From: Pyropia yezoensis
Taxonomy: Eukaryota > Rhodophyta > Bangiophyceae > Bangiales > Bangiaceae
NCBI GenBank assembly: GCA_009829735.1
Contig: CM020618.1
Location: 27,442,894 to 27,506,893 of the forward strand
Direction: 5' to 3'
Length of the DNA: 64,000 nucleotides
The notes beneath the pieces were generated by a model. It made no database searches. It was given only the letters and a program-made list of their open reading frames with translations, and had not been told where the DNA came from. Below, in pieces: positions 1 to 64,000 of this stretch. The first letter of the stretch is position 1, and each line of letters begins with the position of its first letter. Made by a program: the position numbers and the translations under genes.

Positions 1-198
1 ACTGGCTCGCCAGGCGCTGCGCGTGTGGTCGGCGCCCACCTGCCAACGCCCGGCCGTGACCCCTCTCAATGCCAGCCCCGAGAAGGAAGCAACAGCTGAG
101 TGTGCGAGCTGAGGACAGCACAAAATGAAATCGAAGGCTCCCACGTCTCTGCTTGAGATGACCAGGTCAAATATCATGAGCAGGTCGTTGCAGTACAA

Positions 199-408
199 TT
201 GGGCACGGAAGTTCCTTTGGACTGTCCTCATCCCGGGGTGCCAGGAAGGGTCATGAAGCGACGAGATGACTACGAGGAACGAGCTTATTGGACGCATGTG
301 AATCTCAAGAGATCTTGCGGCACTGTCTATCTAGGCCTTGTTGATAATTGCCCTCGTTGCGCAATGCATTGGACGTGTTTCGGCGACGAAAACTTGGGTG
401 TAATCTAG
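199..408 (+). CDS. Short Cys-containing ORF, possible exon
   Basis: A 69-codon ORF with a coding-like composition (CPHPG, then CPRCAMHWTC near the end) resembling a Cys/His cluster. It sits upstream of the helicase and the 565-1278 ORF on the same strand and could be an exon of a spliced gene that begins left of the window. No family recognised. The start is not defined and splice sites were not resolved. Confidence 0.25.
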   Translation: MGTEVPLDCPHPGVPGRVMKRRDDYEERAYWTHVNLKRSCGTVYLGLVDNCPRCAMHWTCFGDENLGVI

Positions 409-564
409 ACGCCGCCGTGGGCAACGGAGCAAAGTTGCCGCCAGTGGTCCTGCACCTGTGTGCCCCATTGTTTCTGCGCTTGACTGAGCCCACCCCGCTT
501 CATCTCCGCTACCTCTTCCCCGTCGGCTGCTCACACCTGCACACATCCATCTCTCTGCACTCTC

Positions 565-1278
565 ATGCTGCCTACCAGCGCTATGTCTGGCCACTTTCTC
601 TTCGGCGGGGACTGCGTCAGCGTCTTCGAGACGGACTGTGCTGCCCGCAGATGCGTGCCTGACAACGCCCGTGCGCTTTGTCTCCCTTCAACCGACTTCA
701 CCATGGCGCACTGTCGTACAGTGGAGCAGGCCAAGGCGGCAGTGGCTGCCATTGTGTCGGAGGCGACCGACTCAAGCCGGCGGACTTGGACGCGTTGGGT
801 AGGGTTCGAGAGTGTCTGGACTTCCCGTGTGCGTGTACACGCCGTCGCGATCTTCTCTGGCTTCTCTGCGGCCGTGCTTCCTCTCTGCTACTTGAGTGGT
901 GTTCTGCCCGCGGAGTGGAGCGATTTGCTGCAGAGCCGCAGCATCGTCAAAGCTTGCGGCTCGGACATCCCTTTGGCCAACTCGGTGGCGGCAGTGGGCG
1001 CCCATCTTAAACATACACGCGACATTGCCGACCTGGCGTTGGAGACCGCCATCGCCTCCCCGCTGTCCAACCTGTCCGACTTCTTGTTCAATGTGCAAAT
1101 GACGATTGTGCCGGAGGAGCTGGCATTGTGCCAGATGTGTTGGCGGGGACCTTTGAGCGACACACAGGCAGGCGTCTTGGCCATGCATGCGTACGGCGCA
1201 TTCTGTGTCTCGGAGGAGCTATCTGCCCCTTGTTATCCCATGGAGCCTGGCTCTGTTTCTCGGTTTAGTTTCTTTTAG
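565..1278 (+). CDS. Hypothetical ORF upstream of the helicase
   Basis: An open frame of 237 codons ending in TAG at 1276-1278. The composition looks coding: few low-complexity runs, alternating hydrophobic helices in the middle (about residues 95-115), and Cys residues in the last third (a CQMCW pair). In-frame ATGs near 585 and 702 are alternative starts. No known domain recognised. It lies about 860 bp upstream of the helicase start, on the same strand, and may be an upstream exon of it or a separate gene of the same mobile element. Confidence 0.4.
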   Translation: MLPTSAMSGHFLFGGDCVSVFETDCAARRCVPDNARALCLPSTDFTMAHCRTVEQAKAAVAAIVSEATDSSRRTWTRWVGFESVWTSRVRVHAVAIFSGFSAAVLPLCYLSGVLPAEWSDLLQSRSIVKACGSDIPLANSVAAVGAHLKHTRDIADLALETAIASPLSNLSDFLFNVQMTIVPEELALCQMCWRGPLSDTQAGVLAMHAYGAFCVSEELSAPCYPMEPGSVSRFSFF

Positions 1279-2137
1279 ATTGTTCATGGATGGGACTGTC
1301 GCTCTCGTGTCTGATAATCTGTTGTGTCGGAGCGAGAGCCTTTATGGCATGCGCATGTTTGGAGTTACGGATTGGCCCCCGTTGGATGGTCGCTCGCACA
1401 TCAGTCGAGTGGCCGCCCAGCCATACGGACTGGACGACAGACAGGTTCGGGACGGTAGTACGCCGAGTCTCATCCGTAGAGACCCCATGCGGGCAGGAAG
1501 CATGAGCGGTCCTGCAGGAGCTCTGCTTCGGCGCAGCGACATAGCCGCTGGGCGTGTGTTTGTGCGCCATGCTGGTCTTTAATGCTCGCGCATGGTTACC
1601 CGGTTGCGTCAACACGACGCTGAAATTCGGACGATTAATTTTTACTTTTTTATATTCACCTCAAAACATGTGTGGAAAACTCGCGCGCTGGTGGCCCGAT
1701 CTGGGTCCTTTACCCACCCCCAACAGCCGGTTCGTGAGCTCTTTTTCCAAAGGGCGAACCGTATCTTCGCCGACACCATCTCTGTCCTTCGCGCTCTTGT
1801 TGCCCCCGGTACCCCTGTCTTACGCTGCATCCTACTCGCTGCGAACGACATACTGCATCCTACTCGCTGCGAACGACATCCTGCTGTTGGAGAGCATCCC
1901 GCGCAGCATTAGGTCGTCTTCACTGCACTCCACGCGGCTCGATTGCGCCAGGCGTCGGGCGCTCGCCCGGTCTCCCTTGCCATCGGGCCCTGTCTCCTCC
2001 GGGACGGGACGGGAGCCGCCCCACCAACTGCAAGTGCTGCCCGGCTGTACATCGACTTTTCGGGTCCCACTTGGCGTCTACTGTGCTGGCGCGCTTCGTC
2101 CTCCAATTTCCTCATGCTTCCGGTGCTGCGGTCCGGC
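1279..2137. other. Gap between the upstream ORF and the helicase
   Basis: No convincing coding frame. It contains an AT-richer patch near 1630-1680 and a perfect 28-bp direct duplication at 1825-1880. It may hold an unrecognised intron or the 5' region of the helicase gene. Confidence 0.4.
1825..1880. repeat. 28-bp tandem duplication
   Basis: Two adjacent copies (1825-1852 and 1853-1880) of a 28-bp unit beginning CTGCATCCTACTCGCTGCG. The copies are almost identical. Confidence 0.8.
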
Positions 2138-3608
2138 ATGAGCTTTGACCTGGACGAGTCGCAGCACGCGGCACGGGAGGCCTATCTGACATCCAAGAAC
2201 GTGGGGTTGTTCGGTCGCGCCGGGTGCGGCAAGTCCGCCGTGCTGCGCCGGTGTATCGCGCATGCCCAGCGAGTGCACGGCAGCGGGAGGGTAGGTATTC
2301 TGGCCTGGTCCAACGAGGCCGCCAACCTCATTAATGGCGTGACTCTGCACAAGTTCTTGGGGGTGGGCATTGCTGAGCTGCCGAAGGACCGCGTTCTTGC
2401 GGCCGTGCGGGCGCGGCACGTCGTCAAGGAGAAAATCATGAACATCAAGGTCATCATCTTTGACGAGCTTCCGATGGTCTCTGCGCGCTGGTTTGACGTG
2501 GCTGAGGACGTTGTTCGACAACTCGCCCTGCCCCACAAGCAGGCACGTCCATGGGGCGGCTGTCAAGTTATTGGTGCGTATCCAGGGGTTACTGTCCATG
2601 TACTTCTCTTCTTTGATGAGTAGCCTGGTAGGTTGTGCCGTTGGAGCGCTTTCTTCGCTCATTTTCAGCCATCTGACAGCACATCTGTGCATCTTCTACT
2701 GTGTCTCCTGCTCCCGCACCGATACTGCACTTCTTTTTCCTTACATTGTAGTTGCTGGTGATCCTTTGCAGCTCGGTCCTGTCCACCGCAACCGGGCCAG
2801 CTCGGACTCCCTCGTCTACCAGTGCCGCACTTTCCGCGATTCCTTCGTCTCGCGGTGGGGGATGGTAGCACTTCTCAGTGGCTTCCACCGGCAGTCGCCC
2901 ACCTCGTGGTTCTCTGCCTGTCTGGACCGTATTCGTTTGGGCTCTGTCACAGACACGGACCTGGTTGTCCTGAACGCCACTTCCGACGGCGTGTCGGATA
3001 CCGCGTGGAACTCCCGCACGCAGTTGCGCGCTTTGAACCGTCAGGTAGCTCCGTTTAACGAGCTGAAGATGCGTCAACTGTTTGGCGTGGAGCACGTCTA
3101 CGAGAGCTACGACGTGGTCAGCGAGGGCATCGTCCATCCGAGCCGGCGCGCGTACGCGTTGAGTCGCGCCGCGAGCTTAGCGCCGCCAAGCGTGACGCTC
3201 AAGCCAGGGGCGACCGTCCTCACTACCAGAGAGGTGAGCGGCACCCCGACGGCCACTCAAGGCGTGGTTCTCCAGTGCCTGGAAGCAAGTGTGGTCTGCA
3301 GGTTTGGGGAGAAGACCGTGCAGGTAGAGTTCCTTGGGTTTGACTTCGTTGACAATTGCAACCAGCGACTGGTCACTCGATTTTGCATCCCTCTTACTCT
3401 GGCATGGGCGATGACCATCCATCGGGCGCAGGGTGCGTCCCTGGAGACGCTGGCGGTGGACTTTTCTGATATGCATTGGCGAGAGCAAGGTCTTGCTTAC
3501 TCGGGGATGTCTCGGTGCATGGCATTCGAGAGCCTGTTTGTGCGGGGTTTGCGGCGGGAGCATATTGTTGTGTCTGCTGACGCGTTGGCTTTTTACGAGA
3601 GCATGTAG
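2138..3608 (+). CDS. PIF1-like DNA helicase, two exons
   Basis: Superfamily 1B helicase of the PIF1/RecD type, an ATP-dependent 5'-3' DNA helicase fold. Exon 1 is 2138-2573 and exon 2 is 2752-3608. Exon 1 holds motif I/Walker A (GRAGCGKSAVLR, about residue 25) and motif II (IIFDELPMVS). Across the splice junction the frame reads into motif III (AGDPLQLGPV), which supports the intron. Near the C-terminus is MTIHRAQGASL, the UvrD_C_2/motif V-VI region, followed by YSGMSRC. The protein is about 430 aa, at the short end for PIF1 proteins, and has no recognisable extra domain. ATG at 2138 was chosen because it lies just before the Q-motif-like DESQ; exons further upstream are possible. Such helicases are common as mobile-element cargo in algae and oomycetes, so this need not be the cellular PIF1. 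Confidence 0.8.
2574..2751 (+). other. Spliceosomal intron in the helicase
   Basis: GTGCGT donor after 2573 and TTACATTGTAG acceptor ending at 2751, 178 bp. Removing it joins a Val codon and gives the expected PIF1 motif III order. Confidence 0.8.
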
Positions 3609-4095
3609 GCCGACCTCTGGTCACAAGCATTGGTTCTTGTACTACCACGATGGCATTTATCTCTTTTCAACTCGCTCCTCGCCAGCGGCATCGTATCGAC
3701 CCTCTCCGTCCACGTCTTAGTTGGATATGTACCTAGAGTCCCACAAAACAGTATTGCGACGAGGCTCCCCTCTATCCGCACCTGCCAGATCTCCCATGGT
3801 ACGCGGCAGAATGAGGTCGTCACTAAAGTGCCGCTTGCGATACTTGGAGTACGCCAGACTCTCATAGAAGGCATTGGTGAAGGGGTAGAACTCGGTTGCT
3901 CGACCCACCTCACAGACAACGCCAAACACCTCAACAGCTGGCATGTGCAGGAGAAATGCCGAGAGCTGCGCGGCAGCCGCTGTGTCTGAGAGCCCTTCAG
4001 GCACCGTGGGGTCGGCGGCACGCCACACACAGGCAGTTGCGAGAAGCAGAGCCCCATCTTCGGACGGCGGTCGATCGAACAGTCGAGCGCGAGGT

Positions 4096-4215
4096 CTACA
4101 CGGTGCAATAAAAGAGGCAAAGAAAAAAGCAGGTCAGCGACTACTGCCACGCAGTATCACAAGCAGCAAACAAGTCGGAGACCCCCTCGCCGCGCGCCCA
4201 GACATGTTAACGTAC
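4096..4215 (-). other. Intron in the unknown split gene
   Basis: GTACGT donor and a pyrimidine-rich acceptor ending GTGTAG on the minus strand. Removal keeps the reading frame. Confidence 0.65.
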
Positions 4216-5500
4216 CCAATATCCGCAACAGGCCATGCCAGCCTGTACGACTTGTCAATGGCGCTCAACAGCACAGGGGATGACGCAGGGTTGCCCTTTT
4301 CCAGGCACAGGTGCTCGTCCTGGCCGTACGGGTAAGCCGTAGTGCCGCTGCCGTTTACAATCTCCTGCAAGAAGACAGTCACCACTGCAGGCGGAGCAGG
4401 TCTGGAGTGGAAGTGCTCGAACTCAGGATGAACCCGTACCATAGATACCACGCCACCCTTGACCAAAATGAACCTCACGCCGAGCAGGTTGACCACGCTT
4501 GATGGGGTGCCATCTGGCCGCGCGTTAGCGGACGCTTCCTTGTCGCCAGCTGCAGCGACTGAGTTCCGGCCTTTGGCGCCCTTTCGAGCTGCCGCAGCCC
4601 CATCTGTCGTACTGGTGTCCAGGCGGGGCCGCTTAACGCCGCTTACAGCCAGTTCAGGCCTCCCACGTGCTCGATTCTTGGTCGTGAGGAGCTTCTCCGG
4701 CGGCATTGCCCCACCAGCAAACAGACCAATGAGCCAGAGGGTGAATGGGTCCTTCAGGTGCTTCATCAGCAACACAACAGCAAGTGCGGACGTGGTGTTC
4801 ATCTCCCTTGAGTTCCGAAACATGGGCGTGGAGGAAGAGACGCGCTTACCGCTCGCCATGTTGAACGACACCGTCTTGCCTCGCACGACGTCGGGGGTCA
4901 GGTCCTTGTACGGGTGGTCCACCTTGTCTCTCAGCACGGGATCTGTGCACTCCTTCTTGACCATCGTGTCCGTAACGAACTTGAACAGAGCCATGAACTC
5001 AATCAAGCGCGACCGCAACGAGCTGTCGCGGCCGCTGACCATCAGCTCCTGGAGGGTCTAGGCCACCAGATGCTGTGGGATGTCCACGTTCAAAGCAGGA
5101 GGGGCCGCAGGAGCCACCCTGGAACTGGCGCGACGACTTGGCAGCTGGATTCGCGCGGGCAGCGCAGTCAAACCAGGAAGCGAGAAGCTGTCCTGCAGCT
5201 CGTAGGCGACGTCCTCGCCCGCCACGCCGTCCATGCCACGACCGCCGCTCCAACTATGCGTGCGTTGACCACTATGCTCCAAAGGGCTGCCGCTGCTTGT
5301 CGCGGAACCCGGCAGGCCTTCAGACGTGCCGCCGGAAGCATCGTCCTCGGCAGCGCCTCTTCTGCCAGTAGCATCACGTGACGGAGGCGCAATCAAAAGC
5401 GCTTCCTGGACGCCCCCTGGTGGCCACCGTGGAGGCCGTTCAGGGGAGTCGCGGACAGGAGACATGGTGGAAGGTTGGGGATCATCGAGGTTGTTGTCAT

Positions 5501-5505
5501 CCTCA
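5501..5505. repeat. Target-site duplication, left copy (element 1)
   Basis: CCTCA directly before the left LTR. The same five bases follow the right LTR at 16252-16256. Confidence 0.95.
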
Positions 5506-5867
5506 TGTAGCACAATAGGGATCCGTCGCACATCCACTCTCAGGGAACACTCACCAAGGGGGATCGGCACCAACGTCACCGGGAGGCCAAGGTTGCTGTC
5601 CTTGGAGCGCAAGCCACGGGACCAAGATGGGAGCCCAAATGGGAGGGGTTTGTTGTTCTACCTTGGCCGGCGGTGGATTCGCCACCGGCCCCCTCGTTAT
5701 AAACCCTCGGAGACACTACTAACTACCCTCCACCCCAAGATGCAAGTCCCTCTGGTCATACGTAACTTATAGATACCGTGACCAGTACGGACTCTCAATT
5801 GAAAGTTAAGGATTAGAAGTAGCCCCCTTAATATTAGGGTCACAGTACGGACAACCATATTGCTACA
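5506..5867 (-). repeat. Element 1, 3' LTR (left)
   Basis: 362 bp, starts TGTAGCACAATAGG and ends CATATTGCTACA. Nearly identical to 15890-16251. Confidence 0.95.
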
Positions 5868-5881
5868 TATCCCCCCCTTAG
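5868..5881 (-). promoter_or_regulatory. Polypurine tract, element 1
   Basis: On the minus strand TAAGGGGGGGATA directly precedes the 3' LTR, the usual plus-strand primer for reverse transcription. Confidence 0.75.
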
Positions 5882-6339
5882 ATTCGGCCCGTCCTCGGGT
5901 CGAGTTGCATTCGGGTTACCGAATGTAAGTGGGTCGCGTGACCGTTTACCCGTCGGGTGGGGCTTTGCGCCCCGTCGCGACAGACACCGCTTTTCGAGGT
6001 TGTCTGAGGGGGGTGCCCCCCTTTGTGTGGTACACACACGATCCGTTTTCCGGACCGTTAGATTCCCGATGCGGGTTTCTGTTCACGACCCCCCTTTCCG
6101 AGGGGTGGTGCAAGCGGATCCGCCACCAGGTGCCTGGTGGTAGGGGGGCCCCTCTCGTGTGGACGATTGAGTGGGGGGCGGGGGCTGCCCGCGTTACGTG
6201 GGGGCGGTTGGGGGTGACCCCCCCTCGATTACCCCGTGTGGGGGGGGCGTGGCCCCGCCCCAGGTGCCTGGCGGGAGCGCCCTCGTAGGTCGGCTGGCGC
6301 GGGTCGTCCCGCGCTTCCCTATCGCTGGTGCCCAGCTGT

Positions 6340-6350
6340 TTGGTTATAAG
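6340..6350 (+). promoter_or_regulatory. Possible TATA box for the antisense ORF
   Basis: GGTTATAAGCG lies about 110 bp before the ATG at 6458, in otherwise very GC-rich sequence. It could drive the opposite-strand ORF from inside the element. Inferred from position only. Confidence 0.35.
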
Positions 6351-6457
6351 CGCGGGTGCCCGCGCTTCCCTGGCTCGTCCGTGCGAGCGTTCTCTGTACC
6401 GGGTCGAGCCGGCCTCGGCTTTTCTGCAAGGGGCGCCCCGGCCACCCCGGTTGCACC

Positions 6458-8827
6458 ATGTCGGACCCCCAGGTACCCGGGGGCGAGGACGACCTCCTGC
6501 CTGAAGAGGGGGAAGAGGTGATGGTGGACGACGTTCCCGTCTCCGCCACCGCCGCCGAGTGCTTCCTAGCGAGCTCGTCGGAGGACGAGGACGACCGGGT
6601 GACCGTTCGTGTGGCCCCGGACGGTGCTCCGGGCGGTTTGTCGTCCGTGTGCAGCGGCACAACGGCTCCGTCGGGTGGCGGGCAACCGCGGGTAGCTGCT
6701 GCGTCTACCCCTACTCCTCCGGCGGCCCGGATGGCTTCTGTCGCCGGTGCCGGCGCGGCTCAACCTCAAGACGGCGTCGCCGGCGTGTCGGGCGGTTATG
6801 GTGGCAGCCCGACTGGGACGGCGGGTCAAGACGGCGCGGGTGCCCGCCCGGGTGGTTTATCCGCGGCTGCGGGTGGCGGGTCTACCCCTGCTGCCCCCGA
6901 GGTGCCCCCGTCGGGCTCGGGTGGCGGCGTTGCTCTGCCCGCGGTGCCGCGGGCGTCTGGCGGTCAAGGTGGGTCTACACCGATGGCAGTGGACTCCGGT
7001 AGTTACTCCGGGCGGGCGCCCGCCCTTCTTCTTCCTCCTCGGCCGCGTGCGACTCCAGCGCCGGCCCCTCTTCCGGTGGGGCATCCCCCGGCGGCCCCTA
7101 TTCTTCCTGGTCCTGCCCGGGTTGCCCCGTTGGGTGGCGGCGTCGCCGTGGCGGCGGGTCAACCCGCCATGTCGATGTTCGACTTGGTGGCTCGGGTTCG
7201 AGGCCTGACTGTACAAGAGTCAATGGAGTCCGATGGGCGGATGCGGGTGGACTTCCACCTGCCACATCCCCGTGGAGAGCCCTCCCGGCGCGTCAAGGTG
7301 GACCCGAATTGGGAACGGGAGTTGATGCGGCTGGTCAACCAGCCGAACGCGGTGCGAGTGGAACACCATTGGATCCTGAGTCAGCCGGACGACCGGCATG
7401 CGCAGCTCTGGCGTACTCGGGTGGGACGGGGTGAGGTCTACCTCGACCCCGCCTTCGGGGTATGCGACCTGATTGCTCCCGCGTTGCCGCGGGAGATTGA
7501 CTACCCGGCTAGTGCTCGGGGGATTGCGGCGGCGGCGGAGCCGGTTGCGTTTGGGGAGACGGTGGGCAGTACCGGTCGGTATCCCGACTTTGATTACTAC
7601 CCGGGGGTATCCCCGTATCTGTCGTTGACGGCTCCCTACCCGCCTATGGCGGGGTTGAAGTCGGCGTCGAGCTGGCGACGTAACCATGGTGTCATGACGG
7701 ATGCGTTTCGCACGGATATAACGTGTGCGTTGCAGACCGGCAACGGTTGTGCGCCGGTATACACTCCCGTGCGCCCGCCGCTATGGCAGGAGGGGTGGGA
7801 ACCCGCCCCTGCTTTCCGGTTTGACACCGGCTCCTGTCTCCGATACTTCGGGAGTGTGTTGGCCTCCCGGCCGGTCCACCCGTTGCAAGGTACCTTTACC
7901 CTTGAGGTTACCCTCGGGCAGGCGTCCTCCTTCTTGCTGTCCGTCCGCCGGCAGGGGCGCCTGTTTCATCTTCCGACGGGTGTCCGTCGGCACATCGCGC
8001 AGTTGGGCGTGGACCTGATAGCTGCCAAGACCGGGTTGGCCCGGGAGTTCGAGGCCCTGCTGGCTGTTCACGATGCCGTGAACTGGGTTGGGGTGCTGGC
8101 CCTTCCCCCGTACCGGGACCCGCAGGCTGGGGCTACCCCCTTGCCTCGTCACTCGTTGCGTATCCGGCGTACTCAGCCGGGTGAGCCTAGTTGCCATGGG
8201 TGGGCGTCCACCGAGGCCGTTCCTGACCTGGGTATTCCCATGGTTATCCATGACCCTCTTCAGGTCCTTGCCCCGTGGTTCGGTAACCCGATACCGGCGG
8301 CGGTTGGCCGTCGTCCCCGAGAGTGGGGCTCTGCGGGTGGGGAGCGTGAGGTGTCCCGTCGTCGGGCGGAGCCCCGCCGGGGTTACGGTGGAGCCCCTTC
8401 GGTAGGGTCCTACCGAGCCTCGTATCAGGTGCCACCGGCTCCGGTGGTAGCCGTGTCGGCTCCTCTGGCTCCTATGGCTGCGCCAGTGTCCGCTCCCGCC
8501 CCTGTCATACAAGACGGGGGTCCCCGTCTCTGGTATGAGGGCGTTGACGCCCTTGTTGCCCGCGCAATGCGGGAGGGTCTCTCTGTTAGCTGGGGTGATA
8601 TCCCCCCAGGTGCTGCGCTAGTTGGGTCAGCGCGTTGCTTCGGTGGCGTGCTGGACCGCCTCCCGAAAGCTCTGGAGGACGTGGAGGCTGGCCGCAGCAC
8701 CCTCGTCCAGCTATGCACCGAGGTAACTCGGGTGATCGACCGACGTGACATTGCCGACCGGTGGAGCACGGAGGTATACGCGCTTACGCGTGAGTGGCCT
8801 CCCTCGAGCAGTGGGTCTACCCACTGA
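6458..8827 (+). CDS. Element 1 antisense ORF protein (conserved accessory gene)
   Basis: 789 codons on the strand opposite to gag-pol, between pol and the 3' LTR. ATG at 6458 (CACCATGT) opens onto an acidic N-terminus (EDDLLPEEGEEV, SSSEDEDD), then a long Gly/Ala/Pro-rich linker to about residue 235, then a folded-looking region (about 240-620) containing VRRQGRLFHLP near residue 495, a disordered linker, and a C-terminal domain beginning at RLWYEGVDA with LVQLCTEVTRV. No known family recognised. The middle and C-terminal regions match by eye the antisense ORFs of elements 2 (17234-19177) and 4 (46276-48392). There is no signal peptide or clear membrane segment, so it does not look like an envelope protein. 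The role is unknown; a Gag-like or regulatory protein is possible. Confidence 0.75.
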   Translation: MSDPQVPGGEDDLLPEEGEEVMVDDVPVSATAAECFLASSSEDEDDRVTVRVAPDGAPGGLSSVCSGTTAPSGGGQPRVAAASTPTPPAARMASVAGAGAAQPQDGVAGVSGGYGGSPTGTAGQDGAGARPGGLSAAAGGGSTPAAPEVPPSGSGGGVALPAVPRASGGQGGSTPMAVDSGSYSGRAPALLLPPRPRATPAPAPLPVGHPPAAPILPGPARVAPLGGGVAVAAGQPAMSMFDLVARVRGLTVQESMESDGRMRVDFHLPHPRGEPSRRVKVDPNWERELMRLVNQPNAVRVEHHWILSQPDDRHAQLWRTRVGRGEVYLDPAFGVCDLIAPALPREIDYPASARGIAAAAEPVAFGETVGSTGRYPDFDYYPGVSPYLSLTAPYPPMAGLKSASSWRRNHGVMTDAFRTDITCALQTGNGCAPVYTPVRPPLWQEGWEPAPAFRFDTGSCLRYFGSVLASRPVHPLQGTFTLEVTLGQASSFLLSVRRQGRLFHLPTGVRRHIAQLGVDLIAAKTGLAREFEALLAVHDAVNWVGVLALPPYRDPQAGATPLPRHSLRIRRTQPGEPSCHGWASTEAVPDLGIPMVIHDPLQVLAPWFGNPIPAAVGRRPREWGSAGGEREVSRRRAEPRRGYGGAPSVGSYRASYQVPPAPVVAVSAPLAPMAAPVSAPAPVIQDGGPRLWYEGVDALVARAMREGLSVSWGDIPPGAALVGSARCFGGVLDRLPKALEDVEAGRSTLVQLCTEVTRVIDRRDIADRWSTEVYALTREWPPSSSGSTH

Positions 8828-9080
8828 GGAGTGTTATTGTTTGTACGGGAGAGGGACCCGGTGGCCCTTATGGTGGCCGGGTAGTAGTGAGTGTAAACTC
8901 ATCCCCCGCTGGGGGCATTGCTTGCCTCTGTTTGCTGCCCTGGGGAGTACCCCTTCTGGCTCAGTGGTGCCTTGCCTCCCGCCCAACTTCTTCCGGTTGG
9001 TTCATGCTTGGGGAGGTCATCCTCCCTCACTTTGTGTCTTGGCTAGGGGAAATCATCCTCCCGTGTAAGCCCCCTAGTTA

Positions 9081-9099
9081 CTTCGATATTATCGAAGTT
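9081..9099. terminator. Perfect palindrome between converging ORFs
   Basis: ACTTCGATATTATCGAAGT forms an 8-bp stem with a 3-nt loop on either strand. Confidence 0.4.
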
Positions 9100-9139
9100 A
9101 GCCTTTACCTTTAAGTTAACTTATTAAGGTTCAGGTTTT

Positions 9140-9231
9140 ACTTAGTTACCTAAGCTTGACTCAACTTAGTTGCCTAAGCTTGGTTCGACTTAGAAACCTA
9201 AGTCTGATTTGACTTAGAAACCTAAGTCTGC
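9140..9231. repeat. Four 24-bp tandem units, each a hairpin
   Basis: Units start at 9140, 9164, 9188 and 9212. Each holds CTTAG, a short loop, and CCTAAG, so each can fold into a hairpin. Units 3 and 4 are nearly identical (ACTTAGAAACCTAAGTCTG). They lie between two convergent reading frames, which suggests a termination/processing or binding-site array. Confidence 0.75.
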
Positions 9232-9306
9232 CATAACCATGTCACACCCTACTTAGTAGGTATAAGCCTCACCCCCCAACAGCCGAAGTCGGTGTCGGTT
9301 GGGTTG

Positions 9307-12300
9307 TTACAGTAGGCGTCGTCGCCTCATGTAAGGCATGAGTAGTTGGCGGGGTATATTCGCCGCCTGTTCCCAGGTGGGTGAGTCGTATCCGACCCAC
9401 ATAACCTTGACGTACCAGGGTCCTGGTAGGTCCGGGTCGGTGTGTCCGACCACGCTCTCTACTTGGTATGGAATCCCATCCGGTCCCACCGGGTCATCTG
9501 ACCGGTGGGTTGTAAGAGCTTCATGTAGCAACCCAGCCGGTGCCGGCTGAGGCTGTTCCGGCTTCGGAGCAGGTGTGACATCATTCACACTGATGCGTTG
9601 GATCTCCGTATCGGAGTGGAAGATAACAGAGTGGTCATCTCTGTGGAGAATCTGGTACGGTCCCTTGACCGGTTGCATGAGCTTGTTCCCTCGGAACTTC
9701 TGGTGTCTGATGTAGACCCAGTCACCTGTTATCAGGGTAGCGTTGCGCACCCGTAGTCGGGCGTCGAAGTTCTTCTTGTAACGAAGTTGTGTTCTGTCAA
9801 GGGCACCCTTGAGCTTCGGTATCATCCACGATAGCTTAAACAACCAAGCTAGGTGTATACGTTCGGCCGGTCGGCCCTTCGGTGTATCATACCGAGTGCA
9901 CCTGCCGGGTGGCAGCGTCAGGTTACCGACGCCTAGTGGCATGACCCACTCCAGCGGAGCGATGTTGGTGCTCCGATGTGGCCTGGCATTGTATGCCAGG
10001 GTGAGTACGGACAGAAGCCTGTCCCAAGTGTTCGTGTGCTCGGCCACGTAGCACTGTAGCATCTTGACGATGGTGCGGTTGAACCGCTCCACCTGCCCGT
10101 TGGTTTGCGGGTGGTTGTCGGATGCCCGACGTGGTTCGATGCCGAACATGCCCAGGACCTTAGTGCAGAATGCTGAGGTAAGGTTTGCTCCGTTGTCGGA
10201 GAGGAGTTGCCTCATGACTCCGTATGCACTGATCCAGTGGTCAACCACTGCGTTCATGATGGTGTATGCCGTATCATTCGGGATGGCTGCCGCTCGTGAC
10301 AGCTTAGTGAAGCGGTCAGACATGACCAGGATGTACCTGTTCCCTTCTTCCGTTACCGGAAGTGGCCCGAGTATGTCGATAGCGACTTGCTCGTTGGGCC
10401 CATCGGGTGGGAATAGCTTCATGGCAGACGCCTGCTTATGTAGACTCATGCGGTTACGCGCACAGGGGTGGCATCCCCTTACGTGGTCGACCACGTCGAC
10501 GGCCATTGCTGGCCAGTAGAAGAACCTTCGCATTGCTGCGAACACACGTGAACCCCCCGGGTGTCCGGCTGTGGGGTTCTCGTGTTCTCGTTCCAAGACG
10601 GCTTGCCGTAAGGACACGGGAACCACGACTTGATGTCGTCCATCGGCGGGTGCCCGCCGGTATATGAGTCCGTCTTCGTTCTCGGAGAAGATGCCGGCCG
10701 TACCGGCCAGGAGGTTAGCGCGATGACGTTTACAGTCGTCGTCATTGGCTTGTGCCTCGCGGAAGTCCGCGAGGGTTAGTGGGCATGCTCGGTGTGCCAT
10801 GGTATGGTCAACCATACCTTGGGTAGCGTTACCCACCATGCAGACCGGTACCACCGGGATGTCCTCGTCCACCGGGCGGGTATCCCCGCTCGGGGTGTCG
10901 AGTCGAGACAATGCGTCTCCGAGATGGTGGGTTGACCCAGCCTTATACACGGTGCGGTAGTCGTGCTCGGCCATCTTCAACCTCCATCGGGCTAGCCTCC
11001 CATGGCTATCGGACTCCTTGTCACCAAGGTTGAGGAGCCATCGTAGGGGTTCGTGGTCGGACCTCACGATGAACCTGGAGCCCTCCAGGTATGGACGGAG
11101 CAGTTGCACTGCCCATATAACTCCGAGGCATTCACGCTCGGTGGCAGTATAGTTACGCTCAGCCGGGTTGAGTGTCCGGCTGAAGTATCCTACCGGACGT
11201 AGGTCCGGGATGACGTTATCGGTACCGATCAACGTCTCCCCCTGTAGCAGGGTGCATCCCACTTGGGTGTCGCACGCATCGACATCGATGACGAAGGTAC
11301 CCCGTCTGTGCGGTAACGCAAGGACGGGTGGGGATAGTAGGGCTCGCTTCAGCGACTCGAATGCCTCCTCTTCGCTAGGCGAAGGGGGTTGGAGTACCTT
11401 GGGTAAGGTACTGCTCGTAAGAACCGTTAACGGTTTAGCTATCCGAGCGAAGTCCTTGACGAACCGTCGGTATACATTGCACATTCCCAGGAAGCTCTTG
11501 AGCTGCGTCTGGGTGTTAGGGAACCAGGCATCCCGGAGTGCCCGGGTATTGGCTTCGAGTACCCCTAGTTTACCAGGGGTTATCTGGTGGCCCAGATACT
11601 CGACCGTATGTTGGAAGAAGGCGCACTTCTTCAGACGCAGGGTTACCCCGGCGTTCCTCAAGAGGGTGAGTACCTCGTCAACATGTTGCACATGGTCATC
11701 CATGTTACGCGAGAAGACGATGACGTCATCGAGGTACACTAGGCAGTTACGCCACTTCACCCCCGACAGTAAAATGTCGATAGCCCGCTGGAATGTAGCG
11801 GGGGCGTTGGACAATCCGAAGGGCATCCTTAGGAACTCGTACACTCCACTGTGACAGACGAATGCCGTCTTGGGGATATCCTCGTCCGCCACCGGGACCT
11901 GCCAGTATCCGGCATTGCAGTCGATGGTGGTAAACACCGTAGCTTCCCCCAGGGAGTCGATGCATTCATCCATCCTTGGTAAAGGGTAGGAGTCCTTCTT
12001 GGTAACCAAGTTGAGGCGTCGATAATCGATGCAAAACCGAGGGGTTTGATCCTTCTTCGGTACGATAACGACTGGGGCACCCCACTCCGACATCGAAGGT
12101 CGTATCACCTTCGCTTCACTCATCCTCTTCACTTCTCCATCAACGATCTCTCGTTGCATAGGTCCCGCTCGGTGCGGTTGTGACCTGGCGGGGCGTGCGC
12201 CTGGTACCAGGTCAATACGATGTTGGGTTGCCCCAATGGTACCCAGGGCTCCGCCTGTCCACATGACGTCATGCTTTCTTAACATCCGTCGTACCCCTTC

Positions 12301-13473
12301 GGCTACGGAAGGGGGAAGGTGGTCGAGGTCAGCCTCGGCCAGTGCCTGCAATGCTTCTTGGTCCTTCGGCGGAATATCCGCCGGTAATGATGGTCGACTA
12401 GGCTTCCCGTCATCGGGTTGCTGTCGCTCGGTGGTCTCGGCGACCGCCAGCACCTCAAGTGGGTCCACCTGACCTTCCTTGTCAGGGGAAAGGGTATCTC
12501 CTTCGTAGAGCTCGGCAATCCCGAGGATAGTTCCCTTCGGGAGGGTGACTGCCTTACGGCGATAGTTCGCCATCACTAGGAGGGACGACCCTCCTGATGG
12601 GAGGTCTATGAGACCGTTGGCCATGGTCAACCCATGGCGCTTGTACGTCCGCAAGTTGGACTTGACTCTGCAGATGCCTGCGAGGTCACAGTTAACCGGG
12701 AGGACTGTCTCCGACAACGGCTCAAAGCGAGTTCGCTTGGCCAACCGAAGTGTCTTCGGCTCGACACTTGCGTACACCTCAGCCACGTTAACGTGGCTCC
12801 CTTGTAGCGTCAGGTCCCTGACGATAGCCGTGTGTCCTCGCTTCGTCCCGTCGGCTTCTTGAAGCTCGACGGTCCTCCGGCCTGGCCGGATTGCATCAAC
12901 GTGAACGTTGATGAAGGTGCACCCCAGTATGCAGGGCACCGATAGGGTCTCACACACCAGGAAGTCGACTTCCGTGGTGAGTTCCCCGATGGTCACCCGC
13001 AGCGACATCGCTGCGGTCGTACGAATGAGGCGACCATTCGCGTCCTTGATGGTGGGTCCCCGAGTCACTCTGACTCGCGGAAGCCACTTGTCCGGGAGGG
13101 TATCCTTCCGGATAAGGTTGGGTCCAGCCCCTGTATCCAGCACAGGGTAGTACGATCGTGTCGACTGGGGGTCAACCCCCAGTGTGGCTGATACCTTGAA
13201 GTTCTCCAAGGTAAACAGCACGTGGCCTACACCGATATCCGGTGTAGCTCGGGCATCCTGAACAGGGCCCTTGTCTGGTTCCATGTGACGGGGCTTCCCG
13301 TCCTCTCCTCCCAACCTTGGTGGTTGGTCATCAATCCCCTGACGCCGTGTCGTCGGGGCCGGAAGGTGTACCCGGGGGTTGATGCGGCGTCGGCTCAACC
13401 GCGCTCTCCGTGGGGCTTTCCCCGCGGTACTCCGGGGTGGCTTGCTTGGGTGACCCCAGCGCCCCCCGGTCAT
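9307..13473 (-). CDS. pol: Element 1 Pol polyprotein (PR-RT-RH-INT-chromodomain)
   Basis: 1388 codons, intact. Order: aspartic protease with VLDTGAGPNLI (about residue 112); reverse transcriptase with FCIDYRRLN and the catalytic YLDD (about 578); RNase H with VIDVDACDTQVGC and later IVRSDHEPLRWLL; integrase with an HHCC zinc domain (REHENPTAGH ... GCHPCARN), a DDE core (AIDILGPLP, LLSDNGANL near 1091) and HPQTNGQVERFNRT; and a C-terminal chromodomain-like segment (YVKVMWVGYDSPTWE). The gene order and chromodomain mark a Ty3/Gypsy chromovirus. The start is ATG at 13473, 8 nt after the stop of the Gag zinc-knuckle frame and in a different frame, so Pol may be made by reinitiation rather than fusion. 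Confidence 0.93.
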   Translation of the reverse strand: MTGGRWGHPSKPPRSTAGKAPRRARLSRRRINPRVHLPAPTTRRQGIDDQPPRLGGEDGKPRHMEPDKGPVQDARATPDIGVGHVLFTLENFKVSATLGVDPQSTRSYYPVLDTGAGPNLIRKDTLPDKWLPRVRVTRGPTIKDANGRLIRTTAAMSLRVTIGELTTEVDFLVCETLSVPCILGCTFINVHVDAIRPGRRTVELQEADGTKRGHTAIVRDLTLQGSHVNVAEVYASVEPKTLRLAKRTRFEPLSETVLPVNCDLAGICRVKSNLRTYKRHGLTMANGLIDLPSGGSSLLVMANYRRKAVTLPKGTILGIAELYEGDTLSPDKEGQVDPLEVLAVAETTERQQPDDGKPSRPSLPADIPPKDQEALQALAEADLDHLPPSVAEGVRRMLRKHDVMWTGGALGTIGATQHRIDLVPGARPARSQPHRAGPMQREIVDGEVKRMSEAKVIRPSMSEWGAPVVIVPKKDQTPRFCIDYRRLNLVTKKDSYPLPRMDECIDSLGEATVFTTIDCNAGYWQVPVADEDIPKTAFVCHSGVYEFLRMPFGLSNAPATFQRAIDILLSGVKWRNCLVYLDDVIVFSRNMDDHVQHVDEVLTLLRNAGVTLRLKKCAFFQHTVEYLGHQITPGKLGVLEANTRALRDAWFPNTQTQLKSFLGMCNVYRRFVKDFARIAKPLTVLTSSTLPKVLQPPSPSEEEAFESLKRALLSPPVLALPHRRGTFVIDVDACDTQVGCTLLQGETLIGTDNVIPDLRPVGYFSRTLNPAERNYTATERECLGVIWAVQLLRPYLEGSRFIVRSDHEPLRWLLNLGDKESDSHGRLARWRLKMAEHDYRTVYKAGSTHHLGDALSRLDTPSGDTRPVDEDIPVVPVCMVGNATQGMVDHTMAHRACPLTLADFREAQANDDDCKRHRANLLAGTAGIFSENEDGLIYRRAPADGRHQVVVPVSLRQAVLEREHENPTAGHPGGSRVFAAMRRFFYWPAMAVDVVDHVRGCHPCARNRMSLHKQASAMKLFPPDGPNEQVAIDILGPLPVTEEGNRYILVMSDRFTKLSRAAAIPNDTAYTIMNAVVDHWISAYGVMRQLLSDNGANLTSAFCTKVLGMFGIEPRRASDNHPQTNGQVERFNRTIVKMLQCYVAEHTNTWDRLLSVLTLAYNARPHRSTNIAPLEWVMPLGVGNLTLPPGRCTRYDTPKGRPAERIHLAWLFKLSWMIPKLKGALDRTQLRYKKNFDARLRVRNATLITGDWVYIRHQKFRGNKLMQPVKGPYQILHRDDHSVIFHSDTEIQRISVNDVTPAPKPEQPQPAPAGLLHEALTTHRSDDPVGPDGIPYQVESVVGHTDPDLPGPWYVKVMWVGYDSPTWEQAANIPRQLLMPYMRRRRLL

Positions 13474-13481
13474 CCTTCCTC

Positions 13482-15671
13482 TTACTCGTTTCCCGCTCTT
13501 GGTAGGGTGCTGTCCGCCGGGACATCCGGCTGAGGCGGTGCCTCCTCGACGGCCAGTACTCCACCTGGAGCTGGCTGCCTACCCGGTGCGGGTCCGGGTG
13601 CTCTGGCGGGATACCCCCCTGTGGATGCCTTGCGTTGCGCCGCTGCCCTCCGAGACTCCTCGGGGATAAGTGGGCAGGAAGACACCCAGTGCTGGGGATC
13701 CCCGCACAACATACATCCGGACGTGCCGGTCTCCCCTTGAGTTCGCATCGGGGTAGCCCCGTAGCTGCGGCTGCCTCCCTCGGGCGCCCGAGTGCCTGCT
13801 CCCTGTTAGGCCTTGGGTCCTTGGGTCAACCGGAACATGGACTCCCCCAACCGGTTGGGTCGGCCCGCAATCTGCGGAGGTGCCTCCGTGCGCACCGCCC
13901 ATGTTGGCAAGGGTTGGTGAGGGTTACCCGTCACCGGGGAGTACCCCGTAGTCCGCACATACGGGACGCGCCGTCCCGTTCCTTCGTTGACCTGGAACTG
14001 GGTTCCAGCCGGGGCGATGTACGCTACCGTTCCATGTTCATCAATCACCGGCGTCGCCGGTAGCAACAGGTGGCCCTGTTGGTCGACTAGAGGTTCATCC
14101 TCACCAATAGGGGTATATTCGGTCGCCACCAGTACTGGTGCGGCCTTACGTTCCACCTTCTCTTGCCTCGGTACCGGGGTAAGACTGGGTTTGCCTCCCT
14201 CACCCTTGGGCTTCGGGGCCAAGGTACATTCCGGGTGTAGCACCCGGTAGGCGTCCCCTAGGGACTTGCACATGTGCATCAGTCGAATGAAGTTCGTCCG
14301 GGCCGTATTGGCTCCCCGAGCGGATGTTCGCACGTAGTTGGGTACTCCTGCGAACAGGATGGCCCGTAGCTCCCCTTCTCCGAGGAGCTTCCCCAGCTCG
14401 TAGTCGAGCTCTTGGATCCGGCGTCCAAACATCTCCTCATCCTCCCAGCTCTGGGCGGTGGCAGTGCGCAGGGCCCGGTAGTGGTCCTCGCACTTGTCCT
14501 CACTGAGGTAACTGCTCAGCAGCTCCTTGAGAATCCCACGGTAATCCATGGGGGTGGCTGCGACCCTCATTCCCGGCATCGGGGATGCCTGGCGAAGAAT
14601 GCCTCGCACCCGTTCATCAACAAAGAACGGGAGGATCTCCAGGGCCAGCCCCTCGTTGACGAGCGCCTTGTCTGCGGCTGCCTTGAAGCTAGTCAAGAAG
14701 CCGATGAATGCCAACGGGCGTCCGTTCGGCCCCCCGAACATAGGGACTTTCTTCATAAGGGTCTGCATAGAGCGGATCGCCCGATGCGACGTATGACGCA
14801 TCGATTCCGATACGGTGGTAGATCGGTCTTCCAAACGATAACGTTCGGGAGTCAGTACCGACCTGAAGACTTCGTTGACGATCTCCGTGTCGGCGTCCTG
14901 GATATCCAGTCGCTTAGCCAGTTGATGAGCAAACTCATCGGACTCCATCCGCTTCAGTAGGCTCGCAGTTACCTGCGCGGTCATAGCTTCCACCACTGAA
15001 GATGGTACTTCAGGCGTCGGCACCTCGGGAACCCGAGTTGCCTGGCCTCCTTCGTCGTGGGGATACTGTGAGAGGGTACCCCCTCCGCCAATAACCGACT
15101 CTCCACCGGCGTAAGTATCCGCCGGGTCGTGTCCACGGAGTCCGCTTCGGGTGCTCCGAGCGTATCGCTCCGTGTGACTCCGTTCCAACTCTGCCGACGA
15201 GTCGGATCCATACCCCATTGTGTCCGGGGGTTGTCCAGGAGTAGCAACACCGGGGTTGACCCTGGTGGACTCCGAAAGTAGTCCAGCCGGTTCGAACCGT
15301 ACTGGTGTTGGAGGAACACGACGGGGTCCCGTCGTGTGGCGTGTTGACATCAACACTGCCATCGCGTCCTCCGTCCGCTCCTGGCGAGCGTCGAGTCCGG
15401 AAAACCGGGCCTCGATGCGGGCCAATGATGCCATCAGGGAATCCCCTGGTGAGGGAGGCGGCGGAGTGAGGTCGGTCGATGACAGTTGAAGCGGGCCCCC
15501 GCCTCCTGCCGTCCGAGCCGTGCCAAACGTCGATCCGGCACCGGAAAGCATTGGCGTCTCAATGTTGTCGATCGGGTTCCCGATCCCAGCTCCCGTAGTC
15601 ACCTCCGGGGTCGGCGTCGACGCCGATCCGTCATCTTGAACGTTCCCCGTCTCTTGGGTAGACATAGTCAC
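13482..15671 (-). pseudogene. gag: Element 1 Gag with one in-frame stop
   Basis: ATG at 15671 opens a 621-codon frame with a disordered N-terminus (to about residue 220) and a helical capsid-like region (PMFGGPNGRPLAFIGFL through LGEGELRAILFAGVP). The frame stops with TAA at 13806-13808 but continues in the same frame to 13482 and there contains a CCHC zinc knuckle (CMLCGDPQHWVSSC). The stop therefore separates capsid from nucleocapsid. It may be a CAA-to-TAA mutation or a read-through signal; other elements with the same layout have no stop here. The last residues, AGNE, match the Gag end of element 2. Confidence 0.8.
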
Positions 15672-15871
15672 AATCAGTCAACCGACGTAACAGTCACCAC
15701 GAATAAGAGAGCGAGGGGGTAGATTGGGGAGAGTACAGTAGATCACAGTCAAAGGTAAAAACTCAACACAATCGATCAGGTCGCAACACCACGAGTACAA
15801 GAAAAAGACCGGATCCCTATCCGTGTGCCAGGGCCGAAGACGGCGTCACCACAAGGGTGACGGAAACCCGT

Positions 15872-15888
15872 CCCCTGCTGCTCCACCA
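15872..15888 (-). promoter_or_regulatory. Primer binding site, element 1
   Basis: On the minus strand TGGTGGAGCAGCAGGGG starts 1 nt inside the 5' LTR. The same 17-mer follows the 5' LTRs of elements 2 and 3, so all use the same tRNA primer. It implies a tRNA 3' end CTGCTCCACCA, which was not assigned to an amino acid. Confidence 0.85.
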
Positions 15889-15889
15889 A

Positions 15890-16251
15890 TGTAGCACAAT
15901 AGGGATCCGTCGCACGTCCACTCTCAGGGAACACTCACCCAGGGGGATCGGCACCAACGTCACCGGGAGGCCAAGGTTGCTGTCCTTGGAGCGCAAGCCA
16001 CGGGACCAAGATGGGAGCCCAAATGGGAGGGGTTTGTTGTTCTACCTTGGCCGGCGGTGGATTCGCCACCGGCCCCCTCGTTATAAACCCTCGGAGACAC
16101 TACTAACTACCCTCCACCCCAAGATGCAAGTCCCTCTGGTCATACGTAACTTATAGATACCGTGACCAGTACGGACTCTCAATTGAAAGTTAAGGATTAG
16201 AAGTAGCCCCCCGAATATTAGGGTTACAATACGGACAACCATATTGCTACA
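15890..16251 (-). repeat. Element 1, 5' LTR (right)
   Basis: 362 bp, TGTAGC...GCTACA. On the minus strand GGGTTTATAACGAGG holds a TATA-like motif that could be the Pol II promoter of the element. Confidence 0.95.
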
Positions 16252-16426
16252 CCTCAGCCCCAGCGACAATGTTTTCCAAGAGAGCAGCTTCGCTACCCTT
16301 CCCTCCCGCGTCACCCAGATCTTCCTCGGCAGGTGAGGAGGCAGGCATTTTCCTGTCGGGTAGCCCTGCTGCCACGTGCCGCCGCCGCTCGACAGTGACT
16401 TCTTGCAGCGCACTGCAGATGCTGTG
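16252..16426 (-). pseudogene. Unknown gene, middle fragment between two retroelements
   Basis: 175 bp left between element 1 (ends 16251) and element 2 (starts 16427), carrying one copy of each TSD at its edges. It is open in the minus frame that joins 25402 upstream and 5500 downstream, with residues such as ICSALQEVTV and PASSPAEEDLGDAGGKG. The frame is continuous across both target sites once one TSD copy is removed. This places it as the same gene as 3717-5505 and 25397-25659. Confidence 0.8.
16422..16426. repeat. Target-site duplication, left copy (element 2)
   Basis: CTGTG; the same five bases follow the right LTR at 25397-25401. Confidence 0.9.
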
Positions 16427-16895
16427 TGTCGCAAAAACCACAAGCACACACGGCACCCAAGTTGGGGCGGTGTGCTAGGGCCGCCTCCCGTGTCGGGGGA
16501 ACCGGAAGAAGTGCAAGTCGCACACACTCTGTCCCTGTTGTGGGGCAAACCCCCCACGGACAAACAAGAGGATGGTGTGTGGTCCAACAGTTTCTTGGTC
16601 GGGACGGGGACGCAGGGCCAAGCCCCGCTGTCCCTCCCCTTATCCCCCCAGGGTCCACTCAGAATCTCGCCACTCAGAATCTCCCACCCCAGCACCTGCC
16701 CACCGGGCCACACGAAAATTCAAGACGATAAATGCAGAAAACCGTCAAATCCAAGTTGGATTTACTACTAAGCTAACTATCCCAAACTTAGGGAATATGG
16801 ACCCAAATGCAGGGGGAGGAACGGATCAGGCTAGTGGCCTGCCGCCCCTTGCATGGCACGTGTTGCCCCCCTACCTGGGGGTCAATACTGCCACA
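16427..16895 (-). repeat. Element 2, 3' LTR (left, long form)
   Basis: Starts TGTCGCAAAAACCACA and ends GTCAATACTGCCACA. The first ~16 and last ~46 bp match the right LTR; about 407 bp in the middle have no counterpart there. Confidence 0.85.
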
Positions 16896-16915
16896 CTCCC
16901 CTCTCCTCAGTTCCG
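16896..16915 (-). promoter_or_regulatory. Polypurine tract, element 2
   Basis: On the minus strand AACTGAGGAGAGGGGAG runs directly into the 3' LTR. Confidence 0.75.
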
Positions 16916-17233
16916 ACCGACCCGGTCGGCCCTGTGAGGGGGTGCGTAAACGCCCGTCTCGGCGTTGGGGGCGCGACTTGCTGTCCCCCATCGAGTACGT
17001 AACGCGGATGTGGAGGCGGTCACGTTGACCGCCCCTCTCCTCAAGCTTGCCCACTCGGCAGCTTGCTCTCCTCAGTTCACACTTCACCATCACCACCACC
17101 TCCCCTTCACCTTCCACTGGGCCGCCCCACGCTAGGGAGGCCACCCGTATACCCACGATCCGAGTCCCCCTCAACTCGAGGCGGGTCTCGTGCCGCGATA
17201 GCCAGAGCGACTCTCCCCTACTTGGGGAGAGCC

Positions 17234-19177
17234 ATGGCGACTCCGGGAGTGGCGACGGACTCTCTTGACGAGCGCATGGAGGACACCTCCTACGGTGCAG
17301 CACCCGCCGGGACTTCCGGCGGGGGCTCCGCGATCGCTCCGGGGGATGGGACTCCCGCGTCACCCGGCTTTGGGTTGACGGCGGGGTCTCCCCCGGAGGC
17401 GGGACTAGTTGTCCCGCGTGAGCCCTTGGGGCGGTGGTTTTACCCCGCTTGGCCTCTCTATGAGGAGGGGTTGACTGTTCTTCGCTGTGGCCGACTTGGC
17501 GCAGCGATGGGTCGGGTATGGGATCGCCTACGGGAGAAGTATCCCCATAGGGTCGGGTTCCCTGCCGGCTTCAGGACGGACCAGTTTGCCTTCCTGGACG
17601 ATGAGGAGGTTGAGGACGTTCAGCGTGCCAAGGCCATGGTGGACCGCGGGGGAACTATCCCGGGTCCCGGCGACTTGCCGACCTTCACGTGGGACGCTGT
17701 GGCAACTCGCCCGCCGTACCTCCACGAGGCCGATCCGCACACTCATCACTTTGATGTGCGGATGGAGAAAGACTTTCGGCGAGGTCCCTACTTGGTGACC
17801 TCGGCTCAACTTGATTTTCCTCAACAGTCTGCTGCCAGTAAGGAGCAGTACTATCCGAAGAAGCCCGAGTGGTGGCCTCAAGTTGAGGTCCCCTACGGGT
17901 TCCCGGCGTTGTTGCCACGGTTGCTTGACCACTTCGGCTCCGTCATGTTGACGGCTGCCCCTGATCACCTGGTGTGGGCCATGTTGGCCACCCAGTGGCT
18001 CCTCGAGGTCATGTCGACCTGGGTGTCCTGTGTTCAGCGGCGGGGGATGCTCTGGCATCTCCCCCTCCGGCTCATCCAAGGTTTGGAACAGCTCACCCCT
18101 CAGCTAGTTGCTGAGGGATGCTCATCAGGACAACTCACTCTACTTGAGGAGGTGCTCCGGCTCCATAAGTTTATCGAGTGGGAGAGCATTGAGCACAAGT
18201 TGCGCCGCCCCACTCGTGGGCCCAAGGACGATGGCGCACTTCGCCAGTTCGTGTGGGTCGCTCGTGAACTTCACGACGGCCGTGTGGTCCTACGAGAGGG
18301 GTTGGGCATCGGGGACTACCCGTATGCCCCGGGGGTGGATCGCCACACTGCGCCACCCCCGGAAAAGCCCATAGTTCTGGCTGTGCCCTCATATGATGAC
18401 CATATGACTCAACCTACTGCGGGGGCCCCAAGTCGGGGTCGCAGTTACACCCGGGTACCGACACCTCGGCGGGCCCCTCCGCTTCCTCCTGTTCCTTTCC
18501 AACCTCACGGGAACATCCCGATCAGCGTGGCCGTGGAGTCTTCCACCCCGGTGTCCCCCAACTTGGGGGCCACCCTCCTGACGGTATACCCCAAGTTGGT
18601 GTTGCCGCCCACGCCTCTAACCTCAGAGATGATGATCACCACGTTGGTGCGCACCATTTCCTGGTTGCCCGCGTCGACCGCAACCCTACAGAGTTCCGAG
18701 ACTCCTCAACTTGAGGAGCGCGTTCGTACTGCAGTGGCGACCGCGAGTTGCGAGTCGGTGGCGGAGTTTATGACAGCCGAGTTGGCTCGTATTGGGGCTA
18801 TTATGCCCCAGCCAGCCCCACTTGGGCGTGGCAAACGTCGCGCGAGCCGGGCATACTCGCCTCCTCGCCGTCGTCGCCGACACTCGCGGCGCTCTCCTTC
18901 CGTATCGGAAGACGAGTTGTCTTACTCCGTTTCGGAGTCCTCTACCCCGTCGGAGACGGAGTCTGTCCAGCGTCTGCGTCGCAAACTTGCGCGCAAGACC
19001 AGGCAGAAGAGTGGCCACGGTCGGCGCCACTTGCGCGACCGTGAAGGGCGCGACGGTTCCGACTTGGAGCCGCCGCCCCTTCCAACGAGTGGAGACCGTT
19101 ATTGGCGTGGGTCTCGCCGCTCGCCTCCACGTGAGGGCGAGGGCCGTGGAGTGGGAGAGTCTAGCATGCGTGCCTAG
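17234..19177 (+). CDS. Element 2 antisense ORF protein (conserved accessory gene)
   Basis: 647 codons on the strand opposite to gag-pol, between pol and the 3' LTR. ATG at 17234 is in good context (GAGCCATGG); the frame is open upstream to 17063. A short disordered N-terminus (to about residue 65) is followed by a folded-looking region (about 70-370) with YYPKKPEWWPQVEVPYGF and, at about residue 266, VQRRGMLWHLP, then a Pro-rich linker. The last ~120 residues are strongly basic with Arg/Ser clusters (SRRSPSVSE, PPRRRRRHSRRSP), suggesting nucleic acid binding. It resembles the antisense ORFs of elements 1 and 4 in the folded part but has this different, Arg-rich tail. No known family recognised. 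Confidence 0.75.
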   Translation: MATPGVATDSLDERMEDTSYGAAPAGTSGGGSAIAPGDGTPASPGFGLTAGSPPEAGLVVPREPLGRWFYPAWPLYEEGLTVLRCGRLGAAMGRVWDRLREKYPHRVGFPAGFRTDQFAFLDDEEVEDVQRAKAMVDRGGTIPGPGDLPTFTWDAVATRPPYLHEADPHTHHFDVRMEKDFRRGPYLVTSAQLDFPQQSAASKEQYYPKKPEWWPQVEVPYGFPALLPRLLDHFGSVMLTAAPDHLVWAMLATQWLLEVMSTWVSCVQRRGMLWHLPLRLIQGLEQLTPQLVAEGCSSGQLTLLEEVLRLHKFIEWESIEHKLRRPTRGPKDDGALRQFVWVARELHDGRVVLREGLGIGDYPYAPGVDRHTAPPPEKPIVLAVPSYDDHMTQPTAGAPSRGRSYTRVPTPRRAPPLPPVPFQPHGNIPISVAVESSTPVSPNLGATLLTVYPKLVLPPTPLTSEMMITTLVRTISWLPASTATLQSSETPQLEERVRTAVATASCESVAEFMTAELARIGAIMPQPAPLGRGKRRASRAYSPPRRRRRHSRRSPSVSEDELSYSVSESSTPSETESVQRLRRKLARKTRQKSGHGRRHLRDREGRDGSDLEPPPLPTSGDRYWRGSRRSPPREGEGRGVGESSMRA

Positions 19178-19288
19178 TTGGCAGCTGCCTTTGTTGTGAG
19201 AGTGTGAGGGTTAGGGCTGTAGTTAAAAGCCACTCTGCGTACCACTTCGACTTGAAGCACTCTCTTGGCACTGTTGCTCGGCCTTCCC

Positions 19289-22200
19289 TCACGTTGAGGG
19301 AGGGCTGTTAGGGTCTATCTCATTCCGGGCACAGTACGCCCGGACCTTCTCAGCGGGAAGGTCCTCCACATACTCCCACGTATCATCCTTGGCTTTGTAG
19401 CCAAACCAACGCACCCTCAACATGAGGCGGTCAGTGTCTTCATCCCATCCGTGGTCGATGAACTTATCGAACACGTACTCCTGCGGGCCCTGTTTGGCCG
19501 CAGGCAGTGAGGGGAGGCGCCACGATTCCAACGCACGCGCGCAAGCTGGGTCGCCTGCAGGCGGTGGTGCAACTTTGACCACGTCCTGTCCGTTCACTGT
19601 GCGGACCCCATCGTCACTTTCGATGGTGAAGCGCCGCCCATCAGTACGAAGGACCTGGTACGGTCCCTTCGTCTGGAATACCAGCTTACCCCCAGTTGGG
19701 GTGTGCGAGTGTACCAGCACCCAGTCACCCTGCTCGGGGACGTGCTTAGCATTGCGCACCTTTTTGTCAAAGGTACGCTTGTAGCGCTTTTGTGCTTTGT
19801 CCATCTCAGCCCTGACTTTAGGGATGAGGTTTTCAAGCCTAGCGGCGAACTCCGCCTTACTCTCAGTAGGAGTAGGCGTACTGCCACTATCCTCCCCAGT
19901 TGGGAGCGACCGCCGCACGGCAATAGACCGCACACGACGGGGGGTCACAAAAGCGAGGGGTACTTCCCCGGTAGATGAGTGAACCTGCGAATTGTAGGCA
20001 GTAGTAAGGATAGAAATATATTGGTCCCACGTCTTCACGTGCTCACTCACATAGTGGCGCAGCTGCCTAACAATAGTTTTGTTGAAGCGCTCCACCTGCC
20101 CATTAGTTTGTGGAAGGTAGGGGGTGGCATAGTTTGCCTTAACCCCCAACATATCCAGCACTCCCTGAAACAGTACAGACGCAAATTGCGGTCCATTGTC
20201 CGATAGTGTACTATCCGGGATGCCATACGCGGCAACCCAGCGATCTAGGAAGGCTGACACGACCGACATGGCCGTGATCTCCGCCAGTGGGATCGCTCGC
20301 GTAAGTTTCGTGAAGCGGTCACAGATGACCAGGAGGTACTGGTTGCCCTCCTCGGTCACGGGCAGTGGCCCAAGGATGTCCATCGCCAACGCGGCGAAGG
20401 GCTCCTTGGCCGGGAACAATAGCATAGCCGTAGTAGGCCGCCGTTCCATCAGACGGTTCTGTGCACAACTTGTGCAGGCAGCCACCCAACTGTAGATGTC
20501 CACCACCATGGACGGCCAGTAGTACCTGGTCCTCAGGGTCTGGTACAGTTCCCTAGACCCCAGGTGTCCACCCGTGGGAGCGTTGTGCTCCCTCTCAAGG
20601 ATACTGTCCTTGAGGGATGCGGGGACGACAAGTTGTTCAGTCCCCTGGAATACCCCCCTCCTCATGAGGAGGCCATCGTCTCCCAGAAAGAAGCGCGTCT
20701 CAACCACCGTATCCAATGTATCCCTCTGCGACTTGCAGAAGGGATCCTCGGCCTGGGCCTTCACCACCTCGTCCAGGGACAGGGGCAAGTACTTCTTGTT
20801 CCCTGGCGCCTCGGGGTTCAACGCCTGACCCGAGCGCGTGACTACCCCCACGATGGGGATGTCCTCATCGACTGGGTTAGTGTCCAGCCCCTCGGTGGGT
20901 ACCCGAGAGAGGCCATCGGCAAGGGCATGTTGCCTGCCAGGTCGGTACTCAATGTCAAAGTTGAAGGGTGCCAGTCGCACCCCCCACCGGTTGAGACGAG
21001 TGTTCGTACAGTCCGTCTTGAAGATAAACTGCAACGCGCGGTGGTCACAGCGGATGAGGAACTTCTCACCCTCTAGGTAGTGACGAAGTGACGTCACCGC
21101 CCACACCACTGCGAGTCCTTCCAACTCGGTGACTCCGTAGTTCTTCTCGGCCGAGTTCAGCCCCTTACTGAAGTATCCCACCGGCAAGTACTCCTTGTCC
21201 GGCTGCTGCTGAAGCAACACACAACCAAGTTGGTCGTAGCTAGCGTCCACATCCAGGATGTAGTGGCCTCCCAACCTGGGAATAGCCAAGATGGGGGGCT
21301 TCAGCAGAAGGTCCCGAAGAGTCTCAAAGGATTCCTGCTCCACCCGACTTGGGGGAGGCAGGCTCTTCGGTAGCGTCGAGCTCACTAGCTCATTCAACGG
21401 CTTCGCCACCTTGGCGAAGCCCTTGGTGAAACGTCGGTACACGTTACACATCCCGAGGAAGCTCCTCATCTGGGTCTGGGTCCGGGGGTACTGAGCCTTA
21501 CGAATGGCCCTCAAGTTCTTCTCGTTAACACTGAGTCGCCCCGGACGGACAACATGTCCCAAGTACTCCACCTCTTGAGTGAAGAGGTGGCACTTACTCG
21601 CCTTCAGTGACACACCGGCGTCAGCAAGTAGCTTGAACACCTGGCCAAGATGGCCAATGTGTTCCTCCGGACTTCGGGAGAACACAATGATATCGTCTAG
21701 GTACACAAGACAGATCTGCCACCGTACTCCGGCCAGAATCATGTCCATAGCGCGCTGGAAAGTTGCCGGCGCGTTACACAGACCAAACGGTAGACGCTTG
21801 CACTGGTAGGTACCACAGTGACAGGTAAAGGTAGTTTTATGCCTGTCCTCCGGGGCAATGGGAATTTGCCAGTACCCCGCGTTACAGTCCAGGGTAGAGA
21901 ACACGTTTGCCTCCCCCAGAGAGTCCAGACAGTCATCCATCCTAGGTAGGGGATAACTGTCCTTCACCGTGCTCTCGTTGAGCTTACGGTAGTCGATACA
22001 AAACCGGGGGGTCCCATCAACTTTGGGGACGATAACCACCGGACTCGCCCACTCGGCGTTGCTGGCCTCGATCACATCGAGGGCCTCCATGCGAGCAACT
22101 TGCTCCTTAACGAGGGCCCTTGAACGGGGTCCTCCCCTATACGGTTGTTGGCGTATAGGGGGTGCACCGGGCTTCAACTCGATCCGGTGTTGGGTAGCTC

Positions 22201-23272
22201 TCATGAGTCCCAATTGACCATCCCACAACTTGTGATATTGGTCCAAGAGGCGTTCAACTTGAACCCTCAACCTGGGGGGGACACCCTCCATGTTCACATG
22301 GGGCCGAGGAGAGGTGGCCGACTTGGCTTGATGCTTCTCCTTTCCGGACTTCGGGTCGCTACTTGCGCCCGCGTTGAGGGTGACCGCTACTACCGGTCCC
22401 TCGTGTTGGTCGATATAGCCTAACTTGGCTCCCGACTTGAAGTACTTGGGCGAGGGGCTCAGGTTCATCACCTGGATCCTCCACGGGACTCCGGCTTTGG
22501 AGTCCATCGTGCCAAGAGCAACATGCACTTGGTGCTTGCGAGCAAGACGGGGGTTAGGGTGCACCAACCCGTTCCCCGTAAAATCAGTTACAACATCAAC
22601 GTGCGCCACCGAGTTGGGGGGCAACGTGACTTTGCGGGCTAAACGCAGGGTAGCAGTAAACCCTTCCCTCACCGAACAAACAGGCTTCGACTGTGAGACT
22701 GTCACAGGAGCCACAGACTTTCCCTTACCAAGGATGGGGATAGTCTCCCCATTCATCAGCTTGACCCAGTACTCGGGGCCACAAATCAAAGGCACTTGTG
22801 TTACGACATAAGGGGTACCCAGAAGCAGGGGTACCGATATATTCTCAACTACACCATAGGTCACGTCGACCTCATGGGTCCCCAACCTAGTTGGTAGGGT
22901 CACGGCACCAACGATGGGAAGTACCCCACCATTGATGTCAATCATATGGTCAGCTTTGGACCTCCAGCGTTGGAGCTTCACCTCCTTTGGTAATAGCGAC
23001 TTGCGTATCAAGGAGGCTCCTGACCCGGTATCAAGTACGATACGGGCACAACAGGCGCGGCCGGGGGCAAGTTGCACCCGTCCAGCCACCTGGAAGTTCT
23101 CACCCGTCAGCACCGCGATGACCCGACGTGGGTTTACGTTCTTGGGGAGTCCTACCCGAGGTGGGCGGACTCCCTTAGGTCGCCGCAGTATCCGGCACGG
23201 TTGGTTCGTCCTCCTGGCCAACTTGGCCGAGGCTGCCGTTGTGAGCTTCGGACGGCCAGCTCCAACGGTCAT
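19289..23272 (-). CDS. pol: Element 2 Pol polyprotein (PR-RT-RH-INT-chromodomain)
   Basis: 1327 codons, intact. Protease VLDTGSGASLIRK (about residue 80); reverse transcriptase with FCIDYRKLNES and YLDD; RNase H with ILDVDASYDQLGC and LIRCDHRALQFIF; integrase with an HHCC zinc domain (REHNAPTGGH ... ACTSCAQN), a DDE core (AMDILGPLP, TLSDNGPQFAS) and PQTNGQVERFNKT; a chromodomain-like end (LRVRWFGYKAKDDTWE). Its ATG overlaps the gag stop codon as ATGA at 23269-23272. The 3' end lies 111 bp from the convergent antisense ORF. Confidence 0.93.
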   Translation of the reverse strand: MTVGAGRPKLTTAASAKLARRTNQPCRILRRPKGVRPPRVGLPKNVNPRRVIAVLTGENFQVAGRVQLAPGRACCARIVLDTGSGASLIRKSLLPKEVKLQRWRSKADHMIDINGGVLPIVGAVTLPTRLGTHEVDVTYGVVENISVPLLLGTPYVVTQVPLICGPEYWVKLMNGETIPILGKGKSVAPVTVSQSKPVCSVREGFTATLRLARKVTLPPNSVAHVDVVTDFTGNGLVHPNPRLARKHQVHVALGTMDSKAGVPWRIQVMNLSPSPKYFKSGAKLGYIDQHEGPVVAVTLNAGASSDPKSGKEKHQAKSATSPRPHVNMEGVPPRLRVQVERLLDQYHKLWDGQLGLMRATQHRIELKPGAPPIRQQPYRGGPRSRALVKEQVARMEALDVIEASNAEWASPVVIVPKVDGTPRFCIDYRKLNESTVKDSYPLPRMDDCLDSLGEANVFSTLDCNAGYWQIPIAPEDRHKTTFTCHCGTYQCKRLPFGLCNAPATFQRAMDMILAGVRWQICLVYLDDIIVFSRSPEEHIGHLGQVFKLLADAGVSLKASKCHLFTQEVEYLGHVVRPGRLSVNEKNLRAIRKAQYPRTQTQMRSFLGMCNVYRRFTKGFAKVAKPLNELVSSTLPKSLPPPSRVEQESFETLRDLLLKPPILAIPRLGGHYILDVDASYDQLGCVLLQQQPDKEYLPVGYFSKGLNSAEKNYGVTELEGLAVVWAVTSLRHYLEGEKFLIRCDHRALQFIFKTDCTNTRLNRWGVRLAPFNFDIEYRPGRQHALADGLSRVPTEGLDTNPVDEDIPIVGVVTRSGQALNPEAPGNKKYLPLSLDEVVKAQAEDPFCKSQRDTLDTVVETRFFLGDDGLLMRRGVFQGTEQLVVPASLKDSILEREHNAPTGGHLGSRELYQTLRTRYYWPSMVVDIYSWVAACTSCAQNRLMERRPTTAMLLFPAKEPFAALAMDILGPLPVTEEGNQYLLVICDRFTKLTRAIPLAEITAMSVVSAFLDRWVAAYGIPDSTLSDNGPQFASVLFQGVLDMLGVKANYATPYLPQTNGQVERFNKTIVRQLRHYVSEHVKTWDQYISILTTAYNSQVHSSTGEVPLAFVTPRRVRSIAVRRSLPTGEDSGSTPTPTESKAEFAARLENLIPKVRAEMDKAQKRYKRTFDKKVRNAKHVPEQGDWVLVHSHTPTGGKLVFQTKGPYQVLRTDGRRFTIESDDGVRTVNGQDVVKVAPPPAGDPACARALESWRLPSLPAAKQGPQEYVFDKFIDHGWDEDTDRLMLRVRWFGYKAKDDTWEYVEDLPAEKVRAYCARNEIDPNSPPST

Positions 23273-25239
23273 TCGTTTCCCGCCGACTTGGCGTCCGAAT
23301 CTGAGGGCGGGGAGGAAGACGACGAGTCCGAGGACGACGTGTCCGCCTCCTCCGCCGAGGGTGTGGCGACCGCGACGACCGGTCGAGACCCACCCTCGCG
23401 GCGTGAACGTACTTCGCTCGTAGCCGACTTCTTACTCGCATTCCTAACAAGTTGTTGGATGCGTTTACTCAACTGGGGGCAATCATATGCCCAGTGTCCA
23501 TCGGAGTTGCAGTTCCAAGACCGATGGTCTGTTCCGGGAGGGGTCTTCCCAACTGGGGAAGACGAAGAGGTACCCTGGGAAGTTCCCACGGCAGCTACCA
23601 CCCTCTCCTTGCGGATTCGGCGTGCCTCTCTCAACTCTCTGACTTGGCGCGCCTCCTCCCGTTCCTTGGCCAACTCGGCCTGACGCTCCTGGCGTTGTTC
23701 CTCCCGCAACTTGCGGTAGGCCTCGCCTCTGCGATAGGCGAACCTGGCCAACTCGGCCAGGGTCGCCCGGGCGGTGTTATGCTCCCGGGTCTCCATCCGG
23801 ACTGACCAATGGAGTCCCTCCACAAACCGACTCTTCACCACAGCTTGTGGATGAAGAAACCCACAAAGATTGTTGAGTTTACGGACTCGCTCCGCAAAGG
23901 ACAACTCGTCCTCCGCCTCTTCCTGATGGGCTTGCGTAAACTCCTCGACTTGAGAAGCCAACGCTGCCTCATCAACCATGGCTCTCAACAACCAGTTGAC
24001 GAGTTCCAAATAGGACGTCACCTCCCCAGCGCCTCCACTTGAGGAGCTGGGCATGACGGACATAAGTTCTGTCCGCAGGTCTCCCTTCGTAAACTCCTGT
24101 AGCATGTAAAATGCCATGCCTTCACTTATGGCATTGTCGTCACAGGCTTTTGTGAAACGACGTAGGAACTCAAAGACACGGAGGGGGGGATTTCCATCCC
24201 ACTCCGCTTTGTGCCCAAAAGAATGAAGTGCGTTCTTCTTGGCACGGCCCATGGCTCGGGCCTGGTCAGGACCATACGCCACCGACTTGTTGAGGAGGGC
24301 GTAGGTCTCACAGTCAAAGATCCTCTGGTAGACCGGGTTGGCTACCTGGATCTTGGGCGGCACCTCACGTTGAGGGAACAGCCGCTGTGGCACTGGGGTA
24401 AGTTCACCCTCAGTGCCTGTAGTCCGGCGCGGCGCGCTTGGTGTAGCCGCCGGCGTTTCCGGGGGGAACTCCCCCGTGAAGGGCGTACGCCCCACCGAGT
24501 ATGGTGTGGCTCCCTCGTTGGGAGTCAGAGGTGTCGCCCCCAGTTCGGGGCGACCCGAGATAGGCGTCAGGAGAGATTCCCCCTGCGCCTGCGGGCTCGA
24601 AAGCCCCAATCCGGTCTGGACATTAAGGCCATCTGGCAAACTCGCCACAATCTGATTCAGAATAGTATTCGTCATCGTGACCACCAGGTCCGGCAAAGTT
24701 TGCCGCAACACATTGGTTGCCTCCCGACGGACAGTTTCCGCGAGGAGGGGATTGACGACTCCAGTTGAGTCTCGGTCCGCCTCCGGGAGTCCACCTGAGG
24801 GGTAACCACGTTCCTCAGGGGTCTCAACCGGGGGCATGGGCGCGAGCCCATCGCCGACCAACGGAGGTCCGCCGTCCTCCGAAAGCCTAGTTGGCGACGG
24901 CTCCAAGCCAAAGTTGGCTCCAACCCGAGTGGAACCCGCGGGGACAGTCCTCACCCCTTGGGACGTTCCCGTTGAGTATACCACGCGGTGGCCAGACTTC
25001 GGCCCACCCACATCAGAAGTGTCACCCGAGTGAACTCCCGACTGGGTCGGGGTGGCCTGTTGCCCGCCCGTACTTCTAGTCCTGCTGGCTTGTGGGACCT
25101 CTAGTCCCTCTGCGACCCCAGGTAAACCCACCTGTGTCTCACCAGTATTCAAAGGCACTGAAGTACGTGCGTCACCCGTGTACTCCCCGGACGACGGGGG
25201 GTCCGAGCTAGCCATGTTCGCTGACGATCCGTATGACAC
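23269..25239 (-). CDS. gag: Element 2 Gag
   Basis: 656 codons, intact. A disordered N-terminal ~280 residues, a helical capsid-like region (AEWDGNPPLRVFEFLRRFTKA onwards in parts), a charged coiled-coil-like stretch rich in Arg/Glu (RQERQAELAKEREEARQV), then a zinc-knuckle-like motif CNSDGHWAYDC that keeps C-x4-H-x4-C but lacks the usual first Cys. Ends in a Ser/Asp-rich tail and GNE, then TGA overlapping the pol ATG. Confidence 0.88.
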   Translation of the reverse strand: MSYGSSANMASSDPPSSGEYTGDARTSVPLNTGETQVGLPGVAEGLEVPQASRTRSTGGQQATPTQSGVHSGDTSDVGGPKSGHRVVYSTGTSQGVRTVPAGSTRVGANFGLEPSPTRLSEDGGPPLVGDGLAPMPPVETPEERGYPSGGLPEADRDSTGVVNPLLAETVRREATNVLRQTLPDLVVTMTNTILNQIVASLPDGLNVQTGLGLSSPQAQGESLLTPISGRPELGATPLTPNEGATPYSVGRTPFTGEFPPETPAATPSAPRRTTGTEGELTPVPQRLFPQREVPPKIQVANPVYQRIFDCETYALLNKSVAYGPDQARAMGRAKKNALHSFGHKAEWDGNPPLRVFEFLRRFTKACDDNAISEGMAFYMLQEFTKGDLRTELMSVMPSSSSGGAGEVTSYLELVNWLLRAMVDEAALASQVEEFTQAHQEEAEDELSFAERVRKLNNLCGFLHPQAVVKSRFVEGLHWSVRMETREHNTARATLAELARFAYRRGEAYRKLREEQRQERQAELAKEREEARQVRELREARRIRKERVVAAVGTSQGTSSSSPVGKTPPGTDHRSWNCNSDGHWAYDCPQLSKRIQQLVRNASKKSATSEVRSRREGGSRPVVAVATPSAEEADTSSSDSSSSSPPSDSDAKSAGNE

Positions 25240-25315
25240 GGTCCAAGTCCACCGTTCCTCTGAGACAGAGGGCCCCCTACACCCGGGTGCACCCGGAGGT
25301 AAAATTTACCTCTGT

Positions 25316-25332
25316 CCCCTGCTGCTCCACCA
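25316..25332 (-). promoter_or_regulatory. Primer binding site, element 2
   Basis: Same 17-mer as in element 1 (TGGTGGAGCAGCAGGGG on the minus strand), 2 nt inside the short 5' LTR. Confidence 0.85.
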
Positions 25333-25334
25333 AA

Positions 25335-25396
25335 TGTGGCAAAAACCACATGCATGGCACGTGTTGCCCCCCTACCTGGGGGTCAATACTGCCACA
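25335..25396 (-). repeat. Element 2, 5' LTR (right, 62-bp form)
   Basis: TGTGGCAAAAACCACA joined directly to TGCATGGCACGTGTTG and ending GTCAATACTGCCACA. It has both LTR ends, a correct TSD and an adjacent PBS, but lacks the ~407-bp middle of the left LTR. Confidence 0.85.
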
Positions 25397-25659
25397 CTGT
25401 GAACCCCGATAGCAATCTGCGCATCAGCCTGGGTATTCGCTTTGCCAACCGTCGGCTCCAGGTACCCGGACGCGTACAGGAGGACGCCACCAGGGCTGCC
25501 GGCGCGCGCTGCAGTGACTGACAGGAGGATTTCATGGGACGTGCACAGCTCCAGCTGTGCGCACGTCTCCTGCAATACCTGCGTCAAGAAAACAAAAGCG
25601 TGCGTAGAATGGAGCCCAAGAAGCTGAGCAGCGTCCCCAGCTGTTGACAGCTCATCCAT
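25397..25659 (-). pseudogene. Unknown gene, 5' part (start codon fragment)
   Basis: Minus-strand ATG at 25657-25659 begins MDELSTAGDAAQLLGL and runs, open, to the CTGTG target site. It continues in frame at 16426 once element 2 is removed. The protein has a helical N-terminal half and a strand-rich stretch (GGVLLYASGYLEP). No signal peptide. The family is not recognised. The upstream sequence is a degenerate repeat tract, so the promoter region is unclear and an upstream exon cannot be excluded. Confidence 0.7.
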
Positions 25660-25679
25660 TGGAAGAGGAAAGAGAAGAC

Positions 25680-27640
25680 AACAGCCAAAGCAGAGCCAGA
25701 AGGAGCGCTCGGTACGCCAGACGACCACCACCAGCCACAGGTACCCGCACAGGCAGCAGAAGAAACTGGCCGAAGTCGAGCACTGAGTGTCAAGAGGGGG
25801 CCGAAGAGGCGCCTGCCAAGGCCGCCGGGCAGAAACAAGAACGCGGCACCCTCGGCCGCCTGCAAGGGGTAGCGACGGGCCGCAGAGGGCCCCCAAAAGA
25901 GCGGCACTGACGCGCCACACACGGCCGCCAAGATGAAACAACGCGGCGCCAACCGCCGCCGCCAGAGGGCGTCGACAAAGTGCCGGCCGCAGCCACCGGG
26001 AAAGAGTAAAAGTCGTGCCACCCGCAGCCGCCGGCGAGGGGCAGCGACGGGCAAAACACGGTCTCCAAAAAGCGACAACTTCGCGACAAACACAGCCGCC
26101 CAGAGCCGGCAACGACGGGGTACAGACGGCCGCCGAGACGGGCAGCGAAGCGCCAACCGAGGCCGAGAAAAATTAGCAATCACGCGCCACAAACGGCCGT
26201 CAAGAGGGGACAGCTACGTGCCAACCGCGGCTGCCAAAAGGAAACGGACGACGCACCCGCCGCGGACGCCAGGCAGGAAGAAAAGCGAGGAGCCCGCGTT
26301 TGCCGGGGAGGAACAGCGACGTTCCAGCGGCGGCCGCTGGGGAGGAGCAGCGACGTCGCAGCCGCAGCCGCCGGGGAGGGGCAACAACGGGTCAAGCTCG
26401 GCCGCCAAAACGCGGCAACGACGCGGCGCACTCAGCCGCCAAGAGAGAATAATGGCGCTTGAACCGCAGACGCCAGGGGCCGATCTACGACGTGCCTGCC
26501 ACGGCCGCCAGAACACAGCAGAAGCGGCCTATGTGCTGCGGCCGGGTAGAGGCAACGACGCGCCTGTCGCGGCCGCCAAAGAAGCCAAAACGCGGCAACG
26601 CCGCGCCCGACACGGCCGCGAAAAACCGCACGCGGCTTTTTCCAGCGGCAACGGCGTGCCACACACGGCCACCTAGCGGGCGCCGAGACGCGCCAACTGC
26701 GGTCGCAAGAGGGGGCTGACGATGCGCCCGCCGCAGCCGCCGGGCAAGAACAAGAACGAGCCACACGCGACCGCAGGGGAGGGGCAACGACGCGCCACTC
26801 GCGGCGGCCAGAAGGGGCGGACGAGGTGCCCGCGGAGGCCGCCTGGGAGGGGTAGCCTCCCGTATGCCGCGGCCTCCGGTGCGGACTAACGACGGGCCAG
26901 TCGTGGCTGCCAAAAGCGGCAACGACGCGCCAGCAGAGGCCGCCAATGGGGGCAGAGACGCGCTATCCGGTGCCGCCGCGGGGGGGGCAACCTCGCGCCT
27001 GCCGCAACGGCCGCGCCTGCCGCAACGGCCGGCGCGGGGAAACGAAGGGCCGCTCACGGCCGTCAAAGGGGATAACGGTGCGCCAGCCGCTGCCGCCAAA
27101 AGGGAGGAGAGAGGGGTCAACCGCGGCCGCCAAGGGGGGGCAAAAGTGCGCCACGTGGGCTGGCCAAAGAGGGGTAAAGACGCACCACGCGGCCACCAAA
27201 TGAAGGCAACGAAGAGACACGCGCAACCACGGATGAGGAGCCACAACTCGCGGGGCGCAGCCACGACGCGTCAAGCGTGGCCGCAGACGGGGGGCAACGA
27301 CGCGTCAACCGCGGCCGCTGACGAGCGGAACCGTCGCATGAGAGGGGCCGCCAGGGGAGGGCGACGACGACGCGCCAGGGACGCCCGCCGCGCAGCGCGC
27401 CGGCTGCGGCCACCAGCGGCGGCCGCCCGGGCGCCAGCGGCGGCGGCCGCAGGCACCGGGGCGACGCGCGCGCGCCTGCTACGGACCGGGCCAGCTGCGA
27501 CGCGGGCCACGAGAAACGGCGCAAGCGCGTCTTCTGGATGCACCCCATTGTGCGACAGGACCCCTTTCGCGCCTGCAGCTCTGTTCCGGTGGCGGCAACC
27601 GTGGATTAGAGTGAGCATTATGTCCCGTCCGTGGGCCTGC
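25680..27640. repeat. GC-rich degenerate minisatellite tract
   Basis: About 2 kb built from imperfect units of roughly 35-60 bp containing CGGCCGCCAA, then (A)GGGGCAACGACGCGCCA. Because units lack stops on either strand, long ORFs appear in several frames (for example 25933-26676 plus, 26485-27264 minus), but their proteins are shifting Arg/Ala repeats that match nothing. No gene is supported. Confidence 0.6.
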
Positions 27641-27917
27641 TGTAAAGGTCATGTGGTGGCGAATAGGAGGTCGAGTTACCCCTCGTATCCTGAGAATCCG
27701 CGCCTCGGGCAAGGATGCGACCCTGGTATTATCTGAATAGCAGCACGTGCCGAGCGATTCGCACTTGACTTGGCTGGATCGGCAGGAGCGCCCACCCCCA
27801 CGCCGCCTTGCTGCCGCTCCCACCCTGTCAAGCCGCCTCCCCCTTGCCAGCCGCCTCCCGCTTCGGCCGCCTCCCCCCTTTGCAGCCGCTTCCCCGTCCA
27901 CACCGCCTGCTCGCCCC

Positions 27918-29534
27918 ATGGCGGCGGCCAATGGAGTGGTGCGGGCCCCCCCCGCGTGCGCCCCCCCCGTACCGTCCCCGCTGGTGACGGGCCTCCTCAA
28001 CTTTATCGACGCCGCCCCGTCGCCGCACCACGCGGTCGCGGCGGCGGCGGCGCTGCTGCGCGACGCTGGCTACGTCGCCCTCTCCGAGGCGTCGGCCACG
28101 CGCTGGGCGCTCGCCCCCGGCGGGCGCTACTTTTTTACCCGCGGCGGCACCTCCCTCGTTGCGTTTGCGGTGGGCGGCCGCGCGTCGGGTGGGGGCGGTG
28201 GTGGGGGTGGGGGTGGGGGTGGCGGCGGTGGGGGCGGGGGGGGTGCTTTCAAGGTGGTGGGCGCCCACACCGACTCGCCGTGCTTCCAGCTCAAGCCGGT
28301 GGCCGCCGCCCGCCGGGGGGGGTACCTGCAGCTGGGCGTCCAGTGCTACGGGGGGGGGCTGTGGCACACCTGGTTTGACCGCGACCTCACCGTCGCCGGC
28401 CGGGTGGTGGTGCGCCTTCCCAATGGGCAGGGGCTCGCCCACCGCCTCGTCCGCGTGCCGTGGGCGCTCCTCCGCATCCCGTCGCTGGCCATCCACCTGT
28501 CCAGGGAGCTCGCGTCGGAGGGGTTCAAGCCCAACCGGGAGGCCCACACCATGCCCATCCTGGCCACCGAGGCGGCCGCCGCCGCCGCAGCCGCTGCCGC
28601 GGCCGCCGCTGCGGGCTTGGCCACGGCTGGGGGCACGCCGGCCAAGGGGGCGGCCGGCGGCGGCGGCGGCGGTGGCGGCGGGGGTGGGGGCGCCCCTGCC
28701 CCCCTGCGGCACCCCCCCGAGCTGCTGTCCGTCCTGGCGGCGCAGCTGGACGTCGCGCCGTCGTCGATTGCGGATGTGGACCTGGTGCTCGCGGACACGC
28801 AGCCGTGCGCGGTTGGCGGCGCGCACGGGGAGCTGCTGCTGGCGCCGCGGCTGGACAACCTCCACTCGTGCTACACCGCGCTGACCGCGCTGACCGCGGC
28901 CGACGCGACGCTCGCCGCCGAGACGGACGTGCGGGTGGTGGCGCTGTTTGACCACGAGGAGGTGGGCTCCACGTCAGCGGTCGGCGCCAACTCTGCCTTC
29001 CTCCCGTCGGCGCTCGCCCGCATCCACCGGTCGTTGCCGGGGGGGGGGCTGGACGTGGACGCGGCCGCCGCGGCCATGACGCGGAGCCTGCTCGTGTCAG
29101 CCGACATGGCGCACGCGGTGCACCCCAACTACATGGCCAAGCACGAGGAGCGCCACCGGCCGGCGCTGGGTGGGGGGATGGTCATCAAGACCAACGCCAA
29201 CCAGCGGTACGCCACGTCGGGCGCGACGGGCGCGTTGCTGCGGGCGGCCGTGGAGGCGGCAGCGGCGGCGGGCGACGCCGCCGGCGGGCGGGTGCAGGAG
29301 TTTGTGGTGGCCAACGACATGGGCTGCGGCTCCACCATTGGCCCGATGCTGTCGGCCCGCCTCGGCATGCGCACCGTGGATGTGGGGGCCCCGCAGCTGG
29401 CCATGCATAGCGTCCGGGAGGTGGCGGCGGTGGCGGACGTGGCCTCGGCGGTGGCCCTCTACGCAGCAGTGTTCCGTCCCGAGTTTCGGGCGCTGGATGA
29501 CCAGCTGGCGGCGAGCGCCGAGATCCTCGAGTAG
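27918..29534 (+). CDS. DNPEP: Aspartyl aminopeptidase (peptidase family M18)
   Basis: A zinc metallopeptidase that removes N-terminal Asp/Glu from peptides, usually cytosolic or vacuolar and dodecameric. 538 codons against about 470 in typical members; the excess is a poly-Gly run (about residues 90-110), a poly-Ala run (about 220-235) and a Gly run (about 245-260). Family motifs are in order: LLNFIDAAPSPHHAV at the N-terminus, GAHTDSP (metal His/Asp), APRLDNLHS, DHEEVGS (catalytic Glu pair), SADMAHAVHPNY, NDMGCGSTIGP and LAMHSVREV (metal His). ATG at 27918 (CCCCATGG) was chosen because it starts just before the conserved region; the frame is open 57 codons further upstream. Intronless. Convergent with the TIP41-like gene, 238 bp apart. 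Confidence 0.93.
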   Translation: MAAANGVVRAPPACAPPVPSPLVTGLLNFIDAAPSPHHAVAAAAALLRDAGYVALSEASATRWALAPGGRYFFTRGGTSLVAFAVGGRASGGGGGGGGGGGGGGGGGGGAFKVVGAHTDSPCFQLKPVAAARRGGYLQLGVQCYGGGLWHTWFDRDLTVAGRVVVRLPNGQGLAHRLVRVPWALLRIPSLAIHLSRELASEGFKPNREAHTMPILATEAAAAAAAAAAAAAAGLATAGGTPAKGAAGGGGGGGGGGGGAPAPLRHPPELLSVLAAQLDVAPSSIADVDLVLADTQPCAVGGAHGELLLAPRLDNLHSCYTALTALTAADATLAAETDVRVVALFDHEEVGSTSAVGANSAFLPSALARIHRSLPGGGLDVDAAAAAMTRSLLVSADMAHAVHPNYMAKHEERHRPALGGGMVIKTNANQRYATSGATGALLRAAVEAAAAAGDAAGGRVQEFVVANDMGCGSTIGPMLSARLGMRTVDVGAPQLAMHSVREVAAVADVASAVALYAAVFRPEFRALDDQLAASAEILE

Positions 29535-29772
29535 GGCGCGTGCGCTAGCAAGCGCCGCCACTTCCGTTGCGCCCCTGCGTGCGACCGGTGGGGTGCACAT
29601 AGACACCACTTTTGGCCTGTACGCACGCGCCACCCTTGTTCTCGTTTGCAAACCAGTGCGGTCGACCGCCGCCGCCCCTCATTGCTCACCCCTCTGCAGA
29701 CGCGGCGTGGTCAGATCCGCTGGCAGGGTGCTCGTGGGGCGGCTCTCGCCCCTCCCCCCTCCCCCAGGTCCA

Positions 29773-30900
29773 TCATGTCGGTGCGGCGCCCCTCTCCCCC
29801 AGCTCAATCACCTCGGTGCGGCTCTCCTTGACCTCCAGCCGCGGCGCTACTTCGTCGACGGTCGGCCACCCCCCCCCCCCGGGGGGGCGCCCCCCCTCCA
29901 TTGGCCCCTCCCGCCAGGTCCACTCGCGCACCACCCCCCCCTCCCCAAACGCGTGGTACACCCGCGTGTCCAGCACCCGCCACAGCACCCCGTCAACGCG
30001 GATGCCCACGCGGGCCAGCACAAACACGCACGCGTCCATGACGCGCACGCGGACGGTGGCGGCCACGACGCCGTGGTCGTCCACCTCGTCGTCAAACAAG
30101 CGCACCTCGTCATAGTGGAGGATGGGCACGTCGGTCCGCCGGAGGGCCGCCATGTCCACACCCTCCCCGGAAACCGCGGGTCGGGGCACGGGGAAGGGGG
30201 CACCGCCGCCGCCGCCGCTGCTCAGGGTCCCGGCGTAGCGGGTGGTAAACGTCCAGTCCGACGCCCCTGGGGGAGGGGGGGGGGGGTCTGGCCGGGACGA
30301 CGACCACGACGAGGCCGCCGCAACGCGCAGGTGAGGGTCGGGCGGGCCCACGCCAGCGAGCGCGTCGGCGGCGTTGAATGAGATGGTCAGCACAGGGAGG
30401 GGCGCGGGCGAGGGGGTGCCGCCCGCGACACCCCCACCGGCCGCCGCCGCCGCTGCCACCGCCGCCGCCGCAGGTGCCGTCGCCGCAAGTACCGTCGCCG
30501 CAGGCGCCGCCGAGGTCAATCTGGGCGGTGGTGAAAAGGCGAGCGTCAGGCCGCTACGGCCAAACACCATGCCCGGCAGCTTGATGCCGAGCGCCGCCGC
30601 GAGGAGCCCCTCGGCGGCGCTGTCCAGAATGCCCCCCCGCGTGGTCGTCACGGTCACCCCCCGGTGGAAAAAGGTGGAGGTGGTGACGGGCGCGACGCCG
30701 GCGCCGGCACCCTGGGGGGAGGGGGGGAGCGGCCGGGTGTAGGGCTTGCCACGGCCGCCGCCGCCGCTGCCGCCGCCGAAGCCGCCGCCATCGCCGCCAG
30801 TGCCGTCGCCATTGCTGCCATCGCCACCACCGCTGCCGCCGCTGCCGCCGCCATCGCCGCCGCCGCGGCGGACTGTAGGCGGGGGCGGCTCGACGGCCAT
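29773..30900 (-). CDS. TIP41-like protein
   Basis: TIP41/TIPRL proteins bind PP2A-type phosphatase catalytic subunits and modulate TOR and stress signalling in the cytosol. The C-terminal half shows the family pattern: DWTFTTRYAGTL, then VPILHYDEVRLFDDEVDDHG, VRVRVMDACVFVLARVGIRVDG and VLDTRVYHAFG with VVREWTWRE. The 375-aa length (ATG at 30900, MAVEPPPP) exceeds the usual ~270 because of a Gly-rich N-terminus and an Ala-rich insert (about residues 140-160). The frame is open upstream to 31164, so the start is not certain. Intronless; divergent from the HEAT-like gene. Confidence 0.85.
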   Translation of the reverse strand: MAVEPPPPTVRRGGGDGGGSGGSGGGDGSNGDGTGGDGGGFGGGSGGGGRGKPYTRPLPPSPQGAGAGVAPVTTSTFFHRGVTVTTTRGGILDSAAEGLLAAALGIKLPGMVFGRSGLTLAFSPPPRLTSAAPAATVLAATAPAAAAVAAAAAAGGGVAGGTPSPAPLPVLTISFNAADALAGVGPPDPHLRVAAASSWSSSRPDPPPPPPGASDWTFTTRYAGTLSSGGGGGAPFPVPRPAVSGEGVDMAALRRTDVPILHYDEVRLFDDEVDDHGVVAATVRVRVMDACVFVLARVGIRVDGVLWRVLDTRVYHAFGEGGVVREWTWREGPMEGGRPPGGGGWPTVDEVAPRLEVKESRTEVIELGERGAAPT

Positions 30901-31164
30901 GACCGGGGTGGGAGGCGGCGGGGAGAGGTCGACCAGAGGGGGGGGCGCCGAGTGCCGGGGGGGCGGGCAGTCGCAGAAGAGGGTGATGCAGGCGAGGGAA
31001 AGGACAGGAGGGGCTGCTCTTGGCGGCCGTCTCGGCGCAGGGGGGGTGGGTGTGAAGTAGAGTGGACGGGCGGGAAAGTGGCGTACTCGGCGAAGACGGG
31101 CGTCGGTACGACTCTGGACACGAGAGTACAGTTTCGATAGTCTGTCACTGGATTTCATGTTCAT

Positions 31165-31673
31165 GGCGGCTGACCGTCATGATTTACAGAAAACTGATCG
31201 AAAAGCACCTTTGACCGAGAACTGTGTAATTACAGCAGGGGCGTGTGGTATGTAGCCGGTCTGTACCTACCAAATGTTGACCAGTCTCAGCCGCCGTGGG
31301 GGATGTACTACAGAGAGAACAACATACCTACCCCACAATGAGGAGAACAGCGAGGAGATGCACGTCGTTTTTTTTTTTTTTGGATTCCATGCGTTGTCGC
31401 CGAGCTATGAGCATTCTACGACATTCGGCATGTTTTTTTTGTCGACCACTCTCTGCACGCGATAAGGGGCGCTTCGCTGGGCACCGCCGGTGGTGTGCGG
31501 GGCTGCCTGGCGGCTTGCGTTCCGCCAATGCTGCGGTGCCCCCCTTCCTCCTCACCCCCCCCTTGTGTCGCTAGCATCCCCATCGTGCACGAGCTAGCGC
31601 GCGTCGTTTTTTTCCCCCCGACCAACCCGTCTACCTCAGGACCCTCCGCGTGCACCCTCCTTGCACTCCTGCC
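31165..31673. other. Intergenic region between divergent genes
   Basis: About 0.5 kb, relatively AT-rich, with T-runs near 31369-31381 and 31433-31440. No gene seen. Probably holds the 5' control regions of the TIP41-like and HEAT-like genes. Confidence 0.4.
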
Positions 31674-34600
31674 ATGACTCCGGCCTCCCCCACCCCCCCG
31701 TCCCCGCCTCCCCCCCCCTCCCATCCCCCCCCCCCCGCGGACGGCACTGTGGCACCTGCTGCCGCTGCCGCCGCCGCCGCGCCCGCTGCCACCGACGCTG
31801 ACGCTGCAGCCGCCGCGGCTACGGCGGCTGCCGACGCGTGGCTCGCCGCCGTGGAGGGCCTGCCCCACACGGCCCGCTCCCGGGCGGCCGTCGCCCTCGG
31901 CGTCTGTGCGAGGGGGACGGCAGCAGCGGCGGCGGGGGCAGCGGCGGGGGCAGGTGCAAGGGCAGAGGCGGCGGGGGAGACGGCGGCGGCGGCGGCGGCG
32001 TCGGCGGCGTCGGCGTCGGCGGCGGCGGCGGTGGGGACCCCCCCGCGGCCGCGCACACGGGGCATCGGCCCGACCGCCGGCCCACCCCCCCCACCCCCCC
32101 TGCTGCCGACGGGCCACGAACCCCCCTCCCTGCCGGCGTCCGCCGCGGGCGCGGCGGCGCTGCTGGCCGCCCTCGCCACCCACCCGACCAGCGCCTATGC
32201 GCGGCGGGCGGCCGTCCCTGGCCTCGAGGCGGCGGCCACCCCCGCGGCGGCCGCCGCGCTCCTCGCCGCCGCCACCACCGACGCCGCCGCGGGGGTCCGC
32301 GCGTCGGCCGCGGCGGCGGCGGCGCGGGTGGCGCCGCCGGGCGCGGCGGCGGCGGCGCTGCGTGCGTGCCGGTGCGGAAGGACGCGGGCGCGGCTGGCGG
32401 CGGCGTTGTGGGCGGCCCGGCGGACCGCCGAGGTGGACGCTTGGGTTGCCACCGTAGGGGTGGTGGGGGGCGGGGGGGGGGGGGGGGGGGGCCGCAGCGG
32501 GCGGGGGGGGGGGGGGGTGGCGGACACCCCGGCCACCCTGGCCGAGGTGGCCTGTGGGGGGGATGCTACCGTGCGGGCGGCGTGGACGGCGGCCGGCGGG
32601 TGGGGCGGGGGTGGGGGGGGCGCGGGGCTCACCGACGGCAACGTCGTTGCGTTTGCGCGAGGGCATGCCGACGTGGTGGCGGCGGCGCTGGAGGCCGAGT
32701 TTGGCACCGCCCCGCCAGTGGTCGCCGGCGGGGACGCTGGCGTGGACGGTCGCGCGACGGCGCGGGAGGTGGGGGCTTCTGCGGCGGCCATTGCGACTGC
32801 CGCCGCCGCGGCGGCGGGGGTGGCTACGGGGGAGACCCCCGGGGGTCCGGCCCCCTGCGCGGCCGCCGCCGGCCAGGACGATGGGGAGGGGGTGGAGGGG
32901 GAGGCGGGCGCTCCCGACTGGGCGGCGCTGGCGCGGATTCCCCCGCCGGCGTCCCCCCCCCCCCTCCCCCTCTTTCGGTGCGGCTCCTCCTGCTGCTGGC
33001 CGTCCGCTGCTCGTCGGCAGGCCCGCCGCTGCGGCTGGCCGTGGCCACCCTCACCCACCCCGCCGCTCCCCGGCTACCCCGAGGACCCACCCGCCGGGTC
33101 GCCGAGGCACTGTTGCGGCGGGCGCCCGAAGCGACCGTCGACGCCCTCGTCGCCATCCGTCCGTGCCCCTCCTCTGTCTTCACGTGGTGGGACGCCCGGA
33201 GCGGTCGGCTGTCCCTCGACGCCGCCGCCCGGCACCTGCGGGCCGACCAGCTCACCGCCCTCACCACCACCCACGCCACGCCGGGGCACCACTGCTGGTG
33301 GCGGTTGAGCGACGGCACCACCGCGCCGCCGCCGTGGTTCCCCCGCCTGCCGCCGGCCTCGGCGGCGGCTATCGTGGCGGCCTGGTATGCCACCCCCCCC
33401 GGGGGGGGGTGGGCAGTGACCGCTGGGCAGCGGGGCTGGGGGGGGTTTCTGTTTCGTATGGACCCGCCGACGACGGCGGAAGTGGAGGACGGGGATGGGC
33501 GAGGGGAGGGGGGGGACGAGGACGAGGAAGTGGATGACGGTGCGGGCGGAAGTGGCGCACCGGCGGCCACCGCGCGGCACGCCCACCCCGCCTATGTGGC
33601 ATGGTCGGCCGCGGCCTTTGGCGGAGGCGCCCGCAAAGGCCGCCCCCCTCCCCCCCTAGCGTACCTTGAGGCCCTCCCGACCCGCCTGCGGTGGCGGGAG
33701 GCACGCCAGGCGCGGGCGGCAGCGGCTGCAGAGGCGGCGCCGCTGGCGACTGCCGTCGCCTACGCGGCGCTCCTCCCCACAGCCGAGGCGGTGGCCGCCA
33801 CGGCCGTTGCGCTCCGGTCTAATGACCACGCCGACCGCGTCGCCGGCCTGCGCGCCCTGGTCCGGTCCAGCCGCTACCCGGGGGGGCCGCCCATCGCATC
33901 CGCCCTGGCCGCCGTGGCCAGCCGGTCTGCAGACGCGGAGCCTGTGCGGGCGGCGGGGGTGGCCGCCCTCGCTGCCCTCCCCGCGCGCCTCTTCACCCGC
34001 GACGCCCTCCCTGCCATCGACGCCATAGTGGCCGCCGCCGTCGCGTCTGGCGACACTGAAGGACTTAAGTGGCATCTAGAGTGCCTCCTTGTTCGGCGGC
34101 TGTGGGCAGTCGACGCGGCTTGGGCGACCACCCGCCTGGTACGGCTGGCTACCATGGATGAGCAGCAGTACGTCGGGTATTGGGTGGGGGGCATGGACGG
34201 CAATCTCTGGACAGAAGTGCACTGGGTACCTGCAGCGGCTGCGGCGGCAGCCGCCGCCTTGGGAGAACCCCTGTCGGCGGCGTCGGCGCAGGGCCAGGAG
34301 GGCGCCAGCCGGGTGGTGGCGCTGGCCAACCGCATGGGGCCAGCGGGGGTGGCGGAGCTACAACCGCTGGTCGATGCCCTTTGGCGCGTGCTCCGCACGT
34401 GTGGCGACGAGGGCACTACCGCCGCGGCCGCGGCTGTGCTGGCGCACGCGGCGTCTGCTGGCCGCCGCCGCGGCGCCCGGCAGCGGCGCAGTGCAGCGGG
34501 GGGAGACGACTTGCCGGTGCGCTCCTGCCCGTGGTCTGAGGCTGCCGTCCGGGTGCTTGTGGCCGAGGACGCCAGCACCACCCTCCTGCCCACTGTAGGC

Positions 34601-36655
34601 GGCGCTGTCGCAGCGGGTGCCACGGATCTACTGGACACTCTCCTGGCCAAAGCCGCAGCAGCCGCCACTGGCGGCGGGGACGGCGAGCGTGGCGTCCGCC
34701 CCTTTGGGCCCCACGTCCAGCTGCCGCTTGAGACCCTCCTTTGCCGCCACCACCGATACCGCCGATGGACGGCGGGCCAGCAAGGGGCGTTTGCTGCTGC
34801 CCTTTACGCACAAGCAGCAACCCCGTGGCAGCAACTGGGGTTCTCGGTGCGTATGCAGCGGGAGTGCGTACGCGCGCTGGTTAGGCTGGCGTATGCGCCT
34901 CCAGAGCTCTTACTGGGCCTTGCTGCGGCGTCACCTGATGTAGACGGTATGAGTGGGGACGACGGGCCGGTTGGAAACAGCGTCGGAGAGCGGGGCGGCG
35001 ACGGCGACGAGGGGGGGGGTGGTGACGCCCCTCTCCCTCCCGTGATGTCCAAGGTGCGCGGGGCGGCACTGACGGGTCTCGCCCGCCTGGACGCCGCGCC
35101 CGGCCCTGGCGGGCGCTTAGAGACCCTCCTGGCGGTGGTGTCCTGTGGCGGGCCAGAGGCGCCTACCGCCACCGCCGCCCTCATTCAGCTCCTATCCCGG
35201 GTGGCCCCCGCCGAGGCGGTGGGCGTACTGGGACAGATTCCGCTGGGGCCCCCACCAGGGGTAGGCAAGATGATTGTGCGGGCAGCCGCCACCATTGGTG
35301 GCCCGCAGGGACGGCAGCTGGTCCTGGCGTTGGCGGGCTCTGGGGGGGGGAAGCGGGGTACCCGTCAGGGCAAGGCAGCAGGAGCGGCGGGTGCAAGGGA
35401 GGGCCCTATGCGCTCTGGCGGCAGCCCTGCCGGTGCGGGCGTGGCGGGGGTGGGGGGGGGTCCGGCTGGCGGCAGCCGGGTCGGCGGCGGGCCCGTTGCC
35501 GGGGCGGCCACCACGGCTGAGTCCGCCGTCCCACCCCCCTGGGCGAGCCTGAACACGCTTGCGGCGGGAGCCCCCCCCGGCGGGCCCCCCCCGCCCAGCG
35601 CCCACCGCGATGTGTGGGCGGCGGCCGTCCTTGCGCTCTGGCCACCCCCCGCAGACGAGGAGGTGGAGGGCGGCGGCGGTGTCGATGGGGCGTGGGCGGT
35701 GTGGCGTGCGGTCGCGGCAGGTCCCGACGAGGAGCTTGCCGAGGCGCTTGTGACTCTCCCACGTGCCTCGAACGAACGCCTCCCAGCGTGGGACGCGGCC
35801 GACGCCGCGGCGGCGGTACGGTCGGGGCGCCCCCCGTCGGCGGCCACCGCTGTCCGCTATGCGGCCGTCCTGACGACTGTGCTGTCTCGGCCGCGGGGCG
35901 CCGCGCGGGTGGCCACCCTCGAGGCCCTCCCCGATCTGCGCCTGCAGACGGTGCCGCCAGGGCTTGCGCGGGCGGTGGCCGCGCTCGGCGGCTCCCCCGT
36001 GGCCCGCGAGGCGGTGGCTGCGCTGCACACGGGGGTGGCGTTCCTTGCCTCCACCTCCGCCCCCGCCATCCGCCCCGCCGCTGCCGCCCTGGCAGCGGGC
36101 GTATGGGCGGGGCGGGTGTCCCCGCGGGGTGGCGGTCGCGCTGCCCACCGGCGGTGCCTGGCGGCCCTATCCTCGGCCCTCCGTTCTGTGGCCGCCCAGT
36201 CCCTGCTCCCGGCCGAGGCGCTGGCCTGGCGCGCCGTCGGCGCCGAGGTGCTCGACGTTGTGGTGGGGTGTCCGGCGGCGGCAGCGGAGGCCATCCAGCT
36301 GGCCAGCGCCCTCTGCCCCACCGCCCCGTTTGTGGCGGTCTTAGCGGGCGTCGCCGCCGCCGCCGCAGTCGACGGCCCGGCAGGGGGGGGGTTGGGCGCC
36401 GACGCGGCCGCCGCGACGGCGGCGGCGGTGGCGGCCCGCAGTGTGCCAGGGCGGGTGGAGCGGGCCCTCCGCGGGGCGGCCGACCCGCACCTCCGGCGGG
36501 TCGCGCTCGCCGCGCTGGTCGCGTCGGCGGCATCGCGGGGGTGGGACCCCGCGCGGCTGCGGCTGCTGGAGGGCACCTATCGCGTTGACGTCAACCCGGG
36601 GGTGGCGGGCGCTGCCTACTGGGTAGACGCGGACGAAGAGGGGGGCAGCGGCTGA
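31674..36655 (+). CDS. Large HEAT/ARM-like alpha-solenoid protein (frameshift in the sequence)
   Basis: About 1660 aa. It begins at ATG 31674 (GCCATGA). The first ~430 codons are in one frame; at a run of 12 C (32953-32964) coding continues in another frame to TGA at 36655. Both parts are rich in short Ala/Leu amphipathic helices in pairs (for example ATHPTSAYARRAAVPGLEAA, DHADRVAGLRALVRSSRYPG, VRAAGVAALAALPARLF), the pattern of HEAT repeats. There is no known enzymatic motif. Long Gly runs at about 32469-32515 are insertions between helices. The frame break is most easily a one-base homopolymer miscount; a tiny intron is less likely. Specific function not recognised; such proteins are usually scaffolds. 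Confidence 0.7.
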
Positions 36656-37493
36656 CGGACGGCGACGCAGCCGCGTCGGTCGGTCGCCGTCGTGGAGTCC
36701 TCCCCCTCCTTCTCCTGCTCCTCGTCTTTTGCTTGCTGGCCTTGCGAACCATGTTCCCACCTCCCCACTCTTGGTCCCCGTCATGACGTCATGCTCAACA
36801 CCCCCCCTGACCCCCTTCCCGGGGGGGGGGTCCCCCCGGGAGTGTGGTGACGCGCTCATCGCGCGCAACAGATCCTCACCGCCGTGCCGTGCCTGGCCAC
36901 GCCGTGCCTGGCCACGCCGTGCCTGGCCACACCGTGCCCGGCCACGCCGTGCCCTGCTGAACATTCGTGGCACCATCCCGGTCTTACATAGACAGCATCC
37001 TGGACACTTTCTTGTCTCTTCTTGTTCGCTTACGCAATTCGAGCTTCCCGGTCAGGGAGGTGTATCGCAGCGAGCCACTGTGCAGTACCCGTCGGCCAAA
37101 CGAAAGCAGCAGGCTTCAAAGACGGCCGCGGCAAGAGCTGACGCAGGCCAGCAGCGAAGTAAGGCGGGGTACGTCAACCTAATAATCAAGCGGTGCTTCT
37201 GGCTGGGCTGCGGCGTTCGGGCAGATGCACCTGGCAGACGCCCGCCGCCGGTTCATCCGCACCCCCGCTCCCCGCTGCTCATCCTCCCCAGCAGGCTCGA
37301 CGAGTCCGACATTCTCGTGACGCCCGTCCTCCTCCCTGGGCCACTGTGCTCCTGTACATGCTTCATCGTCAGGTGCGCCTGTGGGAACGTCCCTGCTGCA
37401 TATGTAGGAACAAGCGTCTGTATCCGCATACCCGTGAAGCGCCGCGTACAATAAAAGGGACTTGATATTAGTTCAAAGGTGGTATCTAGTGAT
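36656..37493. other. Intergenic region downstream of the HEAT-like gene
   Basis: No convincing gene. Contains the 15-bp tandem repeats at 36886-36957. Reading frames near 36729-37454 and 37179-37451 have no recognisable family and were not annotated. Confidence 0.4.
36886..36957. repeat. 15-bp tandem repeat, about five copies
   Basis: Units of GCCGTGCCTGGCCAC starting at 36886, 36901, 36916, 36931 (variant) and 36946 (partial). Confidence 0.85.
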
Positions 37494-37583
37494 GCTTTTG
37501 TAGCTCAGTTGGACAGAGCGCCACCATTTCGGTCTTACGATCTCCAGCGGTGGAGGACCCGAGTTCGAGCCTCGGCGGGAGTA
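37494..37583 (+). tRNA. tRNA gene with a ~16-nt insert in the anticodon loop
   Basis: Cloverleaf by eye: acceptor GCTTTTG / CGGGAGT (with G-U pairs), discriminator A at 37583, D-stem GCTC/GAGC, anticodon stem CCACC/GGTGG, variable loop AGGAC, T-arm CCGAG-TTCGAGC-CTCGG. The anticodon loop region is 23 nt instead of 7, so an intron of about 16 nt is implied. With the usual position after base 37 the anticodon reads TTC (Glu). Other cut positions would give other anticodons, so the identity is open. CCA is not encoded. Confidence 0.75.
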
Positions 37584-38128
37584 GAGTCACGCGGTCGCGA
37601 TTAGATCTATCTATGGCGCTGCTGACGGCACCCTCGCTTTTTGGGATTATCTCGTGCCGTCCCCCCTGCCGACCCAGTTACACCTCTGTCTTTTAACGGC
37701 AAATGCGTGACTGCACTCTTTAAGCCAACGGCCTGCGGACGCGCCCCGGGGTGCTCCTCTTGCTCACGTGAATTCCACCGACGGGGGGCTCTCTCCCACG
37801 GCCGTGCGCCCTCCCCCCCAGTCGGGCTCGCCACCGCCACCGCCGCCGCAAACACCATTCCCACCCCCCGCCGCGCGTCGCTGCTAAAGCCCGGGAGCTG
37901 CACCTGGGTTAACGGCGCTGATGGGATCCCCAGGCTTGACGTCGGAGCCAGCGGTGATGCCCCTCTCCGCTTCCGCCACTCTGCGCGTCGCGAGGGCCAC
38001 CCGCCCTTTTGCAAGCAGGTCCGTGTCTCCGACGTGGCTATCGCGCGAGAGGGAAACCGGCGACGCCACAGCATCCGCAGCCGCCGACCGTCTGGCACGC
38101 CAACAGCGGCGCTGACGGCAGAGCGGCC
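37584..38128. other. Region after the tRNA, no supported gene
   Basis: Several overlapping open frames on both strands (for example 37641-38171 plus, 37607-38098 minus), none with a recognisable domain. A T5 run near 37637 could end tRNA transcription, though it is 50 bp away. Confidence 0.35.
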
Positions 38129-38386
38129 ATGGCGCCGCGCGCGTTTACCGCCGCGGCCAGGGTGGTGCTGACGCGGGGCGCGGGCGCCAGGTTGGACGCA
38201 GGGGTGCAGGGGTGCAGGGGTGGTGGGTGGCCCCAGGATGGGGTGGGGCGGCGGCTGGGGGACGGTGGAACGCCGGCCCCCGCTCGACGATCAACCTTGG
38301 TTGCAGCGAAAAAAAGTCTCGCTATACGCACGAGTGCAAGGGAGCAACGGCACCCAGTGTGTGGCGAAACGAGCGCCGCAGGATAA
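38129..38386 (+). CDS. Small ORF with a targeting-peptide-like N-terminus (doubtful)
   Basis: 85 codons from ATG 38129 (GGCCATGG). The N-terminus MAPRAFTAAARVVLTRGAG is Arg/Ala-rich and lacks acidic residues, like an organelle transit peptide. The rest is not recognisable and splicing into a later exon was not found. It may be the first exon of a gene or chance. Confidence 0.2.
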   Translation: MAPRAFTAAARVVLTRGAGARLDAGVQGCRGGGWPQDGVGRRLGDGGTPAPARRSTLVAAKKSLAIRTSAREQRHPVCGETSAAG

Positions 38387-39759
38387 CGTGCACGCTTCCG
38401 TCCCCCGTCTGATCTTTTCGGTCGTCGGCCAACGTATTGTACGGTAAACTGTGAGAATCGGCCCCCTTCACTTTCGGTCGGGCGCGGCGCGGTTGGGACG
38501 CCACGGCCCACGCGTCGGTGCTTCCCCCCGCGCGGCTCACGCAGTGTGGCCGAGGCCGGGGCGGAGCGGGCGCCACCCCACGCTGTGGTGGGGAACCCTC
38601 GTGCCACCCGCACGGGCGCAGGGTGACGAGTCTGGTGAGGAGGATGGGGGGGGGAACCATGTCGATCATGCGCCCCGACGCCCCGCGTCACGCACCCCGC
38701 CTACCCATTCGGTGGCATGGAAGAGGGGGGCCGAGGAGGGGGAAGGGGGGGCGAGCGGGGGGGGGGAGGGTGTGGGGGAGATGGAAAGCTGAGAGCGCTT
38801 GTCTTGCCCGCGTGTACTTCCATATGCACCACCCCACCCCCTGTCGCTCAATCCGTAGGGGGGAGGGAAGTCGATCCGTGGGGGGCGAGGGGAAGCGTCC
38901 GCCACGAGATGGACAAACAACGAGCGCGCTGTCACAGCGCGCCCCCTCCTCCCCGCCATCCCCGTCGGCTTGGCTGTGCCGCGCGCGTGCGCATCGAGGC
39001 GCGCGAGCGCGCGCCCTCACATCGACGCGATGGGCATCATGGCGAGCGGCAACGGCGACGGCAGCGCCGCAGACAATCTTTTGTGGGTGGGTATGCGTTT
39101 CCGCCCGTCCGCCGCGCACGCGTGGCGCCGCGCCACTAGACAGTCGCGGTAGGGGGGCCGCGGAGCAACCGCTGGGGAGAGCAGTGGGAAGAGACAGGGG
39201 GGCAGGACGGCCGGAAGGGGGGGGGTGATGGACGGCGTGGGGGGACGGAGGGGGGGTGGGGCGATGTCGACGGCTGTCGCCGCTGCCACGTCGCTTGGGC
39301 GCCCCCACCGCCCGCAGCGCGTGGGCGGGTGACCCTCCCCTCCCCCGCCCCCCCTCCCCATCCCGCGCCATTGCCCGGTCGCCTCTGCGGGGGTGGCCTC
39401 CGGCACTCCGCCCCGCCGGTCGGCTTGGCCGCACCTGCGGCGGCGATCGACGGCTGCGGCTGCCACCGTCTGTCCATGCCGCCCCCCAGAGCCGTCCACC
39501 GCGTCTCCTGCACGGGGCCCTTCCCCCCCCCCCGCTCCCCCTCTGTCCCTGGCAAACTCGGCCCCCTCCTTCTACCCAAGACTGCCCCCCTCTTCCCGCC
39601 CCACTCACTCCGCTGACGCAGGCCCGGCCAACCACCACCACCACCACTACCACCTACGCTTCCCATTTCTTCTTCTCTCTTTTTCCGGCTCCCATCCCCC
39701 CCACCCCCTCTCCCCTCCCTGCCCATCCGCTCTTCCGCCCGCCCGCTCCCTTCCTCACC
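38387..39759. other. GC-rich region before the secreted-protein gene
   Basis: Several mutually overlapping long frames, which is expected at this GC content; none gives a recognisable protein. A pyrimidine-rich stretch (39505-39755) leads up to the ATG at 39760 and may be its promoter or 5' leader. Confidence 0.35.
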
Positions 39760-40248
39760 ATGATGGCCCGTGTGCCCACCCCCCTCCGCTGGGCCATCGC
39801 GGTTGCCGCGGCGGTCGCGGTAGCCGCGGCGGTAGCCACCACCCCCGCGGCGGCCTGCTCATGCGCGCGCCCCCCCCCCTTTGCAGACGCGGTCGCCGCT
39901 GCGGTGTATGCGGTCCGGGCGAAGGTGGCCAAGACAGTCTTCTTGCCCGACCCCATCGCCCAGCAGACCCAGCGCGCCGAGTGGGCGGCGGACGTCGTCA
40001 CCGCCTATAAGGGGTGCCTCCCGCGCGCCATTGCCATTACGAGCGGCGCCAACGGGGCGCTCTGTGGCATTCGGCTGACGGTGGGGACCGAGTACGTGTT
40101 TCTCCTCCGCTCGTCGGGGCTGGACGGGAAGTTCCAAGTCAGCTCGTGTGATACGACCAAGACATGGGAGGAGGTCTCTGCCGACGACCGCCACGTCCTT
40201 GGGCGGGCCAACGACCAGGTGTGCCCGGCACGTCGCGTGTCGTACTGA
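39760..40248 (+). CDS. Small secreted NTR/TIMP-like protein
   Basis: 162 codons from ATG 39760 (CACCATGA), TGA at 40246-40248. The N-terminal ~32 residues are a signal peptide (a charged start, then an Ala/Val core ending TTPAAA), followed at once by CSC (Cys 33 and 35), the way TIMP/netrin (NTR) domains begin. Further family-like features: AVYAVRAKVAKTVF, VVTAYKGCLPRA, ALCGIRLTVGTEYVFLL and VSSCDTTKTWEEV, giving Cys spaced for disulfides. In animals NTR domains inhibit metalloproteases; in algae a role in the cell wall or extracellular matrix is only inference. Intronless; the frame is open upstream to 39256. Confidence 0.75.
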   Translation: MMARVPTPLRWAIAVAAAVAVAAAVATTPAAACSCARPPPFADAVAAAVYAVRAKVAKTVFLPDPIAQQTQRAEWAADVVTAYKGCLPRAIAITSGANGALCGIRLTVGTEYVFLLRSSGLDGKFQVSSCDTTKTWEEVSADDRHVLGRANDQVCPARRVSY

Positions 40249-42059
40249 TGCGCCCGTTATGGGAAGTGGGTAGAATAGGCAAGCAAAAGACGGTGGGGGG
40301 GGTGTTGGCGTGTGCAGACGATAGGTGTGGGGATGCGATGAGAGGAGAGACAGGCAACGCCGCACACGGCGTTGGTCTACCAACGATCCCAAGGAACCCG
40401 AACAGAATCGCCTCGAGCTTTAGTGCCACACTCCCAGTTAAGGGCGGTCTCCTGGGTCGACGTCCCTTACAGCACACGTGGAGCTCTCAGAAAATTAGTT
40501 GAACTTCAAGCGCCTATTTTGGACAGATCAGCCGATTCTTCACCAGCACAGCCCCCAAACCCCTTGCGCCTCCCCCGTTCCCCTTGGCAACAGATGCTAC
40601 TGCCTGTAGCATCCCAGACGTCCTCCGCCTTATATACGCCCCAGCCCCCACACGCCCTTCTGCTGCGCGACGGACGAGCCGCCGCACACGCAACACTCTA
40701 GGGCACGGTACGTCAAGTGGTGCTGTATCCCCGCGCCTCCATGCTCCCCCCCCGGCTCCCCCCCCGGCATAGGAGCCTATGAAGCAATGTGAAGCACCGA
40801 CTGTGTGATGCTATTTTTTAGGGAGCTGTGACCGCCGTAAGTTGGTGGTTCATGACCTGTCGGACACGGTAATTTCTCTTGAGACTGGGCAGTGGCTCTG
40901 CCGCCTTTCTTTTGCCCGGCACAGCCCCCTCTCTGCAGCGACGCCCCCCCCCACGCTGGCACATTAGATCGCTGACTGGATGGTGCACGGAGCCCTCATT
41001 TTTCTCTGTTTAGCCACCGAAGTGCTGTGGATGTTGTGATCGGCAAGATAAAAGTCATTACGTCTTTTATCATGCCGATCACGATTGTGAGTCGCTCCAC
41101 GGGCAAGCCATTTTGTTTTGAATGCCACGTTTGCGTGCAGGCTCTGATCTACCCGATGGCCGCCGTGACTGACTAGTTATGCGCGTTGAGCAGTTACCCT
41201 GCCAAGCCAAGTGCCCACCAGACTGCAGCGGGTCTTAGGCCAAGGGGCAACTCCCGCTACATGTATCGCCATCCATCGGGCGTGGTTGTTGGGACATGTT
41301 CTACATGCTACGAATCGATCCGTGTCTTCCTCAAGGAGCGAGCGGATACTTCCACAACCTGCGTGTCAGTCCATCACGTCAGTAGCCAAGCGAGAGATGC
41401 GCGCTACATCTCGGCACCGTCGATTGTCCACCTGTTGTGGCTCTCATAGGAAGTTGAGACGGAGCACAGCACGCCGCGGGGCAAGGGCCGCAAGGTCTGC
41501 AGCGGCAGTCGATCGTCGGCGAAAAAGAAATCAAGATTGGACGGGTCGGTCGCTGACGACAGCGAGGCATGTGCCAACGATCGCCCACCCTGCTCTATGG
41601 GTGAAGGCCCGGAAGAGGCGGGGCGGGACGTCCTCAGCGTGGCGGCCTAATTACGAGCGCACCTAAGCCCGCCCTACCTAGGCCACCCCCCCGCAGTGGC
41701 CGGGCGGACAAACGAGGGTCGCCCATCAGGGGCGGACATGCCCAGGGGTGTGTCTGAGACGACGGGCTTGTCTGCCATGTCTACAATTCACGTGGCGCGT
41801 CAGGGGCGTCCCGCGCTAGAGGCTTATCATGGATGTCCTGGAATGAGCGTCCCCCCTGGGCTGGCCCCACCAGAACGTACGCACCTCTCGCTGTTGGCTG
41901 CCACAGTGTCTGTCGCACCCTGCTCGAGCCAATGAACATCCGAAAAGATGCTGGAGGATCTTCTCGTGTGGTATGGCACGCTCGGCCAGGCCGAGATGTG
42001 TCGGTTTGAGATGCTGTTGACGAGGCACCTACACGAGACGAGGCCCAGCGAGTCCAGCC
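40249..42059. other. 1.8 kb without a supported gene
   Basis: Only short unconvincing frames. Contains the hairpin at 41036-41082. The right edge is the start of element 3. Confidence 0.5.
41036..41082. repeat. 19-bp inverted repeat (hairpin)
   Basis: GTGATCGGCAAGATAAAAG, a 9-nt loop, then its reverse complement with one mismatch. The AT-rich loop-proximal part and GC-rich base could be a foldback element or an RNA processing signal. Confidence 0.8.
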
Positions 42060-42632
42060 TGTAGCATCCCTGGCCCTGACTCGGCGTCGACCCGGGACTG
42101 CGACCAAGGGACACCGAGTGCCAGGACACGCCCGCCGTGTGGGGATCGTTGGCGGCCGTAGCCCGTGCCCGGCACTGGGATGCGGTGGACTACTCTACCC
42201 ATACGTGAGAAAGGGACTTCTGATGGGTTTTTGCATACTTGTGAGGGACTTGATTTGAAAGAATTTGACTGTGAGATTAGTAAGGGGGAATAAAATTAGT
42301 AGTGTTAGTGGCCCCCGACCTGACGAGGTTAGACTCGGGTCGGGGCCACTCGGGGATATGGGGGGGGCTACCAGGCCAGCGTGCCGAGGCTCCCCCAGAT
42401 GCACGTCAAAAGGGACAGCGAGGCGCCCTTGGCCCGCGCCCGCAGGGAAAAAGACAACAGCGCGTTTGCTTTCCTCTTCCCCGTGTGCACCACCGTGCGT
42501 ATTTGTTGGCTCTGCCAGCAGGCCCGTGAGGCAACAGGCATACCACCCTCGTAGTTCCCCTTTCTGTGTTACCTGTCCCTTTCCCCCGAGGGATATTGAC
42601 ACGTGTCTGAGAGGATCGAGTTTTATACCACA
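42060..42632 (+). repeat. Element 3, 5' LTR (573 bp)
   Basis: Starts TGTAGCATCCCTGGCC, ends GAGTTTTATACCACA. Related copies, both inverted, lie at 45752-46086 (internally deleted) and 54908-55478. Confidence 0.85.
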
Positions 42633-42636
42633 TATT

Positions 42637-42653
42637 TGGTGGAGCAGCAGGGG
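42637..42653 (+). promoter_or_regulatory. Primer binding site, element 3
   Basis: TGGTGGAGCAGCAGGGG, 4 nt after the LTR; identical to elements 1 and 2. Confidence 0.85.
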
Positions 42654-42842
42654 AACGGAGTGTTTGAGAAGAGACATTTGGGAGCAGTGGTTGGGTTGTT
42701 CCTGTTCTGTCCTCTTCTGTGGTTTGGGAATTATTTTGCACCCGTTCACGGGAATCCCATTCCTGGCTCCCCAACCCCTCTCTTGTGGTCTGGCGATCTT
42801 TGGACACGCAGGCAACTGAACTGTGGCTGTCAAGAGACCAAC

Positions 42843-44602
42843 ATGGCTACCCTCGCTGGCACGACGGCGCCCGAAGGGGTAGACCCTGCGTCCCTTGACG
42901 CATCCCTGGTCACCGCGGGGGATGGTGTCCAACCCGGCGTTGTCCCCGCGGGCGAAGCAGACCTGGGCGCGACACCCTGTAGCGGGCTGGAGTCTACAGG
43001 CGGCCAAGTAACTCCTGCTCCGGTTCCTCCGGCTGTGCCTCCTGTGGGAGCCACCCCGGGGTCAACGGCGTTCGAGACCGCTCGAAGCAGACGACTCCCT
43101 CCTGCCGGTTCTACTCCTGAGCTTCCAGGGATGCCCCCTGGTGTGTCTACTCCTGGACCTACAAATGGCAGCGGGGCGTATACTCCTCTTCCTGTGGGCG
43201 CTACCAGTACCAGAGGCACTGCTGTGACTGGCTTTTTGGGTCTCCCTAAGGCCTCGACCCCTGGGACCGGTCAAGCTTGTCCTCCCTTAGCGTCCTATGG
43301 GGCGGGAAGCCCCAAGCCCCGTAACCGAAGCAGCCGGAGGCGGCGGCGTCGTCGTCGTCCCTCTAGCACCAGCGAGACCAGTTCCTCCAGCTCTGAAGAG
43401 GAATACGACTGGGATGCGACCCCCGGTCCCACTCGGCGCAGGCTGGTCGAGTTTGACTTTCCTGCTCACCAAGTGGGGGACGCCTCCCTGAACAAGGTCA
43501 CGTATTGGGGCAACTACCGGGTGGAAAATCAAGACCAAGGTTACAACCGGAGGATGGCTAAGAAGATGGCATCCCTGAACCGGCGAATGCAGCCGACTTT
43601 CGGGGGAAATCCCAAGTTTTCTGGGAAGAAACCGGCGCTTATCTTTGCCTTCCTGCGCCGGCTGGTCAAGACATGTAACGACAACGATGTGTCGGAGGGC
43701 AAGGCACTCTACTTTCTGGTCAATTTTATGACCGAAGAAGCGAAACAGCGGTTCGCACAAGCTCTTCCGGACTCAGCCGGACACATCGTCGGGCGTACCG
43801 TTGGGAGCTATCTGGAAGCGGTTAACTGGCTCCTGTCCAACTACGCGGACGCGGACTCCCTGCGCAAGGCGGTGGAAAGTTGAACCGGGCCACTATGGAA
43901 CGAAAAGAAGCTCCAGAGGCCTTCGCCCGACGTGTCCGGGAGATGAGCAAGGGTTGTGGCAACGTTTAACCTGAGGACAGGCTCAAGATGGTCTTCTCGG
44001 AAGGGCTTCCTGAATATGTTCAAGTTGATGCTGAGAGCTACAACCAGGAACACCAAGCCCATACCTTCCAGCAGCTGATGGCCTACACCCAGGGCAAGTA
44101 CCGGCAAGCCAAGTCACTCCAGGCCCTTATGGTGTCGACTCCCAAGCCGTTGTCGCGAGTTCGTCCTGGACCCGACAAGTATAAGGGAGGTGACAACCCA
44201 GTACCGGTGCTGGCTGTTGGCAAGACCTCTCCCGTGGCGTCAGGTGACAAGTGGGGTGGCTTCGTCTCTAAGGAGAAGCCTTCCTTGGTAGCCCCTAAGC
44301 AAGTCAAGAACCAGCGTTTCCGGTCTTGTTGGCTTTGCCAGAAGGGGGACCATGTGTCCTACCAGTGCCCGACCATCCCCAAGGATATCCAGGAGAAGCT
44401 CAACCGTCAAGGACTGGTGTTCGCTAAGGCGGTCAACTGCGCTGACCGGCAAGCACCTACCAAGACGGACAAGGCACAGGTACACGCGGTTCGGGTGGCA
44501 ACCTTGCAGAGCATCACCGAGGCTCTGACCAAGGAAGCTCCTACAGACTTTCACCTGGAGACCGAGACCTCCACGGATTCTTCGGGCTCGGGAAACAAGT
44601 AG
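42843..44602 (+). pseudogene. gag: Element 3 Gag, decayed
   Basis: ATG 42843 (MATLAGTTAPEG) opens a disordered N-terminus with an Arg run (RNRSSRRRRRRRR), then a capsid-like region (NPKFSGKKPALIFAFLRRLV). The frame breaks near 43870 and continues in another frame (MERKEAPEAFARRVREM), meets TAA at 43968-43970, and continues after it to 44602. The last part holds a CCHC knuckle (CWLCQKGDHVSYQC) and ends SGNK. Confidence 0.8.
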
Positions 44603-44688
44603 GGCAGGCGCTCCCCCCACGTGTCTTCCCGAATATTCGACGGCAGGGTCCTTCTACCCGTTCTCCTCTTGCGTGCCGGGAGAAAGGA

Positions 44689-45751
44689 CGGCAGTTACCC
44701 ACTCAACCGGTAGCCGCCTGGACACCCTGCTTGTTCAAGGGGACCTTGCTAGTCCTGCGTAAAGACAACCCCAAGATTGATGCTCGTATGCCTGTGGGGG
44801 ATAGCCTCCCGCAAGCTTTTACTCTGGTGGTTGACACGGGAGCCGGACCACGCGTCATCACTGAGAACCTGTTACCTCCGGGCTGGCGCCGACAAGCTTG
44901 GAGAGCCCCTACCAAGACCCGGACTGTTGACGCTTCGGGTCAAACTTTACGACCGCTTGGCCGCCTTCCTGTCACCATCTTTGTCAACGATGCACCAATG
45001 CTTTTCCCTTTCTCGTAGTCGAGACCCTCTCAGTCCCCCTCATCCTAGGCTGGGACTTCCAGAAGCAGCATGTCAAGAGTACCTTGCCAGGAGAAGGAAA
45101 AGTGCAGTTCAACCATGCATTTGTGGCGCCGGTGCTGGAGCATCTGGACGTCAAGGTTCGTGCAGTCAAGTGAAAGAAGGACCGCATCCCACCCTCTACC
45201 TTGACACTGTTCAAACCGGTGCTCCTTCCTCTTCGTTCGGAGACCAAGGTTCAAGTGACCACCCGGACCACGGGTCAATGCCTGATCTACGAACGCAAGA
45301 AATTCCTGGCGAAACACCGGCTATACTTGGCCCATGGGCATCACAAGAAAGTGGAAAGGCGCACCCCCTTCTCGGTGCTAATCGTCATCGTGAGCCGGAA
45401 GCCAATAACTCTCGCCAAGGGTACTCGAGTTGGAACGGCAGAACCTTACCGGGGGTCTGCCCGTGCCATGAGCAAGGAGGATCTCTTGAACCTGCAACAG
45501 GAACTGGCATCCAACCTAACCGCCCTAAGCGTACCTCCGGAACAAGCACAGGCTGGTGGCGTTACATCGAAACCCGATGAAGCACCACCCAGGATGCCGA
45601 ACGTCAACCAAGAAAATGTTCCTCCCAACCTGAAGGTGGCTCTTGAGAAGCTTCTCCAAGAATATCGGCACCTGTGGTCTGGAGAGCTGGGCAAGATGGA
45701 CGCCGCCCTACACCGGATTCAACTCAAGCCGGATGCTAAGCCGGTGCACCT
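44689..45751 (+). pseudogene. pol: Element 3 Pol fragment: protease to RT start, decayed
   Basis: Protease motif LVVDTGAGPRVI near 44828-44863. A frameshift near 45000-45018 moves coding to another frame (ILGWDFQKQHVKST), a stop occurs near 45172, and a further frame runs from about 45201 to 45751, ending at the LHRIQLKPDAKP region that normally precedes RT. It is cut there by element 4. Confidence 0.75.
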
Positions 45752-46086
45752 TGTGGTATAAAACTCGATCCTCTCAGACACGTGTCAATATCCCTCGGGG
45801 GAAAGGGACAGGTAACACAGAAAGGGGAACTACGAGAGTGGTATGCCTGTTGCCTCACGTGCCTGCTCGCAGAGCAAACAGATACGCACGGTAGTGCACA
45901 CGGGGAAGAGGAAAGCAAACGCGCAGTTGTCTTTTTCCTGAGGGCGCGGGCCAACGGCGCCTCGCTGTCCCTCTTAACGTGCATCTGGGAGAGCCTCGGC
46001 ACGTTGGCCAGGTAGCCCCCCCATACCCCCGAGTGGCCCCGACCCGAGTCCCGGGTCGGCGCCAAGTCGGGGCCAGAGATGCTACA
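45752..46086 (-). repeat. Element 4, 3' LTR (335-bp form)
   Basis: Starts TGTGGTATAAAACTCG and ends GAGATGCTACA on the plus strand; the reverse of the element 3 LTR. It lacks about 240 bp between CCCGAGTC and CCGGGTCGGC that are present at 54908-55478. Confidence 0.85.
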
Positions 46087-46275
46087 TAGCTCCCTCCCTA
46101 GTCCGGCACGTCCTCGGGCCGAACCAGGTGCCACCGTGCACAGCCTTGAGCACGTCCACACCGGTGCCGAGGTCGAGCGTCTTCACCCCGGTCACGATCA
46201 CTTGCTCCGATTCTGTCCCCCCCCCCCCCTTCTCCTTCACCTTGGCCCTCTCGTTCCCCCCGGATTCTGGACGTC

Positions 46276-48392
46276 ATGTCCAGTTCAGAGATCCAAGCTG
46301 GGCCTGTGGTTCCGGCGGCGAGTGTTGCGGAAGAGAACTCGGGTAGACGTGCCCCTCTCCTGTTTCCGGTTCCTCGAGTGTCGGTGCCGGCGCCGGCCGC
46401 CACGGCGGGGACGGATCGGGTTCCCCCGGCTTCTGCGTTGCACCCGGTCGAGACCCCCCCGGTGGGTCTCCCGGAGATGCTTCTTGGGCAGGATCCTCTG
46501 GCGGGCCGGCGCTACTCCACGGTGGTCGGCAACGCCAGCGCGGCCCAGTGCCAACAGGATTGCTTAGACATCTGGCGCAAGGAACGCCAGCGCTGGCTCT
46601 TGACCGAGATGGACAAGACTCGCCTTCATACGGCGGACCAGATGCGCCTGGCACAAGACCGCTCCCAGAGCTTCTCGGGTTCCTCTTGGGTTGCTCGCCT
46701 GGAGGATCTCCCCTTCGCGCTGGTGCTGGATCTACCCTTGACCGAGCGTCACGTGTCTGCGTCCGTTCTCCGGTGGCCGGAGGAGGAAGGGTACGTCCAC
46801 CGGGCGCTCAAGGTATGGGACGAGGCGCTCAAGGGGTCGGGGAGCCTGAACTGCGATCCCCGTCCGAGCATGGTCGCTCTTGAGCCGCCCTTCCTGACCC
46901 GGAAGTATTCCAAGTTGTCGCCGGCACGGGAGCAGGGCGAGCGGCGCGGCCGCCAGCGTGACTTCATCGTGAGCTGCAACCATCAGGAGTTCTGGAAGCT
47001 GGACAAGGCCAACCGGGCGGCGTACTACCCCAAGGTCATCCCGCAGCAGCAGGAAATCGAGATCCCAGTCGGGTTTGCTCCATCCAGCATCCCCTTCACC
47101 TGGTACTTCTTGGACGCCTTGACCCAGGCGTCGATCAAGGGCTTCTTCCACTCGATCCCGTACATGATGTACACCTCCGAGTTGACGGTCTTAGCGGCCA
47201 ACCACTGGCTCCACGAGGTCTTAGTGTCCAACCGGCTTGGTTCCTCCCCGACCTCCTGATGGTCTGGATCGTTGAAAAGTTGACCGTCGACTTCCTGTGC
47301 AGCCAGGACGAGGAGTACAAGGAGCTCTTCCAGGCGATGATCGACTTCCGGCGTCGGCTGCCGGTGCAGGACCGGAGCTTCTTGAACGCGATCGCCGACC
47401 AGAACAGCCCGCGTCGGGATGGCTCCGGTTGGGTGCAGGTGGTCTACCAGTCTTCTCCGGCCAAGGTGCAGCTGGCGACACCGCTTCCGGCGTGGCCGCA
47501 GCTAGGCAGCTTTCCTGCTCCGGTCGCCCTCGATCTTCTGCCAACTGGGCCGCCGGTGCAAGAGTCGGGATGGGCCCCGGCGGTCGGTCGGGCGTCTGCG
47601 GCGGCTCCGCTTGCTCCTGTTGCACCTGTCGTCCCGGTGGCTTCGCCTGGACCGTCGCCGGCGCGTTTGCGTTCTGCTCCGTCTGTGCCGGTGCTTCAAG
47701 CTCCTCCGGCACCGCGCGTGTCTGCAGCGAGTCTGGGCGTGGCCGTGCGGTCGCTGACTACTCCGGCCGTTCTGCCTCGGGCGCCTTCTTCAAACGTCGG
47801 CGGCCCTGTGCCTCCTCTTGAGTTGGGGACTCCGGTTTCCGGGGCTGCCGTGGATCGTCCGGTAGTGGCATCCTCGGGGCGGTTCGAGATCCCGGCGCCG
47901 ACTCTTCGCCTTACCCGCATCCGGGTGCCTGACTGGTACCTGAACCAAGGTGGCCCGACGTGCGACCAGTATGACGTCGGCATGATTGAAGACCAGCTGG
48001 GTCGTCTTCCTGTGCAAGTCGAAGGCGTCGGGACTTCTCTGGTGCTGGGCACCTACGCTAGCGTCTTGAACATCGTTGTTGACCGGGTGTTTGCTTGCGC
48101 GGACAGCGGCTAGATGTCGGACAGCCTGGTGGTTGGCGAACTTCTGGCGACTTTGACGCGGCATGGCTTGGCCCAGCAGTGGTCAGAGACCTTCACTGGC
48201 TTCCAGGGGCGCCGACAGGCATATCTGGATGAGCGGGAGCGCCCGGCAACTACCGGTACTACTCCGATGGCGTCATTCCTGGATGCGCCGCGCCCACCGC
48301 ACTACGTCATCCCGCCTTCCTCCGGTTCCCGTCGTGCCGCGGAGGCAGCGCTGGAGGACGCTCCCGCGGCGCAGCGTCCGCGCCGGGAGTAG
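46276..48392 (+). pseudogene. Element 4 antisense ORF, decayed homologue
   Basis: ATG 46276 (MSSSEIQAGP) opens a frame to about 47235 holding YYPKVIPQQQEIEIPVGF and AANHWLHEVLVSN, close to the YYPK...VEVPYGF and LATQWLLEVM of the element 2 ORF. One frameshift near 47235 moves coding to the frame starting WFLPDLLM (compare WHLPLRLI in element 2), which runs to TAG at 48111-48113 and continues in frame to 48392 (DSLVVGELLATLTR, compare LVQLCTEVTRV in element 1). Same position and orientation as in elements 1 and 2. Decayed but clearly related along its length. Confidence 0.75.
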
Positions 48393-48537
48393 TACTTTGA
48401 GGCAGGGAGGGTGAGAGGTTTGGGAGAAGCGAGGAGGGAAGAGGCGGAGAGAAGGGTTGCTCGAGCGGGTGCTTGATTTTCTTGATAGTTCCATGCTTGC
48501 ATTGCGTGTTTTCCTTGATACACCCGTTCCCTTCTTC

Positions 48538-49476
48538 TCAATACTCTTGTTCCACGTCCGTTGCGGGTGAGCTCGGCTCGTCCTGATGGTCCTGATCAGC
48601 CCCGTCCTCCTGGTCCTCCTCCGAGCCCGATTCCAGGATCTTGCCGGCTCTGGCCACTGGAGTGCCCTCAATCCCGTTCCGTCGCGTGTAGGCGCAGACG
48701 TCCACGATGGGTAACCGGTTTGAGGGTTCCCAGGTATCATCTGCCGGGTTAAAACCGAACCAGCGTACTCGCAGGTATAAGCGCCCGTCCCTCCAGGCAT
48801 GGTCGACAAACTTGACGTAGACATATTCCCGGCCTTCTTCTTGGGATAGCCAGGGTACTGCGGCCCGCTTGCGCCGGGTCAAGTCCCGTTCGCTGGGCGG
48901 TGGAGCTCGGGTGACATGGTCGCTGCTCACCCGGTACGGGGAGCCATCCACGTCTAGAAGGAAGGCCCAGCCTTCCGTATTCAGGATCTCATAAGGTCCA
49001 TCCGTCTTAGAGTCTAGCTTCCCCCGGGTCTTGCTATGGTTGTCCACAAAAACCCAGTCGCCACCACCCAGTTCCTTGTTCTTTTCCCGGACTCCTTTGT
49101 CATAGTCCCGCTTGTATCGCTCCTGGGTCTTTGAGATTGACTCCTTGACTCTGGGGAGCAGGAGCTTCAGTTGTTCCACGAACTCATCCTTGGCCTTGGG
49201 ACCTGACTTCAATGCAGGTTGGAGACCGTCTGGTATTCTTTCCAGGGAGAAGTTGGTTAGCCGCCTTGGGGTGACAAAGTCGAGTGGAGCGACCCCCGTT
49301 GTCCGGTAAACTCGACAGTTGTAGGCTAGAGTGAGGACAGCCAGGAGCTCGTCCCAGTCTTCTTGGTGCTCCTCCACGTAGTGCCGTAGCATGTCCACTA
49401 GGGTCCGGTTGAATCGTTCCACCTGGCCGTTCGTTTGCGGGTGGTACGTCGTGGTGAACAAGTTCTTGATGCCCAT
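48538..49476 (-). pseudogene. pol: Element 4 Pol, integrase C-terminal half and chromodomain
   Basis: Minus-strand frame from the transposon junction: YHPQTNGQVERFNRT (integrase end), the GPY-like region (GDWVFVDNHSKTRGKL, KTDGPYEIL) and a chromodomain-like end (LRVRWFGFNPADDTWE), then an acidic tail. It lacks everything before the GVKAN-equivalent position because of the insertion at 49477. The matching upstream piece is 63767-64000. Confidence 0.85.
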
Positions 49477-49495
49477 CGTCGGCGACTGGAACCAC
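49477..49495 (+). repeat. Left terminal inverted repeat of the DNA transposon
   Basis: CGTCGGCGACTGGAACCAC. Confidence 0.9.
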
Positions 49496-49496
49496 A

Positions 49497-49690
49497 TGCA
49501 ACTCAATCACAAACACTGCGTGGCGTTGCATTTCAAAAGTTTCCACTGCAACGTACTGCAAAATCAAGTGAAGACCGTCCACTGATGAAAAAAGAGCACC
49601 ACTGCAATACATGTCATGACTTGTGTATCGCCGCGTCTTCTTGTATTGCGCTGCAACACAGGTCCTTCATGGACATCACCGCTCCTCACA
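49497..49690. repeat. Left subterminal region with TGCA-type motifs
   Basis: Repeated short motifs: ATGCAACT, TTGCATTT, CTGCAACGTACTGCAA, CTGCAATACATG, TTGTATTGCGCTGCAACA. Similar motifs occur at 63560-63745. They may be transposase binding sites. Confidence 0.5.
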
Positions 49691-50657
49691 CACTGGCCAT
49701 CGCGATTCCGACAGTCGCATCGGACAAGCTGGTCGAGTCGCGGACGACGGAACATCGACCTTTCGTTCTCCACGCGTACGCGCCCGGCCGCCAGTGTCAT
49801 CTTCGTTTAAAATACATCGCTGAAGAGTCTACCAATTCTTCCGATCGCGCGGTCCGGACGTTTCACGGCATCTGATTGAACACACAGCCTCGCCCGAGCC
49901 TCCATTCACGGAGGCTACTTTTTGACACCCCCTCCTGAACATGCTCAGTTGCGCATCGTCCGACGCCAGTGAGCTGATTCTGGACCCAGCGTGTCCTAAA
50001 TCGCACCACGACCTCCCATAAGCGATGATCCGGTTCCCGGCTCGCGCGCCTCTCACATTCCCACACAATGCACCTCCCGAGAATCATCCTTGGTGAGGGA
50101 TACGGTCGCTTCTTTGCCCAAGTCGGAGGACTATCGACTTGGTGCAGTCGCGGAGATCAAGAGCCTGTGAGCTCACCCGACCATGATTGAAGATTTTACT
50201 CGATGGTCTCTCCTTGCTACGTCCTGAGCCATCCCCACCCCTCTTTCCCGGAATCTTTGTCTGACTCTTCAAATCATGGTCAATCGCAGCTGCGGATGCT
50301 GTCCGACCCACCGTCCTACCCGCCCTCCAGCCCTCTCACTTGCCCATGTCGACCCCCTTTCCAAGAAGGGCCCTTGATTCATCAAATCAGCTCATGGAAC
50401 GTGAGGAAAAATGACGACGGGAGCAAGACGCTCAACATACACACTTCCACTTTGCTCAATCGCTCATAGTCGCTTCAGAGATAAACATTCAAGTCGATAC
50501 ATGGCCATACAAGCAAGCACCAGAGAACACACTCCCGAGGCGCACAATGACAGTATGGAAAAGACAGAATGGAAGTATTCCCGAGTTGCAATCAAATGCT
50601 ATGTGTATACAGAGGATTGCAGAGCAAGACATTGAAAGACACGTACGACAAAGCAGC
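49691..50657. other. Region between the left end and the transposase stop
   Basis: No supported gene; short frames only. Probably the transposase 3' untranslated region plus end sequences. Confidence 0.4.
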
Positions 50658-51935
50658 CTAAGAAGCAAATGCATTGACGAAGAAGCGTCGCTGGTGGAGG
50701 TCACTTGCATCAATCGGGTGCGTTTTCGCAAAGTCGATGAGGCCGTTCCGCGTCACCCAATCGTCCCAGTCGAGCTCAACACAGAGCACCTTCGTAATGG
50801 CACTCAAATCAATGGCTTCAAGGTCTGCCTCAGTACAACCCTGCTGATGAACCCAACGCAGCCGGGTGCACCCATAGGCAGAAAAAGGGCAGTCCGGTAC
50901 TGCAGTTGTTGCTTCTGCGCGCTCGACGACCACAGTTCTGCGGACCGACCCGTTCAGGCTCACCACCAAGACACGGGCTCGTCCGTGTCGCTCCGAGCCG
51001 TCGGACGCCCGGTAGTTCACCCAGTAAAACCAAGGACGGCCCTTGAGATTGGCTGTCGCCCATAAAGTCGACCGACGTCCGTCCGCCTTTCGCGGCACCT
51101 CCTCCGAGGGCCACACACCGGACTGCAAGACGACACAGTCAGATGCATCACATTACAATGCGTCGCAGAGCTTAGGCAGGCTTAGATCAACCGCGAGGTC
51201 ACCAGCTGAGCACGGCCTGCCGCGTGTCCTTACTCGCCTGCGCCGGCTGCCCTCCCGCCTGACTGCTTTTTGCTCCGCCTCCAAAGGCGAGATGAGGGTC
51301 GATATCTGCTCAGCCAATAACATCTGTAGCGCTGCATGTCCGCGGTTCTTGTTGGTGAGCTGGAAGGCCCGCTTCAAGTACTTATGCAGCGCCTCGTTTG
51401 CGCCGGTGTGGCCGTCAATCACACTCGCGCGCAACAAGAACTCATCTTCGAGATGAGATACAGTGCGATGCACCTTGCTCGTGTTGGTCTCGCCAAACAG
51501 CTCGTGGAAGTCATTCTCAACCCAATCTGAAAACCGCTCGCACAGGTCCTTGGCATCGCGCCACGTCTTCGCCCGCGGATCGAAGAAGTCCCTGAGCAGC
51601 GCCGCCAGCTCACATATGCTCCATGTCAATATCCCATGGAATCGACAACCGGGCGCACCTCGCCGAAACAAGCCTGCAACCGCAAAAGGCAGGAAATGCA
51701 CAGCGTCGCGGTGCTCCTTTCATTTCAGCGTGGCCTGCAACACACCCGGCTTAATCAAGTAGCCGGGGGCCACAGAGGGGACGTGATGGGAGCGGCACGC
51801 GAAGCGGAACCGCTTGTTAGCGTGACGTATCGACTCGGTGTCTGTCCCATGGAGGAGAAGTTCCTGTCGCGCAGTCGCCTTCGCGTAGTTGTACACGCCC
51901 TTTGTCAGATCCCGACAGATACCAAGATCGATCAC

Positions 51936-52141
51936 CTGGCGAACGAGACGACCAGGCCATAACAAAGAGTGCATTGCGGTGGGACGTCTGTCTCGTCACG
52001 TACATGATTAGTAAGTGGCAAGAACATACAGGGAATGACAAACATACACAGTTACCTCGTACGGAAGACAGCGACATGCAGCGACATACAGTCAACAACA
52101 GCACACTACCCACACAAACATGAACAAAATGGTAAACGTAC
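51936..52141 (-). other. Transposase intron 2
   Basis: GTACGT donor after FDRLH and CGCCAG acceptor before VIDLG; phase 0. It falls inside the conserved DRLH-x-DLG motif. Confidence 0.75.
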
Positions 52142-52725
52142 ATGCAGGCGGTCGAATCCGAATATTTTGTAGAGCAGAAGACACCCGGAGCCCAGACCCG
52201 CCCAGGCTGCCAGTGCAGGTACGATACAGTGGATACTATACTTCATCTCCATTGCATCAATCACGACACCCGCACCATAGGACCCTCTCATTCGAGCTCC
52301 CTTGAGATGCTTGCCCACCATCTTCAGCACGTTGCGCTGCTTGTGTGGCACACTCGGCCGACGACCACAGCTGCTTAAAGGAGCCATACAAGGAGTACAG
52401 CTGAAGGCCGTACCGTGCCTCTTCAGACACACAATGTCTCGTTCCACAGGCTGATCACTGACATACAGTACGACGCGAGGCGATACAATGCCTTGCGTAC
52501 CGTCCAGCATGGTAACTGCAACGCCGAAGTGACTCGCACGCATAAGGTCGCCAAAGGCCAGGTTGAGCGTGTGCTGCAACACCTGCGCACGCGCTGCAGC
52601 GGCGTTGGATGCCGAGCACTTCTGGAAGTCTGCCCACACCTGTGGAACATATGCCACAGTCACCCAAACAGGCACACGCGACAACAAGTTCATAATCCTC
52701 ATTCTTATCGGGTCAGCAGACACAC

Positions 52726-52943
52726 CTGTGGAAAGCCATGGTGGTGACCAAATATGCGGACACGATGTCAGTACGGTACACATCGTGCAACGCAACAAGA
52801 TACAACAAAATGCAAGTCGATGCAACACCTCCACAATACAAGGCGACGCACATACGTATCAACGCAACGCTGACGAAGCTGTGGCGCCACATACTGCAGA
52901 ATGTACCCAATGGTTGCCAAAGTTGGCAAGTGGCATGTCTTAC
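52726..52943 (-). other. Transposase intron 1
   Basis: GTAAGA donor after TCTGGAG and TTTCCACAG acceptor; removing it joins codons in phase. Confidence 0.75.
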
Positions 52944-54504
52944 CTCCAGAGGTGGTCACGACAGTACCGTCCGAGTAAAGAGCCAAGGCCAAAATGAGCG
53001 CACCCATGCCGAGAACTTTGAGCACATCGGCTCTCTGGGCCTCGTACGCTTTCCCATCGAAGCAGTCACGTAACACGTCGTCGTTCTGCATCGGTGAAAG
53101 CCGCGGCTCGCCACACTCGTCGAGTTCAGGAGTGCAAGCGCGGCAACCTCTTTCAACCCGAGGACTCTCGACATTGCTTGGGTCGCCTTGCAACACACTG
53201 CCTTTGCTTGTATCACGGTTGGGTCGGTCGTAGCGCACACCCTCTCGACAGTTGCAGGTACCACCTCCACGCTCCCAACGAATAACTGGTGCCGAGGCGA
53301 CTGCCTTCATGACCTCCGCCATGCCACTGCGGAAGATGATCCGCTGCGGTCCAAGCACGGTAGGAGCGTCGGCCTCCTTCCATCCAAGCGACTGCAACAG
53401 TCGCATCTTCTCCTTCTGAAAGGCCTCTTTGATGGCGGTTGGAGACTTGAAGGCGTCCTTGATGGGTCTGGTAGTCGAGCCGGTCCCGTCTTCGACCCGT
53501 CGACAAAGGCGATAGAGCCGGGCGACCTCACCCCTCGACACACCAGTGCCACCAGACGTACAAACGTAGAACAAGAACTGTCTCGTTGCAGTAGACCTGA
53601 ATGCAGACACGTGCGTGTGGGTTGAAGCAAACGTTGCAGGGTGATACACGGAGTTGCTGGCGCACGGCAGTGCGTTGTAGTAGTCCCACACTTGCCCGCA
53701 CAACGAGGCCCCAAGGTCGCCTGCTCCAAGATCCTCTTCCCCCGGATGATGACGTGCGGCAAGGGAGTACAACTTGGACAAGGCGTGATCCTCCACGTCG
53801 TCCGCGGGCTCGCTCGACTCGCCTTCTGCCCCCATTCGCATGGATCCACAGGTCTCAGAACACGCGTCCTCTGCGACAGTTGAACCAGTGTCATCGCTTG
53901 GTAGTACCCCCTCCTCGTCCGTCTCGTCACCAGGTTCACTGCGATCCTCGTCCATGAATCCATCCGAGTCACTGCTCTTACCGTCACTTGTCCCGACCGA
54001 GCTTGCACAGTCGTCTCCAAGATCGTTAGGGTGAGGCCCTCCATCCTCTTCGCCCATACCACCTCCAGCCACACTACCAGCATCTTCACCACCGCCACCG
54101 ACTGTATCGCCCCCGCCTGCTGCGCCTCCAACTGGATTGGCATCACCGCAGCCTTCTCCACGAGCATTCCCGGGATCGTCGACGGGACGTCGCCCATCAA
54201 AGGCATGGCGCCTCCGTCGGTGGCGACCCAAGAAAATGGAGTACACGAACTGCTCCCCGCAGTCGAACACAGGACAATCAACCATCACAGTTGTTCACCG
54301 CCGTTGTGTAGCACATTGCATCTCCGTGCATTGACAATTGCAACGCACTGCAACCCAGATGAACCACGTGGCTTCGCCAACAAAAATTGCGATGACCCTG
54401 GTGCACACCCACGCCAAGGTACACACGGACGACGGAAACACGCGCGCCCCAGGCATAGAGGACACACGCCGTTCCTGCCGCCGAGTCTGGTGTGGAATAA
54501 CGAA

Positions 54505-54592
54505 AAAGAACATATCAAAGAGTCGGAATCGAACCCGGGCCCTTGGAAGTGCGGAATGGCGCGCTCAAACCACCAGGCAACCGCGTGAAATC
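54505..54592 (-). pseudogene. tRNA-like fossil
   Basis: On the minus strand there is a T-arm-like GGGTTCGATTCC preceded by ACTTCCAAGG and a D-arm-like GGTTTGAGC. The T-stem does not pair properly, so it is at best a tRNA-derived or decayed tRNA (Gly TCC-like). Confidence 0.3.
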
Positions 54593-54681
54593 CCTTGACA
54601 TCCCGAGCCAGATTTCGGATTTTTGCCCCATCTCATTACGAGTACCTACCTTTTAGGTAAGCCAATCGGTGATTATGTATT

Positions 54682-55478
54682 ATGCTACATAGCCCCCTCC
54701 TTAAGTCCGAATCGTCCCCGATTCGGCCTAAGTCTCCGGCCCTCACGATCTGAAACTCCCCAGTTCCAGCAACGACACCTATTTCCTCGTCATTCCTTAC
54801 AGCCGGTTCCCGCCACGTGTATTTCGGCCCTGTTCGCACGTTGCATGATGCCACGTGTATTTCGGCCCTGTTCGCACGTGCGAGATCCCCTCCTGCTCCA
54901 CCAAATATGTGGTATGAAACTCGATCCTCTCAGACACGTGTCTATATCCCTCGGGGGAAAGGGACAGGTAACATAGAAAGGGGAACTACGAGAATGGTAT
55001 GCCTGTTGCCTCACGTGCCTGCTCGCAGAGCAAACAGATACGCACGGTGGTGCACACGGGGAAGAGGAAAGCAAACGCACAGTTGTCTTTTTCCTGAGGG
55101 CGCGGGCAAAGGGCGCCTCGCTGTCCCTCTTAACGTGCATCTGGGAGAGCCTCAGCACGTTGGCCAGGTAGCCCCCCCATACCCCCGAGTGGCCCCGACC
55201 CGAGTCTAACCTCGTCAGGTCGGGGGCCACTATCACTACTAATTCTATTCCCACTCACTAATGTCACACTCAAATTCTCTTAAATCAAGTCCCTCACAAG
55301 TATGCAAAAACCCATCAGCAATCCCTCTCTCACGTGTGGATAGCGTAGTCCACCGCATCCCAGTGCCGGGCACGGGCCACGGCCGCCAACCATCACCACA
55401 CGGCGGGCGTGTTCTGGCACCTGGTGCCCTCTGGTTGTCGTCCCGGGTCGGCGCCAAGTCGGGGCCAGGGATGCAACA
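54682..55478 (-). mobile_element. Internally deleted LTR element remnant inside the DNA transposon
   Basis: A purine tract (54689-54704, minus CTTAAGGAGGGGGCTA) next to a GCTACA LTR-like end, about 220 bp of interior, a degenerate primer site (CCTGCTCCACCA) and a full LTR at 54908-55478. No coding sequence remains. Same LTR family as elements 3 and 4. Confidence 0.65.
54908..55478 (-). repeat. LTR copy (571 bp) of the element 3/4 family
   Basis: Starts TGTGGTATGAAACTCG and ends AGGGATGCAACA on the plus strand; it matches 42060-42632 in reverse over its length. Confidence 0.85.
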
Positions 55479-56238
55479 TCCGGGGTTGAGGATCAATCCT
55501 CCCGCTCGCGAGCAATATCCGTGATCGGTCGACGGAGTGCAGGACAATGGGGCAGTCCGAGAATGAGCTCACCCCAGTTTGGCAACCAGCTCTCGTCACA
55601 CCCGCGCCCCGCACCTGTGGACACGCTTTGCAGTGAGCAGAATTGCTGTGTGTGGCGAGCATGGTGCGCCGGCCCCACCGCAGATGGTGCACAAGGAGAT
55701 ACACAGCAACTCTCATGGCACAATCTCCCCTCCTCTATTTACTTCATCACGGTTGTTGGCAAAAATGCCCCACCGTACACGCAGGACTACGGAGCTTCCA
55801 AGTAGGGATAAGGAGCAGCATGTATCATTCAAGTGCCGTGGGAGTGTGAATGTGTTCGTGAAGTCTGAAGAAATACGGATTTTGTCCTGCAAAGTATGCA
55901 CACGCCTTGTTCTGGTTGGTCGATACGTAAACGGGCTCCAAGAGTCTCTTTCCACCGTGAGTTCACCGCACTCAAAGACATAGACGAAGTTAATAACTTA
56001 CAGTCCTTTATATAGTTGTTACATGTCGTTAATTACAAAAAAATGTTTTGTAAGTACGTGTCTCATTTTAGAGCTGTGACCGCAGAGAATCTGATCGGGA
56101 CACCCGGTCGAGCAAGCTCCACGTTATATTCGCTCGTCCGACCAATCACTACAATCCGCCACCACGAACTGGCCCCGCATACACCTATTTGTGGACACAA
56201 TAGCTGCGGGCACCAACCCCTCCCCCCTGCCCTCCCCG

Positions 56239-56275
<37 letters not shown>

Positions 56276-56779
56276 TGGCACACACCCCTTCGGAGCTCCC
56301 ACTGGACCTTGCAATGCACCACACAGCCACCCTCCGCGACAGCCACTGAGGAGCATACAGCGAGTTCACCCCTGCAAGGCGTCGCAGGGTGGCCCCATAC
56401 CTGGCCGGTGCAACACAGGGCACAACAGCAGGTCGCTGGCCCTCGAAGGAGTCACACGCCGATACAGGCCAAGACAGCGGGCCTTCGTCCTTGCGTGTAC
56501 CGTGCCAGGCGCCGATCCCACAGCTCAAGCGCTTGTACCTGTGGTGCAGCGCACGTACTTGCTGTTCGAGGGCCTGCAACACACACTCACGTGATGACAT
56601 CCCCCCCCCCCCCCCCCCCCTTCCACCCCCCCCCCCCCCCCCCCTTCCACCCTCCCTCTCCCCCACCCCACGCGCACCAATCTGCCCCCTGCGCCAACTA
56701 CGCCGATACTGCCCCAACGGCAAGCCGCCCACACGCGCCCCCCCCCCACGGACACAAAGGACAACGATGCTTCACGCGC
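55479..56779. other. Region without a supported gene, with long poly-C runs
   Basis: Poly-C tracts at about 56232-56275, 56599-56621 and 56629-56644. Open frames here (for example 56016-56594) are not recognisable. May hold the promoter or first exons of the cargo gene. Confidence 0.4.
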
Positions 56780-57720
56780 GGGCTCGGGGGCCGGGGCACT
56801 ACCGGCCACGGCGGCCGCGCCCACCACACCGACCCGGACGGCGGCGTCCCCGCTAACTGCGCCGGTCTGCGAGGCGGATACCGCGGCGGCCGCGCCCGCC
56901 ACCCCGGTCTAGACGGCGGCGGCAACTTCGGCGGCCGCGCCCGCCGCACCGATCGGGTCGGCGGTGGCAACCTCGGCGGCCGCGCCCACCGCAACGATCA
57001 GGTCGCCGGGTGCAGTCACGGCGGCCGCGCCCGCCACCTCGACCGGGACGGCGGCGTCCCCGCCCACAGCGCCGGTCTGTGCAGCGGGTACCGCGGCGGC
57101 TGCGCCCACGGCGCGTTTCCTGGCAGCAGCAAGTACGGCGGCCGCGCCCGCAACGCCGACCCGGACGGCGGCGTCACCGCATACCACGCCGGTCTGCGCG
57201 GCGGATACCGCGGCGGCCGCGCCCGCCACCCCGGTCTAGACGGCGGCGGCAACTTCGGCGGCCGCGCCTGCCGCACCGATCGGGTCGGCAGTGGCAACCT
57301 CGGCGGCCGCGCCCACCGCAACGATCTGGTCGGCGGTTGCAATCACGGCGGCCGCGCCCGCCACCTTGACCGGGACGGCGGCGTCCCCGCCCACAGCGCC
57401 GGTCTGTGCGGCGGGTACCGCGGCGGAGGCGTCAACGGCGCCTCTCCTGGCGGCGGCAAGCACGGCGGCCGGGCCCGCCACCCCGACCCGGACGGCGGCT
57501 TCCCCACCCACCGCGCCGGTCTGTCCGGCGGCTACCACGGCGGCCGCGCCAGGGGCCGTGCTCGCCCCGGCGGCAACGCCCACGGCGACACCGAGTGGGG
57601 CGGCGGCGACGACGTCGCCCGCGCCTTCCGCGCCGATCGAGTCGGAGGCCGTGCGGCTGGAGGCGGCAGCCACTTTGGCGGCCAGTCGCCTCTTCGGCCA
57701 GTCCTGCGGCGGCGGCGACG
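56780..57720 (+). repeat. GC-rich minisatellite, partly coding
   Basis: Units of about 39-66 bp containing GGCGGCCGCGCCCGCCAC and CGGGACGGCGGCGTCCCC. A larger period of about 330 bp is visible: 56855-57180 and 57185-57510 share the same order of units, including CCGGTCTAGACGGCGG at both. Confidence 0.7.
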
Positions 57721-59060
57721 GCGCTGACTTGCCTGGGGTGACGCCCCCTGTGACGACGCCCCTCCTGTCGACGGTTGCAACTACTGCGTGGCCGCCGGGT
57801 CATCCCTTCACGGACACTGAGGGTAGTGACACCGGGATGAGGCAGACGACCCTCACCCCGGAAGGGGCAACCGACGCGTTGCGCGCGGCGCATGCGGCCA
57901 GCGCGCTGACGCTGCCGCTGAACCAGGACGGTGGCGGTGGAACCGACGCTGGGGAAGTGACCGATGACGGCACAGGCGGCGTTTTTGGTGACGCCGGAGG
58001 CGCTGTTGGCAACGACGAGCAGGCCGACAAAGCACCACTTGATGGTGTGGAAGCAGCAGATACGGCACCCCGCGATGTAGACGGTCCCGGCGTTTTGCCT
58101 GCTGATACCGTTGTTGGAGACTCATCGGGGGACGACGCCCCTGTACCAACACCAACAGCCGCTGAGAGGCGGACCGTAAGCCCGCGACAACGGTTGAGGT
58201 CGGCTGCCACGGTGAAGGTATGGACATATTGTGTACTGCGTTGTGTTTGTTGGATTCTGTTGTGCCTGACCGTGTCACACTGTACGGGATTGCCTTTCGC
58301 AACCTCTCATTGTATCTCTGTGCAACTCGCGACGCGCCAGTTCCAATCCAGGGTCCAGTTGTTGTATCACATGCTAACCGTCACTCACGCGCATGATCGC
58401 CTCGTTGTTTTCACTGGCCTCCATGTCTAGAGCGTAGCAGACCAAGAAGACAGGTGGTCGAAAGCCACCGATGCGGCGGAAGGCCGCGGGCAAAGGGAAG
58501 CAACTGGTACGCCTCAACAACTGCACCACTCCATGCATTTTGCTTGTCTTGGACATGTTGTGCTGTTATGGTGCGCGTGACCCTGCTCGTTGGAGGGAAA
58601 TTATGTGCTGACTTGCCAGCCAACCCTGCTCCCCTCCACTGTTTCACGTTGCTTCTGGTTCTTTGGAATGTCGTTCATCACCCTCAATGTCTTTTGTCCC
58701 TTCTCAACAGAAGTCTGCGGTGAAGAAGCCAGTCGCGCCTGCGCGCCGGGCTGCAAAGGCAGTCGCATCCGCGATGGCGGTTGCAGCTTTTACTCCACGC
58801 CGTAGAGCCAAGCCGGCATCCAAGCGCAGTCCGCCAAAAGTGGTGGCGAAACAGAACCAAGAGGTACGTTTACACTTTTGTTCTGCTTGCTGTGGTGTGC
58901 TTGGCGATACTGCCCAGTCGGGTGCAGGCCCACGGAATGCGCTGTGTTGCGTGCAATGTGTTGTATGTTTGTATGTATTCAGGGGACTGACCCTACTCCC
59001 TCTCCCGTCTTCCGTAAGACATTGGCTGTCCACCGTCCGCCGACTGCCCCTCTCGAACAT

Positions 59061-59095
<35 letters not shown>

Positions 59096-62000
59096 CGTCC
59101 TGCTTGATCACCTCGCCATGGTACTTTCTCAGAGGCGAGCTCGGAGAAACAAGCACCAGCTGACACGGATGAACAGACACCTGCGGAAGCGCCTCCCCGA
59201 CCAGCGAAGGCGGTGGCGAGGACAAAGCAACAGGTACGTAGCGTCGGAGTCCACGTCGCGCAACGCCACGACGCGGTCCTTGTCGTGTGTTGTAATTGTG
59301 TGCTGCTGGTTGTACAGGCCTGTATTGCACGTTGTATGATACTGTATGTTCCGGATCCTTACCTGCAGCCTCTCAAGCACTGTCTTGACGCCCTCCTCCC
59401 CCCCTATCGCCCCCGCCCCCCCCCCCCCCCCCCCCCTTCTTCGACCTCCAATCCCCACTCCCCTCATCTTTCCTGATTCCCCCCCCCCCAAGGAACGTGC
59501 GGAGGATGCCACGCCTGCGCCTGCCCCTCGTCCGAAGGCGCCCGAGAAGTCGGCTCTTCCCAAAGAGGCGGAGGGCACCGCGGGCCCTCCATTGAGGGCG
59601 GCGGCTACCATGGCAAAGGCCCCCAAGAGGCCGGCCAAGGCGGTTGTACCTGCAAAGAAGCTGCAAAAGAAGCGGAAGAAGCCACCGCCGCCGAAGTCGC
59701 CGTCGACATCCGCCAGCGGGCGGTCCAGTAGCGACTCGGAGGACGCCGCAGCCGCCGAGGCGGCCGCGCAACAGAAGCGGAGCACCCGCCCGGCCAGCGC
59801 CACAGCCCCTGCAGTACGGCGCAAGACGCCTGTGCAGGGCAACGTGGGCGGCGCGGCCAAGGCTGGTGGGGCGAGGGAGGGGGGGCCAGCGGGTGGCATG
59901 CCTCGCGCGGGCAAGTCCCCGGCTGTCGCTGTACCTCCGGTGGTTGTCGGGCGCCCGGCACAGCACCGCACTCTGCCAGTCCCGGCTGCATCTTCGGGTG
60001 GTGCGGGGGCTGCCGCGGCCGCGTCGACGACGGAACGCGCTCCTGTGCGCGCTTTTAAAGCGCGGGTGCAAGCTGTAGTGCGTGCGATGAAGAAGGGGGG
60101 GGCTCTGGTCCGAGGAACACCCGGTGTAGTGGTTGGCAAGCGCCGCGCGCCTATCGCAGCAGCGCTCTTACCTGCAAGCCCAGTTCCTGGGCACCCCGTC
60201 GAGGACCCCGCCGACGGCGACGCGGACAAGGCCAACCCCCCCATGCACAAGAAGCCTCGCCAGTCGAAGAAGGGCAAGGGGCCGGCACGGCAGCCGGACG
60301 AGAAAGAGGGGATCGACCTTGCCGTCGCAGTTCGGGCGGAGGTCAGCGCCCGCGTCAACTACGGGATGGCGGCGCCCGAGGACGCTGACGACGTCTTCCT
60401 CTGTGCTGAAGATGCCGACGCCATGTACCTGGCGTCCATCATGGCGACGGCCCCCGCCAGCCTGGAGCGGGCAAAGGAGTTGCGCCACACTGTGGCCGAG
60501 ACGGTGCGCCGGAAGCACAAGGGGAAGCCGAAGGAAGGTGGGTCGGGGAGCAAGAGGCGGGTAAATGACCTCCTCGGGCTCTGTGGGATGGCGCGGTCGG
60601 CCGTCTACGGCGCGCTCACGCGCTGGATCATCCATCGGTGGCAGTACCATGCCAAGTTCTACGACTCAGCCGGGTTTACGCCACCGGACGAAGAGGATGG
60701 AGGAGAGGACGGGGTGCGGGGCGAGGGCGAGGAAGCCCGTGCCAAGGCGCGTGCCCAGGATATCCGGGCGAAGGCGGCGCGGTGGTGGTCGCGTGGCAGG
60801 CGGTACCTGAAGACAAAATAGGGTCGCCTGGCGCTGTATCAGATTGCAGCTGAGTTCATCCGCAACCTCGACGTTGACAACGCGAAGACAAGGGCGATCC
60901 ATAAGGGACGCGTAGTGCTGCGGTTGCGGCTCTGTCAACTGGCCATCATTCTCGCGAAGGTAAGTTGTTGCATTCGTCTGCGCTGTTTCATAGGTTAGCG
61001 CATCTCATTGCATCGCACTACATTGTGCTGTGCCGGGTACTATATCTTTTGTACCGCACTCCATCGTACTGCATCTCTCTGCGATTCATTGTGAGTCGCT
61101 GTCACGCAGTGCCAGTTCCTACCTCCGATCTCGGCCTGACACATGGTACTGTGTGGTTGGCTCGTGCTCTGTCGCTTCTACCGTGTCGTGGATGTATACG
61201 GTTGGTGTGAGTTGTGTTGTCGCTTTTCCTGTGAAGGTGCGCGCCCAGCTACTACTGTGGTCGCTGGGTAGGGACGGGAAGCAGAAGGTGTTTGGCGGCC
61301 TGACCCCGTCTCACCGTGCCATTTTCTGCGAGGAGCTGGCGGCTCTCTACGAGTCTGCGCGCTCGCCGGACTGTGAATGGGTACGGCTTTTTAAGACGGA
61401 CGTGGACGAGGACGACTGCGCTTCGCTGAAGGACCCGGAAGTGACCTTGGGGACCCGAACGTTTGCCGCTCGGCGGGGTGCCAAGCGGAAGTTCAACGGC
61501 GACGAGGACAAGCAGAAGGAGACCCTGCGGCACCTGTGCGACTCCACAATTGAGGAGGAGTCGGACTTCACGTCAGACGACGAGGTCGTGCTCGTGACGC
61601 CGCCGTCTGTCACGGTCGCGCCGAATTCGCGGGACGAGCTGCGCATGCAGCGGCTGATGTCGACTGAGCCGATGCGCGACAGTGTGCCTGGAGTAAAGGT
61701 CAAGATGGAGCGGGAAAGTGATGAGGACCTGCAGATCGTGGAGGAGGAAGAGGGTGAAGGAAGTGATGCGTCCTGGGAGATGGAGGAGGGTGATGACGGG
61801 GGGGCCCCCAGTGAAGAGGCTGAGGGGGAGGGTAGTGTAGGTGAGGAGGAGGAGGAGGAGGAGGGGGAGGGCCAGGAGGAGGAGGGCGAGGAGGAGGAGG
61901 GCGAGGAGGAGGAGGGCGAGGAGGAGGAGGGCGAGGAGGAGGAGGGCGAGGAGGAGGAGGGAGAGGAGGACGAGGGCGTGGAGGAGGAGGGAGAGGATGA

Positions 62001-62127
62001 GGAGGGGGAGGATGAGGACGAGGAGGCCGAGGAAGATGGTGATGGTGGGAGTGAGGATTGTAGTGGCTCCGGTGAGAGTGGGGATGGTCGGCAGAGCGGG
62101 GATGAGGATGAGAGTGGCAGTGCGTGA
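57291..62127 (+). pseudogene. Transposon cargo gene, six exons, basic-then-acidic protein, one in-frame stop
   Basis: Exons 57291-58217, 58711-58863, 58983-59013, 59133-59233, 59493-60959 and 61237-62127. All junctions have GT...AG and the phases fit throughout. The predicted protein is about 1190 aa: an Ala/Pro/Thr repeat N-terminus that continues the minisatellite, a long Lys/Pro/Ala-rich basic middle (KKLQKKRKKPPPP), a helical stretch (NDLLGLCGMARSAVYGALTR), then TAG at 60819-60821 within an otherwise open frame, and beyond it GRLALYQIAAEFIRNLDV. The last exon ends in acidic EEEGE repeats (61835-62030). Family unknown; it may be a DNA/chromatin-binding accessory factor. The start is uncertain because the frame continues in repeats upstream. 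Confidence 0.65.
61835..62035 (+). repeat. Coding 15-bp GAGGAGGAGGGCGAG repeat
   Basis: Tandem GAGGAGGAGGGCGAG units encode the acidic C-terminus of the cargo protein. The long Ser-rich frame on the other strand is its shadow. Confidence 0.85.
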
Positions 62128-63559
62128 TAATGTTCAATGATCATTGCTTTCTTGCTACTTCCTGTGTTTGCTTGTGTGTCATTGTATGTCCCTGTATGTC
62201 CCTGTATGTCCGATATGCCGTCGCCATGGTGGTGGTGGACAACAAGTGTGCGGCGACTTCCGCGGCGGTCCTGATGCACGGGGGGCCGCTAGCAGCGGCT
62301 GCCACGGTGCTTTTGTTGGGCGACTGGACGAGCGGCAGCTGCTGTGAAGGCGCGGGCGTCACTGACGCCTGGGCGGATGGCCTGGGCGGACGGCAGCTGC
62401 CGCGGCGGTGCGGGTGGGTGACGGCTGCCTCGGTGGTGATGGTGGGTGGCTGGACGAGTGGTGGCGCGTTGGTGTCGGTCGGGGGTCTGGTGGGTGGCGA
62501 CTGCCAATGTCCTGCTCGGGGGCAGCAGGACGTGCGGCAGCCGCCGCGGCGGCACTATCTTCGCGGGCGCCGCTTTCACCGTGGCGTCGGTGCGCGGTGG
62601 GCTCGGAGAGGCTGCCGCGAAAGTACGTGCGAGATGCACGGGCCACTGCCGCGGTGGTGGAGGACGTTGGCTGGGCGGGTGGCCTGGTCGGGTGGCAAAT
62701 GCCGCGGCGGTGCAAGCTGCACGGGCGACGGCTGCCGCCGTGGTTTTCGTGGGCGGCTTGGCGGGTGATGCTCGGCGCGTGGTGGCTGCCGCGGCTGTGC
62801 GGAATCCACAGGCGCCGCTGCCACGGTGGTCGAGGGGGGCAGCTGGGCGGGTGGCCTGAACGGGTTTCAGCTGCCACGGCGGTGCAAGTCGCACGTGCAA
62901 CGGCTGCCTCGGGCGGTTTTGTGGGCGGCTGGGCGGGTGGTGGCTGCCGCGGCGTGGCGGGATGCACGGGCGCCGCTGACACGGTGGTGAAGATGGGCTG
63001 CTGTGCGGGTGGTGGCTGCAATTGGGGTAAGCGTCCGCAGGTGGCACCTCTCGTTGCGTTGTTGGTGGGCGGCTCGGCACAGGGCGGTTACCGCAGCGGA
63101 GTTGGGGTGGCGTGGCGGCTGTCAGTGGTGGCTGGCGCGGTGGTGGCGGTGAAGTGGACAGGTAAGATAGTGACAGCCTCTGTGGTGGTGAAGGTTGGCG
63201 TGTGTATGGGAGGCGGATGCTGTTGTGGTGCACGTGGTGGGGGATGACAGGTGGACCCGACGACCGTCTGTGTCCGTGGTGGTGTCTGACGGTGTGTGTC
63301 GGGCGCGGCCCAGACACTGTGGCGAGGCACTGACGTCGATGTGGCGAGTGGCTGTGACTGTGTCTGTCTGTAGTGTCTGTCCGTGTCTGTGTCTATTCAC
63401 CTGATCAGGCAGCTCCAGGTGGCCCGCCTCTGTGATATGTTTCTGAGCAACAACTAAAGTAAACAAAATTGAATGAGCAAATCCACAAGGACCGGAATAA
63501 AATGGGCCGTCATCCGGCGTCATCCGGCATGTGCCGGATACGCCCTGTAGTGGCCTATT
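62128..63559. repeat. GC-rich degenerate repeat tract at the right end of the transposon
   Basis: From about 62270 to 63250, units containing GGTGG(C/T)GGCTGCC, GGGCGGGTGGC and GGTGCAAG recur irregularly at about 40-70 bp. Before it, CTGTATGTCC repeats at 62185-62212. Several long frames exist but give only low-complexity proteins. No gene supported. Confidence 0.55.
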
Positions 63560-63747
63560 CAACTCATTGTGTTTCACACTGCAATCTAGCTTGCATTGAG
63601 GTGTGTTATGGGATGCAATACACGTGGTGTATGTTGCATCACACCATTGTTGCTGCCCTTTTTCGGTGCCTGAGTTGCAAGCATCTGCCTGTATTTACTG
63701 CATTTCAAGCAGGCGTTGAAATACAGGAAAACATGCACTGAAATACA
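63560..63747. repeat. Right subterminal region with TGCA-type motifs
   Basis: Contains CACTGCAATCTAG, TTGCATTGAGG, GATGCAATACACG, GTTGCATCACAC, ACTGCATTTCAAG and ATGCACTG. Mirrors the left subterminal region. Confidence 0.5.
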
Positions 63748-63766
63748 GTGGTTCCGGTCGCCGACG
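63748..63766 (-). repeat. Right terminal inverted repeat of the DNA transposon
   Basis: GTGGTTCCGGTCGCCGACG; reverse complement of the left end with one mismatch. Confidence 0.9.
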
Positions 63767-64000
63767 ATCATGTCACAGACTCCTTGGAAGAACAGGGATG
63801 CAAACTGGGGGCCATTGTCTGTTAAGACGGAGTCTGGAGGGCCGTAGGCAGCTATCCAGTATTCGCAGAAGGCTGACGTGACATCCAGAGCCGTAATGGT
63901 CCTCAGCGGGATCGCTCGAGTGAACTTGGAGAACCGGTCACAAAAGATGAGCAGGTATATGTTGCCACTGGATGTTTCAGGTAGGGGCCCCAGGATGTCC
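63767..64000 (-). pseudogene. pol: Element 4 Pol, integrase core (continues past the window)
   Basis: The minus frame encodes the integrase core up to the DNA transposon junction: DILGPLP at the window edge, ITALDVTSAFCEYWIAAYG, VLTDNGPQFASLF, then GVCDM. It is the missing upstream part of 48538-49476. It extends beyond base 64000. Confidence 0.88.

Follow-up and report, generated by a model that had tools for sequence, protein, structure and literature searches.

An antisense gene shared by Ty3/Gypsy retrotransposon families of the red alga Pyropia yezoensis

LTR retrotransposons are described as the chief repeats of the Pyropia yezoensis genome (PMC7423979). The window analysed here is a stretch of 64,000 nt, positions 27442894-27506893, in a genome of 107.5 Mb represented by 11 contigs, the three largest of which are 43.6, 34.3 and 29.4 Mb. 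Element 1, a Ty3/Gypsy retrotransposon with both a purine tract and a primer-binding site, spans 5506-16251 on the minus strand and is flanked by the 5 bp target-site duplication CCTCA, at 5501-5505 and 16252-16256. Its LTRs, at 5506-5867 (3') and 15890-16251 (5'), have TG..CA ends and are 98.3% identical; the 5' copy adjoins the primer-binding site, TGGTGGAGCAGCAGGGGAC on the element strand. Between them, on the same strand, lie gag (13806-15665), an ORF that matches the gag of element 2 by blastp with an E value of 7e-14, and pol (9307-13473), in which Pfam detects protease, reverse transcriptase, RNase H and integrase. On the plus strand, an open frame of 789 aa occupies 6458-8827, starting 590 bp inward of the 3' LTR and ending 479 bp short of the end of pol; the core of the encoded protein, discussed below, corresponds to approximately 7526-8095 (aa 357-546).

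Element 2, also of the Ty3/Gypsy type, spans 16427-25396 between copies of the target-site duplication CTGTG at 16422-16426 and 25397-25401. Its minus strand carries the 3' LTR (16427-16895), adjoined by a purine-rich tract, pol (19289-23272), gag with a zinc knuckle (23269-25215), both identified through Pfam, and a 5' LTR (25335-25396) of just 62 bp, without the interior found in the 3' LTR. The plus strand has an open frame of 647 aa at 17234-19177, the core of which is at approximately 17621-18190 (aa 130-319) and the C-terminal part of which is rich in arginine and serine; by coordinates, it ends 111 bp from pol. In both elements this third gene thus separates pol from the 3' LTR, opposite in strand to gag and pol and tail-to-tail with the latter.

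The sequence-only reading of this DNA had attributed such a long antisense ORF to element 4 as well, which is not borne out for the copy in the window. Here the gene is split on the plus strand into a first piece of 327 aa (46276-47259) and a second of 284 aa in another frame (47259-48113), the residues of which are, by eye, continuous in the open protein of a relative, L046. Most of the places matched by the first piece have longer open frames, and among the 29 further copies fetched from this family, 20 have the gene as a single frame of 705 aa; the window copy is therefore broken. The rest of element 4, on the minus strand, consists of a 3' LTR (45752-46086) that is shorter than its partner, a 3' fragment of pol (48538-49497) with an integrase end and a chromodomain, both under the Pfam cut-offs, and a 5' LTR (54908-55478) recognised from its ends and from a 299 bp match of 97% identity with the left LTR. 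The primer-binding site is almost identical across elements 1, 2 and 4.

The three antisense proteins had been thought related by eye, and a conserved core of around 200 residues is common to them. In most tests element 4 was represented by a relative, L047 or P0002. The proteins of elements 1 and 2 match by blastp at E 3e-9 and that of element 2 matches the window piece of element 4 at E 4e-5; those of elements 1 and 4 gave no match. Comparison of family alignments with hhalign, in which the input for element 4 consisted of its relatives and the profiles, being built from near-identical copies, were shallow, gave E 2e-5 (probability 77%) for elements 2 and 1, E 6e-5 (65%) for elements 2 and 4, and E 0.0076 (5%) for elements 1 and 4, the order of motifs being the same in this last pair. 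When cores were shuffled, with L047 for element 4, the real score was attained in none of 500 cases for either pair involving element 2 and in two of 500 for elements 1 and 4. The connection between elements 1 and 4 therefore runs through element 2 and the further families described below, and by that route the relationship is significant. Two of the similarities noted by eye are present in the alignments, VRRQGRLFHLP with VQRRGMLWHLP (elements 1 and 2) and YYPK..VEVPYGF with YYPK..EIPVGF (elements 2 and 4). A third, LATQWLLEVM with AANHWLHEVL, was out of register: AANHWLHEVL pairs with VMSTWVSCVQ of element 2.

Searches of the genome revealed many copies. The best-scoring places, among which open copies are over-represented, number at least 57 for the protein of element 1 (44 without a stop), at least 68 for that of element 2 (68 of 68 without a stop) and at least 122 for the first part of that of element 4 (118 without a stop), whilst a 121 aa query from the core of element 2 has at least 150, all 150 of the matches listed being free of stops. 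Proteins from three other loci, described below, matched at least 83 (L059, with identity down to 36%), at least 65 (L054, six at 87-100% and the others at 25-36%) and at least 78 places (L067, with identity down to 41%). The sum of 57, 150, 122, 83, 78 and the six near L054 is 496, or about 500 matched places, in which some entries are two pieces of one copy and many from the later lists have stops, each list being a lower bound for copies. Sequences so numerous could pass for host genes in annotations of this seaweed genome.

The breadth of distribution among elements was seen from the integrase profile PF00665, for which at least 150 places are listed in the genome. Fifteen loci were fetched from these, selected non-randomly for long pol frames and differing scores, of which 14 are Ty3 elements and the remaining one, L063, looks Copia-like. 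The antisense core, whole or in part, is present in nine of the 14: L049, L051, L053, L055 and L062 belong to the family of element 2 (the gene of L051 being spread over two frames and the match in L053 starting at residue 215), L050 to that of element 4, and L054, L057 and L059 to new families. As a counterpoint, the gene is not universal, as L060 retains only its C-terminal part and the core had no match at E 1e-3 in L052, L056, L058 and L061. It has probably been lost from L056 and L061, because the pol tree places these next to L057 and L059. In four loci picked by antisense match alone (L065 to L068) the end of pol was found on the opposite strand in every case, that of L067 lying within about 50 bp of the antisense gene and that of L065 being seen by its last 26 residues only; the same orientation applies to L050, L054, L057 and L059, the 3' LTR having been mapped in the window elements. 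The gene is convergent with pol, and ten families carry it: those of elements 1, 2 and 4, L054, L057, L059, L065, L066, L067 and L068. The last, which has an interrupted frame, was excluded from alignments. For L054, later cross-family comparisons omitted the first 112 residues, and alignment A8 included only the first 387.

Against a profile derived from the window families alone, L059 scored 64 bits, L065 57, L057 52, L067 16 (E 0.001), L066 12 (E 0.02) and L054 7.4 (E 0.4). All six new families exceed the highest score among 3,000 shuffles, 7.1 bits, L054 narrowly; non-significant against this profile, L054 is linked through element 2, L066 and L067, for each of which none of 500 shuffles attained the score. 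Pairwise local alignment of cores surpassed all 500 shuffles in 23 of 36 pairs only, and the core of element 2 did so against each of the eight other families. Similarity between the antisense proteins of different families is seen at around 20% identity, and their cores share a pattern that reads, roughly and by eye, P.W...VE.P.G...LP...YF...L..(A/S)D..AW....E......A..WL......G.L..LP..L..WI. Upstream of the core, N-terminal parts of differing length abound in proline, alanine, glycine and serine. The C-terminal parts are less readily compared: shuffles attained the score in one of 500 cases for L057 and L067, two for element 4 and L057, and none for L059 and element 2, several other distant pairs scoring no better than shuffles. 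The C-terminal match proposed between elements 1 and 4 is borderline, as one of 500 shuffles attains its score, and a C-terminal profile from L057, L059 and L065 did not separate elements 1, 2 and 4 or L067 from shuffles. The antisense proteins constitute one family, in which a variable N-terminal part is followed by a core of about 200 residues; in several families the C-terminal part is arginine-rich or contains RS pairs.

Across seven families, identities between antisense proteins agree with those between pol proteins (Mantel r 0.91, a value as high occurring in 16 of 5,040 permutations), an agreement that leans on two close pairs, L057 with L059 and L054 with L067. Both trees group L054 with L067 and place L057 and L059 within one clade; deeper branching is only partly settled, with long branches leading to elements 1 and 2 in the pol tree and to element 1 and L054 in the antisense tree. 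The agreement suggests that the gene has been inherited along with the elements in these seven families.

The antisense gene is under purifying selection and is preserved in most of the families. Its pooled pN/pS is 0.087 in the family of element 2 (eight of eight fetched copies; pairs 0.03-0.40), 0.229 in that of element 4 (20 of 30 loci; pairs 0.04-1.29) and 0.346 in that of element 1 (seven of ten loci; pairs 0.26-0.68), the pairs being non-independent and the other ten element 4 and three element 1 loci omitted because they are not full-length open copies. For the C-terminus of pol at the same loci, the ratio is 0.104 in the element 2 family (six of eight copies open) and 0.143 in that of element 1 (four open, from seven with the end of pol found, among ten fetched). 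Hence constraint on the antisense gene is similar to that on pol in the former and weaker than that on pol in the latter. In windows of 100 codons, pN/pS is 0.03, 0.07 and 0.08 over codons 101-400 of the element 2 gene; 0.06 and 0.05 over codons 101-300 of that of element 4, with 0.27 at 301-400, which is partly core; and 0.29, 0.28 and 0.23 over codons 301-600 of that of element 1, reaching 0.89 in a linker. Comparison of families gave dN/dS values of 0.23 for L057 and L059, 0.26 for L057 and L065, 0.35 for L059 and L065, and 0.22 for L066 and L067, at dS of 0.9-1.6. The pol genes of L057 and L059 (dN 0.074, dS 0.88) give 0.085 against the 0.23 of the antisense gene, so that pol is the more constrained.

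The proposal of a conserved antisense accessory gene in red algal Ty3/Gypsy elements is thus supported by similarity across families, by many carriers and by purifying selection. Neither of the outcomes named in advance as contrary to it, a lack of profile similarity or a joint lack of dN/dS signal and of copies elsewhere, was encountered: similarity, copies and signal were all seen. The gene's spread and selection together make it a real, long-kept component of these elements.

The C-termini of the element 2, L066 and L067 proteins are arginine-rich with RS pairs, arginine and lysine together making up 24, 20 and 22 of their last 100 residues, respectively; the RS-rich stretch of L054 lies further in, and the protein of element 1 has no arginine-rich tail, with 12 arginine or lysine and 14 aspartate or glutamate residues among its last 100. 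Two AlphaFold2 models, with mean pLDDT of 32.5 and 33.5, were unusable, though both hint at four helices over the core. In pol, the chromodomain profile PF00385 matched L067 over the cut-off (4.8e-9) and, under it, L059 (1.9e-5), the element 4 fragment (1.6e-4), L054 (5e-4) and element 2 (9.7e-4). The pol of element 1 had no Pfam chromodomain at E up to 1, its chromodomain-like end being apparent by eye only; the description of the elements as chromovirus-like draws its support from the matches in the other elements.

The explanation we favour, with somewhat more confidence than an even bet would warrant, is that these are members of an antisense protein family kept by selection, inherited with the elements and acting as nuclear accessory regulators. 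The main rival, which we consider unlikely, casts the product as a second component of the particle, which would assist Gag in structure or assembly, be made from an antisense mRNA of its own and diverge at about the rate of gag. The identities between elements 1 and 2 fit this, at 24% for the antisense cores and 24-25% for the gags, as does a constraint near that on pol in the element 2 family. However, co-translation with Gag is impossible from an antisense mRNA, and the RS and arginine-rich tails of some families would be better suited to nuclear proteins. Comparison of three gags with nine antisense proteins by blastp gave nothing better than E 0.04, which argues against a particle partner and equally lends no support to derivation of the gene from gag.

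That same dissimilarity to the elements' own gag, along with the variation in N-terminal parts and linkers between families, would be expected had a host gene or part of another mobile element been captured once, through transduction or nested insertion, and carried as cargo. Such an origin appears improbable, given that all carriers with context read have the gene on the same side of pol in the same orientation, and that antisense distances agree with those of pol. Nor was a source evident: queries with the element 2 and element 4 proteins retrieved only the near-identical P0001 (95%) and P0002 (99%) from the protein database, with no distant relative, a profile search of PDB gave no matches at E up to 10, and no Pfam family exceeded its cut-off for the window proteins, their cores or six further proteins. 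A match of the first piece of element 4 to PF20084 (TrbK; E 0.03, 14.8 bits against a cut-off of 23.9) was taken as chance. Collections of viral contigs (queried with the element 2 and L059 proteins) and of prokaryote contigs (queried with that of L059) likewise contained no relative.

It is also conceivable, but with very little probability, that the antisense transcript itself is functional, through dsRNA or interference with gag-pol RNA, the open frame being a by-product. Convergence with pol could yield overlapping RNAs, and dsRNA silencing has been raised for the antisense ORFs of plants (PMC7264820). The constraint is nevertheless on codons: for one pair of element 2 copies, L004 and L008, pN/pS is 0.06 in the frame of the ORF and 0.17-6.2 in the remaining five. 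This, and protein-level similarity between families at around 20% identity, disfavour an explanation through non-coding antisense RNA alone. Scarcely credible is an Env-like or other membrane protein for cell-to-cell transfer, as the gene occupies the place of retroviral env, between pol and the 3' LTR, but in the opposite orientation, from which it is not producible by splicing of genomic RNA, and no clear transmembrane segment was found, the best 19-residue hydropathy being 0.98-1.54 in eight of nine proteins and a borderline 1.78 in that of L066.

A nuclear accessory protein is most likely, by analogy with the plant systems considered below. An antisense promoter belonging to the gene, in or beside the 3' LTR, would drive its transcription, and translation would follow, as may be supposed from Grande gene23 and Retand TRP28. 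The product would work in the nucleus as a regulator of integration, chromatin or the element's RNA; its core would be a putative protein-interaction domain, and its basic tail, where present, would perhaps serve nuclear entry or nucleic-acid binding.

The antisense accessory ORFs described for Gypsy elements come chiefly from flowering plants, a single fungal case being the exception, and what they do is treated as an open question (PMC7264820, PMC11963269); searches of the open-access literature listed none from red algae. In Retand, a flowering-plant Gypsy lineage, antisense ORFs lie between pol and the 3' LTR, at the same place as in the algal elements, and many encode TRP28 (PF04195), which is reported from 57 of 104 antisense ORFs and 97% of clusters, is of unknown function and has been proposed to be regulatory (PMC11963269). 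Retand is, however, described as a non-chromovirus, whereas a chromodomain at the C-terminus of integrase is found in the algal L067, over the cut-off, and in four further elements under it. Moreover, HMMER found no match to PF04195 in the antisense proteins of the window or of the other families, nor in the genome. The likeness to Tat-lineage antisense ORFs of plants that had been suggested therefore extends to position and orientation, with no common domain detected, and by the HMMER result the algal proteins appear to be a new family of a known kind, the antisense accessory ORF, rather than TRP28 proteins.

Grande gene23, of grasses, has a promoter of its own that drives its transcription, and its product is nuclear; both it and the aORF-3R of RIRE2 are described as having conservation resembling that of other element proteins (PMC7264820). 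Compared by description only, the algal gene has the same orientation and, in elements 1 and 2 of the window, the same position; it too exists in many copies with conservation like that of other element proteins (0.087 against 0.104 for pol in the element 2 family, 0.346 against 0.143 in that of element 1). An antisense ORF placed between pol and 3' LTR is also mentioned for an element from outside the plants, Boty, which occurs in Botrytis cinerea and Sclerotinia sclerotiorum (PMC7264820) and on that mention alone resembles the algal elements. HBZ of HTLV-1, the nuclear, regulatory product of an antisense coding gene in a complex retrovirus (PMC11963269), is comparable in working mode only, to the extent that the algal protein is nuclear and regulatory.

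What distinguishes the red alga is one protein family across ten element families, with a constraint near that on pol in one of them, and the new alignment offers a means to ask what antisense genes do. We regard it as an evenly balanced question whether red algal chromoviruses are ambisense retrotransposons in a broader sense, having kept, since an ancestor older than the split of their integrases to 37% identity, an antisense gene that is important for their success and encodes a protein unlike anything known. If so, an antisense regulatory gene would have arisen a second time among Gypsy elements, independently of the TRP28 and Grande proteins of flowering plants.

Three Ty3 loci fetched from elsewhere in the genome by integrase match do not encode the antisense core, the conserved part, about 200 residues long, of the protein encoded opposite gag-pol, and may be deletion derivatives. 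Two of these are L056, the pol of which is 95% identical to that of L057, and L061, which lies beside L059 in the pol tree; both L057 and L059 represent families carrying the antisense gene. In L060, the sole remnant of this gene is a C-terminal piece, 97% identical to that of L065, another such family.

In the L054 family, which also carries the antisense gene, pol extends beyond the chromodomain and has a match to the Pfam family PF05869 (Dam, DNA N6-adenine methyltransferase; E = 2.8e-7; 30.8 bits, with a cut-off of 28.1), within L054:1-1839 (G000:C1:34413950-34415788). Along this stretch L067, a locus fetched by antisense-protein match, is 46% identical to L054 over 592 aligned residues; no Dam match was found in L067 pol at E values up to 1.

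At 42060-44602 of the window, a sequence related to the LTR of element 4 (91%) lies inverted and is followed by two plus strand ORFs, the first of which is related to element 2 gag (E = 6e-21); downstream of these, inspection by eye found no intact pol ORF of at least 150 aa with an obvious match. Element 2 itself retains its target-site duplication; its 5' LTR (25335-25396) measures just 62 bp, versus 469 bp for the 3' LTR. Long GC-rich repeats at 56807-57650 form an array enclosed by an ORF with Gly/Arg-rich repeats. Judged by eye, two overlapping plus strand ORFs at 2114-3608 resemble fragments of a helicase, which may be PIF1-like or belong to a Helitron.
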